From contig CM037587.1 in the NCBI GenBank assembly GCA_021018995.1, positions 72,612,604-72,676,603 on the forward strand: a DNA stretch of 64,000 nucleotides. Reading direction: 5' to 3'. Shown here piece after piece: positions 1-64,000 of the stretch; position 1 is the stretch's first letter; every line of letters begins with the position of its first letter. Below the pieces are notes generated by a model. It was not told the origin of the DNA and searched no databases. It saw nothing but the letters and a program-made list of their open reading frames with translations. The translations under genes were made by a program, and so were the position numbers. Source of the stretch: Chloranthus sessilifolius (taxonomy: Eukaryota > Streptophyta > Magnoliopsida > Chloranthales > Chloranthaceae).

Positions 1-781
1 TAAATCAAACAAGCCAAATATGCATTGACTAACCCTATTAGTAAGTTTAAACAAATAAATAAGCACCACAATAAAAAAAACACCTGTTTATTTTTAACTT
101 AAAAATTTTACAAGTATCACCGGAGGCATACCTCCTGAACTTATAACCTAAAACAAAGACCTAGAACCTAACTTACAGCCCAAAATGAAAACTAGAGACC
201 CGAAACGAACACTAAGCGAAAAGCAGAGCGTCTAATCGGAGGCGTCAGAAACAGTAGTGCCCGACTTGGAGTATCCAATCGGAGGCTTTCGGGAGGATTG
301 GTTAGGAAACACATCCCTTCACTTGTAACCCCTTCTCTTCCTCCATCTTCACCTCCTCCACTGCCGCCTCCTCTACGCTGCCTTCACTGCTCCCTAAAAG
401 GGACCGGTGTGAAGGCCTACGCATTCCCAATACCGCCTATTCGTAGAATAATGTTGTCCTCGAGTATCACCTCAGGACAAAGATCCCACGAAATTATGAA
501 CATAGGAAGAAACGACATCCCAATCGGACGGTTAGATCACCCGATATCGCCAAAACACGAATTTTACTACATAAGAGACTTAGGAAAAGTAAAACTTTAG
601 ACTAAATCGATAGATTAAAAGTAAATGAGGACTTTCTCGCTTATATAGAGTACAGACTTAATCACGCACCATCACACGTGCGCTTAAATCGATCACGCGC
701 CGATCATACAGTGCTCAATCCAACACACGCGCTCCGACCCGAGCGCACAATGAAACCATCGCCCGTGCGACGCTTCGGTCA

Positions 782-975
782 CGCGCTAACTATAGACCGT
801 GCAATCATATCAAACGACCCACTTACGCCACACGATACGAAAGGTCGCCCTCACAGTGACCTGGTGACGCCTTAATCACACGCTCACTATTGACCATGCA
901 ACCCTATTAAACGACTCACTCCAGTTGCGTAATACGAAAGGTCACCCATATAGTGACTTGGTGACGCCCCAATCA
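782..975. repeat. Two-copy tandem repeat, about 97 bp
   Basis: Copy 1 (about 782-877) and copy 2 (about 880-975) align end to end. Both contain an ACGATACGAAAGGTCRCCC-like block followed by AGTGACYTGGTGACGCC. Divergence is moderate, with many transitions. No coding potential is apparent. Confidence 0.7.
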
Positions 976-1004
976 CGTACTATGGTCAGAGCGCGTAGTC
1001 CAAT

Positions 1005-1052
1005 CACACGCACATGTCCACACGCACATGTCCAATCACACGCACATGTCCA
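1005..1052. repeat. Short direct repeat CACACGCACATGTCCA
   Basis: Three near-identical copies of a CACACGCACATGTCC unit lie in tandem, two separated by a short AAT insertion. This is a simple local expansion. Confidence 0.7.
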
Positions 1053-2644
1053 CACACCCTAAAATAGGCACGCAATCATATTGAGTGACCTAAAATAGGC
1101 GCACAATACCTGACTTTGGACAGAATCTACACTCTCACACATTTTTATCTCGTCTTGATCAAAATGCTCCTGTCCTAACTCATAGCCTCACAAGCTGTCC
1201 GAAGAGCAAGAGGGAGAGCTGCTCACCCTTCTCTCATCACAGAGCCCTACAGGAAACATTGACCATGCCCCTGCTCCCATTGCGACAAGACATACCCCTC
1301 TTATTGTGGCACCATCACCTTCCCTCGTGCCACCACGATTCCACCAGAGAGGGAGAACCCCATTTCATGACCTTGTCATGCATGTCCCCTCGCGACGAGA
1401 CGCACACATGCGACACTACCTCAATATCCAAACTCATTGACCTAAATCAGCCGTCTCACCGTGCATCCCCTCGTGAGAAGCCAAAGATGAAACTAATCAT
1501 GGCGCAACCATAACATGATCTCTTATAACCCAAGATTTGCCAAAGAAAGAAACATGACACATCTATCGTGCAAATATCCCATCAACGTCCCATCGCAAAC
1601 ATCACCACCCGAGACATCCTAGCACAACTCATTCTCACCACGAACATGCCCAACTCGACACAGCAACTTCATCTCATCTTACATCAATTATACCCCTCGA
1701 AATCCTCATCACAAAAACCCTGCATAGAGTCAAACCCTCTAAAAATTCCATCGCTAACTATGCTCCACCTGTATCCCATCACAGGAAAAGAGGGACTCCT
1801 CCTAAGTCCCATCATGTCTTAAAAATAAAAAAACCTACTAGGATCCCAGTAATGACCGCCAGGCACTGCCACAATGAAAATGAAGAAAAGAGAAGAAATC
1901 TCCAAAGCCCCATCGCAGTATCACTGTGGTAACCCGTCGCAAGCTACGCACAATTCAGGTAAGTATCACCCTCACGTAAGTATCACCCTCTCCTCTTTAC
2001 TCGATATTGCTTCTGATAAATATAGTTAGCTATGATTAAGTCAAAATATTTTCAAAACTCATCTCTCTCGACTCGCGAATCACTGTAGTCCTCCCATAAG
2101 AGATAATCATCAGTATTCGTCGAGAAGGTTAGACAGAGTATCCGACATGCCAAGTGTCGTCTTGACAACCACATAAATAGCCGGGTCCACAAATCCCACA
2201 CTGGTGGATCTGCTTAGCGATGTCTCGGAAGTCACGTTTCCTGTCGTTTTTACCACAGAATTGATCTTAAGTTAAATTCCCCAAAATTTCAAAAATCTTT
2301 TACTTCTAAAGCCAAAAATCTCTTACTTCCAAAAAAACAAAATAAAATAAGAAAATCAATTAAAAACGAACAAAGAGACTTTACCCACCAAAAATTCACC
2401 TCAATTACCAACCCAAATCAGCCATTTCCCTGGGAAACCAAGCAACGAGTATATTTAATCTAAGAACTTATAAATATCTATTGGAAAAGAGAAGCCTGGC
2501 GTGCATTGGTGTGAGCAATGACGCACCTAGTCTGACATGACTTGCGAAAGCTTTTGATATTATATTATATTTTATTATTAATCCCTGGGCCTTACTTATG
2601 GATATTTGTATGACGCCCCCCGGTACCTCAACTGCATCATATCC

Positions 2645-2815
2645 CTCTGTTTGACTGCCCCTTGCAGCAGGTCGTGACATGCGGCAGGATGCACCTTACA
2701 CCCACAAATTAGGATATGGTGATTCTCCTTTTCGTTTGACTGTCACTCGTAGCAGGTCGCGCTACACGATGGGATGCCCCTTGCACTCACAGAATAGGAT
2801 ATGCTGACTTCCCCC
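2645..2815. repeat. Diverged tandem repeat, about 84 bp
   Basis: Two diverged copies each contain TTTGACTGYC, a GCAGGTCG-like block, GGGATGC or AGGATGC, and AGGATATGSTGA. A weaker third copy may follow (2816-2890). No gene is seen. Confidence 0.55.
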
Positions 2816-3071
2816 GTCGACTGTCTATGATAGCGGTTCGCGATAAGCAACAAGATCGTCCTTCGGCATCCACGGCATGGAATACGCCATTTGACAGCTA
2901 CCACTAGGCCCCCGAATGCTCTATTTTAACTTGTATTGATAGATAAGAAAGTCAAGCATGTCATGTTAGCATCCTTGATTCACATTTGTGATTTCCCAAG
3001 AGAAACAAGAAGATACCTCAAATGAGGGGTGTCTACTTCTTCGACGCATTCTTACTTCGCAAAAGCGCGCC

Positions 3072-4800
3072 AAAGAGGGGCATCTATAGACACCCCCATT
3101 TTGCCCTCTCAAAATATATAAATATATTTGGTCAACCTTTGACCTCGCCCGTGACTTTTCAGAAGGGACTTACCTTCTATGGAAGTTTAACATCTCGACA
3201 TAGGGGCCATATACTGAAATAATAGTATATGGTTGAACACAGGCTGAAATAATAGCACTGTAATTCAGATCGCTTTACACTAACGTGGGATTATATGCTG
3301 AAACAATAGAGTATGGCTGGACACATGCTGAAATAATAGCTTTGTGGCTCAGATCCCAACGTAGGGAGACTATATACTAAAATAATAGTATATAGTCGAA
3401 ATGTAGATTAAAATAATAGTCTGACATTTCAGACCCCTTAACCCTAATGTGGGACCATACACTGAAACAATAGTGTATGGTTGAACACAGGCTGAAATAA
3501 TAGCTCTGTGGCTCAAATCCCAATGTAGGGAGACTATATACTGAAATAATAGTATATAGTTGAAATGCAAACTAAAATAATAGTCTGACATTTCAGACCC
3601 AACCTGACTCGGACAGTCCCGAATTATGGGCCTAAAACCACATGCATAATTCAATTGCACGCAAAACCATAAACATGAGATCAGTCCCCCTTCAGACCAG
3701 ATTTCCTTTCCCATACCACCTTGAGACTCAATTACATGCCTCACATGAGACGCGCGATCGGATTGAGCGCCCCACCACCAGTGCGCAATTGGCCTACGCC
3801 CGACCTAGCCTCACTATCCTTGACCCCCAAGATTCCATGATTAAGCGCTTAGAACTAAGTATTTAATCAGATTGCGCACCCCACACCTGGCAAGCAATTA
3901 GCCCTAACAATGTTAAGACTAAGAAACTCGGCTGGCTGGCTCAGCCGGTCGCTCACTGAGTCGGTGACTGACTCAAAGCGATTAAGCACCGAGCAATCGA
4001 CGTACAATTCGGTTAAACACCTGAAATAGGGTGTTTAATTAGAAAAAAAACTAAAAAAGATTTTTTTTAATTTCGACCCAAGACAACACAAAGAGAGGCT
4101 GAAAAATTACACAGAGAGAATGAAAAATATAGAGAATTTCGAGAACGAACGCATAGAGAAACAGAGCCATGATTTCGAGATTCAAGTTTTGAATTTTTGA
4201 GATTCCTCTCCATAGCCTCAGCCGTAGGTACTAGTCTTTAGTTCCCAACCTTATTTTTTTTTTTTTTTTTTAGTTCTTAGATTTAGGTTTTCTTAATTAT
4301 TAATATTAAATTTTCAGTTTCTTAGACCGTATCACCCCTTTTTAGACCATAATTTTTAATATCTGGTTCTAGTTCTCAGTTCTAGAACCAGTCCTTAATC
4401 TGACGGCCTAATTCACTGACCCTTAGACTTTAATTCTATTCTGAAATCTTAATCTCCAGTCCTATCATTAATCTATGGTTCTAGTTGATAGTTTCTAGAA
4501 CCAGTCATTAATTATACGGTCTAATTTTCTAATTTCGGACCCGAATTCAGTCCTTTGATTTTAAATTCTAGTTTTAATTCCTTAATTCAATATTTCTAAA
4601 ATCTCAGTTTATAATTTAGTTCTCTAAATTTCTAGTTTCCTAATTTAATCCATAATTATAGTCCAAATTACCAACACCAAAAATCAAAAAAATATATAAT
4701 ATTAATATCCAAAAAAATCTAATTTATTTTTAATCTCAGTCACCCGATTTGCCCAAGCGAGCTTACGGATGATACTCAGGAACGAGGTCAATCCTCCTTA
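3072..4800 (+). mobile_element. Tat/Ogre-type LTR start with polypurine tract (fragment)
   Basis: A purine tract CAAAGAGGGGCATC (3071-3084) is followed by TATAGACACCC. This mirrors the PPT/LTR junction of Element 3 in this window (AAAGAGGGGAATC then TGTAGACACCC, read on the minus strand at 42813). It suggests the 5' edge of a 3' LTR, with the initial TG mutated to TA. The right boundary was not found. An AGAGAG-rich leader-like stretch at 4090-4160 is compatible with an LTR R region. The end coordinate is a guess. Confidence 0.35.
3190..3602. repeat. Tandem repeat, about 165 bp, with internal hairpins
   Basis: Two full copies (about 3278-3442 and 3443-3601) and a partial upstream copy. Each contains several CTGAAAYAATAG motifs, and several of those are flanked by complementary arms such as CCATATACT and AGTATATGG. 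The unit therefore carries serial short stem-loops as well as being tandemly repeated. No ORF is shared between the copies. Confidence 0.75.
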
Positions 4801-4839
4801 GCATAGCGGGACCAAAACCCCTTTTTTTAGATTTTTAGT

Positions 4840-5415
4840 AAAAGTTAATCAATTGCTTTAATTAGATTTTAGTATAATTAATTAATCGCATTAATTAAAT
4901 TTTAGTAGAGTTAATTAATTGCTCTAATTAGATTTTTAGTCTAATTAGTTCATTGCTTTAATTAGAATTCTAATAAAATTAGTTTGTTTGCTTTAATTAG
5001 AGTTTTAGTAAAACCAGTCTTCTATTTCAATTAGAATTTCAGTAGAACTAGTATCATTGCCTTAATTATAATTTCAAATACAATTAGTATACTTGCTTTA
5101 ATTAGAATTGTAGTAGAATTAGTCCATTTACTTTAATTAGAATTCCAGTACAATTAGCATATTTGATTTAATTAGAGTTTCATTAGAATTAGTACATTTG
5201 CATTCCTAGTACGATTAGGAGACCAATATTAATTAGACTCCTAGTAGGATTTGAAAACTTAATTAATTAGACTTCCAATAAAATTAGAACATTAAATCAA
5301 TTAGACTCCTAGTAGGATTAAGAGACTTAATTAATTAGACGTTCAATAGGATTAAAAATAGTAAAACTAAATAGACTCCTAATAAGATTAGAATATTAGA
5401 TTAGGCCACTATAAT
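4840..5415. repeat. AT-rich degenerate minisatellite
   Basis: Roughly a dozen degenerate units of 40-45 bp built on TTTAATTAGAATTYYAGTA (4840-5190) pass into a related block built on AATTAGACTCCTAGTAGGAT (5190-5415). The two halves look like a single minisatellite that changed consensus partway along. Confidence 0.7.
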
Positions 5416-6179
5416 AAATTCCCACACCACTAGACTCACAATATAACTAGAAAATTTAAACCAATTAGAATAACAACAATAACAGGAAAGAAAAGAAAAA
5501 CTAAACTATCTAAACTATAAAGAAGAGCCAATGCTGCTGACGTTCGCAGGCGGACGATTCAGTAAAGAAGTATCCCACACCAGCTCTAAAGTGTGATCAC
5601 TGACGTGTTGCATTGTTGTTAAATATCTGCAGCTGGCGATCGCAACAAACTAGGAACCTTCCTAGAAATCCCCCATTTTTATTTATTTATTTTCAACATT
5701 TCAAACACCGCATTACCAGAGTCCACTTGGACAGAATTGGGCCATTGATTCAATGGAAACCAAGAGGAACCCAGAAAAAGCGCGCACCAACACAAGTATC
5801 TCCTTCTTTATATAGACTCCTACAACAGTCGTCTCTCTAATAACCTAGCAGCCCCTTCTTTATACAGATTCTCACAATAGACGTCTCTCTTTCACCAGAA
5901 ATCTCTCTATCATCTTTGTCTATCTCTCTTATTTGGATCCACGATGATAAATGATCAAACGCACTTGGTTTGTATTTTGAATTCAAAAAGTAAATCACCC
6001 AATATTTCCTCATATTAATTTCTCGATCAATATACAAATCTCTCTCTTTATGATATATCTCTTGTTCGTGTATTAGAGAAGAAGAAATCGGACGCATAAT
6101 TCGTGAAATCTTAGAACGACTCACATTGCTACAATCGTCGATCAATCACACATATTTGGCTCAATTCTACTTGCGACGT

Positions 6180-7438
6180 TAGGAAACGAGGTAGGGGAAT
6201 TTCAATGCACAATTATATTTTAGACATTAAATTATAGGCTTTAATGATGTATTTGAACCAGATTTATGATTTTTAGAATTGAATTTGAACTGTTTGAATC
6301 TTATTATATCTGAACCTTTGAATTAGTGAATATCGATTTACATTGAATTATTAAATTTTTGAACATTTTATCCTTTGAATTGTAACTGAATAATTGGAAT
6401 CCTTTTTGTATGATAACTTGCATTGAATTATTGAACTTTGAATTAATAAACCTTTGAACATCAAACCCTTTGAATTTGAATTTGGATTAGAATGAGAATT
6501 ATTTTATAAACCATTGTACTTAAATATTAGAACTTTACATGTGATTTAAAGAGATTTATTTGAACCGAATCCTGTGCTTCGACACTTTTAAACCGTTTCG
6601 ACGGCCCATTGAATCGCACAAGTATCCCTCACAACGCAGGGGCTTAAGTACTTAGAAAAAATTTTATTGAACGACGATGGTTAGGAGGGAATTCCCATCG
6701 ATAATTGAAGACTCTAGTGCTATATTTGCGCTAGTGATAATTAAGTTATATTTTTAAGTCATCATAAATTAAGAAGACTGCATCTAAAATTTGATAATGA
6801 AACGATTTAATGAATACTCACGTGAAACCTAAGAAACGATGCTATCGAATCTCATATGGAACTAGAACTCAGAATATGTGCTTTTGAACCCATGATATTT
6901 TTCGAATTTTATTTTTTTCATTTAATTGCATTTGAATTTGTCATCGAACTATGCATTGATCGGATAAGATGTAATTTAGCCTTGAACTTTTTCTACTGAG
7001 ATTAAACTGTAGCTCACCCCGACACTATGTGCCATAGGTACAGAAGTAGTTCTAAATCCCGAATTAAAAGATCTCAACTTGGTACCAGAAGACGAAGCAG
7101 ATCTTCCACCTGAGGAGTTTTATCCTTAGATTCTATTTTAGACTTAGACTTGGTATAGATTAGATGAACTTTTAGAGATAATTAAGATTATTTTTGGATA
7201 TTGTGTGCCACTATTTTTGTGACGAACGATCGTCACCGGTGGTTTTACTTTTAATTTTTACACTTTCATTATGGACATTAATGCAAATTGATTTAGTAAT
7301 GGATATTTTTACATTCAATTTATTTATGATAGCTTGCTCACTAATCGATGACAAAGAATTTCTGTAATTAGATTATGAATTATGATCTAGCGATCCAAAA
7401 TTTTTACATTTTCGGGGTAAAAATTTCGGGTCGTTACA
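6180..7438 (+). mobile_element. 3' portion of a chromovirus-like LTR
   Basis: The order of blocks matches the LTRs of Elements 1 and 2 on the same strand. There is a GACGATG...ATCG block followed by TGCTATATTTGCGC (about 6670-6735), a TAGCTCACCCC box (about 7010-7020), a short acidic-coding-like stretch CTTCCACCTGAGGAG, then a GACGAACGATCGTC hairpin-like block (about 7220). It ends in GGGTCGTTACA at 7438, directly abutting the copia remnant. The LTR start was not located, so it could be a solo LTR or the 3' LTR of an element starting left of the window. Confidence 0.5.
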
Positions 7439-8326
7439 GAAGAAGTATCTAACTGAAAATGCATGTACAAAGACTTTTCAAATCCTTAAGTATTTTAATT
7501 TTAAAATGGATGGGGATAAATCGATTCTTGAACAAATTTATGAATTTCAGTTTATCGTCACTGAGATGGAAGTCCTATGTATTTAATGAAGTATACTAGA
7601 CCTGATATAACATTTATAGTAGGGGTATTGAGTAGATTTACTTACAACCCAGGGTCAGAACATTGGGAAGTTATTCGTAGGGTATTGAAATACTTAAAAG
7701 AAACTATACATTATAGTTTACAATATAGTAGTAAACATGAACTCTTACGGAATTTACTAATGCTACTTGGATTTATGACTTATTTGATTCAAAATTCACA
7801 AGCGAATGAATTTTATTTTAGCAGAAGGAGCAATATCGTGAGGGTCTAAAAAACAAACTTATCTTTTTAATTCAAATATGAAATCATAGTATATAGCATA
7901 AGATGTGGGAGCAAAAGAGGCAGAGTGGATTCAAAGCTTCACAAGGTAAATTCCTTTGATTCAACATATATATGCAATTAATTTTATTGTGATAATAAAG
8001 CTATTATGCAGATTTCAGGTAATAAGAAATATAAAGGGAAATCAAGGCATATAAGCCTTAGATATCACATCATTCGACAGAAGTTAAGTGACGGAGTGAT
8101 CGTATTAAACTACATATCAACGACTGAGATGCTTGCGGATCCGCTTACAAAAGCACTGCTCAGAGATATAGTATTGAGAACATCGAGGGGGATGAGCCTA
8201 AGACTGATATCTTTAAAGGCACAGTAGTTGAACCTCAAGTTAGTAAGAGTTAGAGATTACAAATCCTAAGTTCAACGAAATAAGAAACTACTTCGTGACC
8301 CTTGAAAGTGCACAAAGGTATGTTAC
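7439..8326 (+). pseudogene. Ty1/copia pol remnant (RT end and RNase H)
   Basis: The degraded 3' part of a Ty1/copia polyprotein, on the plus strand. Recognised motifs in order: an ILKYFNFKMD-like stretch (about 7480-7510), YLMKYTRPDI (about 7580-7610), HWEVIRRVLKYLK (about 7660-7700), a GAKEAEWI-like block (about 7910-7935), then KYKGKSRHISLRYHIIRQ and EMLADPLTKAL (8030-8155). These are the RT C terminus and the RNase H of copia elements. Several frameshifts and stops interrupt the reading frame. The element is cut at 8326 by Element 1 and resumes at 21364. Confidence 0.85.
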
Positions 8327-8538
8327 TGTAATATCCTAAAAAATTAAGCGTTTAACTTTGACCTCGAGATCCGTGTCCGATTGATCGTAGGTTTGACCAA
8401 GTAATGGTCAAACATTGAATACATGGAGTGATGAATTAACATAGTACGAATGTCACCGAAGTATGGTGTTTAGTGTGAGTTAGTGGTCACATACACCTAT
8501 CTCTGGTGTATGTGTTTAACACACAAGCAGTAGAGAGG

Positions 8539-8550
8539 ATATAAGGGTTT
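8539..8550 (+). promoter_or_regulatory. Element 1 LTR TATA box
   Basis: GATATAAGGG lies about 25 bp downstream of the CACATACACC/GGTGTATGTG inverted repeat and upstream of a GA-rich leader. Its position is conserved in Element 2 (GATAAAAGG near 22973). Probable core promoter for the genomic RNA. Confidence 0.6.
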
Positions 8551-8916
8551 AATAACCCTATTCTCCTTTTGTTTGGTTATTGAAGAGTTAAGAAGAGAGA
8601 GAGAACGCGAGAGAAGGTAACTAATTCCAAAGGAGTTATTGTGGTTGGATTGAGGGAAAGTGGAGCATTTATTATCGGATTCAAGGCGATTTGGGATCGT
8701 TGAAGCAAATGATGGAACCCTAGTCATCAATGCAACAAATCAACCCTTTGAAGAATTTATTAAGGTAAGTGTGATTTGATTTCAATACATAGAGAATGGA
8801 TGAATGAAATTCTGTCTAGCATGTGTAAAAGGATAGATTAAAGGCTTAGAAAAGAAAAGAAATGAGATTTGGAAGAACAGCCAGAAAGGGGGCTGAATCA
8901 GACCAAATCGATTAAT

Positions 8917-9376
8917 CAACATTGAGATTCGATTAATCGATTTTGGTCTGGAAGTTGAAAAGTCAAGTAAGCCCGATTTCGATTAATCGAATTGGATTTC
9001 GATTAATCGATTTGGATGTTCGATTAATTGATTTGGTAATCGACTAATTGACTGGGTACCTCCAGTGGCTGAAGAAACATGACCTGGGAAAATTGACTAA
9101 TCGAGTTGAGAAATCGATTAATCGACTTTGGGTTTCGATTAATCGATTTGGGATCGACTGGTCGATTTTGGATTTTCGACCACTCGATTTGAGAATCGAC
9201 CTTATTATGTTAGAGACTTCGATTAATCGATTTGGGATCGATTAATTGAATTTGAATCTCGATTAATCAATTTTGGGAATCGATTAATCGATTTGGGTTT
9301 CGATTAATCGATTTTGGGAATCGATTAATCGAATTGTGTTTCAATTAATCGATTTTGGGAATCGATTAATCGACTT
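8917..9376. repeat. TCGATTAATCGA palindrome array in the 5' LTR of Element 1
   Basis: About 20 copies of the 12-bp self-complementary motif TCGATTAATCGA and one- or two-base variants, at irregular 15-30 bp spacing. The spacers are mostly TTTGGG- or GGTTT-like. The same array recurs in the 3' LTR (19355-19825) and after pol (16179-16765). Irregular spacing and palindromic units exclude a CRISPR-type array. Confidence 0.95.
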
Positions 9377-10915
9377 AGGCAATTTTACCTAACTTTATAG
9401 TTTTACTTTGAGATTCATGGAGGGTCTAAGACCTTTTTCATTATGTCTGTAGTGATGTATTGCATGTGTTATAATGTACCTTAGGTGGTACGTGTAAAAG
9501 CGAGCACAAGGAGCCACGTGGGACCTTGATGCTTGGACCTTCAGAGAATTGAGGTAGAGAACACCCTGAGCATGTACTTTAATTGCAAGAGCATGTATGT
9601 AGTGATATGTTTATCATAAATTGAAAATGTTTTAACTATGAAAAGCTTTGCGAAAATGGGTGTGTGTGTGACACCAAGAATGTGATAAAGACATCTGTGT
9701 GATGCGAGTAACTAAGATCAAGAAATCTAATGAGAAGGAGACATCTCCAGGGGATGAGAAAGTAATAAATGGCATCTGTGTGATGCGAGTAAGTTATACA
9801 TCCCAGGGATGTATATCTGATTGAATAATTACTGTTGAGGCCTAATTGATATAAGATAGCACTTTACACGGTGAACAACTATATGTAAAGCACATGCTAT
9901 TTTTGTTATTTGAGGTTTGTTTAGGATACCCCACCGACGTGACGGGATACCCATGACTGACGCGACAGGATATCCGTGACCGGTATGGCGGCCAATCCGT
10001 ACACCAGTGCGGAGGTCTATCCGTACACAATAAGCACATCCCAGGGATGTTGAGATGAGTTTTAACCCCACTACCTATTGAGAAAGGGGCTTGAGTCGTA
10101 TTCTCAGGGAATACATTTTAACAACTATCTATTTAGACGACGATGAAGGGTATCTCATCGGGGTTCGATGCTATATTGCTCGGGGATTACTTAAGTTGAA
10201 GATTTAAGTTTTGCTTTAGGCCTGTTCAGTGTCATTCATGATAAATCAACAGTAAAGTAAGACATGCTAATTACCAGTGAACTTGAATGTAAATCATCAG
10301 TTTTAAACTGTTTTTCTAGCAAATGCATAGACTCATCATGCTTAGAATATCATGGAATATATGTGAGTTTTAATTTATATGTTCATTGTGTTGTTCCCTA
10401 TTGAGCTAGGATGTAGCTCACCCCCTTTAGACTATACGTCGCAGGTCCTTTGTTAGCTATAGCGGAGGCTTCGGGAGACGTAGATCCGGGTGATTCGGAT
10501 TACGTACCTAGAGATGAGTTGGAGCCTCCTCTCGAGGATTTCTTCTATGAGACTCTGCTGTGTACTTTGACAGAGAGTAGTTTTTGAGAGCTAATTGTAC
10601 GGCTTGGTATGTCAAGCCTTTATTTTTATCAAACAATGTAATTAGATAGACATTATTCTTTTTGACGAACCATCTGGGGTGATCTGTTTATCACCGATGG
10701 TTCAGATCGGTTCTCTGTTCATGCAGTGGCATGAAAGTAGAACTGTCTTTTGTTATGCCAGATGAGCATGTTACTTTTCCGCTTTATGAAATTAATTGCT
10801 TATTTATTTATTTGTGCTTGTTATACCAATGTTCCGTGCATGGCTTTGGGGCACAGTCTGGAGGATCGTACTGATGGCACGGGTTTTGAGGTGTCGAAAT
10901 CTGGGCTATCATAGT

Positions 10916-10927
10916 TGGTATCAAAGC
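10916..10927 (+). other. Element 1 primer-binding site
   Basis: TGGTATCAAAGC lies 2 nt after the LTR. It matches the complement of the 3' end of plant initiator tRNA-Met (normally TGGTATCAGAGC) except at one position. It defines the plus orientation of the element. Confidence 0.9.
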
Positions 10928-11016
10928 ATTTTCTTTTAGAAATTCTGACAATCATTCTTTTGTCAGAACATAGGGATTTCTGCTAATGAAAACTTTGTTT
11001 TCACGTGCAAACCGTT

Positions 11017-12407
11017 ATGTCTTCTAGAGGAAGGGGTCGACCCAGGGACAACCATAGTAGAAGCTTGCATAGTCGAGATGATTTTATCTCGAACATGAAT
11101 AGAGAGCCTATAGGAGATGGAGGGGCTTCTGGCAGTGGTGGCCAAGGAAGCCAAGATCAGGGAGAGAACTGAGATCGAGATCGTCAGGATCAAGATCAGA
11201 GAGAGCAGGAAAACTTTAGAGAAAGAAATGAGGATAGAGAGGAGCATCAGAGGATGATGCACACCATGGAGGCCATGGCGGCTGCTATGGCTCAACAGAC
11301 ATCTTTGGCTCATACTGACTCATGGCGCATCACCACCGACACCTCCAGTGGCTCTGACACCGCCAGTGTCTTCAGCTTTTACCGAGTTTAGGAGGATGAG
11401 ACCTCCTAGCTTTTCAAGACAGGCAGACTCTATGGCAGCTGAAAATTGGTTAAGTGAGATGGAGAAGGTGTTCAGTGTGCTCACTTGTACAGAGGACGAG
11501 AGTGTCCATTGGGTAGCCTACATGTTAGACGGGGAGGCTGGGCCTTGGTGGAAGTCTGTTTCTAGGACTAAGGCTCAGGAGACCCCAAATATGCCCTGGA
11601 CGTGGGACGAGTTTGTCGAGGAATTTAATAAACAGTACTTCCCTGAAGTGGTGAGGAACCAGATGGAAGTTCAATTTTTGCAATTGGTTCAAGGGAAGAT
11701 GACTATGAGAGAATACAGAGTGGAGTTCATGCGACTCGCTCGCTTCGCACCCGACTACATCATCATAGAGATGATGAAAGCGAAGAGGTTTCAGCAAGGA
11801 TTGAAGTCGGACGTGAGGGGAGGAGTAGCACCATTCCAGTTGAGGACCTATGGTGAGGTCATGAGCAAGGCCTTAGTGGTAGAGGAAGAAAATAATAATA
11901 AATATCATCAGAGAGAGCAACAGGAAAGGTGGAATACGGATTAGAGCAGAACGGGGAATTATGAACCGGTGAACAAAAAGCCGAGATTCATACCAAACAA
12001 TCAAAAACCACCGTTCCAAAGAGGTTATGGAAGACCGGCGCAGCAAAGCAACCAACAGAAATTCCCATTGCTTGGGTCGGGGAGGCCGATGAGATACGAG
12101 AGCCCTGCTATCACTACCGGAGCGACAGTTACATAGGAGTTCTCGCGAGCAGCTTCGTCCACGCCACGGGAGACTTGTGGCAAGTGTGGCAAGTCTCACA
12201 GGACAGCTAACTGTAGGTAGGGAACTCGGGGCTGTTTTAGATGTGGCAAGGTGGGCCACTTGATCAAAGAGTGCCCTGAGATGAACAAAGGGAAGACGGC
12301 TTCAGCACCTATTTCACGACCTATACAAGCTAGAAAGCCGATCGTCCAAGGGAGAGCCTACGCAGTCACAGTTCAAGAGGCTCAGAATATAAACGATGTC
12401 ATCCAAG
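11017..12407 (+). pseudogene. Element 1 gag (decayed)
   Basis: Begins MSSRGRGRPR, with an acidic, charged N-terminal segment. A frameshift near 11320 is followed by the capsid-like region (FRRMRPPSFSRQADSMAAENWL, WTWDEFVEEFNKQYF, QGKMTMREYRVEFMRLARF; about 11380-11760), which is the retrotransposon gag domain. Two zinc-knuckle-like motifs follow, the second being CFRCGKVGHLIKEC (about 12229-12270). In-frame stops occur at 11942-11944 and in the knuckle region. The frame then stays open to the putative splice donor at 12408. Gag would form the nucleocapsid particle. Element 2 has the better-preserved copy. Confidence 0.9.
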
Positions 12408-12552
12408 GTGAGCTTCCTTTTAAATAAAGAATTTTAATTCTTAAAATTTTTAGATAGAGAAGGTGCATCCATATAGAGAATATCAGAAAAACTTGCATGC
12501 GATAAATTCTAGTATGATAATAAACACTATATATATGTGTATGTATGGTTAG
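12408..12552 (+). other. Putative intron between gag and protease (Element 1)
   Basis: The gag frame runs to CAAG and is followed by GTGAGC. In-frame stops then occur, and the protease frame resumes at 12553 after a GGTTAG acceptor-like end. Joining 12407 to 12553 keeps the frame and restores the expected gag-protease junction (...VIQ-GTL...). Element 2 has the same donor and the same junction codon (26753-26920). Seen: sites and frame. Inferred: splicing. An internal block TTTTAGATAGAGAAGGTGCA is conserved between the two elements. Confidence 0.5.
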
Positions 12553-14441
12553 GTACGTTACAAATATATAAGAAGGGAAGTGATGTGACATACGAAGCTC
12601 GAGTGTTGATAGACCCAGGGTCTACTCACTCATTTGTTACCCCTCGCTTCACAAAGAGGATGAAAGTCAACCCAGAGGAGTTAGACTTCGTTTTAACCGT
12701 GGCTGTTCCTACTGGGAAAGCGATTGATACCGAAAAGGGTTGCAACTCCGTGATCGTGAGGATCATGGATGGATACGTCTTTGAGCTACTGGTGAATCTA
12801 ATTCTGTTAGACATGCAAGGATTCGACGTCATCCTTGACATGGATTGTTTATCGACTCACCGTGCGACGGTAGATTGCAAGAACAAGGTCGTCATCTTCA
12901 GACTCAACACGAGGAGATCATTTTGATTTCGAGGAGAGAGGTCGACACACATACCACTTATCTCGGCAGTCAGGGCCGAGCTCTTAATCAGAAAGGGGTG
13001 CAGTGGATACTTGGCATTCTTGAAGGAAGATAAGGAGGAGAAGAATGTTATCTCTGAATTAGCCGTGGTGCGAGACTTCGCCGATGTATTTTGGGGGGAG
13101 TTACTCGGATTACCTCTAGAGAGAGAAGTAGAATTTGCCATCGACTTAGCACCAGGAACAGAGCCTGTGTCTAAAGCACCATACAGAATGGCTCCTGCTG
13201 AGTTGAAGGAATTGAAGGAGCAGCTACAAGAACTAATGGACAAGGGGTTTGTTAGACCGAGCGTGTCTCCATGGGGAGCACCGGTCTTGTTTGTAAAGAA
13301 GGATGGGTCAATGCGTTTGTGCATTGACTATCGACAATTGAACAAACTTACCATTAAGAATCTATACCCTTTGCCTAGGATAGATGACTTGTTTGATCAA
13401 CTGCAAGGAGCAAGGTATTTCTCCAAGATCAATCTGAGATTTGGATACCATCAGTTGAGAGTCAAGGCAAAGGATATTCAGAAGACTATATTCAGGACTC
13501 GATATGGACACTATGAGTTCCTAGTGATGCCGTTTGGGTTGACAAATGCCCCGGCGTCATTCATGGATCTGATGAATAGGGTGTTTAAACCACACCTAGA
13601 CTCTTGTGTCATAGTGTTTGTTGACGACATCCTGATTTATTCAAAATCAGAGGAAGAGCATGAGAAGCACTTGAGAGTAGCCCTACAGACTCTACGTGAA
13701 CATTAACTATATGCCAAGCTCAGCAAATGTGAGTTTTGGTTAGAAGAAGTTGGCTTTTTGGGACATGTTGTCTCAAAGCTTGGTGTCACTGTAGATCCAG
13801 CAAAGATCGAAGCAGTAGTGAATTGGGAGCAACCAAAGACCATGACCGACATCCGCAGTTTCCTTGGATTGGCGGGTTACTATCGATGGTTCGTTGAGGG
13901 TTTTTCAAAGATATCAGGACCACTCACGAGACTTACACGAAAAGATGCAAGTTTTGAATGGAGTGAGGCATGCGAGAAGAGTTTTTAAGAACTTAAGAAG
14001 AGACTCACTTCAGCTCCAGTGCTAGCTATTCCTTCAGGCAGTGGAGGGTTTGCAGTGTATAGCGATGCTTCGTATACTAGTTTGGGTTGTGTGCTTAATC
14101 AACACAAAAAGGTGATAGCGTATGGGTTGAGACAGTTGAAAGAACATGAGAAGAATTATCCGACACATGACTTGGAATTAGTAGCGGTCATTTTTGCGCT
14201 CAAGATTTGGAGACATTACTTGTACGGTGAGACGTTTGAGATTTTCACCGATCATAAGAGCCTCCGATATCTGTTTACACAGAAGGAACTAAATATGAGG
14301 CAGCGCAGATGGATGGAGTTTCTCACGGACTATGACTGTTCTATACAGTACTATCCAGGCAAGGCTAATGTAGTAGCTGACGCCTTGAGTCGGAAGAGTT
14401 CAGCTCAATTGGCTAGTCTAATTTTGGGTATGCACAGATGA
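12553..14441 (+). pseudogene. Element 1 pol: protease, RT, RNase H (decayed)
   Basis: The frame is continuous with gag if the intron-like segment is removed. Protease carries VLIDPGSTHSFV (about 12603-12640), with DPG in place of the textbook DSG/DTG. RT begins around 13150 and contains [22 protein letters not shown] and the catalytic FVDD at 13617-13628. RNase H follows, with [13 protein letters not shown] (from about 14058) and [11 protein letters not shown]. In-frame stops lie at 12924-12926, 13704-13706 and 13986-13988, and a TGA at 14439-14441 replaces a Trp codon present in Element 2. These enzymes would copy genomic RNA to DNA. Confidence 0.93.
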
Positions 14442-15963
14442 AAATTATTTGAAGATCTGGCACTTTATGATGCGAACATCAAGTCGCAAGCTACAGGAAC
14501 CTTCTTGGCTAATATCTCAGTGAGACGGATGATATTTGAGCATATCTATGAACTACAGATGAAAGACGCGGCGCTAACCAAGATTCGTCAAGATGTAACT
14601 GAAGGCATTAGATCCGAGTTTTCGATCAAGGAGGATAGTTCCTTATTGTTCAAGGGTCGTCTCTGTATTCCGGACAATGCCGATTTACGACAAATAATTC
14701 TTGATGAATCTCACAAGTCAAGCTATGCTATCCACCCGAGAAGCACAAAGATGTATCAAGATTTGAAAAAGAATTACTGGTGGAGAGGCTTGAAACAAGA
14801 TGTAGCAGAGTACGTGTCGTGGTGTTTGACGTGTCAACAAGTCAAGATCGATCAGACACCCCACAGGCCTATTGCAGCCTCTACCTATACCGGAATGGAA
14901 GTGGGAATCGATCTCTATGGACTTTATCGTTGGGCTACCGCGTACTGTAAAGAAGTACAATGCCATTTGGGTAGTGGTCGATCGATTAACCAAGTCAGTG
15001 CACTTCTTGCCTTACAACACGATGTACACGGCGAGAAGACTGGCAGAGCTATATATGAAGGAGATTGTCCGTTTGCATGGGATTTCGAGTAGCATTGTAT
15101 CAAACCGTGACCCATTGTATACATCAAAGTTTTGAAAGAAATTTCAAGAAGGAATGGGAACTCGACTAGATTTCAGTACAACATTCCATCCGCAAATCGA
15201 CGGACAGACTAAGAGGGTCAATCAGATCATTGAGGACATGCTTAGGGCATGTATGTTAGAATTGCAAGGATCGTGGGATCAGCACATACCCTTGATTGAG
15301 TTCGCATATAACAATAGCTTTCAGACGAGCATTGGGATGGCACCATATGAAGCACTTTATAGACAGCGATGTAGATCGCCCATCAATTGGGAGGAAACGG
15401 GTGAAAATTTTGTTTTAGGACCCGAGGTACTTGAAGATAATGCCACCTATGTTCGGATGATAAGGGCCAAACTCAAAGCGGCTCTGAGCAGACTGAAGAG
15501 CTACGCTGATATCAAGTGGACGAGTGTAGACTTCAAGGTGGGTGAACACGTATTCGTGAAAGTGTCACCTATGAAGGGGGTGATGAGGTTTGGAAAGAGA
15601 GGGAAGCTAAGTCCCCACTATCTTGGACAGTTTGAAGTTTTGGGTCGAGTAGGGGAAGTTGCATACCGCATTGGATTGTCACCATTATTCGATCAGGTAC
15701 ACGATGTGTTCCACGTATCTATGCTCAGGAAGTACCTTAATGACCCTGATCACGTGTTGAGCGGTCAATCATTTGAGATGCATGAAGATATGACCATGAT
15801 CGAAGAGCCGGTGGAGATTTTGGATCGAAAGGAACAAGTGTTGCGAACAAAAGTGATTCCATTAGTACTTGTTCGATGGAAGCATCATCCGGCCGAGGAA
15901 GCTACATGGGAACGAGAGGCCGACGTGAAAGAACAATATCCGGACTTGTTTGCAACAGCTTGA
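14442..15963 (+). pseudogene. Element 1 pol: integrase and chromodomain (decayed)
   Basis: The zinc-binding region (H-x-H then CLTCQQVK, about 14710-14850) is followed by a frameshift near 14862. The catalytic core follows in another frame (MDFIVGLP, about 14915). The second catalytic Asp (SDRDP in Element 2) reads SNRDP here, and the catalytic Glu of DGQTE reads Lys (DGQTKRVNQ, about 15200), so strand transfer should be dead. A TGA at 15133-15135 replaces Trp. The C terminus holds the GPF/Y-like region and a chromodomain (VLVRWKHHPAEEATWERE, about 15865-15920), which in this clade directs insertion toward particular chromatin. Confidence 0.93.
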
Positions 15964-16178
15964 GAGTTAAAATTGTATCACCGCAAGCATGTTTGTGGAT
16001 TTTAACCATACTTGTAATCCAATGTCGACTTTTTGATCAACGTATGCAATAGAAACAATTTTTATCCGCACATGGCCGTGATGATATATTTAGTAGAACC
16101 AAGGACCAACTGATCATGTTTTTACCAAGGAACCAAAAGAAACAGAGAACCTTGAAAATATGAAGAATCTTATCAAAA

Positions 16179-16765
16179 CCGATTAATCGATTTTCAAATC
16201 GATTAATCAATTTGGGAATTTGATTAATTGATTTTGGTCGATTAGTCAACCTGAGTGGAAATTTAATGAGGATTCAGGAAATGAAATAAGTGAAAATTTC
16301 GATTAATCGATTTGGGTTTCGATTAATCGATTTATGATTTCGATTAATCGATCTGGGGATTCGATTAATCGAGTAACATAAGAATTTTAGAAAATTTTGA
16401 AGAATGATATACGATTTCGATTAATCGAAGTGAAATTCGATTAATCGATTTGGAATTTCGATTAATCGAACTGGAGGTTCGACTAATCGAGTCACTTAAT
16501 GAATTTGGGAAAAATTTGAAGGACCTTACGATTTCGACTAATCGAAGTAAAATGCGATTAATCGATTTTAGAATTTCAATTAATTGAAGTGAATTTCGAT
16601 TAATCGACTAGCTCACACCAGTGAGCTCCAAAACTTAAAAATTTAAATGACTACGATTTCGATTAATTGAAATGGTTTCGATTAATCGATTTTGAGTTTC
16701 GATTAATCGATTTCGCGCGGTTGAACCTAGTTTTGAAACTCGATTAATTGACTTTAGAAATCGAT
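16179..16765. repeat. Post-pol TCGATTAATCGA palindrome array (Element 1)
   Basis: About 25 copies of TCGATTAATCGA-type palindromes between the chromodomain stop and a TATA box. Unlike the LTR arrays, blocks of three to five palindromes alternate with short unique stretches, e.g. a repeated GAAAATTT...GATTTCGATTAATCGAAGT pattern. The array ends about 20 bp upstream of the TATA box of the downstream ORF, so it sits where an upstream regulatory region would be. Confidence 0.93.
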
Positions 16766-16775
16766 TAATCGAATC

Positions 16776-17017
16776 GGGGCCTATATATATAAATCGAAGG
16801 GATTTTCTCCCCATTAGAAATCATTTGGAGTTCTTGCTTTTGCGCGCCTTCTTCTTCTTCTCTCCGACCGATTATTGAGCTAGGGTTTTGGGCATTTTGG
16901 ATCGAATTCGAAGTGAAATCACGTGACATTGGATCAAATACCTAAGGTAAACCCTAGATTTGAGTTCTTCTTAAATTTGAACTGTAAAACCCTAATTTTC
17001 TTCCATTTTCACCAACC
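16776..17017 (+). promoter_or_regulatory. Internal promoter and leader of the extra ORF (Element 1)
   Basis: GGGGCCTATATATATAAA (TATA at 16782-16793) is followed by a CT-rich leader and by telo-box-like motifs: AGCTAGGGTTTTGG, GTAAACCCTAGATTT, and GTAAAACCCTAATTT just before the ATG. Telo-boxes near a TATA box are typical of plant promoters of translation- and growth-related genes. AGGTAAACC near 16946 is also a potential splice donor. The same arrangement is present in Element 2. Confidence 0.6.
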
Positions 17018-18485
17018 ATGCCGCGTAAAATGCAGTTGTCTTTGAAGAAGGCAACCTCTAAGCTTCCGGTCCGGCGTAAGAACGCCGCACCGCCACCACC
17101 TACCCCATCACCGGTGAGGACTCCGTCACCGTCGGCATCGGATACCACATCCAGGTCGACGAGCGCGTCTTCCCGCAAGTCTTCTCCAATGCCACCACCA
17201 ATGTACTCCAACCCAACGAATGGTGGGCGACTAAGACTTTTGAGATCAAGTACATTATCGATCAAACCCTGTTTACAAACCCCGATGTACCGGGCGAGAC
17301 CCAGTGGGCTCGTAATTACCTTATCAAGGCCGGTCTCAGCAACCTCTTGAAACCAATCTGTGGGTCCTACTACCCTAGATTGGTCAGACTCTTTTACCAA
17401 GGGCTGACGGACGGCCCTACCGATGACATAGTCACGACCAAGATAGAGGGTCGTGACTATACATTCACTCGTCGCCACATCCACGAGGTTCTTGAATGCC
17501 ACCTCGACTTTGTACTCGAGACCACCCTCTTTCCACCCTTCGAGGAAGAGGTGAGATTTGAGGAGATAATGACCCGGATGACAAACAGGAAGAAGGGGTC
17601 GAGATCCTCTATTAGGAGGGTCGACCTTCCCCATTACATGTGGATGCTAGATTCCATAATCAAGTGCAACCTCTACCCGTTGCGTCACGACACCGAGCAG
17701 GTGGAGATGGTGCAACAGGCACTCTACGCAACCTTCTGTGGCTGTTGGTTTGATGCCACGATGATCATCCTCGAGGGGATGAGATACATTAAGCGCAAGT
17801 TGATGAAGGGCAACTTGAGGCCCAAGGAGAAGATGCCCTATGCTCGGCTCATCTCGAGCATGCTGGAGTGTTATTCAAACGCTCCAGAATATGCTATATC
17901 ACCCAATGAGGAGAGGGCTACGGACCGAGTGAAGAAATTCTCAAACTCTTCATGGAGCCGTAGTTACAATTTACTCAAGCGGACCCTACCGGCTCAGGGT
18001 TCAGCACCAGCAGGACCCACCCGTGGGGGGCACACCCCATTGAGCCACCAGCGGAGGGGGCACCCTCCCATACCACTGCCTCACCTATGCCACCAACGCA
18101 CTCTGCGATAGCCACACCGTCGTCTTCTTACCACCGGTGAGCGGCTCGCCCGACGCCTACCATCGACGACGTATTGGCCAGGATGGAGGCCAACAACGAG
18201 CAGATGAACCGGCGGATGAACTTTTTGATGTACCACACTCTACGGTATATCTATCCGTTGGACTACCAGCAGCACCTCGCGCAGCAGGAGGCATGGACTG
18301 CGGGTTGGACTGTCTTTCATACGGGTCCGATGTTCCATACGAGCACATCGGCTGCCGATGCATCCGGCTCGACGCCCCAGCAGCCCGAGCGGCCCACAGA
18401 GACGACCCAGCCACCACCCGGGCCACCAGTTCCGTCAGAGCAGCCCACCCTAGCATCAGATCAGCCAGGAGGGGGAACAGCGTGA
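17018..18485 (+). pseudogene. Extra ORF of Element 1, putative plant transposon-type protein (decayed)
   Basis: Sense-strand ORF downstream of pol, homologous throughout to 31409-32970 in Element 2. It starts MPRKMQLSLKK, with a basic segment KKATSKLPVRRKNA and a Pro/Ser-rich stretch. A frameshift near 17200 leads into the conserved domain (NPDVPGETQWARNYL, YYPRLVRLFYQGL, LPHYMWMLDSIIKCNLYP, MPYARLISSMLECY; about 17270-17880). A second disruption near 18000 precedes a C-terminal segment RMEANNEQMNRRMNF, a short coiled coil (from about 18178), and a Pro/Gln-rich tail. Function unknown. It resembles by eye the plant 'putative plant transposon protein' family; a profile search is needed. Confidence 0.7.
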
Positions 18486-18773
18486 GCGTCTGACGATGGT
18501 TTCATTTTATCATTTTTTTAGATATTTTAGTACAGTTGTATTTAAATTCCCAAGTGTAATTATGGAGAAAAGTTAAAGAAACTTATAAATTTTGAAAATT
18601 TTAATGGAATACATATCAGTTTTGGATGTCTTTGCCTTAGTTTTATTTCTTGTACTGTATGATGCTTAAGTTAATTTCGTAAGTGGGCACGTGACACCTC
18701 TGTGTGTGTGGGGTACCACACTAGAGCGCCCTTGGGTCATTTTCGAGGACGAAAATTCCTAAGGTGAGGAGAA
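18486..18773 (+). other. Element 1 3' UTR and polypurine tract
   Basis: Non-coding stretch between the extra ORF and the 3' LTR. The conserved block TTTTCGAGGACGAAAATTCC (about 18740-18759) and the purine tract AAGGTGAGGAGAA (18761-18773) directly precede the LTR and would prime plus-strand synthesis. Element 2 has the same block at 33219-33251. Confidence 0.8.
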
Positions 18774-21363
18774 TGTAATATCCTGAAAAATTAAGCGTTT
18801 AACTTTGACCTTGAGATCCGTGCCTGATTGATCGTAAGTTTGACCAAGTGATGTTCAAACATTGAATGCATGGAGTGATGAATTGACATAGTACGAATGT
18901 CACCGAAGTATGGTGTATAGTGTGAGTTACTGGTCACATACACCTATCTCTGGTGTATGTGTTTAACACACAAGCAGGAGAGAGGATATAAGGGTTTAAT
19001 AACCCTATTCCCCTTTTGTTTGGTTGTTGAAGAGTTAAGAAGAGAGAGAGAGAACGAGAGAGAAGGTAACTAATTCCAAAGGAGTTATTGTGGTTGGATT
19101 GAGGGAAAGTGGAGCATTTATTGTCGGATTCAAGGCGATTTGGGATCGTTGAAGCAAATGATGGAACCCTAGTCATCAATGCAACAAATCAACCCTTTGA
19201 AGGATTTATTAAGGTAAGTGTGATTTGATTTCAATACATAGAGAATGGATGAATGAAATTCTGTCTAGCATGTGTAAAAGGATAGATTAAAGGCTTAGAA
19301 AAGAAAAGAAATGAGATTTGGAAGAAACGACCGAAGAAGGGAAGTGAATCAGACCAAATCTATTAATCAACATTGAGATTCGATTAATCGATTTTGGTCT
19401 GGAAGTTGAAAAGTCAAGTAAGCCCGATTTCGATTAATCGAATTGGATTTCGATTAATCGATTTGGATGTTCGATTAATTGATTTGGTAATCGACTAATT
19501 GACTGGGTACCTCCAGTGACTGAAGAAACATGACCTGAGAAAATCGACTAATCGAGCTGAGAAATCGATTAATCAACTTTGGGTTTCGATTAATCGATTT
19601 GGGATCGACTGGTCGATTTTGAATTTTCGACCACTCGATTTGAGAATCGACCTTATTATGTTAGAGACTTCGATTAATCGATTTGGGATCGATTAATCGA
19701 ATTTGAATCTTGATTAATCAATATTGGGAATCGATTAATCGATTTGGGTTTCGATTAATCGATTTTGGGAATCGATTAATCGAATTGTGTTTCAATTAAT
19801 CGATTTTGGGAATCGATTAATCGACTTTGGCAATTTTAGCTAACTTTATAGTTTTACTTTGAGATTCATGGAGGGTCTAAGACCTTCTTCATTACATCTG
19901 TAGTGATGTATTGCATGTGTTATGATATACCTTAGGTGGTACGTGTGAAAGCGAGCACAAGGAGCCGCGTGGGACCTTGATGCTTGGACCTTCAGAGAAT
20001 TGAGGTAGAGAACACCCTGAGCATGTACTTTAATTGCAAGAGCATGTATGTAATGATATGTTTATCATAAATTAAAAATGTTTTAACTATGAAAAGCTTT
20101 GCGAAAATGGGTGTGTGTGTGACACTAAGAATGTGATAAAGACATCTGTGTGATGCGAGTAACTAAGATCAAGAAATCTAATGAGAAGGAGCATCTCCAG
20201 GGGATGAGAAAGTAATAAATGGCATCTGTGTGATGCGAGTAAGTTATACATCCCAGGGATGTATATTTGATTGAATAATTACTGTTGAGGCCTAATTGAT
20301 ATAAGATAGCACTTTACACGGTGAACAACTATATGTAAAGCACATGCTATTTTTGTTATTTGAGGTTTATTTAGGATACCCCACCGACGTGACGGGATAC
20401 CCACGACTGACGCGACAGGATATCCGTGACCGGTATGGCGGCCAATCCGTACACCAGTGCGGAGGTATATCCGTACACAGTAAGCACATCCCAGGGATGT
20501 TGAGATGAGTTTTAACCCCACCGCCTATTGAGAAAGGGGCTTGGGTCGTATTCTCAGGGAATACATTTTAACAACTATCTATTTAGACGACGATGAAGGG
20601 TATCTCATCGGGGTTCGATGCTATATTGCTCGGGGATTACTTAAGTTGAAGATTTAAGTTTTGCTTTAGGCCTGTTCAGTGTCATTCATGATAAATCAAC
20701 AGTAAAGTAAAACATGCCATTTACCAGTGAACTTGAATGTAAATCATCAGTTTTAAACTATTTTTCTAGCAAATGCATAGACTCATCATGCTTAGAATAT
20801 CATGGAATATGTGTGAGTTTTAATTTATATGTTCATTGTGTTGTTCCCTATTGAGCTAGGATGTAGCTCACCCCCATTAAACTATACGTCGCAGGTCCTT
20901 TGTTAGCAGCAGCGGAGACTTCGGGAGACGTAGATCCGGGTTATTCGGATTACGTGCCTGGAGATGAGTTGGAGCCTCCTCTTGTGGATTTCTTCTAGGA
21001 GACTCTGCTGTGTACTTTGACAGAGAATAGTTTTTTAGAGCTAATTGTACGGCTTGTTATGTCAAGCCTTTATTTTTGTCAAACAATGTAATTAGATAGA
21101 CATTATTCTTTTTGGCGAATCATCTGAGGTGATCTGTTTATCACCGATGGTTCGGATCGGTTCTCTGTTCATGCAGTGGCATGAAAGTAGAACTGTCTTT
21201 TGTTATGCCAGATGGGCATATTACTTTTCCACTTTATGCAATTAATTACTTATTTATTTATTTGTTCTTGTTATATCAATATTCCGTGTATGGGTTTGGG
21301 GCACGGTCTGGAGGATCGTGCTGATGACACGGGTTTCGGGGTGCCAAAATCTGGGCTGTCACA
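18774..21363 (+). repeat. Element 1 3' LTR
   Basis: A 2,590-bp copy of the 5' LTR with the same start (TGTAATATCC) and the end TGTCACA. The two copies are very similar by eye, differing mainly by transitions and a few small indels. The palindrome array is at about 19355-19825. Confidence 0.96.
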
Positions 21364-21823
21364 GCTACCTATTGGTTATCCCTATGGTATTAAATTTCGT
21401 GAACATCTCTTGTAACTTGAGGGGGTAAATTTAACTCTTAATAATTTTGTAGGTGTATTCATTTATTGTGGTGATAAAGTAGCTATAAGATCACCCATGA
21501 CAGATTCACCTATATGAGTATAGAAGTGAAGCCGCTTCAACAGAGATTCGGTCATCTCTCTGAGATACTCATGAAATTAGGATTTTAGTGCATAACTATA
21601 AAGCGCAAGCCTTATGTCACTAATGATTTAGGTCATAGTTATGGTATATGTAATTCTGGTTTTTTAGACAGGTTTAAGTTCAAAGCTATAAGCTACTTAA
21701 ATTCCTTACGAACTCTAAGTTGTATGGTCAAATGTTCAAAATGAATCGGTACCTCTGATGATGCTTAGTATGATCGCTCTGATACACAAATTTTTAGTTT
21801 GAAACTTTTAAATAGTGGGGGAT
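21364..21823 (+). mobile_element. Ty1/copia remnant resumed: 3' untranslated region and PPT
   Basis: Continuation of the copia element interrupted at 8326. The stretch lacks a long ORF and ends in the purine tract AAATAGTGGGGGAT immediately before TGTTAGA, a common copia PPT/3' LTR junction. Fusing 8326 with 21369 gives a smooth join, which supports one original element. Confidence 0.75.
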
Positions 21824-22345
21824 TGTTAGATATTTAAAAGTTTTTTAAACTTGTCTTTTCCCAAGATGTGTCTTTTCATTGTTATGTGTCCTTTCAAATG
21901 AAGCGCCTTTCCAAAGTAGTGTCTTTTCAAAAGAAGTGTCTTTCCAAAGTGGTGTGTCTTTTCTGAAGGGATGCCTGTAGCAATTTTTCAAGAAAGGGGT
22001 ATATAACACACCACTTGATTTCTATTTAAGGAGTCTAAAATCATTATTTGAAAAATAAGACACAATAGAAAAAATAACACATCTTTCTCCTCTCTTACGT
22101 TCTTATTTTCTTTATTTAAAAATCTTTTTGTGTATCAGAAAATCTGTGTGACATATTCTTTTTCTAGAAAGTATAATCTTGAAAAGAACATACGATTTTT
22201 GGTAAAACCAGGCTCTATTGTATCCTTAAGGCGGATTTAGTGGAAACTCAATTGGATCTTCGTTTATCCGACGAAGTAAGGGCATCTATTATCTTTAATA
22301 TAGCGTAGTGAACTACGTGCCTCGGAGCTATTTTCAATACCATTT
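21824..22345 (+). repeat. Ty1/copia 3' LTR
   Basis: Starts TGTTAGATAT directly after the purine tract. It contains repeated GTGTCTTTTC-type units (21855-21965), a GTATATAAC TATA-like box near 21997 and a short leader. The right end is uncertain because no clear terminal CA with target duplication was found. The matching 5' LTR is not in the window. Confidence 0.6.
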
Positions 22346-22756
22346 ATATATCAATAGAACCACCACCTATATTCTCTTCCCTTCTACCATTTTCATCCCT
22401 CCAACCTCCCTAGAATCACCCGAATCCCGCGAGAAAGTTGTCGGAAAATGACTCTTTTTTTCTTTTTTACTCTCTCTCTAACCTCTATCATGATTTGTCT
22501 CTCGTTCTCTCTCTTTTTCAAAACACTCGACTACCACAACCACCATCTCTGCCATTACTCGCTTACCTACGCTATTGTCAACATTACCGATTATCGTTAC
22601 TACTACCACTACCACCACTAAATTTTTTTATCGTTTTCGTGGTCGGAGTTGATATTGTTGTTGTTATCATCCAAAAAGGAGTCTCTGATGTTGTCATTAT
22701 CGTTACGATTCACTGGAACTGAGGAAAAGAAGAAGAAGATGCTTCGAATATAGGAC
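22346..22756. other. Unassigned spacer left of Element 2
   Basis: A CT-rich stretch with trinucleotide-like CAC/TAC runs. A 94-codon open frame (22438-22722) is of low complexity and has no recognised domain. It is probably flanking DNA of the copia LTR and the insertion site of Element 2. Confidence 0.4.
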
Positions 22757-22761
22757 TAAGT

Positions 22762-25275
22762 TGTAATAGCCCGAAAAATCACACTGAACTATAACCTCGG
22801 GATCCGTGCCCGATCAGTCACAGGTTTGACAAATTAGGAGTTCAATAGTTAGCGTAGAGTGTGATGAGTGAATGAGATGAGATGGTTTGTGAAGCTATGT
22901 GGTGTGTGTTGTGAATCTGAAGTCACATACACCTATTGAGGTGCATGTGCTCAACACACAAGCTAGGGGGGAGATAAAAGGGTTTAATAACCCTAAAACC
23001 AATAGCTTTGGTTGTTGAGAGAGAAGTAAAGAAGAGAGAGAGAGAGGAGTAAAGAGAGTGATAAAGTAATGAGTTATTGTGGGTGATCGAAAGGGAGATT
23101 CTAGCATTAAAGAGGCCGATTCTGCGCAAAGAATCCGTTCAAGCCAAAGCTGGAACCCTAGCCTTCCAACCACCTTATTTGAAATCAATTTGAGATTTGA
23201 TTAAAGGTAAATTTTTGTGAATAAAATGCATAGATGGTAGAGGTTAATTGTAGTTGAAAAATGGTTTAGATTGTAGGATGATGGTTTAGAAGAATAGAGG
23301 AAAAAGAATGGAAAAAGGTTGGGAAGACCAGCTCGAAAGGGGCTGAATCTGGCAATTTCGATTAATCGAAATTGGATTTCGATTAATCGAAATTGGCCAA
23401 GAAGTTGAAAAGTCAGAGGACCCCGACTTCGATTAATCGAATTGGGTTTCGATCAATCGACCTTGGTTTTCGATTAATCGATTTGGGTATCAATTAATCG
23501 ACTGGGAACCTCCAGTGGACCCCAGGGGCTGGAGGAAATGACTTGGGGAAAATCGACTAATCGAAAATGGGATTTCGATTAATCGATTTCAATTTTCGAT
23601 TAATCGATTTGGGATCGATTAATCGATTTTAGGAACTCGATTACTCGAATTGAGAATCGACTTGGCTGAACAGAGAATTTCGATTAATTGAATTAGGATT
23701 CGACTAATCGAATGAAAATCTCGATTAATCGATTTGAGAATCGATTAATCGATATTGACTTTCGATTAATCGATTAATCGAATCAGATTCGATTAATCGA
23801 TTTTGGAGTTCGATTAATCGACTGAGCTAATTTATGTTAACTTTTGAGTTTGACTTTAAGATTCTTGGAGGGTCTTGGACCTTCTTTATTGCATCCTTAG
23901 TGATGTGTTTCACATGTTATGTGGTACCATAGGTGGTACGAGTGAGCTAGTGCACAAGGAGCCACGTGGGACCTTGATGCATTGATCGAACGAAGACTTG
24001 AGGTAGGGAACACCTTGAACATGTACTTTATTTTACAAGAGCATGTATGTAGTGATATAGAATTCAAATTCAAATATTTATTGCTTAAGAATTGTGAAAA
24101 GTGTGTGTGAGTAAAACCCATAAGAGTAAGTATAATGAGCCATCCCCAGGGGATGAAGAAGTAAAGAGATAAGAGCATCAGGTGTGATGCAAGTAAATGG
24201 ATACATCCCAGGGATGTATCCAAGATTGAATCATGATTGATAGGGCCTAACTGATATAAGATAGCACACTTACACGGTGAATAACTATATGTAAGGCACC
24301 GATATTTTTGTTATTTGAGGTTTGATAGGGTACCCCACCGACGTGGCGGGATATCCCACATTACACGGCGGGATATCCGTGGACCGATCTGTTGGCGAAA
24401 CAGAAGCCGATCACGGAGGCTTATCCGTACATAGTAAGCACACCCAGTGTTGATTTGAGATAAGTGAAACCCGCCACCAATTCCTGTGAGAGGGCTTGGG
24501 TACTATATGGTATTCCCAGGGAATACGTTAAAAGTGTCTATATAGATGGCGATGAAGGGTATCTCATCGGGGCTGGATGCTATATTGCCCGGGGAGTACT
24601 TAAGTTGAAAGTTTAAGTTCTGCTTTAGGCCTTTTCAAATTATTCATGAGTAAATAAAAGACACGAGTAAACTACCGGAAATGTAATACTTTTAACTGTT
24701 TCATCGAATGATAACATCATGCATGGCATATCATGGAATATATGTGAGTAATAATTTATATGTTCAACGTGTTTTGTTCCCTATTGAGCTAGGATGTAGC
24801 TCACCCTAGACTATACGTCGCAGTCCACTACTAGCAGCCGAGGCTTCAGAGATGTCGACCACAGTGAGTCGGGCCTTGCGGCCGGCGACGAGTTGGAGCC
24901 ACCTCCTGAGGACTTCTTCTAGAGGACTCCGTTGTGCCGCTTTGAGGGCTTTTTGAGAGGGATTGTACGGCTTGGTATGTCAAGCTTTGTTTTGGTTAAA
25001 CTATGTATATATTGAGTTTGAGATTATTCTTTTGGGGCGAACCATCCGTGATGATTGCTATCATCGATGGTTCGGATCGGTTCTCCATTCATGCAGAGGC
25101 ATGAGGGTAGAACTGTCTTTTGGAGAATTGCTTTAAAATAGATTTAAATTCTGCAGTTTCATTATTTTTTCATGCATGCTTGATATGCCAATGTTTCGTG
25201 TTTAGCTAAGGGGCACGGTGAAGATGATCGTGCTGATGGCACGGGTTTCAGGGTGCCGAAATCCGGGCTGTCACA
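22762..25275 (+). repeat. Element 2 5' LTR
   Basis: TGTAATAGCC...TGTCACA, 2,514 bp. Features in order: a CACATACACC/GGTGCATGTG inverted repeat (22924-22949), GATAAAAGG TATA-like box (about 22973), GA-rich leader, AAAGGTAAAT donor-like site at 23207, palindrome array (about 23355-23825), CCCAGGG hairpins (24140-24530), the AGCTAGGATGTAGCTCACC box (about 24786) and the TCATCGATGGTTCGGATCGG block (about 25060). About 60 bp shorter than the 3' copy through small deletions. Confidence 0.96.
23355..23825. repeat. TCGATTAATCGA palindrome array in the 5' LTR of Element 2
   Basis: About 18 copies of TCGATTAATCGA or near variants, spaced mostly 15-30 bp. Near 23763 two motifs overlap (CGATTAATCGATTAATCG); the matching place in the 3' LTR (near 34271) has the motifs separated, so the array evolves by small deletions between units. 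Confidence 0.95.
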
Positions 25276-25277
25276 GT

Positions 25278-25289
25278 TGGTATCAAAGC
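25278..25289 (+). other. Element 2 primer-binding site
   Basis: TGGTATCAAAGC, 2 nt after the LTR end. Complementary to the 3' end of initiator tRNA-Met with one mismatch, identical to the Element 1 site. It is followed at once by a pyrimidine tract and AG (25290-25301), which is acceptor-like. Confidence 0.9.
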
Positions 25290-25366
25290 TTTTTCTTTTA
25301 GCAATTCTGACAATCGTCCTTTTGGTCAGAACATAGGGGCTTCTGCTAACGAAACTTTAGTTTCAA

Positions 25367-26752
25367 ATGCAGCCGCAAATGTCATCTAGAGGAAGAGGCC
25401 GACCAAGAGGAGGCCAGCAGAGGAGTCTACGTAGTGGAGATGATTACATCTCTCCTACTAATAGAGTGCCTTTAGGAGGTACTGAGGCCCTAGGGGGCAG
25501 TAGTAGTCGACAGCGCGATGAAGAGGATCGAGATCATCAGGATCAAGATCTAAGAGAGCAAGAAAGAGTGAGAGAAAGATAAGAAGATAGAGAGGAGCGA
25601 CAAATGATGATGCACACTATAGAGACTATGGCAGCTGCCATGGCACAACAAGCCGCATCCTTTGCAGCTCATGCGTCAAGAGAACAGCAGCCACCTACAC
25701 CACCTGTAGGACCTGCGCTGCCTGTGCCCTCATCTTTTACAGAGTTTAGGAGGATGAGACCTTCTTCATTTTCTGGACAGGCAGACACAATGGCCGCTGA
25801 GAACTGGCTGATGGAGATGGAGAAAGTCTTTAGCGTGCTGACATGCACAGAAGATGAGAGTGTGAGATGTGCAGCTTATATGTTGGATGGGGAGGCTGGG
25901 CCTTGGTGGAAGTCCGTGATACGGACTCGGGCTCAGGAGACCCCAGAGTTGCCTTGGACTTGGGAGGAGTTTGTTGAGGAGTTCAACAAACAATATTTTT
26001 CGGAAGTGGTGAGGAACCAGCTTGAGATACAATTTCTACAGTTAGTGCAAGGGAGAATGACAGTGAGAGAATATGGGGTGGAGTTTCTACGACTTGCCCA
26101 TTTTTCTCCGGATTACGTCGCTACTGAAGTGATGAAATCCAAGAGGTTTCAGCAAGGATTGAAGCCTGAGGTTAGGGGAGGAGTAGCTCCATTTCAATTG
26201 AGGACCTATGAAGAGGTCATGAGTAAGGCATTGGTTGTGGAAGAAGAAAATACAAATAGATATAGACAGAGAGAGCAGCAGCGGGGAGGAAATGAACAAG
26301 GAAGGACAGGGACCTATGAACCGATGAACAAAAAGCCGAGGTTCATGGCCCAAAATCAGAGACCACGCCAGGAGGTTTCGGGAGGCCAACAAGAACAACA
26401 CCAACAGAGGTTTCCATTACTTGCGTCGGGGAGACCTTTACGCTATGAGAGCCCTACCATGTCTACTGGCGCCACTATCACACAGGGTTCTCGTACTGTT
26501 TCTTCCGCACCTCGGGAGACTTGCGCAAAGTGTGGCAAGCCTCATAGGACGGTGGATTGCAGATCGAGAACTAGGGGTTGTTTTCGATGTGGCAAGGTGG
26601 GCCACCTGATCAAGGATTGCCCCGAGACGGATAAATGAAAAGGCGATTTGATTCTTGACCACGACCCATTCAAGCAAGGAAGCCGATCGTTCAGGGGAGA
26701 GCCTATGCAGTCACTGCTCAGGAAGCAGGGAACGTGCATGACGTCATCCAAG
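25367..26752 (+). pseudogene. Element 2 gag (one stop, one late frameshift)
   Basis: ATG at 25367 gives MQPQMSSRGRGRPR. A single in-frame TAA at 25580-25582 interrupts the charged N-terminal segment, and the same frame then continues from 25604 for 344 codons. The gag capsid domain (FRRMRPSSFSGQADTMAAENWL, WTWEEFVEEFNKQYF) lies at about 25740-26110. Zinc knuckles CAKCGKPHRTVDC and CFRCGKVGHLIKDC lie at about 26524-26625. A stop at 26636-26638 and a small frameshift precede the segment (RKPIVQGRAYAVTAQE) that leads into the donor-like site at 26753. Role: particle formation and RNA binding. Confidence 0.92.
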
Positions 26753-26920
26753 GTGAGATTTTTTTAAAATTAAAGAAAATCCCGTTTCATTAAAATTTTA
26801 GATAGAGAAGGTGCATGCATTAGGAATGGTATAGATTCTTTTTCTCAGTACTAAATCTATATGTGAATTAAGGGTGTATTTTGATGTGTAAATTATTGTA
26901 TGTATGTATGTATACTATAG
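26753..26920 (+). other. Putative intron between gag and protease (Element 2)
   Basis: CAAG then GTGAG at the donor; TATACTATAG then GTACT at the acceptor. Removal joins VIQ to GTLTIYEKG at the same codon as in Element 1. The length differs (168 against 145 bp) and most of the interior is diverged, but both splice-site-like ends and one internal block are conserved. Alternatives are a sequence insertion in the common ancestor or an internal entry site for pol translation. Confidence 0.5.
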
Positions 26921-28555
26921 GTACTTTAACTATTTATGAAAAAGGATGCTTTGTTGGATATGACGCTAGAGTGTTGATAGACCCAGGGTCTACCCACTCA
27001 TTCGTCACTCCACGTCTCGCCAAGAAGATGAAGATTGTTCCAGAGGCGTTGGATTTCGTCCTATCTGTGTCTATTCCGACTGGAGAGTTAGTAGACACGG
27101 AGTTAGCTTGCAAATCCATCATTGTAGTAGTTCGAGACTTAGAGGTGCATGAATTAAAAGCAAAGTTGATACTGTTAGACATGCAGGGGTTTGATGTGAT
27201 CCTTGGCATGGACTGGTTGGCGCAGCATTGTGCAATCGTCGATTGCAAGGACAAGGTAGTCATTTTCAGACCCAACACAAGACGATCATTTGGTTTCAAG
27301 GAGTGAGGTCGTCATCTGTGCCACTGATCTCAGTAGTCAGGGCCGAGAAAATGATCAGAAAGGGTTGCAGTGGATACTTGGCTTTCTTAAAGGAGGACAA
27401 GGAAGGAAGGAATATCATTTCTGAGATAGCAGTTGTGCGAGACTTCGCCGACGTGTTTCCAGAGGAATTACCTGGATTACCTCCAGAAAGGGAAGTAGAA
27501 TTCGCCATTGACTTAGCACCAGGAACGGAGCCTATTTCGAAAGCGCCTTATAGAATGGCTCCTGCTGAGTTGAAGGAGTTAAAGGAACAACTGCAAGAAC
27601 TTATGGACAAGGGATTTGTTAGACCGAGCGTGTCTCCATGGGGAGCACCGGTCTTGTTTGTCAAGAAGAAGGATGGGTCAATGCGACTATGCATTGACTA
27701 TCGACAATTGAACAAACTCACTGTGAAGAACCGCTACCCTTTGCCTAGAATTGACGATCTATTCGACCAACTGCAAGGAGCAAGGTATTTTTCTAAAATC
27801 GACCTGAGATCTGGATATCATCAGTTGCGAGTCAAGGCAGAGGACATCCAAAAGATAGCTTTTCGGACACGGTATGGACACTATGAATTCCTTGTGATGC
27901 CGTTTGGATTGATGAATGCTCCGGCGTCGTTTATGGATCTGATGAACCGAGTGTTTAAACCACACTTGGACTCTTGCGTCGTAGTATTTGTTGATGATAT
28001 ACTGATATACTCCAAATCCAAGACGGAGCACGAAGAACATTTGAGGATTGCTCTACAGACGCTACGTGAACACCAATTGTACGCCAAACTCAGCAAGTGT
28101 GAGTTTTGGTTGGAAGAGGTTAGCTTTTTGGGACATGTTGTCTCAAAACATGGTGTCACTGTAGATCCAGCAAAGATAGAAGCAGTGGTTAAATGGGAGC
28201 AACCAAAGACAGTGACCGATGTCCGAAGTTTTCTGGGCTTAGCAGGCTATTATCGACGTTTCGTCAAGGGGTTTTCAAAGATATCAGGACCTCTCACAAA
28301 GCTGACACGAAAAGATTCAAGGTTTGAGTGGAGTGAGGCATGCGAGAAGAGTTTTCAAGAACTCAAAACGAGACTCACTTCGGCTCCAGTGTTAGCGATT
28401 CCTTCAGGCAGTGGAGGATACGCCGTGTACAGCGACGTGTCATACAATGGCCTTGGTTGTGTACTCAACCAACACAAGAAGGTGATAGCTTACGGATCAA
28501 GACAATTGAAGAACACGAGAAAAATTACCCGACTCATGACTTGGAACTAGCGTAG
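26921..28555 (+). pseudogene. Element 2 pol: protease, RT, start of RNase H
   Basis: Protease: VLIDPGSTHSFVTPRLAKK (about 26970-27030) and DVILGMDWL (about 27195-27225). A one-base frameshift near 27300 leads to the frame (27309-28550) with the full [41 protein letters not shown] at 27987-27998, then the connection and [12 protein letters not shown]. RNase H begins at [16 protein letters not shown] (about 28420) and is lost at a frameshift near 28505. RT looks catalytically complete. Confidence 0.93.
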
Positions 28556-28779
28556 TCATTTTATATCAAGATTTGGAGACATTACTTGTATGGTGAGACT
28601 TTTGAAATTTTCACGATCATAAGAGCCTCCGATATCTCTTCACACGTAAAGAGCTCAACATGAGAGCAGAGGGTGGATGGAATTCCTCAAGGATTACGAT
28701 TGCTACAATACCATCCAGCAAAGGCGAATGTAGTAGCCGACGATTGAGTCGGAAAGGTTCAAATTTCGCTTAGCTTTGT
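28500..28779 (+). pseudogene. Element 2 RNase H end with clustered small deletions
   Basis: Aligns by eye to Element 1 14110-14420 ([15 protein letters not shown] region and the DALSRK end) but is missing a base or a few bases at many places, e.g. TTTTCACGATC for TTTTCACCGATC and CCGACGATTGAG for CTGACGCCTTGAG. The sequences on both sides are well preserved. The cluster may be real decay or local consensus error. Confidence 0.7.
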
Positions 28780-30325
28780 TTGATTTTGGGTATGCACCGA
28801 TGGAAATTATTGGAAGACCTGGCATTCTACGAGGCGAACATTGAGTCAAAAGCCACCGGATCCTTTTTGGCTAACATATCAGTAAAGCCAGTGATATTTG
28901 AGCATATCCACGATCTACAGATGAAAGATCCGGCATTAACAAAGATTCATCAAGACGTGAGTGAAGGCATCAGGTCGGACTTCTCGGTTAAAGAAGATGG
29001 TTCTTTATTGTTTAAGGGCCGTCTATGCATTCCGGACAATACCGATCTAAGACGAACGATTCTTGATGAGGCCCATAAGTCAAATTATGCTATCCACCCT
29101 GGTAGCACCAAAATGTACCAAGATTTGAAAAAGAACTACTGGTGGAGAGGACTGAAGCAAGACGTGGCCGAGTACGTGTCACGGTGTTTGACTTGTCAAC
29201 AAGTGAAGGTTGATCATAGACATCCTGCTGGACTATTGCAACCTTTACCAATTCCAGAATGGAAGTGGGAATCGATCTCAATGGACTTCATTGTGGGATT
29301 ACCCCGTACTGCCAAGAGACACAATGCCATTTGGGTCGTTGTAGACCGATTGACCAAATCAGCGCACTTTTTGCCATACAATACTACGTATACAGCAGGA
29401 AGACTGGCAGACTTATACATGAAGGAGATTGTAAGATTACATGGGATTCCAAGCAGCATAGTTTCAGATCGTGATCCACTATATACATCCAAGTTTTGGA
29501 AGAAATTTCAAGAAGGAATGGGAACACGACTAGACTTTAGTTCAGCTTTCCATCCTCAAACTGATGGGCAGACAGAGCGAGTGAACCAAGTAATAGAAGA
29601 CATGCTCAGAGCGTGCATGCTAGATATGCAGGATCTTTGGGATGAGTATCTACCGCTGCTCGAATTAGCATACAACAACGCTTCAAATGAGCATTGGCAT
29701 GGCACCGTATGAAGCTCTGTATGGACGACGATGCAAGTCACCCCTCAATTGGGAGGAAACAGGTGAGAAATTTGTGTTAGGGCCAAAACTACTTGAAGAT
29801 AACGCCACCGTTGTTCGAATTATCAGAGAAAGGCTGAAGTCAGCACAGAGTAGACAGAAAAGTTATGCCGATATGAAGCGGACTAGTGTCGACTATAAAG
29901 TGGGTGAGCACGTGTTTGTCAAAGTGTCACCTATGAAAGGCGTAATGAGATTTGGCAAGAGAGGGAAGTTAAGCCCACGTTATGTTGGACCATTCAAAAT
30001 TTTGGGACGCGTAGGTGAAGTTGCGTATCGCATTAGTTTACCACTGCTGTTTGATCGAGTACATAACGTTTTCCACATATCGATGCTCAGAAAGTATGTG
30101 AATGATCCGTCTCATGTGTTAGGAAAACAACCTATGGAGATGTGTGAGGACATGAGCATGATAGAGGAACCAGTGGAAATCTTGGATCGAAAGGAACAAC
30201 TACTACGCACTAAAGTGATTCCCTTAGTGCTTGTTCGGTGGAACAATCATCCAAAAGAAGAGGCTACTTGGGAAAGAGAGGCTGATGTGAAGGAACAATA
30301 TCCAGCCGTGTTTCCAACGACGTGA
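28780..30325 (+). pseudogene. Element 2 pol: integrase and chromodomain
   Basis: First frame 28780-29712 and second frame 29687-30325, separated by a frameshift near 29685. The zinc-binding H/H and C/C residues are present (AHKSNYAIH; CLTCQQVK). The core carries the first Asp in SMDFIVGLP (about 29280), the second in VSDRDPLYTSKF (about 29465) and Glu in DGQTERVNQ (about 29570), so the DDE triad is intact. The C terminus has the VGEHVFVKVSPMKG and GPF-type motifs and the chromodomain VLVRWNNHPKEEATWERE (about 30228-30280). It would insert the cDNA copy into chromatin. Confidence 0.94.
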
Positions 30326-30534
30326 GAATCCAATGTAAACCACAAACATGTTTGTGGAATCTCCACGATACTTGTAATTCAATGGAAGTTTTGATCAAAG
30401 TATGATTTAACGACCAGATTTTTATGCACATGACCAAGTGTATGTGTTTTTATGGAACTATGAACCACTTGATAACATAAACTACCAAAAGAAATTAAAG
30501 AACCAAGAAAATTAAAAATCTGCAGAAATTGGGC

Positions 30535-31180
30535 AAAACCGATTAATCGAATTTCAAATCGATTAATCGATTTGGAATTTCGATTAATCGATTATGTTCG
30601 ATTGGTCGACTGGCACCTGCCAGTGACTGGAAATTTGAAAAAGAGTTAGAACAGACATAGAATGCAATTTCGATTGATCGAGTTATAATTTTGATTAATC
30701 GATTTGGGATCGATTAATCGATTTTGGAAATTCGATTAATCGATTTGGGATTTCGATTAATCGAGCTGGAAGTTTGATTGATCGAATTACTAAAGGGACT
30801 TGGAAGAAATATGAAGTCAGAGGAACGATTTCGATTAATTGAAGTGGAATTCGATTAATCGAAGTAGAATTCGATTAATCGAATAACTTAAAGAATCCTG
30901 AAAATTTTGGAAGTTACTGCACGATTTCGATTAATCAAAGTGAATTTTGATTAATCGATTTTGAAATTTTGATTAATCGAAATGGATTTCGATTAATCGA
31001 CTGGCTCGCGCCAGTGAGCTAAAAAACTTAAGTTTTTAAACGGATACGATTTCGATTAATCGAAATGTTTTCGATTAATCGAATTTGACTTTCGATTGAT
31101 CGATTTGAGAAATCGATTAATCGATTTTGCGCGACTTAACCTAGTTTTGAATCTCGGTTAATCGATTCTGAATTTCGATT
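30535..31180. repeat. Post-pol TCGATTAATCGA palindrome array (Element 2)
   Basis: About 25 palindromes, intact or with one or two changes, ending about 15 bp before the internal TATA box. Same position as 16179-16765 of Element 1, but individual spacers have diverged more than the palindromes themselves. Confidence 0.93.
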
Positions 31181-31189
31181 AATCGAGCC

Positions 31190-31408
31190 GGGGCCTATAT
31201 ATAAAAATTTGGGGATTTCATTCCCCATTTTAAATCATTTAAGCTTGGGATTTTTGGGCGCTTCATCTTCTTCCTCTTCTCCGACCATCCCAAGACTCTA
31301 GGGTTTGATTTCCGATTCGATCGCATTCAAGGCTCCAGAACCCACGGTAAACCCTAATTTCGCACTTTCCCTTCAATTTGAACTAGCTAAACCCTAGATT
31401 TTCTAAAA
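31190..31408 (+). promoter_or_regulatory. Internal promoter and leader of the extra ORF (Element 2)
   Basis: GGGGCCTATATATAAAAA (TATA at 31196-31206), then a CTTCTTCCTCTTCTCCGACC leader and telo-box-like motifs CTCTAGGGTTTGA, GGTAAACCCTAATTT and GCTAAACCCTAGATT before the ATG at 31409. The layout is conserved with Element 1. CACGGTAAACC could also be a 5' splice site. Inferred to drive the extra ORF separately from the LTR. Confidence 0.6.
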
Positions 31409-32970
31409 ATGCCGCCCAAAACCCGGTTGTCTTCGAAGAAGGCAACCTCTAAGTTGCCGGTTAGGCGTAAAAATGCCGCACCACCACCACCTACCCCATC
31501 GCCGGTGAGGACTCCGTCACCGTCGACATCGGAGACCACCTCCGATTCGAGGAGCGCATCTATGCGCGAGTCTTCCTGCGAATCAACCCCGATGCCCCCA
31601 CCACCCACTAATGTGGTACAACCAAATGAATGGTGGGCCGCAAAGACCTTTGAGGTCGAATACATTATAGACCCTACCCTTTTCACAAATCCCGATGTAC
31701 CGGGCGAGACCCAATGGGCTCGAAACTACCTTAATAACGCCGGTCTCGGTAACCTTCTCAAACCAATCCGAGGTTCTTACTACCCTAGATTGGTGAGATT
31801 ATTCTATCAAGGGCTTGTGGACGGCCCGACCGATGATGTGATCAAGACCACTATCGAGGGTCGCGACTACATGATCACACGTCGTCATATACACGAGGTG
31901 CTCGAGTGCTACCTCGATTTCACCCATGAGACCACCCTATTCCCACCCTTCGAGGAGGAACCTCGCTTCGAGGAGGTCATGACCCGCATGACAAATGGTA
32001 AAAAGGGGTCGGGCTCCTCCATAAAGAGGGTTGACCTTCCCCACTATATGTGGATGCTTGACTCGGTGGTCAAGTGTAATCTATACCCTATGCGCCACGA
32101 CACCGAGCGCGTGGAGAAAGTGCAACAGGCACTTTACTCGGCCTTCTATGGCCGGTGGTTTGATGCCACCATGCTCATCCTCGAGGGGATGAGGTACATA
32201 AAGGGCAAGCTAATGAAGGGCAACCTCCGGCCCAAGGAGAAGATGCCCTACGCTCGCCTCATATCGAGCATGTTGGAGTGCTACTCCAACGATCCATCCT
32301 ACGCCGTCTCTCCTCATGAAGAGAGGGCTACGGACTGCGTGAAGACATTCTCCATGTCTTCATGGGCCCGTAGCTACAACTTGCTAAAGCGGACCCTACC
32401 GGCTCCGGGTCCCGCTCCAGTAGCCCCAGCAGTAGCACCACCGCCACCCCCACCACCACGAGACCCACCTGGGTGGGTGGGGCACACCGCCAGCACGAGC
32501 CATCCATGGAGAGGGCCACCTCTCACACAGCAGCCTCACCGACACCGCCAGCCCACTCCGCGCCCGCGACACCCACCTCATCCTACCGCCGACGTGCCGC
32601 TTCGTCAGGACCAACCATAAAGGAGGTGTTGGCCCGTATGGAGGCCAACAATGAACGGATGAATCGGAGGATGGACTTCCTCCTCTTCCACACCCTCCGC
32701 CACATCTACCCGACCTCACCGCCACTCGCGGAGGAGGAGGAGGACAGCCAGACGACGACCTTCCATAGAGGACCCGTCTTCCATCCTACCATAGCCACTA
32801 CAGACGCGGCTCCTTCCACATCTATCTCCGCTCCACCGACCGAGACGCCGCAGCCACAGCCGACTATCCAACCAAAGACAGCCACCACCACCACGCCAGG
32901 CTCCTCCGGACCAGCCAGAGCACCCCACCTCACATGGAGCAGCCCGCCCAAAGACCCACCCGCCTCCTGA
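31409..32970 (+). pseudogene. Extra ORF of Element 2, putative plant transposon-type protein
   Basis: About 520 codons in two overlapping frames (31409-32620, then 32473-32970), so one frameshift near 32470. N terminus: basic, NLS-like KKATSKLPVRRKNA and Pro-rich (residues 1-70). The conserved domain at about residues 75-325 has WWAAKTFEVEYIIDP, NPDVPGETQWARNYL, YYPRLVRLFYQGL, a RDYMITRRHIHEVLECYLD helix, LPHYMWMLDSVVKCNLYP and MPYARLISSMLECY. A Pro/Ala-rich linker and a predicted coiled coil VLARMEANNERMNRRMDF near the C terminus precede a Thr/Pro-rich tail. No protease, RT or DDE motif. By eye closest to the 'putative plant transposon protein' domain; function unknown. Confidence 0.72.
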
Positions 32971-33251
32971 GTCATGTATTTATTTTGTTTGAGCCATCAT
33001 TGTATACATGTAGATTTTATACGCCAACTTAATTGGCATTGTAAATATGTTCAATTATAAATATAAATCAAAATTTTGGTGTAAACTCTTCAATTTTGTA
33101 ACATTTTAATTCTACGCTGGTATTCGAAATTACCTGGATGCGTCTGAGTCAATTCGATCGACTTCACCTGAGAGTGGGGGGGGAAGAGAGAGACCCAAAC
33201 CGACGAACCTTGGGTTATTTTCGAGGACGAAAATTCCCAAGGTGGGGAGGA
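32971..33251 (+). other. Element 2 3' UTR and polypurine tract
   Basis: Non-coding. Contains the conserved TTTTCGAGGACGAAAATTCC block and PPT AAGGTGGGGAGGA (33239-33251) abutting the 3' LTR. A second G-rich tract (GTGGGGGGGGAAGAGAGAG, about 33174-33192) lies upstream. Confidence 0.85.
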
Positions 33252-35825
33252 TGTAATAGCCTGAAAAATCACACTGAACTGTAACCTCGAGATCCGTGCC
33301 CGATCGGTCACAGGTTTGACAAATTAGGAGTTCAATAGTTAGCGTAGAGTGTGATGAGTGAATGAGATGAGATGGTTTGTGAAGCTATGTGGTGTGTGTT
33401 GTGAATCTGAAGTCACATACACCTATTGAGGTGCATGTGCTCAACACACAAGCTAGGGGAGAGATAAAAGGGTTTAATAACCCTAAAACCAATAGCTTTG
33501 GTTGTTGAGAGAGAAGTAAAGAAGAGAGAGAGAGGAGTAAAGAGAGTGATAAAGTAATGAGTTATTGTGGGTGATCGGAAGGGAGATTCTAGCATTAAAG
33601 AGGTCGATTCACAAGAAAGAACTGCCGTTCAAGCCAAAGCTGGAACCCTAGCCTTCCAACCACCTTATTTGAAATCAATTTGAGATTTGATTAAAGGTAA
33701 ATTTTTGTGAATAAAATACATAGATGGTAGAGGTTAATTGTAGTTGAAAAATGGTTTAGATTGTAGGATGATGGTTTAGAAGAATAGAGGAAAAAGAATG
33801 GAACAAGGTTGGGAAGACCAGCTCGAAAGGGGCTGAATCTGGCAATTTCGATTAATCGAAATTGGGTTTCGATTAATCGAAATTGGCCAAGAAGTTGAAA
33901 AGTCAGAGGACCCCGACTTCAATTAATCGAATTGGGTTTCGATTAATCGACCTTGGTTTTCGATTAATCGATTTGGGTATCGATTAATCGACTGGGAACC
34001 TCCAGTGGACCCCAGGGGCTAGAGGAAATGACTTGGGGAAAATCGACTAATCGAAAATGAGATTTCGATTAATCGATTTCAATTTTCGATTAATCGATTT
34101 GGGATCGATTAATCGATTTTAGGAACTCGATTACTCGAATTAAGAATCGACTTGGCTGAACAGAGAATTTCGATTAATCGAATTAGGATTCGATTAATCG
34201 AATGAAAATCTCGATTAATCGATTTGAGAATCGATTAATCGATTTGAGAATCGATTAATCGATATTGACTTTCGATTAATCGATTTTGGAAATCGATTAA
34301 TCGAATCAGATCCGATTAATCGATTTTGGAGTTCGATTAATCGACTGAGCTAATTTATGTTAACTTTTGAGTTTGACTTTAAGATTCTTGGAGGGTCTTG
34401 GACCTTCTTTATTGCATCCTTAATGATGTGTTTCACATGTTATGTGGTACCATAGGTGGTACGAGTGAGCTAGTGCACAAGGAGCCACGTGGGACCTTGA
34501 TGCATTGATCAAACGAAGACTTGAGGTAGGGAACACCTTGAACATGTACTTTATTTTACAAGAGCATGTATGTAGTGATATAGAATTCAAATTCAAATAT
34601 TTATTGCTTAAGAATTGTGAAAAGTGTGTGTGAGTAACACCCATAAGAGTAAGTATAATGAGCCATCCCCAGGGGATGAAGAAGTAAAGAGATAAGAGCA
34701 TCAGGTGTGATGCAAGTAAATGGATACATCCCAGGGATGTATCCAAGATTGAATCATGATTGATAGGGCCTAACTGATATAAGATAGCACACTTACACGG
34801 TGAATAACTATATGTAAGGCACCGATATTTTTATTATTTGAGGTTTGATAGGGTACCCCACCAACGTGGCGGGATATCCACGACTGACACGGCAGGATAT
34901 CCGTGACCGATACGGCGGCGAAACCGTAAGCCAGTACGGAGGCTTATCCGTACATAGTAAGCACACCCCAGGGGTGTTGATTTGAGACAAGTGAAACCCT
35001 GCCACCAATTCCCAGGGGAGAAGGGCTTGGGTACTATATTGTATTCCCAGGGAATACGTTAAAAGTGTCTATATAGATGACGATGATGGGTATCTCATCG
35101 GGGCTCGATGCTATATTGCTCGGGGATTACTTAAGTTGAAAGTTTAAGTTTTGCTTTAGGCCTTTTCAGCATTATTCATGAGTAAATAAAAGACACGAGT
35201 AAACTACCAGTAAAATGTAATACTTTTTAACTGTTTCATCAGTAATTGCATAGACACATCATGCATGGCATATCATGGAATATATGTGAGTAATAATTTA
35301 TATGTTCAACTGTGTTTTGTTCCCTATTGAGCTAGGATGTAGCTCACCCTATAGACTATACGTCGCAGGTCCACTACTAGCAGCGGCCGAGGCTTCAGGA
35401 GACGCTGACCCTGGTGAGTCGGACCTTGCGGCCGGCGACGAGTTGGAGCCACCTCCTGAGGACTTCTTCTAGAGGACTCCGTTGTGCCGCTTTGAGGGCT
35501 TTTTGAGAGGGATTGTACGGCTTGGTATGTCAAGCCTTGTTTTGGTTAAACTATGTATATATTGAGTTTGAGATTATTCTTTTGGGGCGAACCATCCGTG
35601 ATGATTGCTATCATCGATGGTTCGGATCGGTTCTCCATTCATGTAGAGGCATGAGGGTAGAACTGTCTTTTGGAGAATTGCTTTAAAATAGATTTAAATT
35701 CCGCAGTTTCATTATTTTTTCATGCATGCTTGATATGCCAATGTTCCATGCTTAGCTAAGGGGCACGGTCAAGATGATCGTGCTGATGGCACGGGTTTCG
35801 GGGTGCCAAAATCCGGGCTGTCACA
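33252..35825 (+). repeat. Element 2 3' LTR
   Basis: A 2,574-bp copy of the 5' LTR; starts TGTAATAGCC and ends TGTCACA, followed by TAAGT. Palindrome array at about 33845-34340. It retains the perfect CCCAGGG hairpins at 34664-34678, 34722-34744, 34963-34977 and 35041-35057, some of which are damaged in the 5' copy. Confidence 0.97.
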
Positions 35826-35830
35826 TAAGT

Positions 35831-36213
35831 AGGTGTATATTTTAAATATTAACATTTTTGGGTAATCCACACCGTCAAAGTGATAGATCATAAGTTGAAA
35901 GGCAGTGGGCCTAAAAATCAAATTTTTACAGGTTTTAACAATCCAATCTGTGCACTTTAGTACCAACCGGTGTGTTTAATTTTAATGGTTAATATTCAAA
36001 CTCGTAAATCGGATTGTTCATATCCACTTATGGATATGATTCTTTAGCTAAATCATGTTCCAATGATGGATTATCGCTTGAACTATTTAGATTGATCATA
36101 AATTAATGCCACGTGACATATTAGGATATTACACTTCAATAGGGTGAAATAAAAAATCGTTTAAAGTGTTTAAACATTGGTCAAGATCCATTATCCGTAA
36201 GTAGAAGTACAGG
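35831..36213. other. Unassigned flanking DNA
   Basis: AT-rich, no ORF, no clear repeat ends. It contains a TTGGGTAATCCACACCGTC stretch like sequence seen in old plant DNA-transposon remnants, but I could not define termini. Confidence 0.3.
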
Positions 36214-36601
36214 TGTGACGACCCAGACCAACATGCCATTATATTGTATGGTTTTGGGCTTACGTCTCCGCCCCGATTTTGTTTCTAGCATTGACTTAAG
36301 TCCCCACCCAAAATGCATCATGACAGGTAGTGTCCGCAATCACATATAGATCAGGGTCAAGACTTTTCTCTTATCCAATATAGGACTATTACATCCTCTC
36401 ACCTTAAGCTCTGGTACCATCCAACGACGACCAGACCCACATGTCGTAATATTGTCAGGTTTTGGGCTTAAGACCCCGCCTCGATTTTGATTTTGGCTTG
36501 GGCTTAAGTCCTCACCCAAAATGGGTCATTACATGTAGTGTCTGCAATCATATATAGCCCGGAATTAAGACTTTTCCCTTATCCAATGTGGGACTATTAC
36601 A
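36214..36601 (-). mobile_element. TRIM/SMART-type miniature LTR retrotransposon
   Basis: Two direct copies of about 180 bp (36214-36393 and about 36424-36601) flank only about 30 bp. Read on the minus strand, each copy starts TGTAATAG and the left-hand one ends in GTCACA. The internal segment carries TGGTACCAGAGC, a match to the tRNA-Met PBS with one change, followed almost at once by the purine tract GGTGAGAGGA. Flanking pentamers ACAGG and ATAGG look like a target duplication with one mismatch. Non-coding and non-autonomous; it would depend on enzymes of full-length elements. Confidence 0.75.
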
Positions 36602-36606
36602 ATAGG

Positions 36607-37486
36607 TGTGTGCTTTTAGAGTTTTGGCTCATGCAAATTGATGTACCCTTTGTATAATTTACTTGGAACACTCTTCATATGTAGAGGGGACATGTGGCAT
36701 CAACATATTAGGGTGGTTTAGTCTTACAGATACAAAACACTAGATAACTTCGTTTAGGGTTTTGACTTTTGATAAATATATTTGTTTCTTGTAGGGAATC
36801 TAATCTCCATATTGGTCTTTGCATCTCCAATGTAAGAACACTCAACTTCCTCTTTAATTATTTGAGATCCTTTTAGCCACTGAATCGTGTTAAAAAAGCT
36901 GACTTTGAATCAAACGATGGAGATTATTTTTCATCACAATCTTTCATACAAAAGATCTTGAGACCATGGGACACATTAATAATCATGGACGTACATCAAA
37001 TGTGGTTCCCTGTACTTTTAAAGATTTTGTGTCAGATGAAATTAAAATCTGGCCGTCTGGTCGTAAGACTATGATGCCAAGATCTATTGAGTAGAAGATT
37101 AGGAAGAAAAACGATCTCCATTCAGAGCAGTCAAGGGTTTAAACATGTGAACCCGAAGTTGAGAAGGAAAAATCTTGGGTTGAAAATAGAAAAGGGTAGA
37201 ACCTTGTATGGATTCTAGGGGCCCTGAGATCCGTTGATGTAAGATTTTGATAGGATGGATGTGGTGTGTAAATAGAAAAACGTTTTCGAGGGTGGTGAAG
37301 AAGAAATCAACAGAGAACTTCAAGGGGACACCATATATTAGCAATCTAATGAGCACTTCACTGTGGACCTTTTATGGGCTTCTCAAGCCTTGGAGGCTTA
37401 CTGATCGTCTCCGATAATGGTGTGGGTACAGTATTGCAGGCTATTTATGTCACTCTATTTCTCATATTCGCACCAATGGATACACA
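36607..37486. other. Unassigned DNA between TRIM and Helitron end
   Basis: No supported gene. Short open frames on both strands have no recognised domain. At 37424-37463 there is a GTACAGTATTGCAGGC block that recurs at 60025-60040, just beyond the far end of the candidate Helitron. Confidence 0.35.
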
Positions 37487-37489
37487 GGT

Positions 37490-37533
<44 letters not shown>
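37487..37533. repeat. (CT)n(AT)n microsatellite
   Basis: A CT run passes directly into an AT run that ends at the A next to the candidate Helitron terminus. Confidence 0.95.
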
Positions 37534-37534
<1 letters not shown>

Positions 37535-37564
37535 TAGTGGACCCTGCATGTGTGATGCACATGC

Positions 37565-39983
37565 ATGAGAGTTGTTTATTTCGAGAATTAATGGTTGTGA
37601 ACCATTGAATATTTTTTGTTTTGACAATACATGTTTCTCAAACCATTGAATGTGAAAAAATGGTTTGAGAAATGACAACATGTACATTCACATCAACGCA
37701 ATAAGAGAGCATTTAGAAAACTTATATTTTAGAATAGAAAAATCTACTTTATATATTTTTTTAAAAAATCGATATAAACCATTCATAAGAGTGAAGTTCA
37801 TCGTTGTTGTTGAATCGAAAACAAAGAACTAAAAAAATATGAACTTGATCCACACTAAACCAAGTTAGAACCCTCAGCCATATCTAAAACTTTTAAATGA
37901 GAAACACTAAATTCATAAAAAATTTATATAAATACTAAAAAACCCAACTATCATATGAATGCAAATATTATGCCCAATGAAGAACTCCAATTCGTCCATA
38001 TCAAAAATTAAAAAAAAAAAAAGAGGCATATTCTACAAAACTATAGATTCTTCGAAACCAAGGACTCATCTAAATAAATCGTTAGAAACCCAAACTCTAC
38101 AGAAATAGTGGCATGTAAATTTGCCCACATACTTATTTGAAAACACCCAATTAGAATCCCGACACAAAACACAAAAAAATTCTATAGGTTGAATAAGATC
38201 TTCCATTTTTTGTAAAAATAACTGGTAGAACGTTTCTAATTTGTCTATGCAAAATTTCTCAAAGCTACAGAGAGTCCATAAGATTAAAATGTAAGATGAG
38301 CATGATTTATACCAATCTTTATAAGCCAACTAATATGTATTCAATGCATAAATAATGTCTTAGAAAACTACAAAAACTATCCCCTACCTTTATTTTTTTT
38401 TAAAAGAAAGAAAAAAAATACCTAATAATAGGGCATTGATCATCTCCCAGCTCATCAAGTGATTGCTTTCGTGGAAATACACTCGTAGAGAAATTGAAAC
38501 TCTATCTATTGATACTCTATTTGTTCGACATGCTATGACTAATATGAGCCACACTCCTAAGGCTAAGAAGTGTTATCATCTTCACCAATCACCTTGTCCC
38601 CTCTATCTGGGATTAGCTGTGCAGCATCAAATGATTGTATTTCAAATGGAACGGATATTAACAATCCATCATATCTTATAACAAAAAAGAACACATAAGG
38701 AGGTGTACCATACGAAATGGACTAATAAACTCAACCACGGCATATTAATCTATCTCCATTACTTCTACTATTCAAGACCCCCACAACGTCATTGCTCTAA
38801 CTATTTTAAAACATAGTCCTGTATGAAGAACATACCAAGGTCGAGCCTAACTTAGCATTGTTCAAGATCATATAAACAACAAAAATATACTCATATGTAA
38901 GCAAACATAAATAATTATGAAATTTTTAAAATACTAAAATCTTCAAAATACAAAATAATAACATATGCAAACAAAGTAAACACCAGAAGTCATCATATCT
39001 TTAGAAACTTATAGAAGAGACCTTTCCAAGTGTTTGAAAAGGATCAAGTCAAAAATAAGAAAACAAAACCACAACGAAATTGGACAAAAATATGAAACAA
39101 TAAAGAATGATGTTCATTCTAAATTATTCGACGCTTTACAATAAAACCAATATTTGGTAATCTAGATCTCGTAAATGATCATAATTGTGGACTGACATAT
39201 TAAATTGAAGCAAATGCACCCATGAATTCTAAAAATTTATTGCCAGTCAGCCAGTGCTAAACATGAAACCTATTTACTCTCTTCATCGTCTTTGATTTCA
39301 GTCATAATGTGAGCAAGCCCCATTGTTGGGCCCTCTTCTTTATGACTCTCTTTACTATTTTTAAAAAAATTGTGGTTTTCTTTGATTTGGGAAATCTTGT
39401 TTGCAAAGCTAAAATAGAAAAAAAATATAAATTAGCATTTATATGTTAGTTCATGATGAAAAAATAGGGGAAGAAAAAATCTTAAAAGTGAGTTTAGTAG
39501 AGCCGAATTATCAGCTTCAACAAAAACCCCAGTGCCATCCATGCCAACAGATTGTCAACCATCATCAATAACGAGAAACTTGGGAGAGATTCTAGATTTC
39601 TTTAAATTGAATAAAGAAATATCGCTTTATTGAATTACTATTCTACATGGTACCGAGTGTTCAATCTAGTCAAAGATATTGCAAGCTATATAATAAAGAC
39701 CTTTTTATGATGAGAAAATATTTGTAAGTATTTTTTGACATCCCTTTATAATTTCATAGTACAATTAAGTTAGAAATATTTGAGAGTCCACTTTCTATCA
39801 TCTCCATAGAACAAGCAAATTGCAAAGGATTTGAAAGCAATCACTCATGCTTAAAACTAAATTTTTTTAATAAAAATATTAACAGAGTTATGAATATGAT
39901 TATGGGAAAGATTTTTGAATTCTGAAATTTGATAATAAATTTTAAATAAGAATATGAATATAATATTCATTAAAAATGTTTGC
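37565..39983. other. Candidate Helitron interior, left part
   Basis: AT-rich DNA without a convincing gene. Short open frames at 38066-38329 (minus) and 38463-38681 (plus) have no recognised domain. One exon-like fragment is listed separately. Confidence 0.3.
39270..39408 (-). pseudogene. Possible captured terminal exon
   Basis: On the minus strand a TTCTATTTTAG acceptor-like sequence is followed by an open stretch ending in EEGPTMGLAHIMTEIKDDE, two or three residues and a TAG stop (39272-39270). A 139-bp last exon with an acidic C terminus inside a candidate Helitron would fit gene-fragment capture. The parent gene is not recognised. Confidence 0.25.
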
Positions 39984-39991
39984 TTGTAACC

Positions 39992-40388
39992 TAGGGATGC
40001 AAGTTCAGGTATTCGAACTGAACCTAAACTGAAATTTTCGGTTTTCAGTTCCATTCAGCCTGAAACAAAACCAAAGAGAAATGGATTACTTTGTTTCATT
40101 TCATTTTTTGTTAGTTTCTTTAAATTGATATTGAAACGAAACTTGGAACTTTTATTTTTATTGTTTTGGTTCAGGTTGTTTGGTTCAAGTTTTTTAATAT
40201 TTTTGTGTATTTAAAAACTTTTTTCTAGTTTTTTTTTTAATTTTTCCAAGTTTTTTTGGGGTTTTATCATCGTACCTAATAAGTTTTCGGTTTTCGCCAC
40301 CAAAAATCAAAATTAAACCATTCAGGCTGGTTCGATTCGCTCATTTTTTTGGGTTGGGTTCGGGTTTTGGTCAAAACTTGCATCCCTA
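39992..40388. mobile_element. hAT-like MITE
   Basis: Perfect 14-bp terminal inverted repeats TAGGGATGCAAGTT (39992-40005) and AACTTGCATCCCTA (40375-40388). Flanking octamers TTGTAACC and ATGTAGCC agree at 6 of 8 positions, as for an aged 8-bp hAT target duplication. The interior is GGTTTTGGTT/TTCGGTTTTC-rich and non-coding. Confidence 0.75.
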
Positions 40389-40454
40389 ATGTAGCCCATG
40401 TATAACTGGAATGGAACATTGATTTATGAAGACCAAAAGGATTTGACACCCAAA

Positions 40455-40690
40455 TAGATACATATCGGCCGATATGAGCTAATATGGTCCGATTTTTTAC
40501 CTCATATAGATTTGGGGTGCATATCTGTATCGGATGGGGGCCTAACCAAATACATATTTGCCAATATGTACCTGATATGACTTATATTTGATCTCATATA
40601 GATTTGAGGTATATCTGTATCGAATGGGGGCCTAATCCGATACATATCTGCCGACATGTACCAGATATGGCCGATATTTAAAGCCATGGT
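40455..40690. repeat. Tandem repeat, about 93 bp, 2.5 copies
   Basis: Units begin CTCATATAGATTTGRGGT and contain ATCTGTATCGRATGGGGGCC and GATACATATYTGCC-like segments (about 40500-40592 and 40593-40685), with a partial copy before them. No coding function seen. Confidence 0.75.
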
Positions 40691-41206
40691 GACATGAAAA
40701 GCATCTATAAGGGTGTAGTTTTGAACCATTATTATTTTCTCTTATATTTTTATTATTGATGATATTATTATTATAAGTTAATATGATTCCATTATGATCA
40801 TAAATTGATATATGTAATAGAAGAAATTCAACAAGCCTCCCAATCTTAAGATACTCAAATTATTCAAAAAGGCCAAGAACTGCCTATTATCAAAAACCCT
40901 ATTCAATGTTTCTGTTTGTTATTTATTTTGAATATTATACCCCCAAATATCAAAACCCGCCTCTCTTTATTCACTAAGAGAACGCACTTGCATCTACAAT
41001 TGGATTCCAAATCTAATAATATAAAGAGATCAATGTTTAAATCACGATACAGATTCCAAATCAAATTATTGTCTCCAAGTTTTGGGTTAAAAAAGTTTGA
41101 GGTTTCTAGAGAACACTCAACTTGTCTTGATTAAATAGAGTTAATTTTTAAAGCGCTGAACCAAACACACAACTAAATTTACACATAAGCCACCGATATA
41201 AACCTA
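40691..41206. other. Unassigned spacer before Element 3
   Basis: AT-rich DNA of the candidate Helitron. A 72-codon plus-strand open frame (40916-41134) has no recognisable domain. Its last five bases, ACCTA, pair with ACCTT after Element 3 as a probable target duplication. Confidence 0.35.
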
Positions 41207-42813
41207 TGTGCAACCGTGGGAATCGAGACGATCCCGTCGTGACGATGCGCTTTCTAACAAAAATATAGAGTCGCCACCCGGAGCTTTCAGTGTCCCGGGA
41301 TACCTAGTTCATTTTTATGAGCGCCGAAGTGCTAAAAATATGACTAAATCCGGTCCACACCAAAGGCTCTTGGGTAGGGGCTTCGGTTATCGATCGGGAA
41401 GGTGTTAGGCACCCGATCAACCCGCTTAACGCGGTCTCTACTAATGGCCAAAAATAAAATGATATAAAAGCAAAGAAAATAGCTTCATCTTGCCCAAATG
41501 GGCCTCCAATCCTATTTGTGCCCCTCCGTTCCTACCAAAAATTCGGCGACGTAACGACACAAATGAGAGGATAGAGAGAGCTAGAAAGAGATAGGAGAAG
41601 AAAGGGGAGAGCCGGAGCCCTCGGGCCCTTATAGCACCATAGAGGAGCCTTGCGTGGCTTGCTTTGATGAGCTCTTGAAGGCTTTGTATGGTGGATAATG
41701 GGGTTCTAACTCTTAGGACTTAAAGCTAAGAGGTAGGGGATGGAGGCTAAGGGATCACACACACCTAGGCTAAGGGTTTTGGATGCAAGAACAAGCTTGA
41801 AATGAGGTTTTGGAATTTGGATGAAAATAGTGCACAAAAGGGAGGAAAAACTTCTCACTTTGAGCTCTTTCTCTCTTAAGCAAATTTCTCAACCCTTAAA
41901 CCAAGGGGAGGGGGGCTCTATTTATAGGAAAAGGGTAGGTTAGGAGGCTACTTAGAGGCTAAACAAGTTTAAGAATTAGATAATGGGTCATCTAAGGTTT
42001 CCTAGGATTTTAAGGGTTTGGAAAGGTGTGAAGGTGGTTTTAATGGTGGATGATAGGTTAGTGTTTCAAATAACTTAAGGGTTGCAAATAGGCATTAAAA
42101 GGGTGCAACAAAGTTATCAAAATACACCCCAAGGACTGAGGTGGTCAACAAGTCAAACCTCAATCACGAATTTCGGGGCAAAAACCCACAGTCACTGTTC
42201 ATATGCCTGACGCAACTATTAGTTGCGCCAGGCAAAAGCACAGTAATACAGTGAGGAACAGTAGCCTGAAAGTTGGCTTCGCGAGGGGTGGGGGGACCCA
42301 TTTATACCTGGTGCAACTATTAGTTGCGCCAGGCCATTCCTGAGGGACAAAAGCCTGGCGCAACTATTAGTTGCGCTAGGCAAATTCAGGGGGAAAATGG
42401 CTTGGCGCAACTATTAGTTGCGCCAGGCAAAAATCCCTCTAAAAAAGCCCGATTTTCAAACGGCCATAACTTTTGATATACAACTCCGATTGAGGTGATT
42501 CTTGGCTCGTTGGAAAGCTGAAGAAGTCCTCTTTCTAATGGTATATGATTTAATATCAGTAGAAGACCTCAACTAGTCCTGGTATACCACTCTTTATCCA
42601 TTGCCCGGGAAGGTTAGGTTTAGGGTTCGGAATGGGTTCTAAGGGTCGGGATTGGTTTCTAAAGGTTCGGGGTAAGTTCTTAAAGGATCTAGGGTGACTC
42701 CTAAGGGTTTGGGGTGATTCCTAAGGGTTTCATACATGCTATCAAAAGCTTAAAATTGCACCTCTCTCAAAAGGTGTTTCGATCGGGCCTTAGGCCAAAT
42801 TTGGGTGTCTACA
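41207..42813 (-). repeat. Element 3 3' LTR
   Basis: 1,607 bp; minus-strand start TGTAGACACC at 42813 and end TTGCACA at 41207. A TATA box CCTATAAATAGAGC lies near 41921 (minus). The four long palindromes at about 42214-42430 are therefore in U3, 280-510 bp upstream of the TATA box. Very similar to the 5' copy at 57154-58756. Confidence 0.95.
42214..42430. repeat. GCGCAACTATTAGTTGCGC palindromes in the LTR of Element 3
   Basis: Four copies (near 42214, 42308, 42358 and 42404) of a 19-21 bp inverted repeat centred on ACTATTAGT and usually flanked by CTGG/CCAGG, extending the dyad. The copies are separated by unrelated sequence. Confidence 0.93.
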
Positions 42814-43429
42814 GATTCCCCTCTTTGGTATCCGATCACTAGTGATCGTATGCCAAAGAAAAGAGACATCCGAAGAGGCCCAAGGTATTACTGACGGGTC
42901 CGCTGCATTCAGAACAAACTTCAAACATCAGGTGAGTAACATGGTGAGAAAACGAAAGCCCTGGAGTGCCAGGCTAATCATTCGTTTCTCGAGGTAATCG
43001 GTTCCCAAGCGCTTAGCGACATTACTGGGCATAACCGAGGTGGAATGAGTTACAAACTCCCTATAGTCGGGAAAGATATTCACTTCTCGGGATGATTTTG
43101 AAGGTATTTGATGTTTAAGATTTATTCTGAATTCAACAATATCGTAAGTAGGAGGGGTGATCGACCCACATTCAAAGATAGGCGTGAAGTAAACATACGC
43201 AAGGCTCCACAGTTTGCGTCCAATCCTATAAGGCATTTGATGACCTCATTGGATTATTCGCGGGTGCCCCTGCAGAAAGCAGGGTTCGAGATCTTTGGGC
43301 GAACCCATCAATCCCAAAGTTTATTTAGCATGACCACCTGAGCAAAGCGAATAGATGTCACAACGCTTTTTGGGAGTACGCGCTATTTTTCTGAAAGCAT
43401 GCCTCAGCTCAGCATGACCTAGAGTATCC

Positions 43430-45425
43430 AGTTTTGACTCCCTTGAACAGATCCAACCAAACATTGGGCACCTCCTAAGGGAGGGGGCATCCAATCCTGA
43501 CCTCTGTTGACAATGATCATAATCATCAATTAACTATGCATAACCATGCACCAGTCAGGAGCAATAAGCAACAACAAAAGCGATGGAAGCCCCGACCCGG
43601 ACCCGCCCAGGTATAATTTATGAGGACAAACGATCATTATACGGATACCCAGACGCAAGGCGTACACTTTACAGGGATACCGCTGCCCATACAAGTTTTA
43701 AGCCTGTAGAAAATAAAAGGGAAATGAACCCTTCCGAATGTATGGTTGCACATAGTTTGATTGACACTTAATTTCATTCTTAACAGGTTGGTTTCAACCA
43801 ACGATTGACCTTTTCAAATGAAGAATTTGAAACTTAAGATGCTTAATTTCATACGAAAGCAGAGCGCTTATCGTAAAGATTTAGCAGTGGAGTTGACCTA
43901 ATCGAAACATTGACTGTTTGACCTTGACCGACACCTTTGCTTCTACCTTAAAGCAGGATCCGGGGATCCGAGGTGAACCTCTGACTCCGGACTTTAATGT
44001 GGCACAGCTGCATTGCTGATAAAATATCAACCTTTTACCGCTTTATGCTTGTGCACACTGTGGGAAATGTAAATCCATTTATGTGATTTTTTTTTAATTT
44101 TCTGATTGCTATTTTGTACGATTTTCGAGATTTTTTCCTTCTCTTTTTTTTTTAAAAAAAAGTTTATCATTTTTATGTGAATTTTTTAAAGTTTAAAAGC
44201 TATCATTTTATGTGAATATTTTGGATTTTTTTTTTTTTTCTTTTTTTTTGTGAACACTTCTGGCTTCTCTGCTAGGGATCTTTTGTAGGACCGAGGTGCT
44301 TGCTAACCCTGGTCCATTTTTATCTTAGCACGGCTTCCGTGGCAAGTCGAATGATGATCAAAATACTGTCTTGGGGGTGCGCGCATCGAATGAGAGCAGC
44401 GAAATGAATCATCCAAGGGGAGCGGGGGACCCGGTCTCCTCATCTGGCCCAGACCCGGCCTAAGACTTGGCCTAAGTGTCTAGCGCAACTATTAGTTGCG
44501 CCAGGCCACTAGGGGCCTCAAAATAGCCTGGCGCAACTAATTGTTGCGCCAAGCAAATGAAGGGCAAACTTTTGCCTGGCGCAACTATTAGTTATGCCAG
44601 GCTTATCTGGGGGTTTTTAAAACAACCTGAACACGAGCTGGGAGGCTTTTAATTCGAAATTTTCTCCCTCCCTTCTTCTTTCTTGCAACCAAAAATTGCC
44701 CCCTCACCTAGGGTTCCTTTGCATTGCCTCTCCGCGTGCCCATTGTCGTTGTTTTACTCGTGGATTGATCGCGGGCGCGCGCTAGATCAAAGACCCCCTG
44801 GTATCTATCTTCAAATAAAACTGAACAGATCCAGCCAAAATTGGGTGCCTACCGAAGGAGGCACTCAATCTTGGTCTTCATCAACGATGATCTTATTATC
44901 GAACAATTATGCAAAAACATGCACTCATCAGGGGTAGATAAAACAAAGGGGAATGAAAGTCCCAACCCAAAACCCGTCCGGGTATAATTTACGAGAACAA
45001 ATGACCATCCAACGGATACCTAGACGCAAGGCGTATACTTTACAGGGATATCGTACAAATGCAAGTTTTAAGCCTGCACCCTAAAATGAGCCCTTCAGAA
45101 TGCATATTTGAACATAGTCATTCGATAGGTAATTTCCTTTTTGATAGGTTGGTTTTAACCAACAATTGATCTTCTTCTGAGGAATCTGAAGCTTAAGACA
45201 CTTATGTTCACATAAATCCAAAAAGAGAGCGCTTAGCTCGAAGATTTAGCAATGGAATCAACCCGATTGAAACATTGACCGCTTGATCGGGATTGACATA
45301 GTCGCTCGTACTTTAAAGTAGGATCCCAAGATCAAGGCGATCCTTAGACTCAGGACGTTAATGTAGCACAGCTACGTTACCGATAAAATATTGGTATTTT
45401 TACCGCATTGGAGCACGCATGTGCG
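43430..45425. repeat. Diverged direct duplication within Element 3
   Basis: Copy A (43430-44065) and copy B (44815-45425) share order and text, e.g. GAACAGATCCARCCAAA, GGGATAYCG, CAAGTTTTAAGCCTG, CTTAAGAYRCTTA, GTAGGATCC-like and GCACAGCTRCRTT blocks. By eye about 70 percent identical. No frame is shared. Confidence 0.7.
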
Positions 45426-46228
45426 TAGCTATGTATGGACATGAAAACATAGATTTTTTCTTTTCAAAATGATTTTTATCATCATTTTTTTTTGTTAGCC
45501 CTGACGTCGGGGGTGAGATGCTTTAGCTGATTTGTCCATCACTGAGAAGTTGCCCGCTTCGAGGCTTTGGACCGTGTGATGTTCCTGCACATTCTCGAGA
45601 AAACGTCAGTCCCTTTTTTGTTTATACATATGAAGAAAATGCATCCTAAACAACAAAAGAAAAAAAAGTAGATTTCTACCTACACTTTTTCAATTTCGAG
45701 ATATTTTTTTAGATTTTTTGTTATTTTTCTTTATTTTTTTAGATGAAAGTACGATGTTGTAACTATGTACAAGGGAATGAGTAGAAATATATGCATATTA
45801 TTTATTATTATTATATTTTTTTTTTTGGTGTTTGGATTTTTCTTGATTTTTTGTTTTTAGCTTTTCTTTTTTTTTGTTTTTGATGCCTTGTGAGAGGAGA
45901 ATGCTTGGGTCCCATTTTGAGCATAGTCGAACTCTTTCATGCAGTCGAACCTGAGTGAGTTTCCAGATTTCACCAAGGCCAGAACATTAGTCCCTTCAGA
46001 TTAAGTCAAACCTTTCTCCTTACTTTGAGTCATACGTTTGGCAAAGCAGTTCTGAAGACACACTTGGTCGGGGCCTGATTTGAACTAACATGAGCGGCCC
46101 AGTCAGATAAGAGGGTACAGGAAGAGTAACAAAAGGTTTTCTCAAGCATCAATCTTCTCAATTAGTCCAAACCTTTCTTTTTAAATTTTTTTTCTCTTCT
46201 TTTTTCTTTTTTTTTTATCTCCCTCTTT

Positions 46229-46372
46229 TTACCCGTGACGCCCTTTCGGGTTTTCACCACGTCCATGGGTTCAGCTCTCTTACCCCAAGCGCCCTTTTGG
46301 GTTTTCACCTGGTCTGCACAAGCCCGCTGTTTTTACCCGTAATGCCCTTTCGGGTTTTCACCACGTCCATCT
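46229..46372. repeat. Three-copy GGGTTTTCACC repeat
   Basis: Three units of about 35 bp, TTACCCGTRAYGCCCTTTCG followed by GGTTTTCACC, the middle one diverged. Separated by CATGGGTTCAGC and CAAGCCCGCTG-like spacers. Non-coding. Confidence 0.75.
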
Positions 46373-47127
46373 TGCTTTGAGCTTGTATTTTTATTTTATT
46401 TCATTTTTTATTCTCTTTTTTTTTTCCTTTTTTTTTTACAGCCACGACATAGACGTTGATTCCATCATAGCCGGCTAGATGGGGTTCTGGTGTCGTCTCA
46501 CGACTCGGCTCATGTTGACTTAACAGATATTATGACTGCTTGCGAACCTACAAAGAGGGCTTCCTTCAGGGTGTAGCTTGGCCATGGGCTAGGTTAGGAT
46601 TTGAAGGTGTGCTGGGTTAAAAGGATTTCCTTGATACGGCTTCAGTTTTCTCGACATACTTTCTTCCTTGGGGGTTTTACTGTACATGCCCCGTGATTCT
46701 TCATTTTTTGTTTTTTTTTTTGCTTCATTTCAGGCAATCTTTTTTTGAGGTTTTACTTTTTCGATTTCTTTAGATTTTGGTAGTAACTTTATACACATGC
46801 ATTTTTTCTCTCTCTTCTTTTTTTTTGGTATATGTACACGTATATATATTATTTTTTTTGGGAAACGGGTTTATTGAAAGAAAGGCCCAGGCTCAAGTGG
46901 GGTAGCAAAGGATATCATCATTTTTAGGGATGCTTTTTTTGCTACTGTATTTGGAATGATGGCCTCTTTTGGGTGGTTCTTAAGCAGTCGTGTATCTGTT
47001 TTATCAATACTTACCTTGTCGTGATGGACTAAGAGTAGAACCGTCGGACGTATCCAGCATTGATGGGCTCAGGAAAATGATCTCCGTCCATGGTGGCGAG
47101 GCGGATGGCGTATCCCGACAGCACTTA

Positions 47128-48903
47128 TCAAATGACGTATGGTCCTTCCCAGTTCGGCTTAAACTTTCCTCTTGGATCGGCGTGGAGGGATGGAAAGATC
47201 TTCTTTAGCACAGTGTCTCCTGCCTTTAGATCTCGACCGCGGACATGCTTATTGTAAGCGCGTGCGATTCGCCCTTGGTAAACTTGAGTGTGGCATAAGG
47301 CTAGGAGTCTTTTTTTGTCCAGTAAGTTCAGCAGATCAAAGCGTGATCTCTCTCTTTCTGCTTCGGGTAAGCCTGATTCCATGAGGATTCAGAGCGAGGG
47401 TACTTCAACCTCCACCGGGAGGACGGCCTCGGTTCCATACACAAGGGAGAATGGTGTTGCCCCTGTAGCGGTACGGATCGACGTTCGATAGGCCCACAAA
47501 GTAAATGGCAGCATTTCGCTCCAATCTCTGTAAGTGACGACCATTTTCTCAAGGATGCGGACGACTGTCTTGTTCGCGGCTTCCACGGCTCCATTAGTTT
47601 GAGGCCGATAAGGGGATGAGCGATAGTGCTTGATCTTGTATTGCTCACAAAAGTCTCAGATGTGCTTATTCACAAAGTTTGCGCCGTTATCTGTGATGAT
47701 ATATTTGGGTACTCCAAATCAGCACACAATATTGTTCTTGAGAAACTTCTCAACATGACTGGCAGTGATGTTGGCATATGACGCCGCTTCTATCCACTTG
47801 GTGAAGTATTCAATGGCGACGAGGATGAACCGATGTCCATTTGATGCTTTTGGATTAATCATTCCGACAACGTCAAGGTCCCAGGTAGCAAATGGCCAAG
47901 GAGTGGTCATGCAGTGAAGATCGATGGCAGGAGCATGTATCAGACTGGAGTGTTCTTGACACTTGTAGCATTTTTGAACATGTTTGCAGCAATCCGATTT
48001 CATAGTGGTCCAAAAGTATCCTTGCCGCAGAATTTTCTTAGCGAGCACGTGATCGCTAACGTGGGCTCCGCATACTCCCTCATGGACTTCTTTCATAATG
48101 TCGACCGCTTCACTTTCAGAAAGGCACCTGAGTAAGATATTATTGTATGATCGCTTGTAGAGGCATTCCCCACAAATGACATAACCTACCGCTAAACGTT
48201 GAATGGTTCTTCGGTCAGTCTTGGATGTACCCTCTGGGCAAGTTAGGGTCTCGAGGAAATTCTTGATATCTGAGAACCAAGGTGGCTCATCATCAGGCTT
48301 TGTAGGTTCCTCAATCTGGAGGCAGAAGGCCGGCTCATTCCTTTGCTCGATCATTATCGGCTTCATCTCAACACCACAGGGGATTTCAATCATTGACGCC
48401 AGAGTGGCTAATGCGTCGGCAAAGCGATTCCTTATTTGGGGGACATATGAGAAAGTCACATCTTGGAAGCAAGCTATCAGGTCCTCGAGATGTTCATGAT
48501 AGGGGATCAACTTCTCGTCTTTTATCTTCCAGTCACCATTCGTCTGACATATGATTAACTGTGAATTGCCAAATACTCGAAGGTGAGTTATATTCAGATC
48601 GAGAGTTGCCTGCAGACCAGCGGCGCAAGCTTCATACTCAGCCATATTGTTAGTACAAGGGAAGTTGAGCTTGATAGAGATCGATACATGGGATCCTTTT
48701 GGTGAAATCAGGATGGCGCCAACTCCTTGGCCCTCGACATTTGCTGCCCCGTCAAAGTGCATTACCCATGATTCTTCTGCTTCTTTTGTATCATCCTCCG
48801 TCATAAACAAGATATCTTCATCTAGGAACTCAGTCCTTAACGGCTCATAGTCAGGTAAAGGATTATCAGCAAGATAATCAGCAAGCGCCTGCCCCTTTAA
48901 CAA
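47128..48903 (-). pseudogene. Element 3 pol: second RNase H and integrase
   Basis: From 48903 down, a connection segment (LADYLADNPLPDYEPL) precedes the second RNase H (VMHFDGAANVEGQGVGAIL, NNMAEYEACAAGLQ, NRFADALATLAS; about 48780-48410), an archaeal-type domain found in Tat elements in addition to the normal one. Integrase follows: zinc-binding region ending CYKCQEH (about 47960), core with DLDVVGMI and FTKWIEAASYANITA, a stop at 47719, then the GYRTS-like and TPFSLVYGTEAVLP region (47586-47389) and the C-terminal segment (DTVLKKIFP, GKFKPNWEGPYV; to 47128). Stops and frameshifts break it at 47719-47650 and 47390. Confidence 0.92.
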
Positions 48904-48936
48904 TTTCTGAGTGACGTACGTGATGTCGATTTCAGA

Positions 48937-50478
48937 TTATAAGAGTTGCCATCGTGCAGTTTGTCCAGTGAGAGCCGGTTTTTCGAACAAGTATTTTAAC
49001 GGACCCATTCGGGCTAAAAGTAGAACGACTTGAGACAATAAGTAGTGGCGGAGCCTCTGGGTAGCCCATATAAGGGCTAGGCATGCTTTCTCCAGGTGAG
49101 AATAGCGCGTCTCGTAGTCAGTGAATTTCTTGCTCAGATAGTAGATGGCCTGCTCTCTTCTTCCCGCCTCGTCATGCTGACCTAAGACACATCCCATCGA
49201 AACTTCTGTCGTGGAGAGATACATCAAGAGTGGTCTCCCTGGCTCAGGTGGTACCAAAACAGGTGGATTCAGGAGGTAACTTTTAATTTTATCGAACGCT
49301 GCCTAACATTCATCATTCCATTCAACGGGAGAATTCTTCCTTAGCAGCTTGAAGATCGGTGTGCAGATTGGAGTTAGCTGTGCAATGAACCGACTGATAT
49401 ACTGTATTCTGCCCAAGAACCCTCTAACTTCCTTCTCAGTAGACGGTGGCAGCATTTCAGTGATGGCTTTGACTTTGATTGGGTCAACCTCGATCCCTCT
49501 CCTGCTGACGATGAATCCTAACAATTTCCCTGACATGGCGCCAAATGCGCACTTTTATGGATTCAGTCGTAATCGATACTTCCTCAGCCTTTCAAACAGT
49601 TTCTGGAGGTTTACCAGATGGTCGCTTCGCTCCGGTGATTTGGCTATCATGTCGTCGACATATACTTCAATCTCTCGATGCATCATGTCATGAAATAGTG
49701 CAGTCATAGCTCTCTGGTACGTCGCACCGGCATTCTTCAGCCCGAATGGCATGACTCGATAGCAAAAGGTTCCCCAGGGGGTAATGAACGTTGTCTTCTC
49801 GCGATCAACCTCTGCCATCTTTACCTGATTGTTTCCTGAGAATCAATCCATAAAAGAGAGCATCCCGTGTTTAGCTGTGTTATCGACCAAGATGTCGATG
49901 TGTGGTAATGGGAAATCATCCTTTGGGATCGCTCTGTTCAAATTGCATAAATCAATGCACATGCAGACCTTTCCATCCTTCTTTGGCACAGGTACGATAT
50001 TGGCTAGCCACTGCGGGTACTTGGATACCATGAGAAACCTCGCGTCATACTGCTTGATGACCTCGTCTTTGACTTTCAACATCCATTCAGGTCGGAGACG
50101 TCTCAGCTTCTGCTTGACTGGCTTCATATCAGGGTAGAGGGGCAACTCATGCTTGACCAAATCAATATCCAGACTAGGCATGTCCTCGTACGATCAGACA
50201 AAAACGTCTTGGTATGACCGAAGGAAGTCGATCATGCTTTTTCTTTCCTCAGGGGACAGTGATGTTCCGATTTTGGTTATTCTGGGAACTTCCTCAGTTC
50301 CTAGGTTGACATCCTCGGTCTCTTCGACAATGGGGGTAGGGCAATGCTCAAAGTCGGCAAATCGGTCAAGGAGCTCATTGGGGAGCTCCTCGAGGGGGAT
50401 ATCCTCGTCCAGACTCGTGATCCCTATCTCTTCTTGTATTTCTACATGGAAGGGGTCGATTTCACGTGGGACGGGCAT
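48937..50478 (-). pseudogene. Element 3 pol: RT and first RNase H
   Basis: One frame with several stops. 50478-50194 is the acidic linker typical before RT (DVNLGTEEVPRITKIG, LSPEERKSMIDFLRSYQDVF). RT: PDMKPVKQKLRRLRPEW, VPKKDGKVCMCIDLCNLN (DYRDLN-type motif altered), MPFGLKNAGATYQRAM and the catalytic YVDDM near 49655. Then GFLGRIQYISRFIAQL and the first RNase H (GCVLGQHDEAGRREQAIYYL, YSHLEKACLALIWA; 49230-48990). Stops occur at 50194-50192, after FMD near 49840, near 49550 and near 49300. Confidence 0.92.
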
Positions 50479-50818
50479 TTTGATTAAGGCATCTTTTTGT
50501 GGGACATTTTCTGGAATTTTAAATGACGATATTTTTGGACTTTGAATTTTTTCAATGTTTTTGAGATTTTTGTTCTCTTCTATGTTTTTGAGATTTCCGT
50601 TTTCTTCGGAGACAGGCCCTTGGTAAGGCGGGTTGCTATATACACAGGGTATTGCCTGCCAAGGGCTTATCTCACTTTTTATAGGTTATTTTTTTTTAGG
50701 AAACATGCGCCAAACTTTAGGCCACTTCCTGCTTCCAGGGTTTGGGGCAAAGATGCCCAGATTGCACTGAGGGGTGCTTCCTTACATTGGGATGGAGGGT
50801 CTTTGGTCATATCATGGC

Positions 50819-51433
50819 TCATTGGTTAACCCCCATTTCATCTGGGATGATATCCTCAAATGTTAACACGGTTTTGTGGTGATTCACCACAGGGGGAGCT
50901 TGTTCAGGTACCGACCGTCGTTCCTCGAAAAGGGACAATGCGGCCAAATCTATCTCCAAGCTGGGAAGGGAGATCTGGGGATTGGTGGGATGGACTGGGG
51001 CTATGGGTTTGTGTGGGGTCAAATGGGTTGCCCCATTTTGATCAATCTTTACGACCCCTGCGCTGACAAAGGAATCCCTGATGTGCGGCCTAGGGCGAGG
51101 CTTCTCCTCTATGTTGATCCCTCGAGCTTTTGCTGCTGCGGTGACCCTGACTTTCTCTTTGGCCTCTCGGACCTCTTCCTTTGTGGGCTTGTATCCTAAC
51201 CCGAATCTTACTTTTTGTCCTTTTGCCACAACTGGCTCTCTTCTACCTTGTAATTTGGGTCCCAGACCCCTTCCTTTCTGATAGCCCCACTTTTGGAGCA
51301 TTGCCATTGCTGCTACCATACCGCCTCCCGTTTTAGACATGATGTCCTCCATGGGCTTTGGGAGTATTGCCGACACCTCGTATTCGAAACTGTGGAGGTC
51401 AACGTCCTCAGCGGTGTGTGGTATATCCAGCAC
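50819..51433 (-). pseudogene. Element 3 G-patch domain segment of pol
   Basis: A minus-strand open frame of 204 codons between protease and RT. KWGYQKGRGLGPKLQGRREP (about 51290-51230) is a G-patch, a glycine-rich RNA-binding or helicase-cofactor motif, followed by RFGLGYKPTKEE and a basic stretch. G-patch segments at this place are known in several Tat-lineage polyproteins. It is in the same frame as the protease and offset from RT, which suggests a frameshift or decay near 50819. Confidence 0.8.
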
Positions 51434-51484
51434 ATTGGGTTTTTCAACGCTATTGGCAGCCTTTTCTTTTTCGATGTGCCCCTC

Positions 51485-52024
51485 TCAGATGATCGTGATG
51501 ATCTTATACCCAGATACAAATTTGAGTTTCTGGTGCAAAGTGGAAGGTATGGCTCCGACCTCGTGCAGCCATGGACGCCCCAATAATAAGTTAAAGGAAG
51601 ATTTAATATCCATGACTTGAAACAAGATGGAAAAGGTCATTGGCCCTATCAAAAGCTCAAGATCAACTTCTCCCATTATTTCTCTTCTGGTATTATCAAA
51701 CCCTCTAGCACTGGTTCAGGTGGGCCTTAACATGCACGGATCAACCCCGATTTTGGTGGTGGTTCTCAATGGGCATATATTCAATGCAGACCCATTATCA
51801 ATTAGTACTAAGGGAATAACCATGTTTCCAGATTCAACGGTTATATACAAAGACTTGGAATGGCTACACCCTTCTTTCGGCAAATCAGCATCAGAAAATG
51901 AAATGGCATTCGGAGCCATCACTTGCCCAATTATCTGCCCAACTTCATCTGGGCTGACCTGGAGCGATACATGCGCATTCTTTAACGCCCCCATTAATGC
52001 TTGAAAATGGAGTGGGGACGTCAT
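51485..52024 (-). pseudogene. Element 3 protease region
   Basis: Two minus-strand open frames in the same phase separated by one stop near 51714. The first has GNMVIPLVLIDNGSALNICP (about 51840-51780), where DNGS is the Tat-lineage form of the aspartic protease D-S/T-G motif. The second has SSFNLLLGRPWLHEVGAIPS (about 51600-51540). Would cleave the Gag-Pol polyprotein. Confidence 0.88.
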
Positions 52025-52061
52025 CAGTAGATCCCCATGATAGGATATATGGGCATTCTTC

Positions 52062-55000
52062 TCACTGAGTCTCCAATATGTGTTCTCGACTCATCTTCTC
52101 GAAGGGGTTCACCGCACTGTCTTTCTTTCCTTCGGGTTGGGCTTGTGTCATTGCTGGTACTTCCCTTTGATACCCTCCTGCACCTAGTAACAAAATCATC
52201 GCCTTCTCTCTGCCATCACTGGCATTGATATCTGTTTGTTCGTAGCTCAGTGGGACCTGATGAGGATCATAGGTTGGTCCCGAGAGCTGGAAAGGTATGC
52301 CTGCCGGTGCTTGAGGTATTTGTACTGTCGGCTTAGGAGGTGGGGGCAATACTTGATTCACCTCGGTGGTAGTGGGTTGGGTGGAAAGATTAGGCCAAAT
52401 GGGGGTTGTGAGGCTTGGGTGTGGTGGCACCGGAGGGAAGGAGGTAAAAGTAGGCCATCGATAGCCGGTGGGTGCTAACGGCATATGAGGGGTCTGATGG
52501 GCCGTCAGGTAGTTGATCAGGGTGATGGGGCTTGCTGGCGGCTGAATTGGGGATGATGGGATGGGCACATGCCTTTGATAACTGAGGGGTGCGGGTGTTG
52601 GATTGGGGGCTTGGTGGTTTATGGGGTAGTTGATGGGGGTGGTGGAATATGGTTGATACACATTCATTTGTACGTAGTTAATGGGAGTGGATGGTGGGAA
52701 ATAGGCCCTAAGATCTAGGGGTTCAACTGTTGGTGTAGGGGTAGGAAAATAATCTGCCAGATTCAGGGGTTCAATCACCCCAACAGTTCCTTCTCCTAGA
52801 TTTCTCTGCCTTGGTGCCACAAACATTTCTAGATTACAAATGAAGTCTGACGGATCAAATTCCAATTCTTCTTCAAATTCCTCTACCATCCCTATGGTGG
52901 GTTTGGGACCTGCTATTGCGGTAGGGTGTGGTGGTAAAGGCACCTGATGGATATTCGCATGCTAGCTTGCTTGGGTGGGTGCAGGGGGAATGATCTTTCC
53001 AGCATCGATTAAGTCCTGGATCGCATGCTTCAATGGGAAGCAGCAATCAGTTGGGTGACCCGGACCCTGATGAAAATTGCAATGAGTATTAGGGTCAAAA
53101 TTATATGGAATCGGATTGGGAGGAGGTCGTGGTTGGAGAACAGTTATTAAACCCTTTTCAATTAATAATGGCAAAAGTACACTAAGGGATTGCCCTAAAG
53201 GCGTAAAGACTCGATCATAACGGGCTCTCCTCTCCGGGGTCATTTGCATTCCCTGCCCATTCCCTGCTCTTTGTATTGGCGCGGTCCTGATGGGAGCTAG
53301 TTGCGCTGCTTGGAATTGGAACGGGGCTACATTATTATTATTGGGTTGAGTGTTCATAACATTTTGCACCTCTGCCCCTGTCCTCCTGTCGTTCTTCTGC
53401 TCAGTAAACTTCCTAATCCTGCTAGGGCCCCCTGAAGCATTCTTACTCAACCGTCCTTCCTTGATGACATCCTCACAGCGGTTGGCATTCCTCACCAAAT
53501 CAGCAAAACTGGATTGTTGTTGATATACAAGAAAATTAGAAATTACTGATAGAGTGTTCTTTGAAATCATCTCTATCTGCTCATCGTCCGGTATTCTATT
53601 TCTGACTTGAGCTGCCAGTGCTCTCAAACGCCCCAAGTAGTCGCTGAAGGTCTCATTCTGGTTCTGCTTTAAACAGGCCAAGTCAGACTTGCGTGGTTCA
53701 ATATCAGTATTATAGACATACTATTCTTGGAACAAATGCGTCAAATCTTTCCATGTCTTTATCATGGATGGTTCAAGAGATGTGAACCACCTCAGGGCCG
53801 GTCCGGTCAAACTTTTGTAAAAGACTTTTATTAGTAGTCTCTCGTCCCCCCCGTACTGGCACATATCCCAACAATAGGACTTGAGGTGCGCAATCGGGTT
53901 GCCCGTGTCATTGTACTTGTCCAATACTGGCATTTTAAATTTGGGGGGCAGGGGGACCTCAGCGAACAGGCATAAGTCTGTGAAGTCTGTGGTGTGGATT
54001 TCAGCACCACCCATCTTTAGCAACTGTTTTTAGATCTTGTCTAGCTGCTCCCTTAACTGTTCTGATTCTTTGGACATGGGGGCCACTTTTTCAACAGTCG
54101 GCCGAGACTCACTCTGCGCTATCAAGGGTGGGGTAACTATAAGTGGAGGATTAACAGTGATCACTGCCCCGACGTAGGCATCACTGTTTCTGATCTCATC
54201 CTCCTCATACTGCTGATCTATGTAGGGTGCAATGAGGACGAGATTCTCAACCTGTTGTTGCATGGATTGGATTGGATGTGGGTTGGGTGAGCCCCTTGGA
54301 TATAAGGGAAGTGTTGTGGGGTGATGGGATGAGTGGTAGTTTGGTTTAGGGGTGGGGCCTGATGGGGCCATTGGACATGAGGGAAGGTCTGGAGCCTTCC
54401 TTGGGGTGTGGGGCCATGGGAAAATTGGGTCTGAGGTATGGCATGGGTTTGATCCAGTTGTGAAGATTAGGGGTGGGTGAAATTTTGGGGGTATTGTGGA
54501 GGGTATGGGTGTGGGGTTTGGGTTTGGGCCATGAACCCTTGGTAGGTTTGGGCCAGGGGCCCTGGGTAGGTTTGGGCCAATGGGCCTGGGTAGGTTTGGA
54601 CCAATGGGCTTGGGTAGGTTTGGGCCATGGGCCCTTGGTGGGTCTGGTCATGGGCCCTTGGTGGGTCTGGGCCATGGGCCCTTGATGAGTTTTGGCCATG
54701 GACCATTGGCGGGTTTGGATTTGATGGGTTTGGCCCAATGGGCCTTGGGGGATATGGGTAATGGGGGTTTGGGCCAATGGGCCTTGGGGATGATGGGTAG
54801 TGGGGTATTGGGCCATGGGGCCCTAGAGATCATGGATGGAGGGGTATTGGGCCATGGGGCCCTGGGGCCCTGGGATGTGTGGGAAAAGGGGGTTTGGGCC
54901 AATGGGCCTTGGGGTATGTGGGTGATGGGGGTTTGGATGGTGTGGATTATGGGAGGTTGATGGGGGTCATGGGGGAGTGAAGCATGGAGGTTTGCCAAGG

Positions 55001-55454
55001 TGTGGGATAGATTCATGGATATGGAGTGTGGAGGAGAGATATTTTGGGAAGCCCTCCATGAGGAGTATGCTTGGAACATCTCCTCCATCATGGCCATGGA
55101 AGGAGGATGGGATGTGGATGGTGGATGGGGTATAGAGGGGATGGAGGTGGTGGAAAAATTGGGCATGGCCCCGGTATAATTGGGCATGGCCATGGTAGGT
55201 GGGGGTGTATGGGGTGGATGAGGGGATGTATTTTGGGATGATGTGGGGCATGATGAGGAAGGATGTGGAAAATTGGGCATGCCCCCGGTATAATTGGGCA
55301 TGACCCGGATGGATGAGGGATCTTGTGGGGGGTTAGATAGGGTGGAGGTAGTGTATGTGAATGTGAATGTGGGTGGATTGGATCTATAGGGGGATGATGG
55401 GAATTGGGGCATGGATGTGGATTGGGAAAATGGGTTAGGGTTTTGCATGGGCAT
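52062..55454 (-). pseudogene. Element 3 gag with Pro-rich N terminus
   Basis: From 55454 down: a long low-complexity N terminus rich in Pro, Ser, His and Thr, with a run of 9-residue repeats of the type KPTQGPWP (54720-54500, frame slips inside). Then the capsid domain (PLPPKFKMPVLDKYNDTGNP, FYKSLTGPALRWFTSLEP; 54023-53724), a stop, FSDYLGRLRALAAQVRNR (from 53681), and the zinc-finger-like CNFHQGPGHPTDCCFPLKHA (about 53080-53020). A Pro-rich linker (52943-52062) with FEKMSREHILE at its end leads to protease. Most parts share one phase, with stops near 53721, 52960 and 52062. Confidence 0.88.
54495..54800 (-). repeat. 27-bp coding minisatellite in Element 3 gag
   Basis: About ten tandem units, 24-27 bp, of the plus-strand form TTGGGCCATGGGCCCTTGG. 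They encode Pro/Gly/Trp- or Thr-rich repeats in the gag frame. Units vary in length by multiples of three and otherwise, so part of the frame is lost. Confidence 0.85.
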
Positions 55455-55599
55455 GGTTTGGGCAAAGGATGGAGAATGGGGGGTTGGACTTTGGATATTT
55501 TGGGGGGTAGTGGTTGGGAATATGGGGGTGTCAAATGGGCCGATAACGGTAAAAGAGGGTTAGGTGAGGGGGATGGTGGAAAAGACTTCTCCCGAATGG

Positions 55600-57130
55600 G
55601 AGTGGGTTGGAGAATGCGGTGGGGATGAGTCGGGATCGGCGTAAACCGGGTCCACTACCCACGACATTCTACGGGAGCGGGTCAGGTAAGGGTGCCTTGG
55701 ATAAGACCCAAAAATCCCCCTCCTTCTTTCCCTACGGGACGACGGAGGACAAGATGATGTCGTTGTGCCAGCACTACAAACTATCTATTTCTTTTTTAGT
55801 TTTAAATTATTTATTATTTTTTGAATTTTATGAAGATTTTTTTGAAAAACAGAGGTTCCGAGGCCTTGGAATTCCCTTTTCGAGTGGCCTTCGTACCTTA
55901 ATTCAAGACCCACGGCGACGGTTCCGATGCACTTTGGAAGAATCGAAGAAGAACCTTCGATCTATTAAAGGCATGGAAATCGAGGCAAATGACCCGAACC
56001 CGAAAAGGGAATTCCAAGGCCTCGGGTCCCGTAGGGAAAGAAGGAGGAGGAGTCATTTGCCTCCTCCTCCTTTCCCTACGGGACCCGAGGGAAAGAAGGA
56101 GGGGCCTAAACAAGGCACTAAGCACATTGATCGGACAATTCGGGAGGTGGAAAGGCCACAGATTCGGGTTGGAGGGCTGTCAACCAGACCTGGCGCAATT
56201 AATACTTGCGCCAAGGTTGCAGGGGACAAATTTTACACTGGCGCAACTATTAGTTGCGCCAGTTATAAATGCCAGATTTTTGTGCTGGCGCAACTAATAC
56301 ATGCGCCAGCCAAAAACAGAACTTCCAGGTTGTTTGACAGCAGCTACCAACACCTGAAATGAGTCTCTTTTTTGGCTTTTGTGGAAGCTAGGCTTCCGGG
56401 AACTGAGCAGTTTTCTTGATGACTGATTCTCTCCTCACCGCACCTAAATGGATTGAGTCCGGTATAACTCGCTAGCGCGCTCCCCAAGGGTTTTAAGCTT
56501 CAGAATGGGAACCCACCCGATATACCTTCGGCGCGAGGGCCTTCTCAGATACTAGGTGGGCTGAGATTTTTTTGGATCATCACCACTAGGGGCTGCCGCC
56601 ATACTAAGACTCGGGTGTTTGTATGTGTGCCTAAACCAACCCCTTTGAAAAATCTACCCCGCAAAAATAAATTAATTAAGCTCCCTAACTTGGTTCAATT
56701 TTAATTTTTCAAAACTTTTCTCTTTTTTTTGAAAGTTTTCTTTAGTTCAAAGATCGGGGGTGATTATCCGGTGCCGCCACTACAGGCCGGCGTCCACTGT
56801 TGAGATATGAGTGCACAAGTAGGCGCGCCAATCAACTAAGGCACTTTAAATGATGGAAAATTAAAGAAATTGAAAGATAATGCACAAGTAGGCGCGCCAA
56901 TCGACTAAGGCACTAAAACGACGAAAACCTAAGAAAAATTAAAGACAAATGCACAAGTAAGCCCGCCAATCGGCTAAGGCATGTAAATGATAGAAACGTA
57001 GGGGTGAGTAAAATGACTTAATCGGAGGGGTGAGTAAAAGAAAAATAAAAATAAACTAAAAAAAAACAGCAATAAAATGTTAGTGAAAATAAAAAATAAC
57101 AAGGCCAAGCTCAAGGGGAAGCTCTATTAG
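55600..57130 (-). other. Element 3 leader region
   Basis: Non-coding between PBS and gag. Contains a perfect 25-bp inverted repeat (55858-55882 with 56001-56025), an overlapping near-perfect 30-bp inverted repeat (56020-56051 with 56061-56090), three GCGCAA...TTGCGC palindromes (56190-56310) and a three-copy GCACAAGTAGGCGCGCCAAT repeat (56815-56985). Long structured leaders are usual in this lineage. Confidence 0.8.
56815..56985. repeat. Three-copy GCACAAGTARGCSCGCCAAT repeat
   Basis: Units of about 65 bp, each starting GCACAAGTAGGCGCGCCAAT then CRACTAAGGCA and an A-rich tail with GAAAATTAAAG-like text. Lies in the leader of Element 3. Confidence 0.8.
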
Positions 57131-57133
57131 CTA

Positions 57134-57151
57134 TCCCCAGCAGAGTCGCCA
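57134..57151 (-). other. Element 3 primer-binding site
   Basis: On the minus strand TGGCGACTCTGCTGGGGA begins 2 nt after the LTR end. This sequence is characteristic of Tat-lineage elements. I did not assign the tRNA with certainty. Confidence 0.75.
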
Positions 57152-57153
57152 TC

Positions 57154-58756
57154 TGTGCAACCGTGGGAATTGAGACGATCCCGTCGCGACAATGCGCTCT
57201 CTAACAAAAATATAGAGTCGCCACCCGGAGCTTTCGGTGTCCCGGGATACCTAGTTCATTTTTATGAGCACCGAAGTGCTAAAAATATGACTCTAAATCC
57301 GGTCCACACCAAAGGCTCTTGGGTAGGGGCTTCCGTTATCGATCGGGAAGGTGTTAGGCACCCGATCAACCCGCTTAACGCGGTCTCTACTAATGGCCAA
57401 AAATAAAATGATATAAAAGCAAAGAAAACAGCTTCTTCTTACCCAAATGGGCCTCCAATCATATTTGTGCCCCTCCGTTCCTACCGAAAATTCGGCGGCG
57501 TAACGGCACAAAATGAGAGGATGGAGGAAGCTAGAAAGAGATAGGAGAAGAAAGGGGAGAGTCGGAGCCCTCGGGCCCTTGTAGCACCGTAGAGGAGCCT
57601 TGCGTGGCTTGCTTTGATGAGCTCTTGAAGATTTTGTATGGTGGAAAATGGGGTTCTAACTCTTAGGACTTAAAGCTAAGAGGTAGGGGATGGAGGCTAG
57701 GGGATCACACACACTTAGGTTAAGGGTTTTGGATGCAAGAACAAGCTTGAAATGAGGTTTTGGAATTCTGAAATTTGGATGAAAATAGTGCACAAAAGGG
57801 AGGAAGAACTTCTCACTTTGAGCTCTTTCTCTCTTAAGCAAATTTCTCAACCCTTAAACCAAGGGGAGGGGGGCTCTATTTATAGGAAAAGGGTAGGTTA
57901 GGAGGCTACTTAGAGGCTAAACAAGTTTAAGAATTAGGTAATGGGCCATCTAAGGTTTCCTAGGATTTTAAGGGTCTGGAAAGGTGTGAAGGTGGTTTTA
58001 ATGGTGGATGATAGGTTAGTGTTTCAAATAACTTAAGGGTTGCAAATAGGCATTAAAAGGGTGCAACAAAGTTATCAAAACACACCCCAAGGACTGAGGT
58101 GGTTAACAAGTCAAACCTCAATCACGAATTTCAAGGTAAAAACCCATAATCACTGTTCATATGCCTGGTGCAACTAATAATTGCGCTAAACAAAAAGCGA
58201 TGTCTGAGGAGAACAGAGCACGGAAGTTGGCTTGAGGTGCGGGGACCCATTTATACAGTGCAACTATTAGTTGCGAGCCATTCTGAGAGACAAAGTGCAG
58301 GCGCAACTATTAGTTGCGCCAGGCAAATTCAGGGGGAAAATGGCTTGGCGCAACTATTAGTTGCGTAAGGTAAAAATCCCTCTAAAAAAGCTTGATTTTC
58401 AAACGGCCATAACTTTTGATATACAACTCCGATTGGGGTGATTCTTGGCTCGTTGGAAAGCTGGAGAAGTCCTCTTTCCAATGGTATATGATTTAATATC
58501 AGTAGAAGACTTCAGCTAGTCCTGGTGCACCACTCTTCATCCATTGCCCGGGAAGGTTAGGTTTAGGGTTCGGAATGGGTTCTAAGGGTCGGGATTGGTT
58601 TCTAAAGGTTCGGGGTAAGTTCCTAAAGGATCTAGGGTAACTCCTAAAGGTTTGGGGTGATTCCTAAGGGTTTCATACATGCTATCAAAAGCTCAAAATT
58701 GCACCTCTCTCGAAAGGTGTTTCGATCGGGCCTTGGGCCAAATTTGGGTGTCTACA
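57154..58756 (-). repeat. Element 3 5' LTR
   Basis: 1,603 bp, minus-strand start TGTAGACACC at 58756 and end TTGCACA at 57154. Same TATA box (near 57873) and four palindromes (58163-58370), two of which are more damaged than in the 3' LTR. Confidence 0.95.
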
Positions 58757-60013
58757 ACCTTGAAAGTAAAACGTATCAAATATTTAGAATACCCAACTTA
58801 TGTAGGATGTTATACAATAAATGTTCCATAAAATGCCCAATTTATACCTGGTAAATACAGAATTACATAAATTGAGGAAGCTATAATTTTCAGCGATAAA
58901 TTGATAGAATATAATAAGATCTTAGTATGAAATGTGAAAAAAAAAAAATACTGTTTTTGGTGTGTGAGTGTAGTTACCGCGTGTTAGTTACCAGAATAGT
59001 AATTCCTCACATCACTCCAATTAATAAAAGCCTACAAACAGATAATAAAAAATATAAAAATCAAAATTAGATTAAATCGAAGACACTGAATAGTCTACTG
59101 AAACCAATTACTTTCAAGGAAGTATAGTCCATATATATATATATATATATATATATATGGAGAAACCCAAAAAAAAAAATAAAGTAATATTTTCATATGC
59201 AAAAAACCCAAAAAAAAAAAAAAAATTCAAATGCAAAAAACCCAAAAAAAAGAAAACAATTCAGATGCAAAAACTCCCCACCCCGCCCCCCCTGCCTCCC
59301 AAAAAAAAATAATAATAATAATAATAAATAAAGTAAAATTTTCAAATGCAAAAAAAAAAAAAAAAAAAAAAAATTTCAGATGCAAAAAATTAAAAAAAAA
59401 AAAAAAAAAAAAAAGAGTAAAATTTTCAGATGCAAAAAACCATCCCCGAAATTCCTAAAATAGAAAAAGAAAAAATAGATATATACTCCTAAAAAAAGAA
59501 AAATAGCTAAATTAAATCCCATTAAAAAAAAAAAAAGAATAGATAAATATAAAAAATTAAAATAAACAAACAAAATAAATAAATAAACATCTCAACCTCC
59601 AAAACCCAAAAGCCCAAATAACTAAATCAATTCTCCTCAAAAGATTTAAAACCTTAATATTTTTATAAAAGAAAAATCCAAAATCACGAAAAAAACTCTA
59701 ATCGAAATCAAAAAAGAAAAAAGTTAAACCAAAAACCTTAAGAAGAAGCAGAAACTAAAAAATTGTAAAATACCTGAATGGAAGATGGTTTCCTTTGTAA
59801 AAAGGAAAGTGGGTTAGAGGAGATGGTTTCCAATTTCCACCAAAGTTTCGTTAAAATGAGCTGTTTTTTGTCCACATGTGATAGAATGAAAAAGCAAACG
59901 GAAGGTATGTTTTAAGGGGCTTGCTAACTTGATCTTGAGTTTTGCTAAAATGAGCTGCTTTTCGTCAGGAATCTAAAGCGACGTACCTTCTCGTTTTTTA
60001 TTAAAGGTATAGA
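58757..60013. other. Candidate Helitron interior, right part
   Basis: AT-rich, no supported gene. Holds an (AT)n run (59129-59158), A-rich minisatellite (59190-59450) and, at the right end, the TC-start-like terminus on the minus strand. Confidence 0.35.
59190..59450. repeat. A-rich repeat with TTCARATGCAAAAAA units
   Basis: About six units of TTTTCARATGCAAAAAA followed by A-runs of variable length, with an (AAT)n run at 59308-59330. The A-run lengths may be unreliable in the assembly. Confidence 0.85.
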
Positions 60014-60372
60014 TACATATATGGGCACAGTATTGCAGGCCATTGATGTCATTTTTTTCATTTATTCTTTCTATTGTTGAGTAAATTTGATGTTTTTTCG
60101 AGGGTAGGATGTGATTTAATGAGATATTGATTTGGTTGGCAGATGGATATGGTCTTTTTGTCTTCGACGCAATTGTCCTTGCAGCATGGCCGGATTTGTT
60201 CCTTGTATGAGGGTTTTTTTGCTGCTCTTCTCACTGCAACTGTCCTTGCAGAAGAGATCTTTTAATGGTGGGCTTCATTTGTTTTATATGTTCATTTAAT
60301 GAGCTCTGACTTTTCTCTCTTATCTACTTTCGCACCTTCGTCTTCAGCTTTTGAAGCTTTCGAGATCTTTTA
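60014..60372. other. Region upstream of the signal-peptide-like ORF
   Basis: No repeat ends recognised apart from the CAGTATTGCAGGC block (60029-60041) shared with 37429-37441. The block TCGAGATCTTTTAATGG precedes the ATG at 60373 and a similar GAGATCTTTTAATGG occurs about 110 bp upstream. Confidence 0.35.
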
Positions 60373-60642
60373 ATGGCGTTTCGATCCATCTTTCTTCTCC
60401 TTCTTCCTCTTTTATGTGCATTTTCCCCACTTGTTGCAAAAGCTAATCTAGAAGGTAAGGATCATATTAAATGTGATTTTCTCTTGATATATATATTTTT
60501 TTGTAGCTTAATTTCTTTGTTTAATTGTTGTTGTGTTTTTTGTTTATTTATTTGTATTGTTAATTTCTAATAATCTTTGATCTGGATTAATACTAGACAA
60601 CATGGAACATGATCCCGAGAAGGCGATGCGGATGCATTAGGT
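60373..60642 (+). CDS. Possible gene start encoding a secreted protein
   Basis: ATG at 60373 begins MAFRSIFLLLLPLLCAFSP and then LVAKANLE: a short polar start, an 11-13 residue hydrophobic core and an A-K-A cleavage-site-like end, i.e. a good signal peptide. GAAG then GTAAGG (60454) is a strong splice donor. A candidate exon 2 (about 60598-60642, after AATACTAG) keeps the frame for 14 codons to a TAG. Further exon-like pieces exist at 60783-60830 and 60906-61000, but I cannot make a convincing multi-exon model. It could be a small secreted peptide gene, the first exon of a receptor-like gene, or a pseudogene. Confidence 0.3.
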
Positions 60643-61049
60643 AGTTTAAAATTTTCCAACATTCTAAATTATATAATAATTTGTTATTTATATGGTTTTT
60701 GCATATTCATTATTGTAAAAATGGCATTTAAAAAAATAATGCACATTTCAACATTTTTTCAGGTTGTTAAGCAAGAGTGACACCTAACCCTGTCAATGGT
60801 GGATTTACAGTAGATTCTAGGGCAAGATTCCTAGACTCTAAGAATTAATTAGTTTTAGTTTGCATGTCGTTCTGTTCTTTTGCATATATATATTTTTTTA
60901 ACATAGGTCCCAAACATCTCTTCCAGAAGCTTGAAGAGTTTGGCAAGCTAAAAAAACTGGGAACAACATCAAAGCCCAAGAAATCTACTTCTTGCAATGG
61001 TAATTTCAACTCTCACATCAATTTAGCTTCCTTTACTTTTAATGCTTGA

Positions 61050-62309
61050 CCATTAGATCAACTGATCATTTATTGTTGGTGTTCAATCCAAAATCATGGT
61101 GTTTTGTTTTCTCTGCCAAATAAAGAATTGAAATATAAATAAATAATATAGAGAAGAGGGTTAAATAAAAGCAGGGGAAATTCATAGTACTTAAATTTAA
61201 TCCAGTCTTCTATTTTCCTAAATAAAAATATTTCATAATTCACTTTTCTTTTCACCTTAATTGATGGTTGGTTTATTAATGTCTTTTAACTTGTGCCTTA
61301 TAGAATGGCTTTAATATTTGAATGCATTATTTAGCAAAAATAGGCATGCTCTGATACACAAATTACATTATTTTTATTGATCAAAGATAAAATAATGAAG
61401 AGTGGTACTTTTTCCGATGACTAAAATACCAATGCACATGGTATAAATAAAACTTAGTCTATGCCTAAGAAGGAATTCCCCAATTCGAACATAAAAGATT
61501 GAGGGAAGTGGAACTAACTACCCTTGCAATTGGTTTGAGTCACTTCAATCTTTGGTCTTGGAACCTTTTTAAATAAGCCAGGATTGGACGTGAGACCTCG
61601 TGGTTTGACTTGGAAATATCCATTGTATGCAGTCTTCAACCTAGCAGCATTAACGTTAGACTTTTTTATTGCCTTTCTTTCATCACTAAATATTCTTTTC
61701 ACTTTATCAATAAATAGTGATATCAAAGAATACCCTTTGTTAGGTGAGATGGACATGTAGCAGAATGTTTCTGTTAGGTTGATTTCCTTAAGAAAAATAG
61801 AGATAGGAACTTGTTTATTAACTGGTAGGCGTTCATGTATTTATTAACCTGTTTATTCCAATTGTATGAAAATTAAAAAAAATCTTAACTGGACTTGTTG
61901 AATTTTAAGGAACTTGACTAGTGAACGAATTATTGTAATCGTGGTAATAGGTGCCTTGAAATGTTGAATAAATCTGTGAGTTTTGAGTCTAATTTCTAGC
62001 TTTTCGAATTATGTTTTGAATCTAAAAATCATTATAATGCAATTGGAATTTAGTGGAAAAAGAATAACATGTGATAAAATGCAAATTCAATCAACTAACC
62101 CTTTTATGATTTATTTCTTCTAAGCAAAGATTGTTTCATAGACGTTGCTCCAAAATTTTCAATTTTAGCGGAATTGGAACTTACTTGCTAAGATTGTAGT
62201 ATAAAATTTGAATTTTGTGCATTTGAACTTCGATGAAATGTCTAAACTACCAGTTTTAACTGAATTGCACCAAGCCATCAGTCTTGTGCAATTTATAAAT
62301 GACTACTAT
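61050..62309. other. Unassigned, mostly single-copy-looking DNA
   Basis: AT-rich. An 80-codon minus-strand open frame (61756-61514) starts MSISPNKGYSLISLFIDKVK and is basic. It has no recognised domain and is flanked by AT-rich DNA, so it may be a small gene or exon or chance. Nothing else is supported. Confidence 0.3.
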
Positions 62310-63570
62310 TGTCACACCCCGAAATCCAAAACACCGCGAACTTCGGCGCGTGAGCAAATTCAATAATTAAAACAGAACTAATGGTTAAACAAAACACATA
62401 ATCTGATATTTCATTTCTGATCACAAAATAAGGGTACATCATTGTTACAATTCATGTTCATCGTGGATACAAATTACGATTTCAAAAGCCCTTACGACCA
62501 ATACAAGACCTGACTAACTCCTTGACTTTACTTTAGGAGGTCTTCCAACGTCTCCTCTTGAGAAGTCTGCTGGTTAACTCGATCCGCCGCTAAAATGTTA
62601 ACAACGGGACTGAGATAAACTCAATAAGTGGCCCCCTAATAATATCTAGTAATCTACGTCTTAACAAACAAGAAGAGGGACAATTTCATCTATGAACATT
62701 CTTTCGATTGAGCAAGAGTGGTATATAGATATGCAATTCGGCATCGTCGTTGATGGGAACAACGCCAATCGTAACAGCGATGGCGAACAACGGTCGCGAG
62801 AGCACGCCTGGTAATGATCAGCCTGCGAGCGTCAAAAGGAGCGGCAACGATCGCAACGATGACCGTCGCTGGAGATTGAGCCGGCCACAAAAGAAATCAG
62901 AAGATGAAGAAGAGCAGAGGGAGAAGAAGAAGAAGAAGAAGAAAAAGATCTTACTAGAGATTGAATAGTTGATGGGGAAGAAGGGGGGTCGACTCCTATT
63001 TATAGTCAGAAAAGGGGAAAGAGATGTCGTGAAGAGGAGTGGTGTCGTGTGCAGGAGCCCATCGTCGAACGGCACCGGACAACAGGGCCATGTCAAGCTC
63101 TATGCCTCCGTAGCGAGGTTCTCGCTTCAGCTTCTAGGTTCGGCTGATGGGGGTAGGTGGAAGAGGGGCTTGGTGTTAAGCAAGTAATAGGGGGAAGGTA
63201 ATAAGGGTTTTGGTTGGGTCTGGCCTGGGCCTGATTTGGGCCATGAGAACGGGTCGGTCTGGCGGGTCGGGTCCTCATAACTATTCAACTTATAATAAAT
63301 AAATATGATTGGAATTAGGTTTTTTATAAGAGGCCTAGGGATATGGGTTTGAATGCATGGTGGATCCATGCATTCAAACCAAGTGGGGTCCAAGTGGCAC
63401 CCATCGAAGGAATTAGGTGCCACAACAACTTGCCTATTCTTTTTTTTTTGAAAAAATGCCTTTTTTTTTGGAAAAACGAAAAAAATGCGAAAAACATTTT
63501 TTTGTGAAAAATTCTCGTTTTTCCCAAAAAAAAAACGTTTTTCCCTTTTAAAACCCATGTTTGGTCAAAA
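62310..63570 (-). mobile_element. Chromovirus-like LTR on the minus strand (left edge clear)
   Basis: Plus-strand start TGTCACACCCCGAAATCC at 62310 is the complement of a gypsy LTR end. On the minus strand the blocks run in LTR order: TATA box GACTATAAATAGGAGTC (about 63008-62992), leader with AAGAGA-rich text, the TTATTGAGTTTATCTCAGTC box (about 62625), GTTGGAAGACCTCCT, and the terminal GGATTTCGGGGTGTGACA. No internal coding region lies left of it, so it is a solo LTR or a 3' LTR read leftward. The right edge is a guess. Confidence 0.6.
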
Positions 63571-64000
63571 CATATCTATTACTTATTTTTTTAATTGTTA
63601 ATACTATTTAATTTCTGAAAATTTTCCCCTTTTTTCTGAAATTGTCGAAATGTACAGTCTCTCCATATATTTCCAGAGCAGTTTTATTCCCATACCCAAA
63701 CTTGGTCAGTATACCAGTAAGCAAGATTTTTCTTATCCAACAATGCATTTACTATTCTGCCCTCATAGAGAACTTTTCAATGTGAAGAGTATTCAAACTT
63801 AATGTTTGTTTCAGTCCTCATAATTGCAAGGTTACCACCCACTTAAGTGCACATAAGAGATTCTTCTATAGCCCAATAAGGATGTAGCATAAGCATTATG
63901 GTGGTCTTTAAAGGTTTTCAAAAGTTTAATTGTCCTATCATAATGGTATTTAAAGGATCTCTTATTAGAAGAATATGAGCACTTTCAATAGGTAGTATAA
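63571..64000. other. Unassigned AT-rich flank
   Basis: No ORF, repeat end or RNA gene recognised in this terminal stretch. Confidence 0.3.

Follow-up and report, generated by a model that had tools for sequence, protein, structure and literature searches.

The question raised by this locus is what an additional protein-coding region, carried in sense orientation downstream of pol, does for the retrotransposon that contains it. Two complete LTR elements (E1 and E2), each with such an open reading frame (ORF), are present in the stretch of DNA that was analysed (64,000 nucleotides, hereafter the window), and their main parts are as follows.

8327..10914, forward strand: 5' LTR of E1, 96.0% identical to 18774-21364 with gaps counted
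18774..21364, forward strand: 3' LTR of E1, placed by LTR alignment, element ends and flanking duplication
22762..25276, forward strand: 5' LTR of E2, 94.5% identical to 33252-35825 with gaps counted, flanking duplication TAAGT
25604..30325, forward strand: gag-pol of E2 in several frames, with a chromodomain at the C-terminus, from the ORF list and domain scan
33252..35825, forward strand: 3' LTR of E2, placed by LTR alignment, element ends and flanking duplication

The 5-bp flanking duplications are TAAGT/TAAGT for E2 and GTTAC/GCTAC (one mismatch) for E1, and both elements have the primer site TGGTATCAAAGC behind the 5' LTR and a purine tract ahead of the 3' LTR. The overall identity of E1 and E2 is approximately 74%, and they are therefore treated as two subfamilies. 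LTR-LTR distances (K2P, without gaps) of 0.039 and 0.036 in the two elements correspond to insertion ages of 1.4-1.5 My at an assumed rate of 1.3e-8 per site per year, and to twice that at half the rate. Among the ORFs scanned, matches to Retrotrans_gag, RVT_1 and Chromo were obtained in E1 and E2, together with SH3_Tf2-1, and an integrase match (Integrase_H2C2) was obtained in E2; the Chromo match scored 27.7 bits in E1, above the cut-off of 25.1, and 24.5 bits in E2, slightly under it. With gag, reverse transcriptase (RT), integrase and chromodomain all present, the E1/E2 family is a chromovirus (Ty3/gypsy), which we take, as a guess from the long LTRs and the tRNA-Met-like primer site, to belong to the Tekay clade. 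The window also contains a third LTR-like direct-repeat pair (41207-42813 and 57154-58756, 93% identical); on its minus strand (47722-51433), this third element has RNase H-like and integrase zinc matches and, in a separate ORF, a G-patch domain, which at 41.4 bits exceeds the cut-off.

The additional ORFs of E1 and E2 lie behind pol at the following positions.

17018..18485, forward strand: extra ORF of E1 in three frames, with the core piece open at 17221-18108
31409..32620, forward strand: extra ORF of E2, 403 codons open, with a basic N-terminus, a PF20167-like core (residues 112-263) and a proline-rich linker
32473..32970, forward strand: C-terminal piece of the E2 extra ORF in another frame, with a conserved, helical-looking segment

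An earlier note on this DNA had described 17018-18485 and 31409-32970 as homologous sense regions of about 520 codons. The homology was confirmed; the length holds for the family, in which 13 of 28 copies are open over 498-563 codons counted from the MPPKT start, but not for the two window copies, both of which are frame-broken. When the 403 residues of E2 were searched against the 2.17-Gb source genome, the best 103 of 55,700 first-look candidates were scored and all 103 passed as matches, so that the ORF is not confined to these two elements; in 33 of the 103 the frame is open over 491-574 codons and the match is without an internal stop. The 28 copies analysed are 8 loci from the search and 20 fetched loci (picked for an open frame or for lower identity), minus two duplicates, plus E1 and E2. 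Among the 26 of these in which its frame was determined, the C-terminal segment lies in the same shifted frame in 14 copies, in the frame of the core in 11 and in the third frame in one, and the excess of one shifted frame probably arises because the query included the shifted tail of E2. The proline/alanine codon repeats of the linker (e.g., 32400-32470) differ in length among copies, and a DNA alignment of 26 copies places these changes at differing points; a programmed frameshift, or two-protein, reading of the ORF was rejected because the length changes fall at different places.

Selection on the ORF was assessed across these copies. In the core (alignment columns 67-335), dN was lower than dS in all 378 pairs of the 28 copies, with means of 0.045 and 0.503 and a ratio of 0.089 rather than one near 1, in a set drawn from the best hits of a protein search, hence biased to intact copies, E1 and E2 being exempt. 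Third positions account for 71% of the core changes; over the first 66 alignment columns the ratio was 0.161, and 297 of 300 pairs had a dN smaller than their dS. Between E1 and E2, the core has a dN of 0.10 and a dS of 1.13-1.17 (ratio 0.09), with 35, 18 and 102 changes at the first, second and third codon positions; when the same alignment is read in the other two frames, dN (0.24-0.28) exceeds dS (0.12-0.16). The third-position excess between copies that had been noted earlier is thus real and specific to the coding frame. A like pattern was observed over 31 codons of the C-terminal segment (E1 vs E2, dN 0.16, dS saturated), and the core lies close to the RT of the same two elements (dN 0.068, dS 1.09, ratio 0.063). 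Over all 171 RT pairs the ratio is 0.29 compared to 0.089 for the extra ORF, a difference to be read with the knowledge that the ORF copies were chosen for similarity and open frames while the RT pieces were unselected, which leaves the E1/E2 pair as the only fair comparison (the RT set had 22 stretches, of which two were unmatched and one, sharing under 120 codons, was set aside). The extra ORF is a protein-coding gene that has been under selection in the past. Furthermore, most of the divergence between E1 and E2 predates their insertions, which suggests that the constraint operated during element replication.

The LTR and array DNA of E1 and E2 differ by only about 25-31%, which makes the dS of the coding regions unusually high; when dN is set against the non-coding distance (0.3-0.4) instead, it still amounts to about one third of it or less. 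As a separate observation, the synonymous distance of approximately 1.1 (ORF, 17221-17985 vs 31631-32395; RT) is about three times the LTR and array DNA distance of 0.3-0.4, and a fast decay of methylated third positions or a hidden constraint on the LTRs could account for this.

The protein was then compared with known families. Residues 112-263 of E2 match PF20167 (Transposase_32) with an E value of 1.5e-8 and 35.2 bits, and the scores of 35.2 and 33.4 bits for the window copies and 23.4-35.2 bits for four others lie below the Pfam gathering cut-off of 45 bits. No domain other than PF20167, and so neither DUF1985 nor DUF287, was found at E values up to 1 in the four open-copy proteins scanned. 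With a two-row profile of the window copies, three of 7,991 scored candidates passed (E 3.4e-12 to 6.1e-9), and all three are annotated as PF20167; these homologues, one of them from Camellia sinensis, are 27-29% identical to the query and have the blocks YPRLVR..YQ and R..LP in common with it. The yield of homologues outside the source genome was zero with a single-sequence query, three with the two-row alignment and one with a five-row alignment, and viral contigs gave no match to the protein and none to a pair of the palindromes described below. The "putative plant transposon protein" family suggested earlier is therefore supported by the annotation of the homologues, but the score remains under the Pfam threshold. 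The N-terminus is basic, with 7-8 K/R among the first 24 residues, and proline makes up 11-15% of the 11 proteins compared; towards the C-terminus, the segment around VLARMEANNERMNRRMDFLLFHTLRHIY shows strong conservation and looks helical and suited to dimerisation. A PDB sequence search gave no match, the AlphaFold models were weak (mean pLDDT 37.8 and 54.0) and Foldseek gave no match at E <= 0.001, and a known DNA-binding fold was recognised in none of the PDB sequence, Pfam and fold searches. The product is thus a diverged member of the Transposase_32 (PF20167) family, and it has no membrane segment.

These results bear on the reading of the ORF as an envelope-like gene or as a functionless captured relic. 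Its place downstream of pol and its sense orientation are those of env-like ORFs (PMC7264820, as far as its available text goes); however, a 19-residue window with a mean Kyte-Doolittle value above 1.2, as for a membrane helix, occurs in none of the 11 proteins, and the strong constraint specific to the coding frame speaks against a relic. Both versions are thus considered highly improbable. The origin proposed earlier, a captured cellular or DNA-transposon gene, was not borne out: the same domain is reported in a 3' sense ORF of sunflower Athila (PMC11728184, in part), and transfer from one LTR retrotransposon to another would be no less likely a source.

The DNA ahead of the ORF suggests a different kind of role. 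The putative TATA boxes and the palindrome arrays are located as follows.

8929..9373, forward strand: array in the E1 5' LTR, 10 perfect TCGATTAATCGA
16179..16772, forward strand: internal array of E1, 11 perfect TCGATTAATCGA
16782..16793, forward strand: putative internal TATA box of E1
19380..19824, forward strand: array in the E1 3' LTR, 10 perfect TCGATTAATCGA
23358..23821, forward strand: array in the E2 5' LTR, 13 perfect TCGATTAATCGA
30539..31186, forward strand: internal array of E2, 12 perfect TCGATTAATCGA, the last ending 9 bp before the TATA box
31196..31206, forward strand: putative internal TATA box of E2
33848..34344, forward strand: array in the E2 3' LTR, 16 perfect TCGATTAATCGA

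The two TATA boxes and the AAACCCTA telo-boxes in the leaders of both ORFs, which the earlier note had described, are present. The window has 72 copies of the perfect 12-bp palindrome TCGATTAATCGA, compared to 0.00 expected from shuffles, and all 72 sites fall within six arrays, four in the LTRs and two between pol and the TATA box of the ORF; the third LTR element (41207-58756) has no TCGATTAATCGA. Across the 28 copies, 1,119 sites were counted (747 perfect, 319 with one mismatch and 53 with two). Among the 1,064 spacings below 120 bp, 823 fall within 18-23 bp, 601 of them at 20-21 bp, so that the preferred spacing is about two helix turns, and information content falls sharply at both edges of the 12-bp unit. 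An array of 17-28 sites precedes the ORF in 28 of 28 copies, and an LTR array was present in 27 of 28, some of them truncated by the end of the locus. The distance from the last site (two mismatches or fewer) to the TATA box is 9 bp in 21 of 22 copies and 8 bp in the remaining one; the TATA pattern was unmatched in six of 28 copies, three of which have a variant box at the same place. From this arrangement, the extra ORF looks to have a conserved promoter-like stretch of its own. The commonest departures from the palindrome are C to T at the second position (9%) and G to A at the eleventh (5%), with other positions at 5% or less, and decay of CG after insertion may be a partial cause.

Tandem units of about 21 bp whose copy number varies among copies could also be a functionless satellite-like repeat, spread by slippage or conversion. 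Slippage predicts spacers as alike as the palindromes, and this prediction was examined by taking the perfect palindromes of one sequence only and scoring the agreement of the other, a design that limits circularity. Between E1 and E2, in three array pairs and both directions, the palindromes are 93-99% identical and the rest of the arrays 69-75% (six Fisher tests, p from 1.1e-8 down to 2.5e-14, which are not independent, as neighbouring bases are treated as independent and the 5' and 3' LTRs are near-copies). When the LTRs of the same element were compared, identity was 98-99% at palindromes and 96-98% elsewhere, which was not significant in any of four tests, E1 leaning the same way as the comparison between elements (0.992 vs 0.958, p 0.09). 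With sites of two mismatches or fewer admitted, the values were 0.90 vs 0.67-0.72 when E1 was set against E2, and 0.975/0.959 and 0.973/0.986 when the comparison was made inside one element. It should be noted that gap columns were excluded from these values, and that gaps hit palindromes and spacers in varying proportion because one copy may have entire units that the other lacks. A satellite would not account for two elements that differ by 25-31% outside the perfect palindromes and by 1-7% at them while no such contrast exists within an element, and it is regarded as very unlikely. The contrast between elements, with none of significance within them, indicates that the palindromes were held during replication and apparently drift after insertion; as judged from these alignments, the palindromes were under selection.

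The LTR arrays are laid out differently from the internal ones, and one further feature is needed here.

33464..33485, forward strand: putative TATA-like core ATAAAAGGGTTTAATAACCCTA of the E2 LTR, upstream of the LTR array

The TATA-like stretch lies near LTR offset 210 and reads ATAAAAGGGTTTAATAACCCTA in E2 and TATAAGGGTTTAATAACCCTA in E1, and its TTTAATAACCCTA part is present in 18 of 28 LTR rows, in a table that omits two loci (L020 and L025) and the E1 3' LTR, which the start pattern missed. The LTR array starts near offset 590, some 370 bp beyond the TATA-like box; near offset 435 (33694 in E2, 8762 in E1), 28 of 28 rows, 26 of them distinct, have an AAGGTAA that resembles a splice donor. 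Unlike the internal array, the LTR array is probably downstream of the start of LTR transcription; splicing of the LTR leader is possible, and the palindrome array of the LTR may then lie in an intron. This layout would suit arrays that act at the level of RNA or chromatin with no dedicated protein, as sites of RNA dimerisation or packaging or as CG-bearing, nucleosome-setting repeats, given that the LTR array is probably transcribed and that the 12-nt units are self-complementary. The internal array, however, lies upstream of its TATA box at a near-fixed 9 bp and so outside the RNA of that promoter, and the 20-21 bp spacing and the sharp limits of the 12-bp unit resemble protein sites on DNA, which makes an RNA- or chromatin-level role quite unlikely. 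Because the array is common to the internal promoter region and the LTRs, regulation at the DNA level is indicated; the earlier statement that nothing in the sequence decides between possible roles was too pessimistic. An anti-silencing role, which was among those guessed at there, or a regulatory one fits best, and an envelope-like one is disfavoured by the hydropathy result given above.

If protein binding is the function of the arrays, the binder could be of the host or of the element. In the source genome, 109,399 pairs of perfect palindromes with 7-10 bp between them were counted, compared to zero for the reversed-pattern control, and all 14 array places inspected belong to the E1/E2 family (13 LTRs and one stretch between gag-pol and the extra ORF), in a small and clustered sample of 14 of the 15 places listed on contig 1, one near 238,790 being left out. 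These 14 places suggest that the palindrome arrays are private to the family. A host transcription factor might nevertheless use the arrays to activate the LTR and the internal promoter, with the extra protein serving another purpose, such as assembling particles or countering RNA silencing. The internal arrays adjoin the TATA box and the palindromes were selected, and the ATTAAT centre of the palindrome would presumably suit a homeodomain-type dimer. Furthermore, the extra protein is without a recognisable DNA-binding domain, and non-regulatory roles are considered possible for sense extra ORFs in a review (PMC7264820, in its accessible part). The confinement of 14 of 14 inspected arrays to one family is a better fit to an element-private binder, however, and some 20 sites per array would exceed a typical host enhancer. 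Activation by a host factor is therefore viewed as somewhat unlikely, and it is the alternative to be taken most seriously.

The reading preferred here, to which a probability of about 0.45 is assigned, is that the product of the extra ORF binds the palindromes, with an activating or anti-silencing effect. The extra ORF would be a functional chromovirus gene transcribed from its own TATA promoter, and its product, of Transposase_32 type with a basic N-terminus, would bind the TCGATTAATCGA arrays as a nuclear dimer. Since arrays are found both immediately ahead of the TATA box of the ORF and within every LTR, the protein would regulate its own gene jointly with the promoter of gag-pol, coupling the output of gag-pol to its own level. 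The likeliest sense of this control would be activation through lost silencing at the CG-bearing arrays, as with VANC of VANDAL elements, or, alternatively, direct transactivation, as with Tas of foamy viruses. The use of the TATA box, the identity of the binder, its nuclear and dimeric state and the choice of activation over repression are all inferred. Counting against such a regulator are the missing recognisable DNA-binding fold, the position of the LTR array downstream of the TATA-like box and the chance that a host factor could own the motif. A broader form of the proposal is held more tentatively, at somewhat below even odds: the family would possess a self-contained regulon or anti-silencing system, with its own regulator, an internal promoter and operator arrays in both promoter regions, of an origin independent of VANC and Tas, and would own most of the approximately 10^5 operator pairs of the genome, provided that the 14 arrays sampled are representative.

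Catalogues of the extra ORFs in plant LTR retrotransposons have existed for years without settling what these ORFs do (PMC7264820), and a 2026 sunflower paper leaves open, in the text available, whether extra-ORF proteins shape the methylation of their own elements (PMC12844716). Among the matches listed in the open-licence literature, no description of this arrangement of chromovirus ORF and arrays was found, and the only occurrence of TCGATTAATCGA was in a publication on a Vibrio. The extra ORF now comes with a candidate target, a strict, selected 12-bp palindrome at both promoter regions, so that the question of its role can be put as a simple one of binding. Should the protein prove to be the binder, the most abundant class of mobile DNA in plants would include an activator or anti-silencer private to its element; this would help explain how the family became so abundant, and VANC-like systems would have arisen a second time from an unrelated source.

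The known systems differ in how much of this arrangement they have in common with E1 and E2; for each, the comparison covers the part of the cited work that was available. The 3' sense extra ORF of sunflower Athila encodes a Transposase_32 (PF20167) protein with a predicted nuclear signal, and it is like the E1/E2 ORF in domain name and in place and orientation after pol (PMC11728184). The E1/E2 carrier, in contrast, has a chromodomain, and its ORF has a TATA box with a palindrome array that is also found in the LTRs; the available text on Athila describes nothing like this array (PMC11728184). Tekay elements of sunflower and grasses likewise have a conserved extra ORF in a chromovirus lineage, but theirs lies 5', upstream of gag, and the sunflower one is without a known domain (PMC11728184), whereas the E1/E2 ORF is downstream of pol with a weak PF20167 match. 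Retand elements have TRP28 ORFs and tandem repeats in the interval from pol to the 3' LTR, and resemble E1 and E2 in these repeats and in a transposase-named, possibly DNA-binding extra protein; they differ in that the ORFs are antisense, the carrier is not a chromovirus, the domain is PF04195 and repeats in the LTRs are unmentioned in the text available (PMC11963269).

By analogy, the nearest proven parallel to the proposed regulator is VANC21, an element-encoded protein that acts at motif arrays in non-coding DNA, where density matters and methylation is lost (PMC5735166). The likeness lies in an element-encoded protein and in dense, largely family-private arrays, formed through tandem repeats, in non-coding parts (PMC5735166), and such arrays are found in E1 and E2, with 14 of 14 places in the family. 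VANDALs, however, are Mu-like DNA transposons, VANC carries DUF1985/DUF287, which the four extra-ORF proteins scanned did not match, and its motif, YAGTATTAY, is non-palindromic; binding and loss of methylation, both hypothetical for E1 and E2, were demonstrated there (PMC5735166). In layout, the nearest parallel would be foamy-virus Tas, on which the internal and LTR promoters both depend (PMC8670036, PMC4929722). One element-encoded regulator for both promoters is the feature that E1 and E2 would have in common with it (PMC8670036, PMC4929722), and at the level of sequence they do have a promoter-like region upstream of a 3' gene, with sites that recur in the LTR; the difference is that the LTR sites of E1 and E2, at offset 590 or so, lie downstream of the TATA-like box at about 210.
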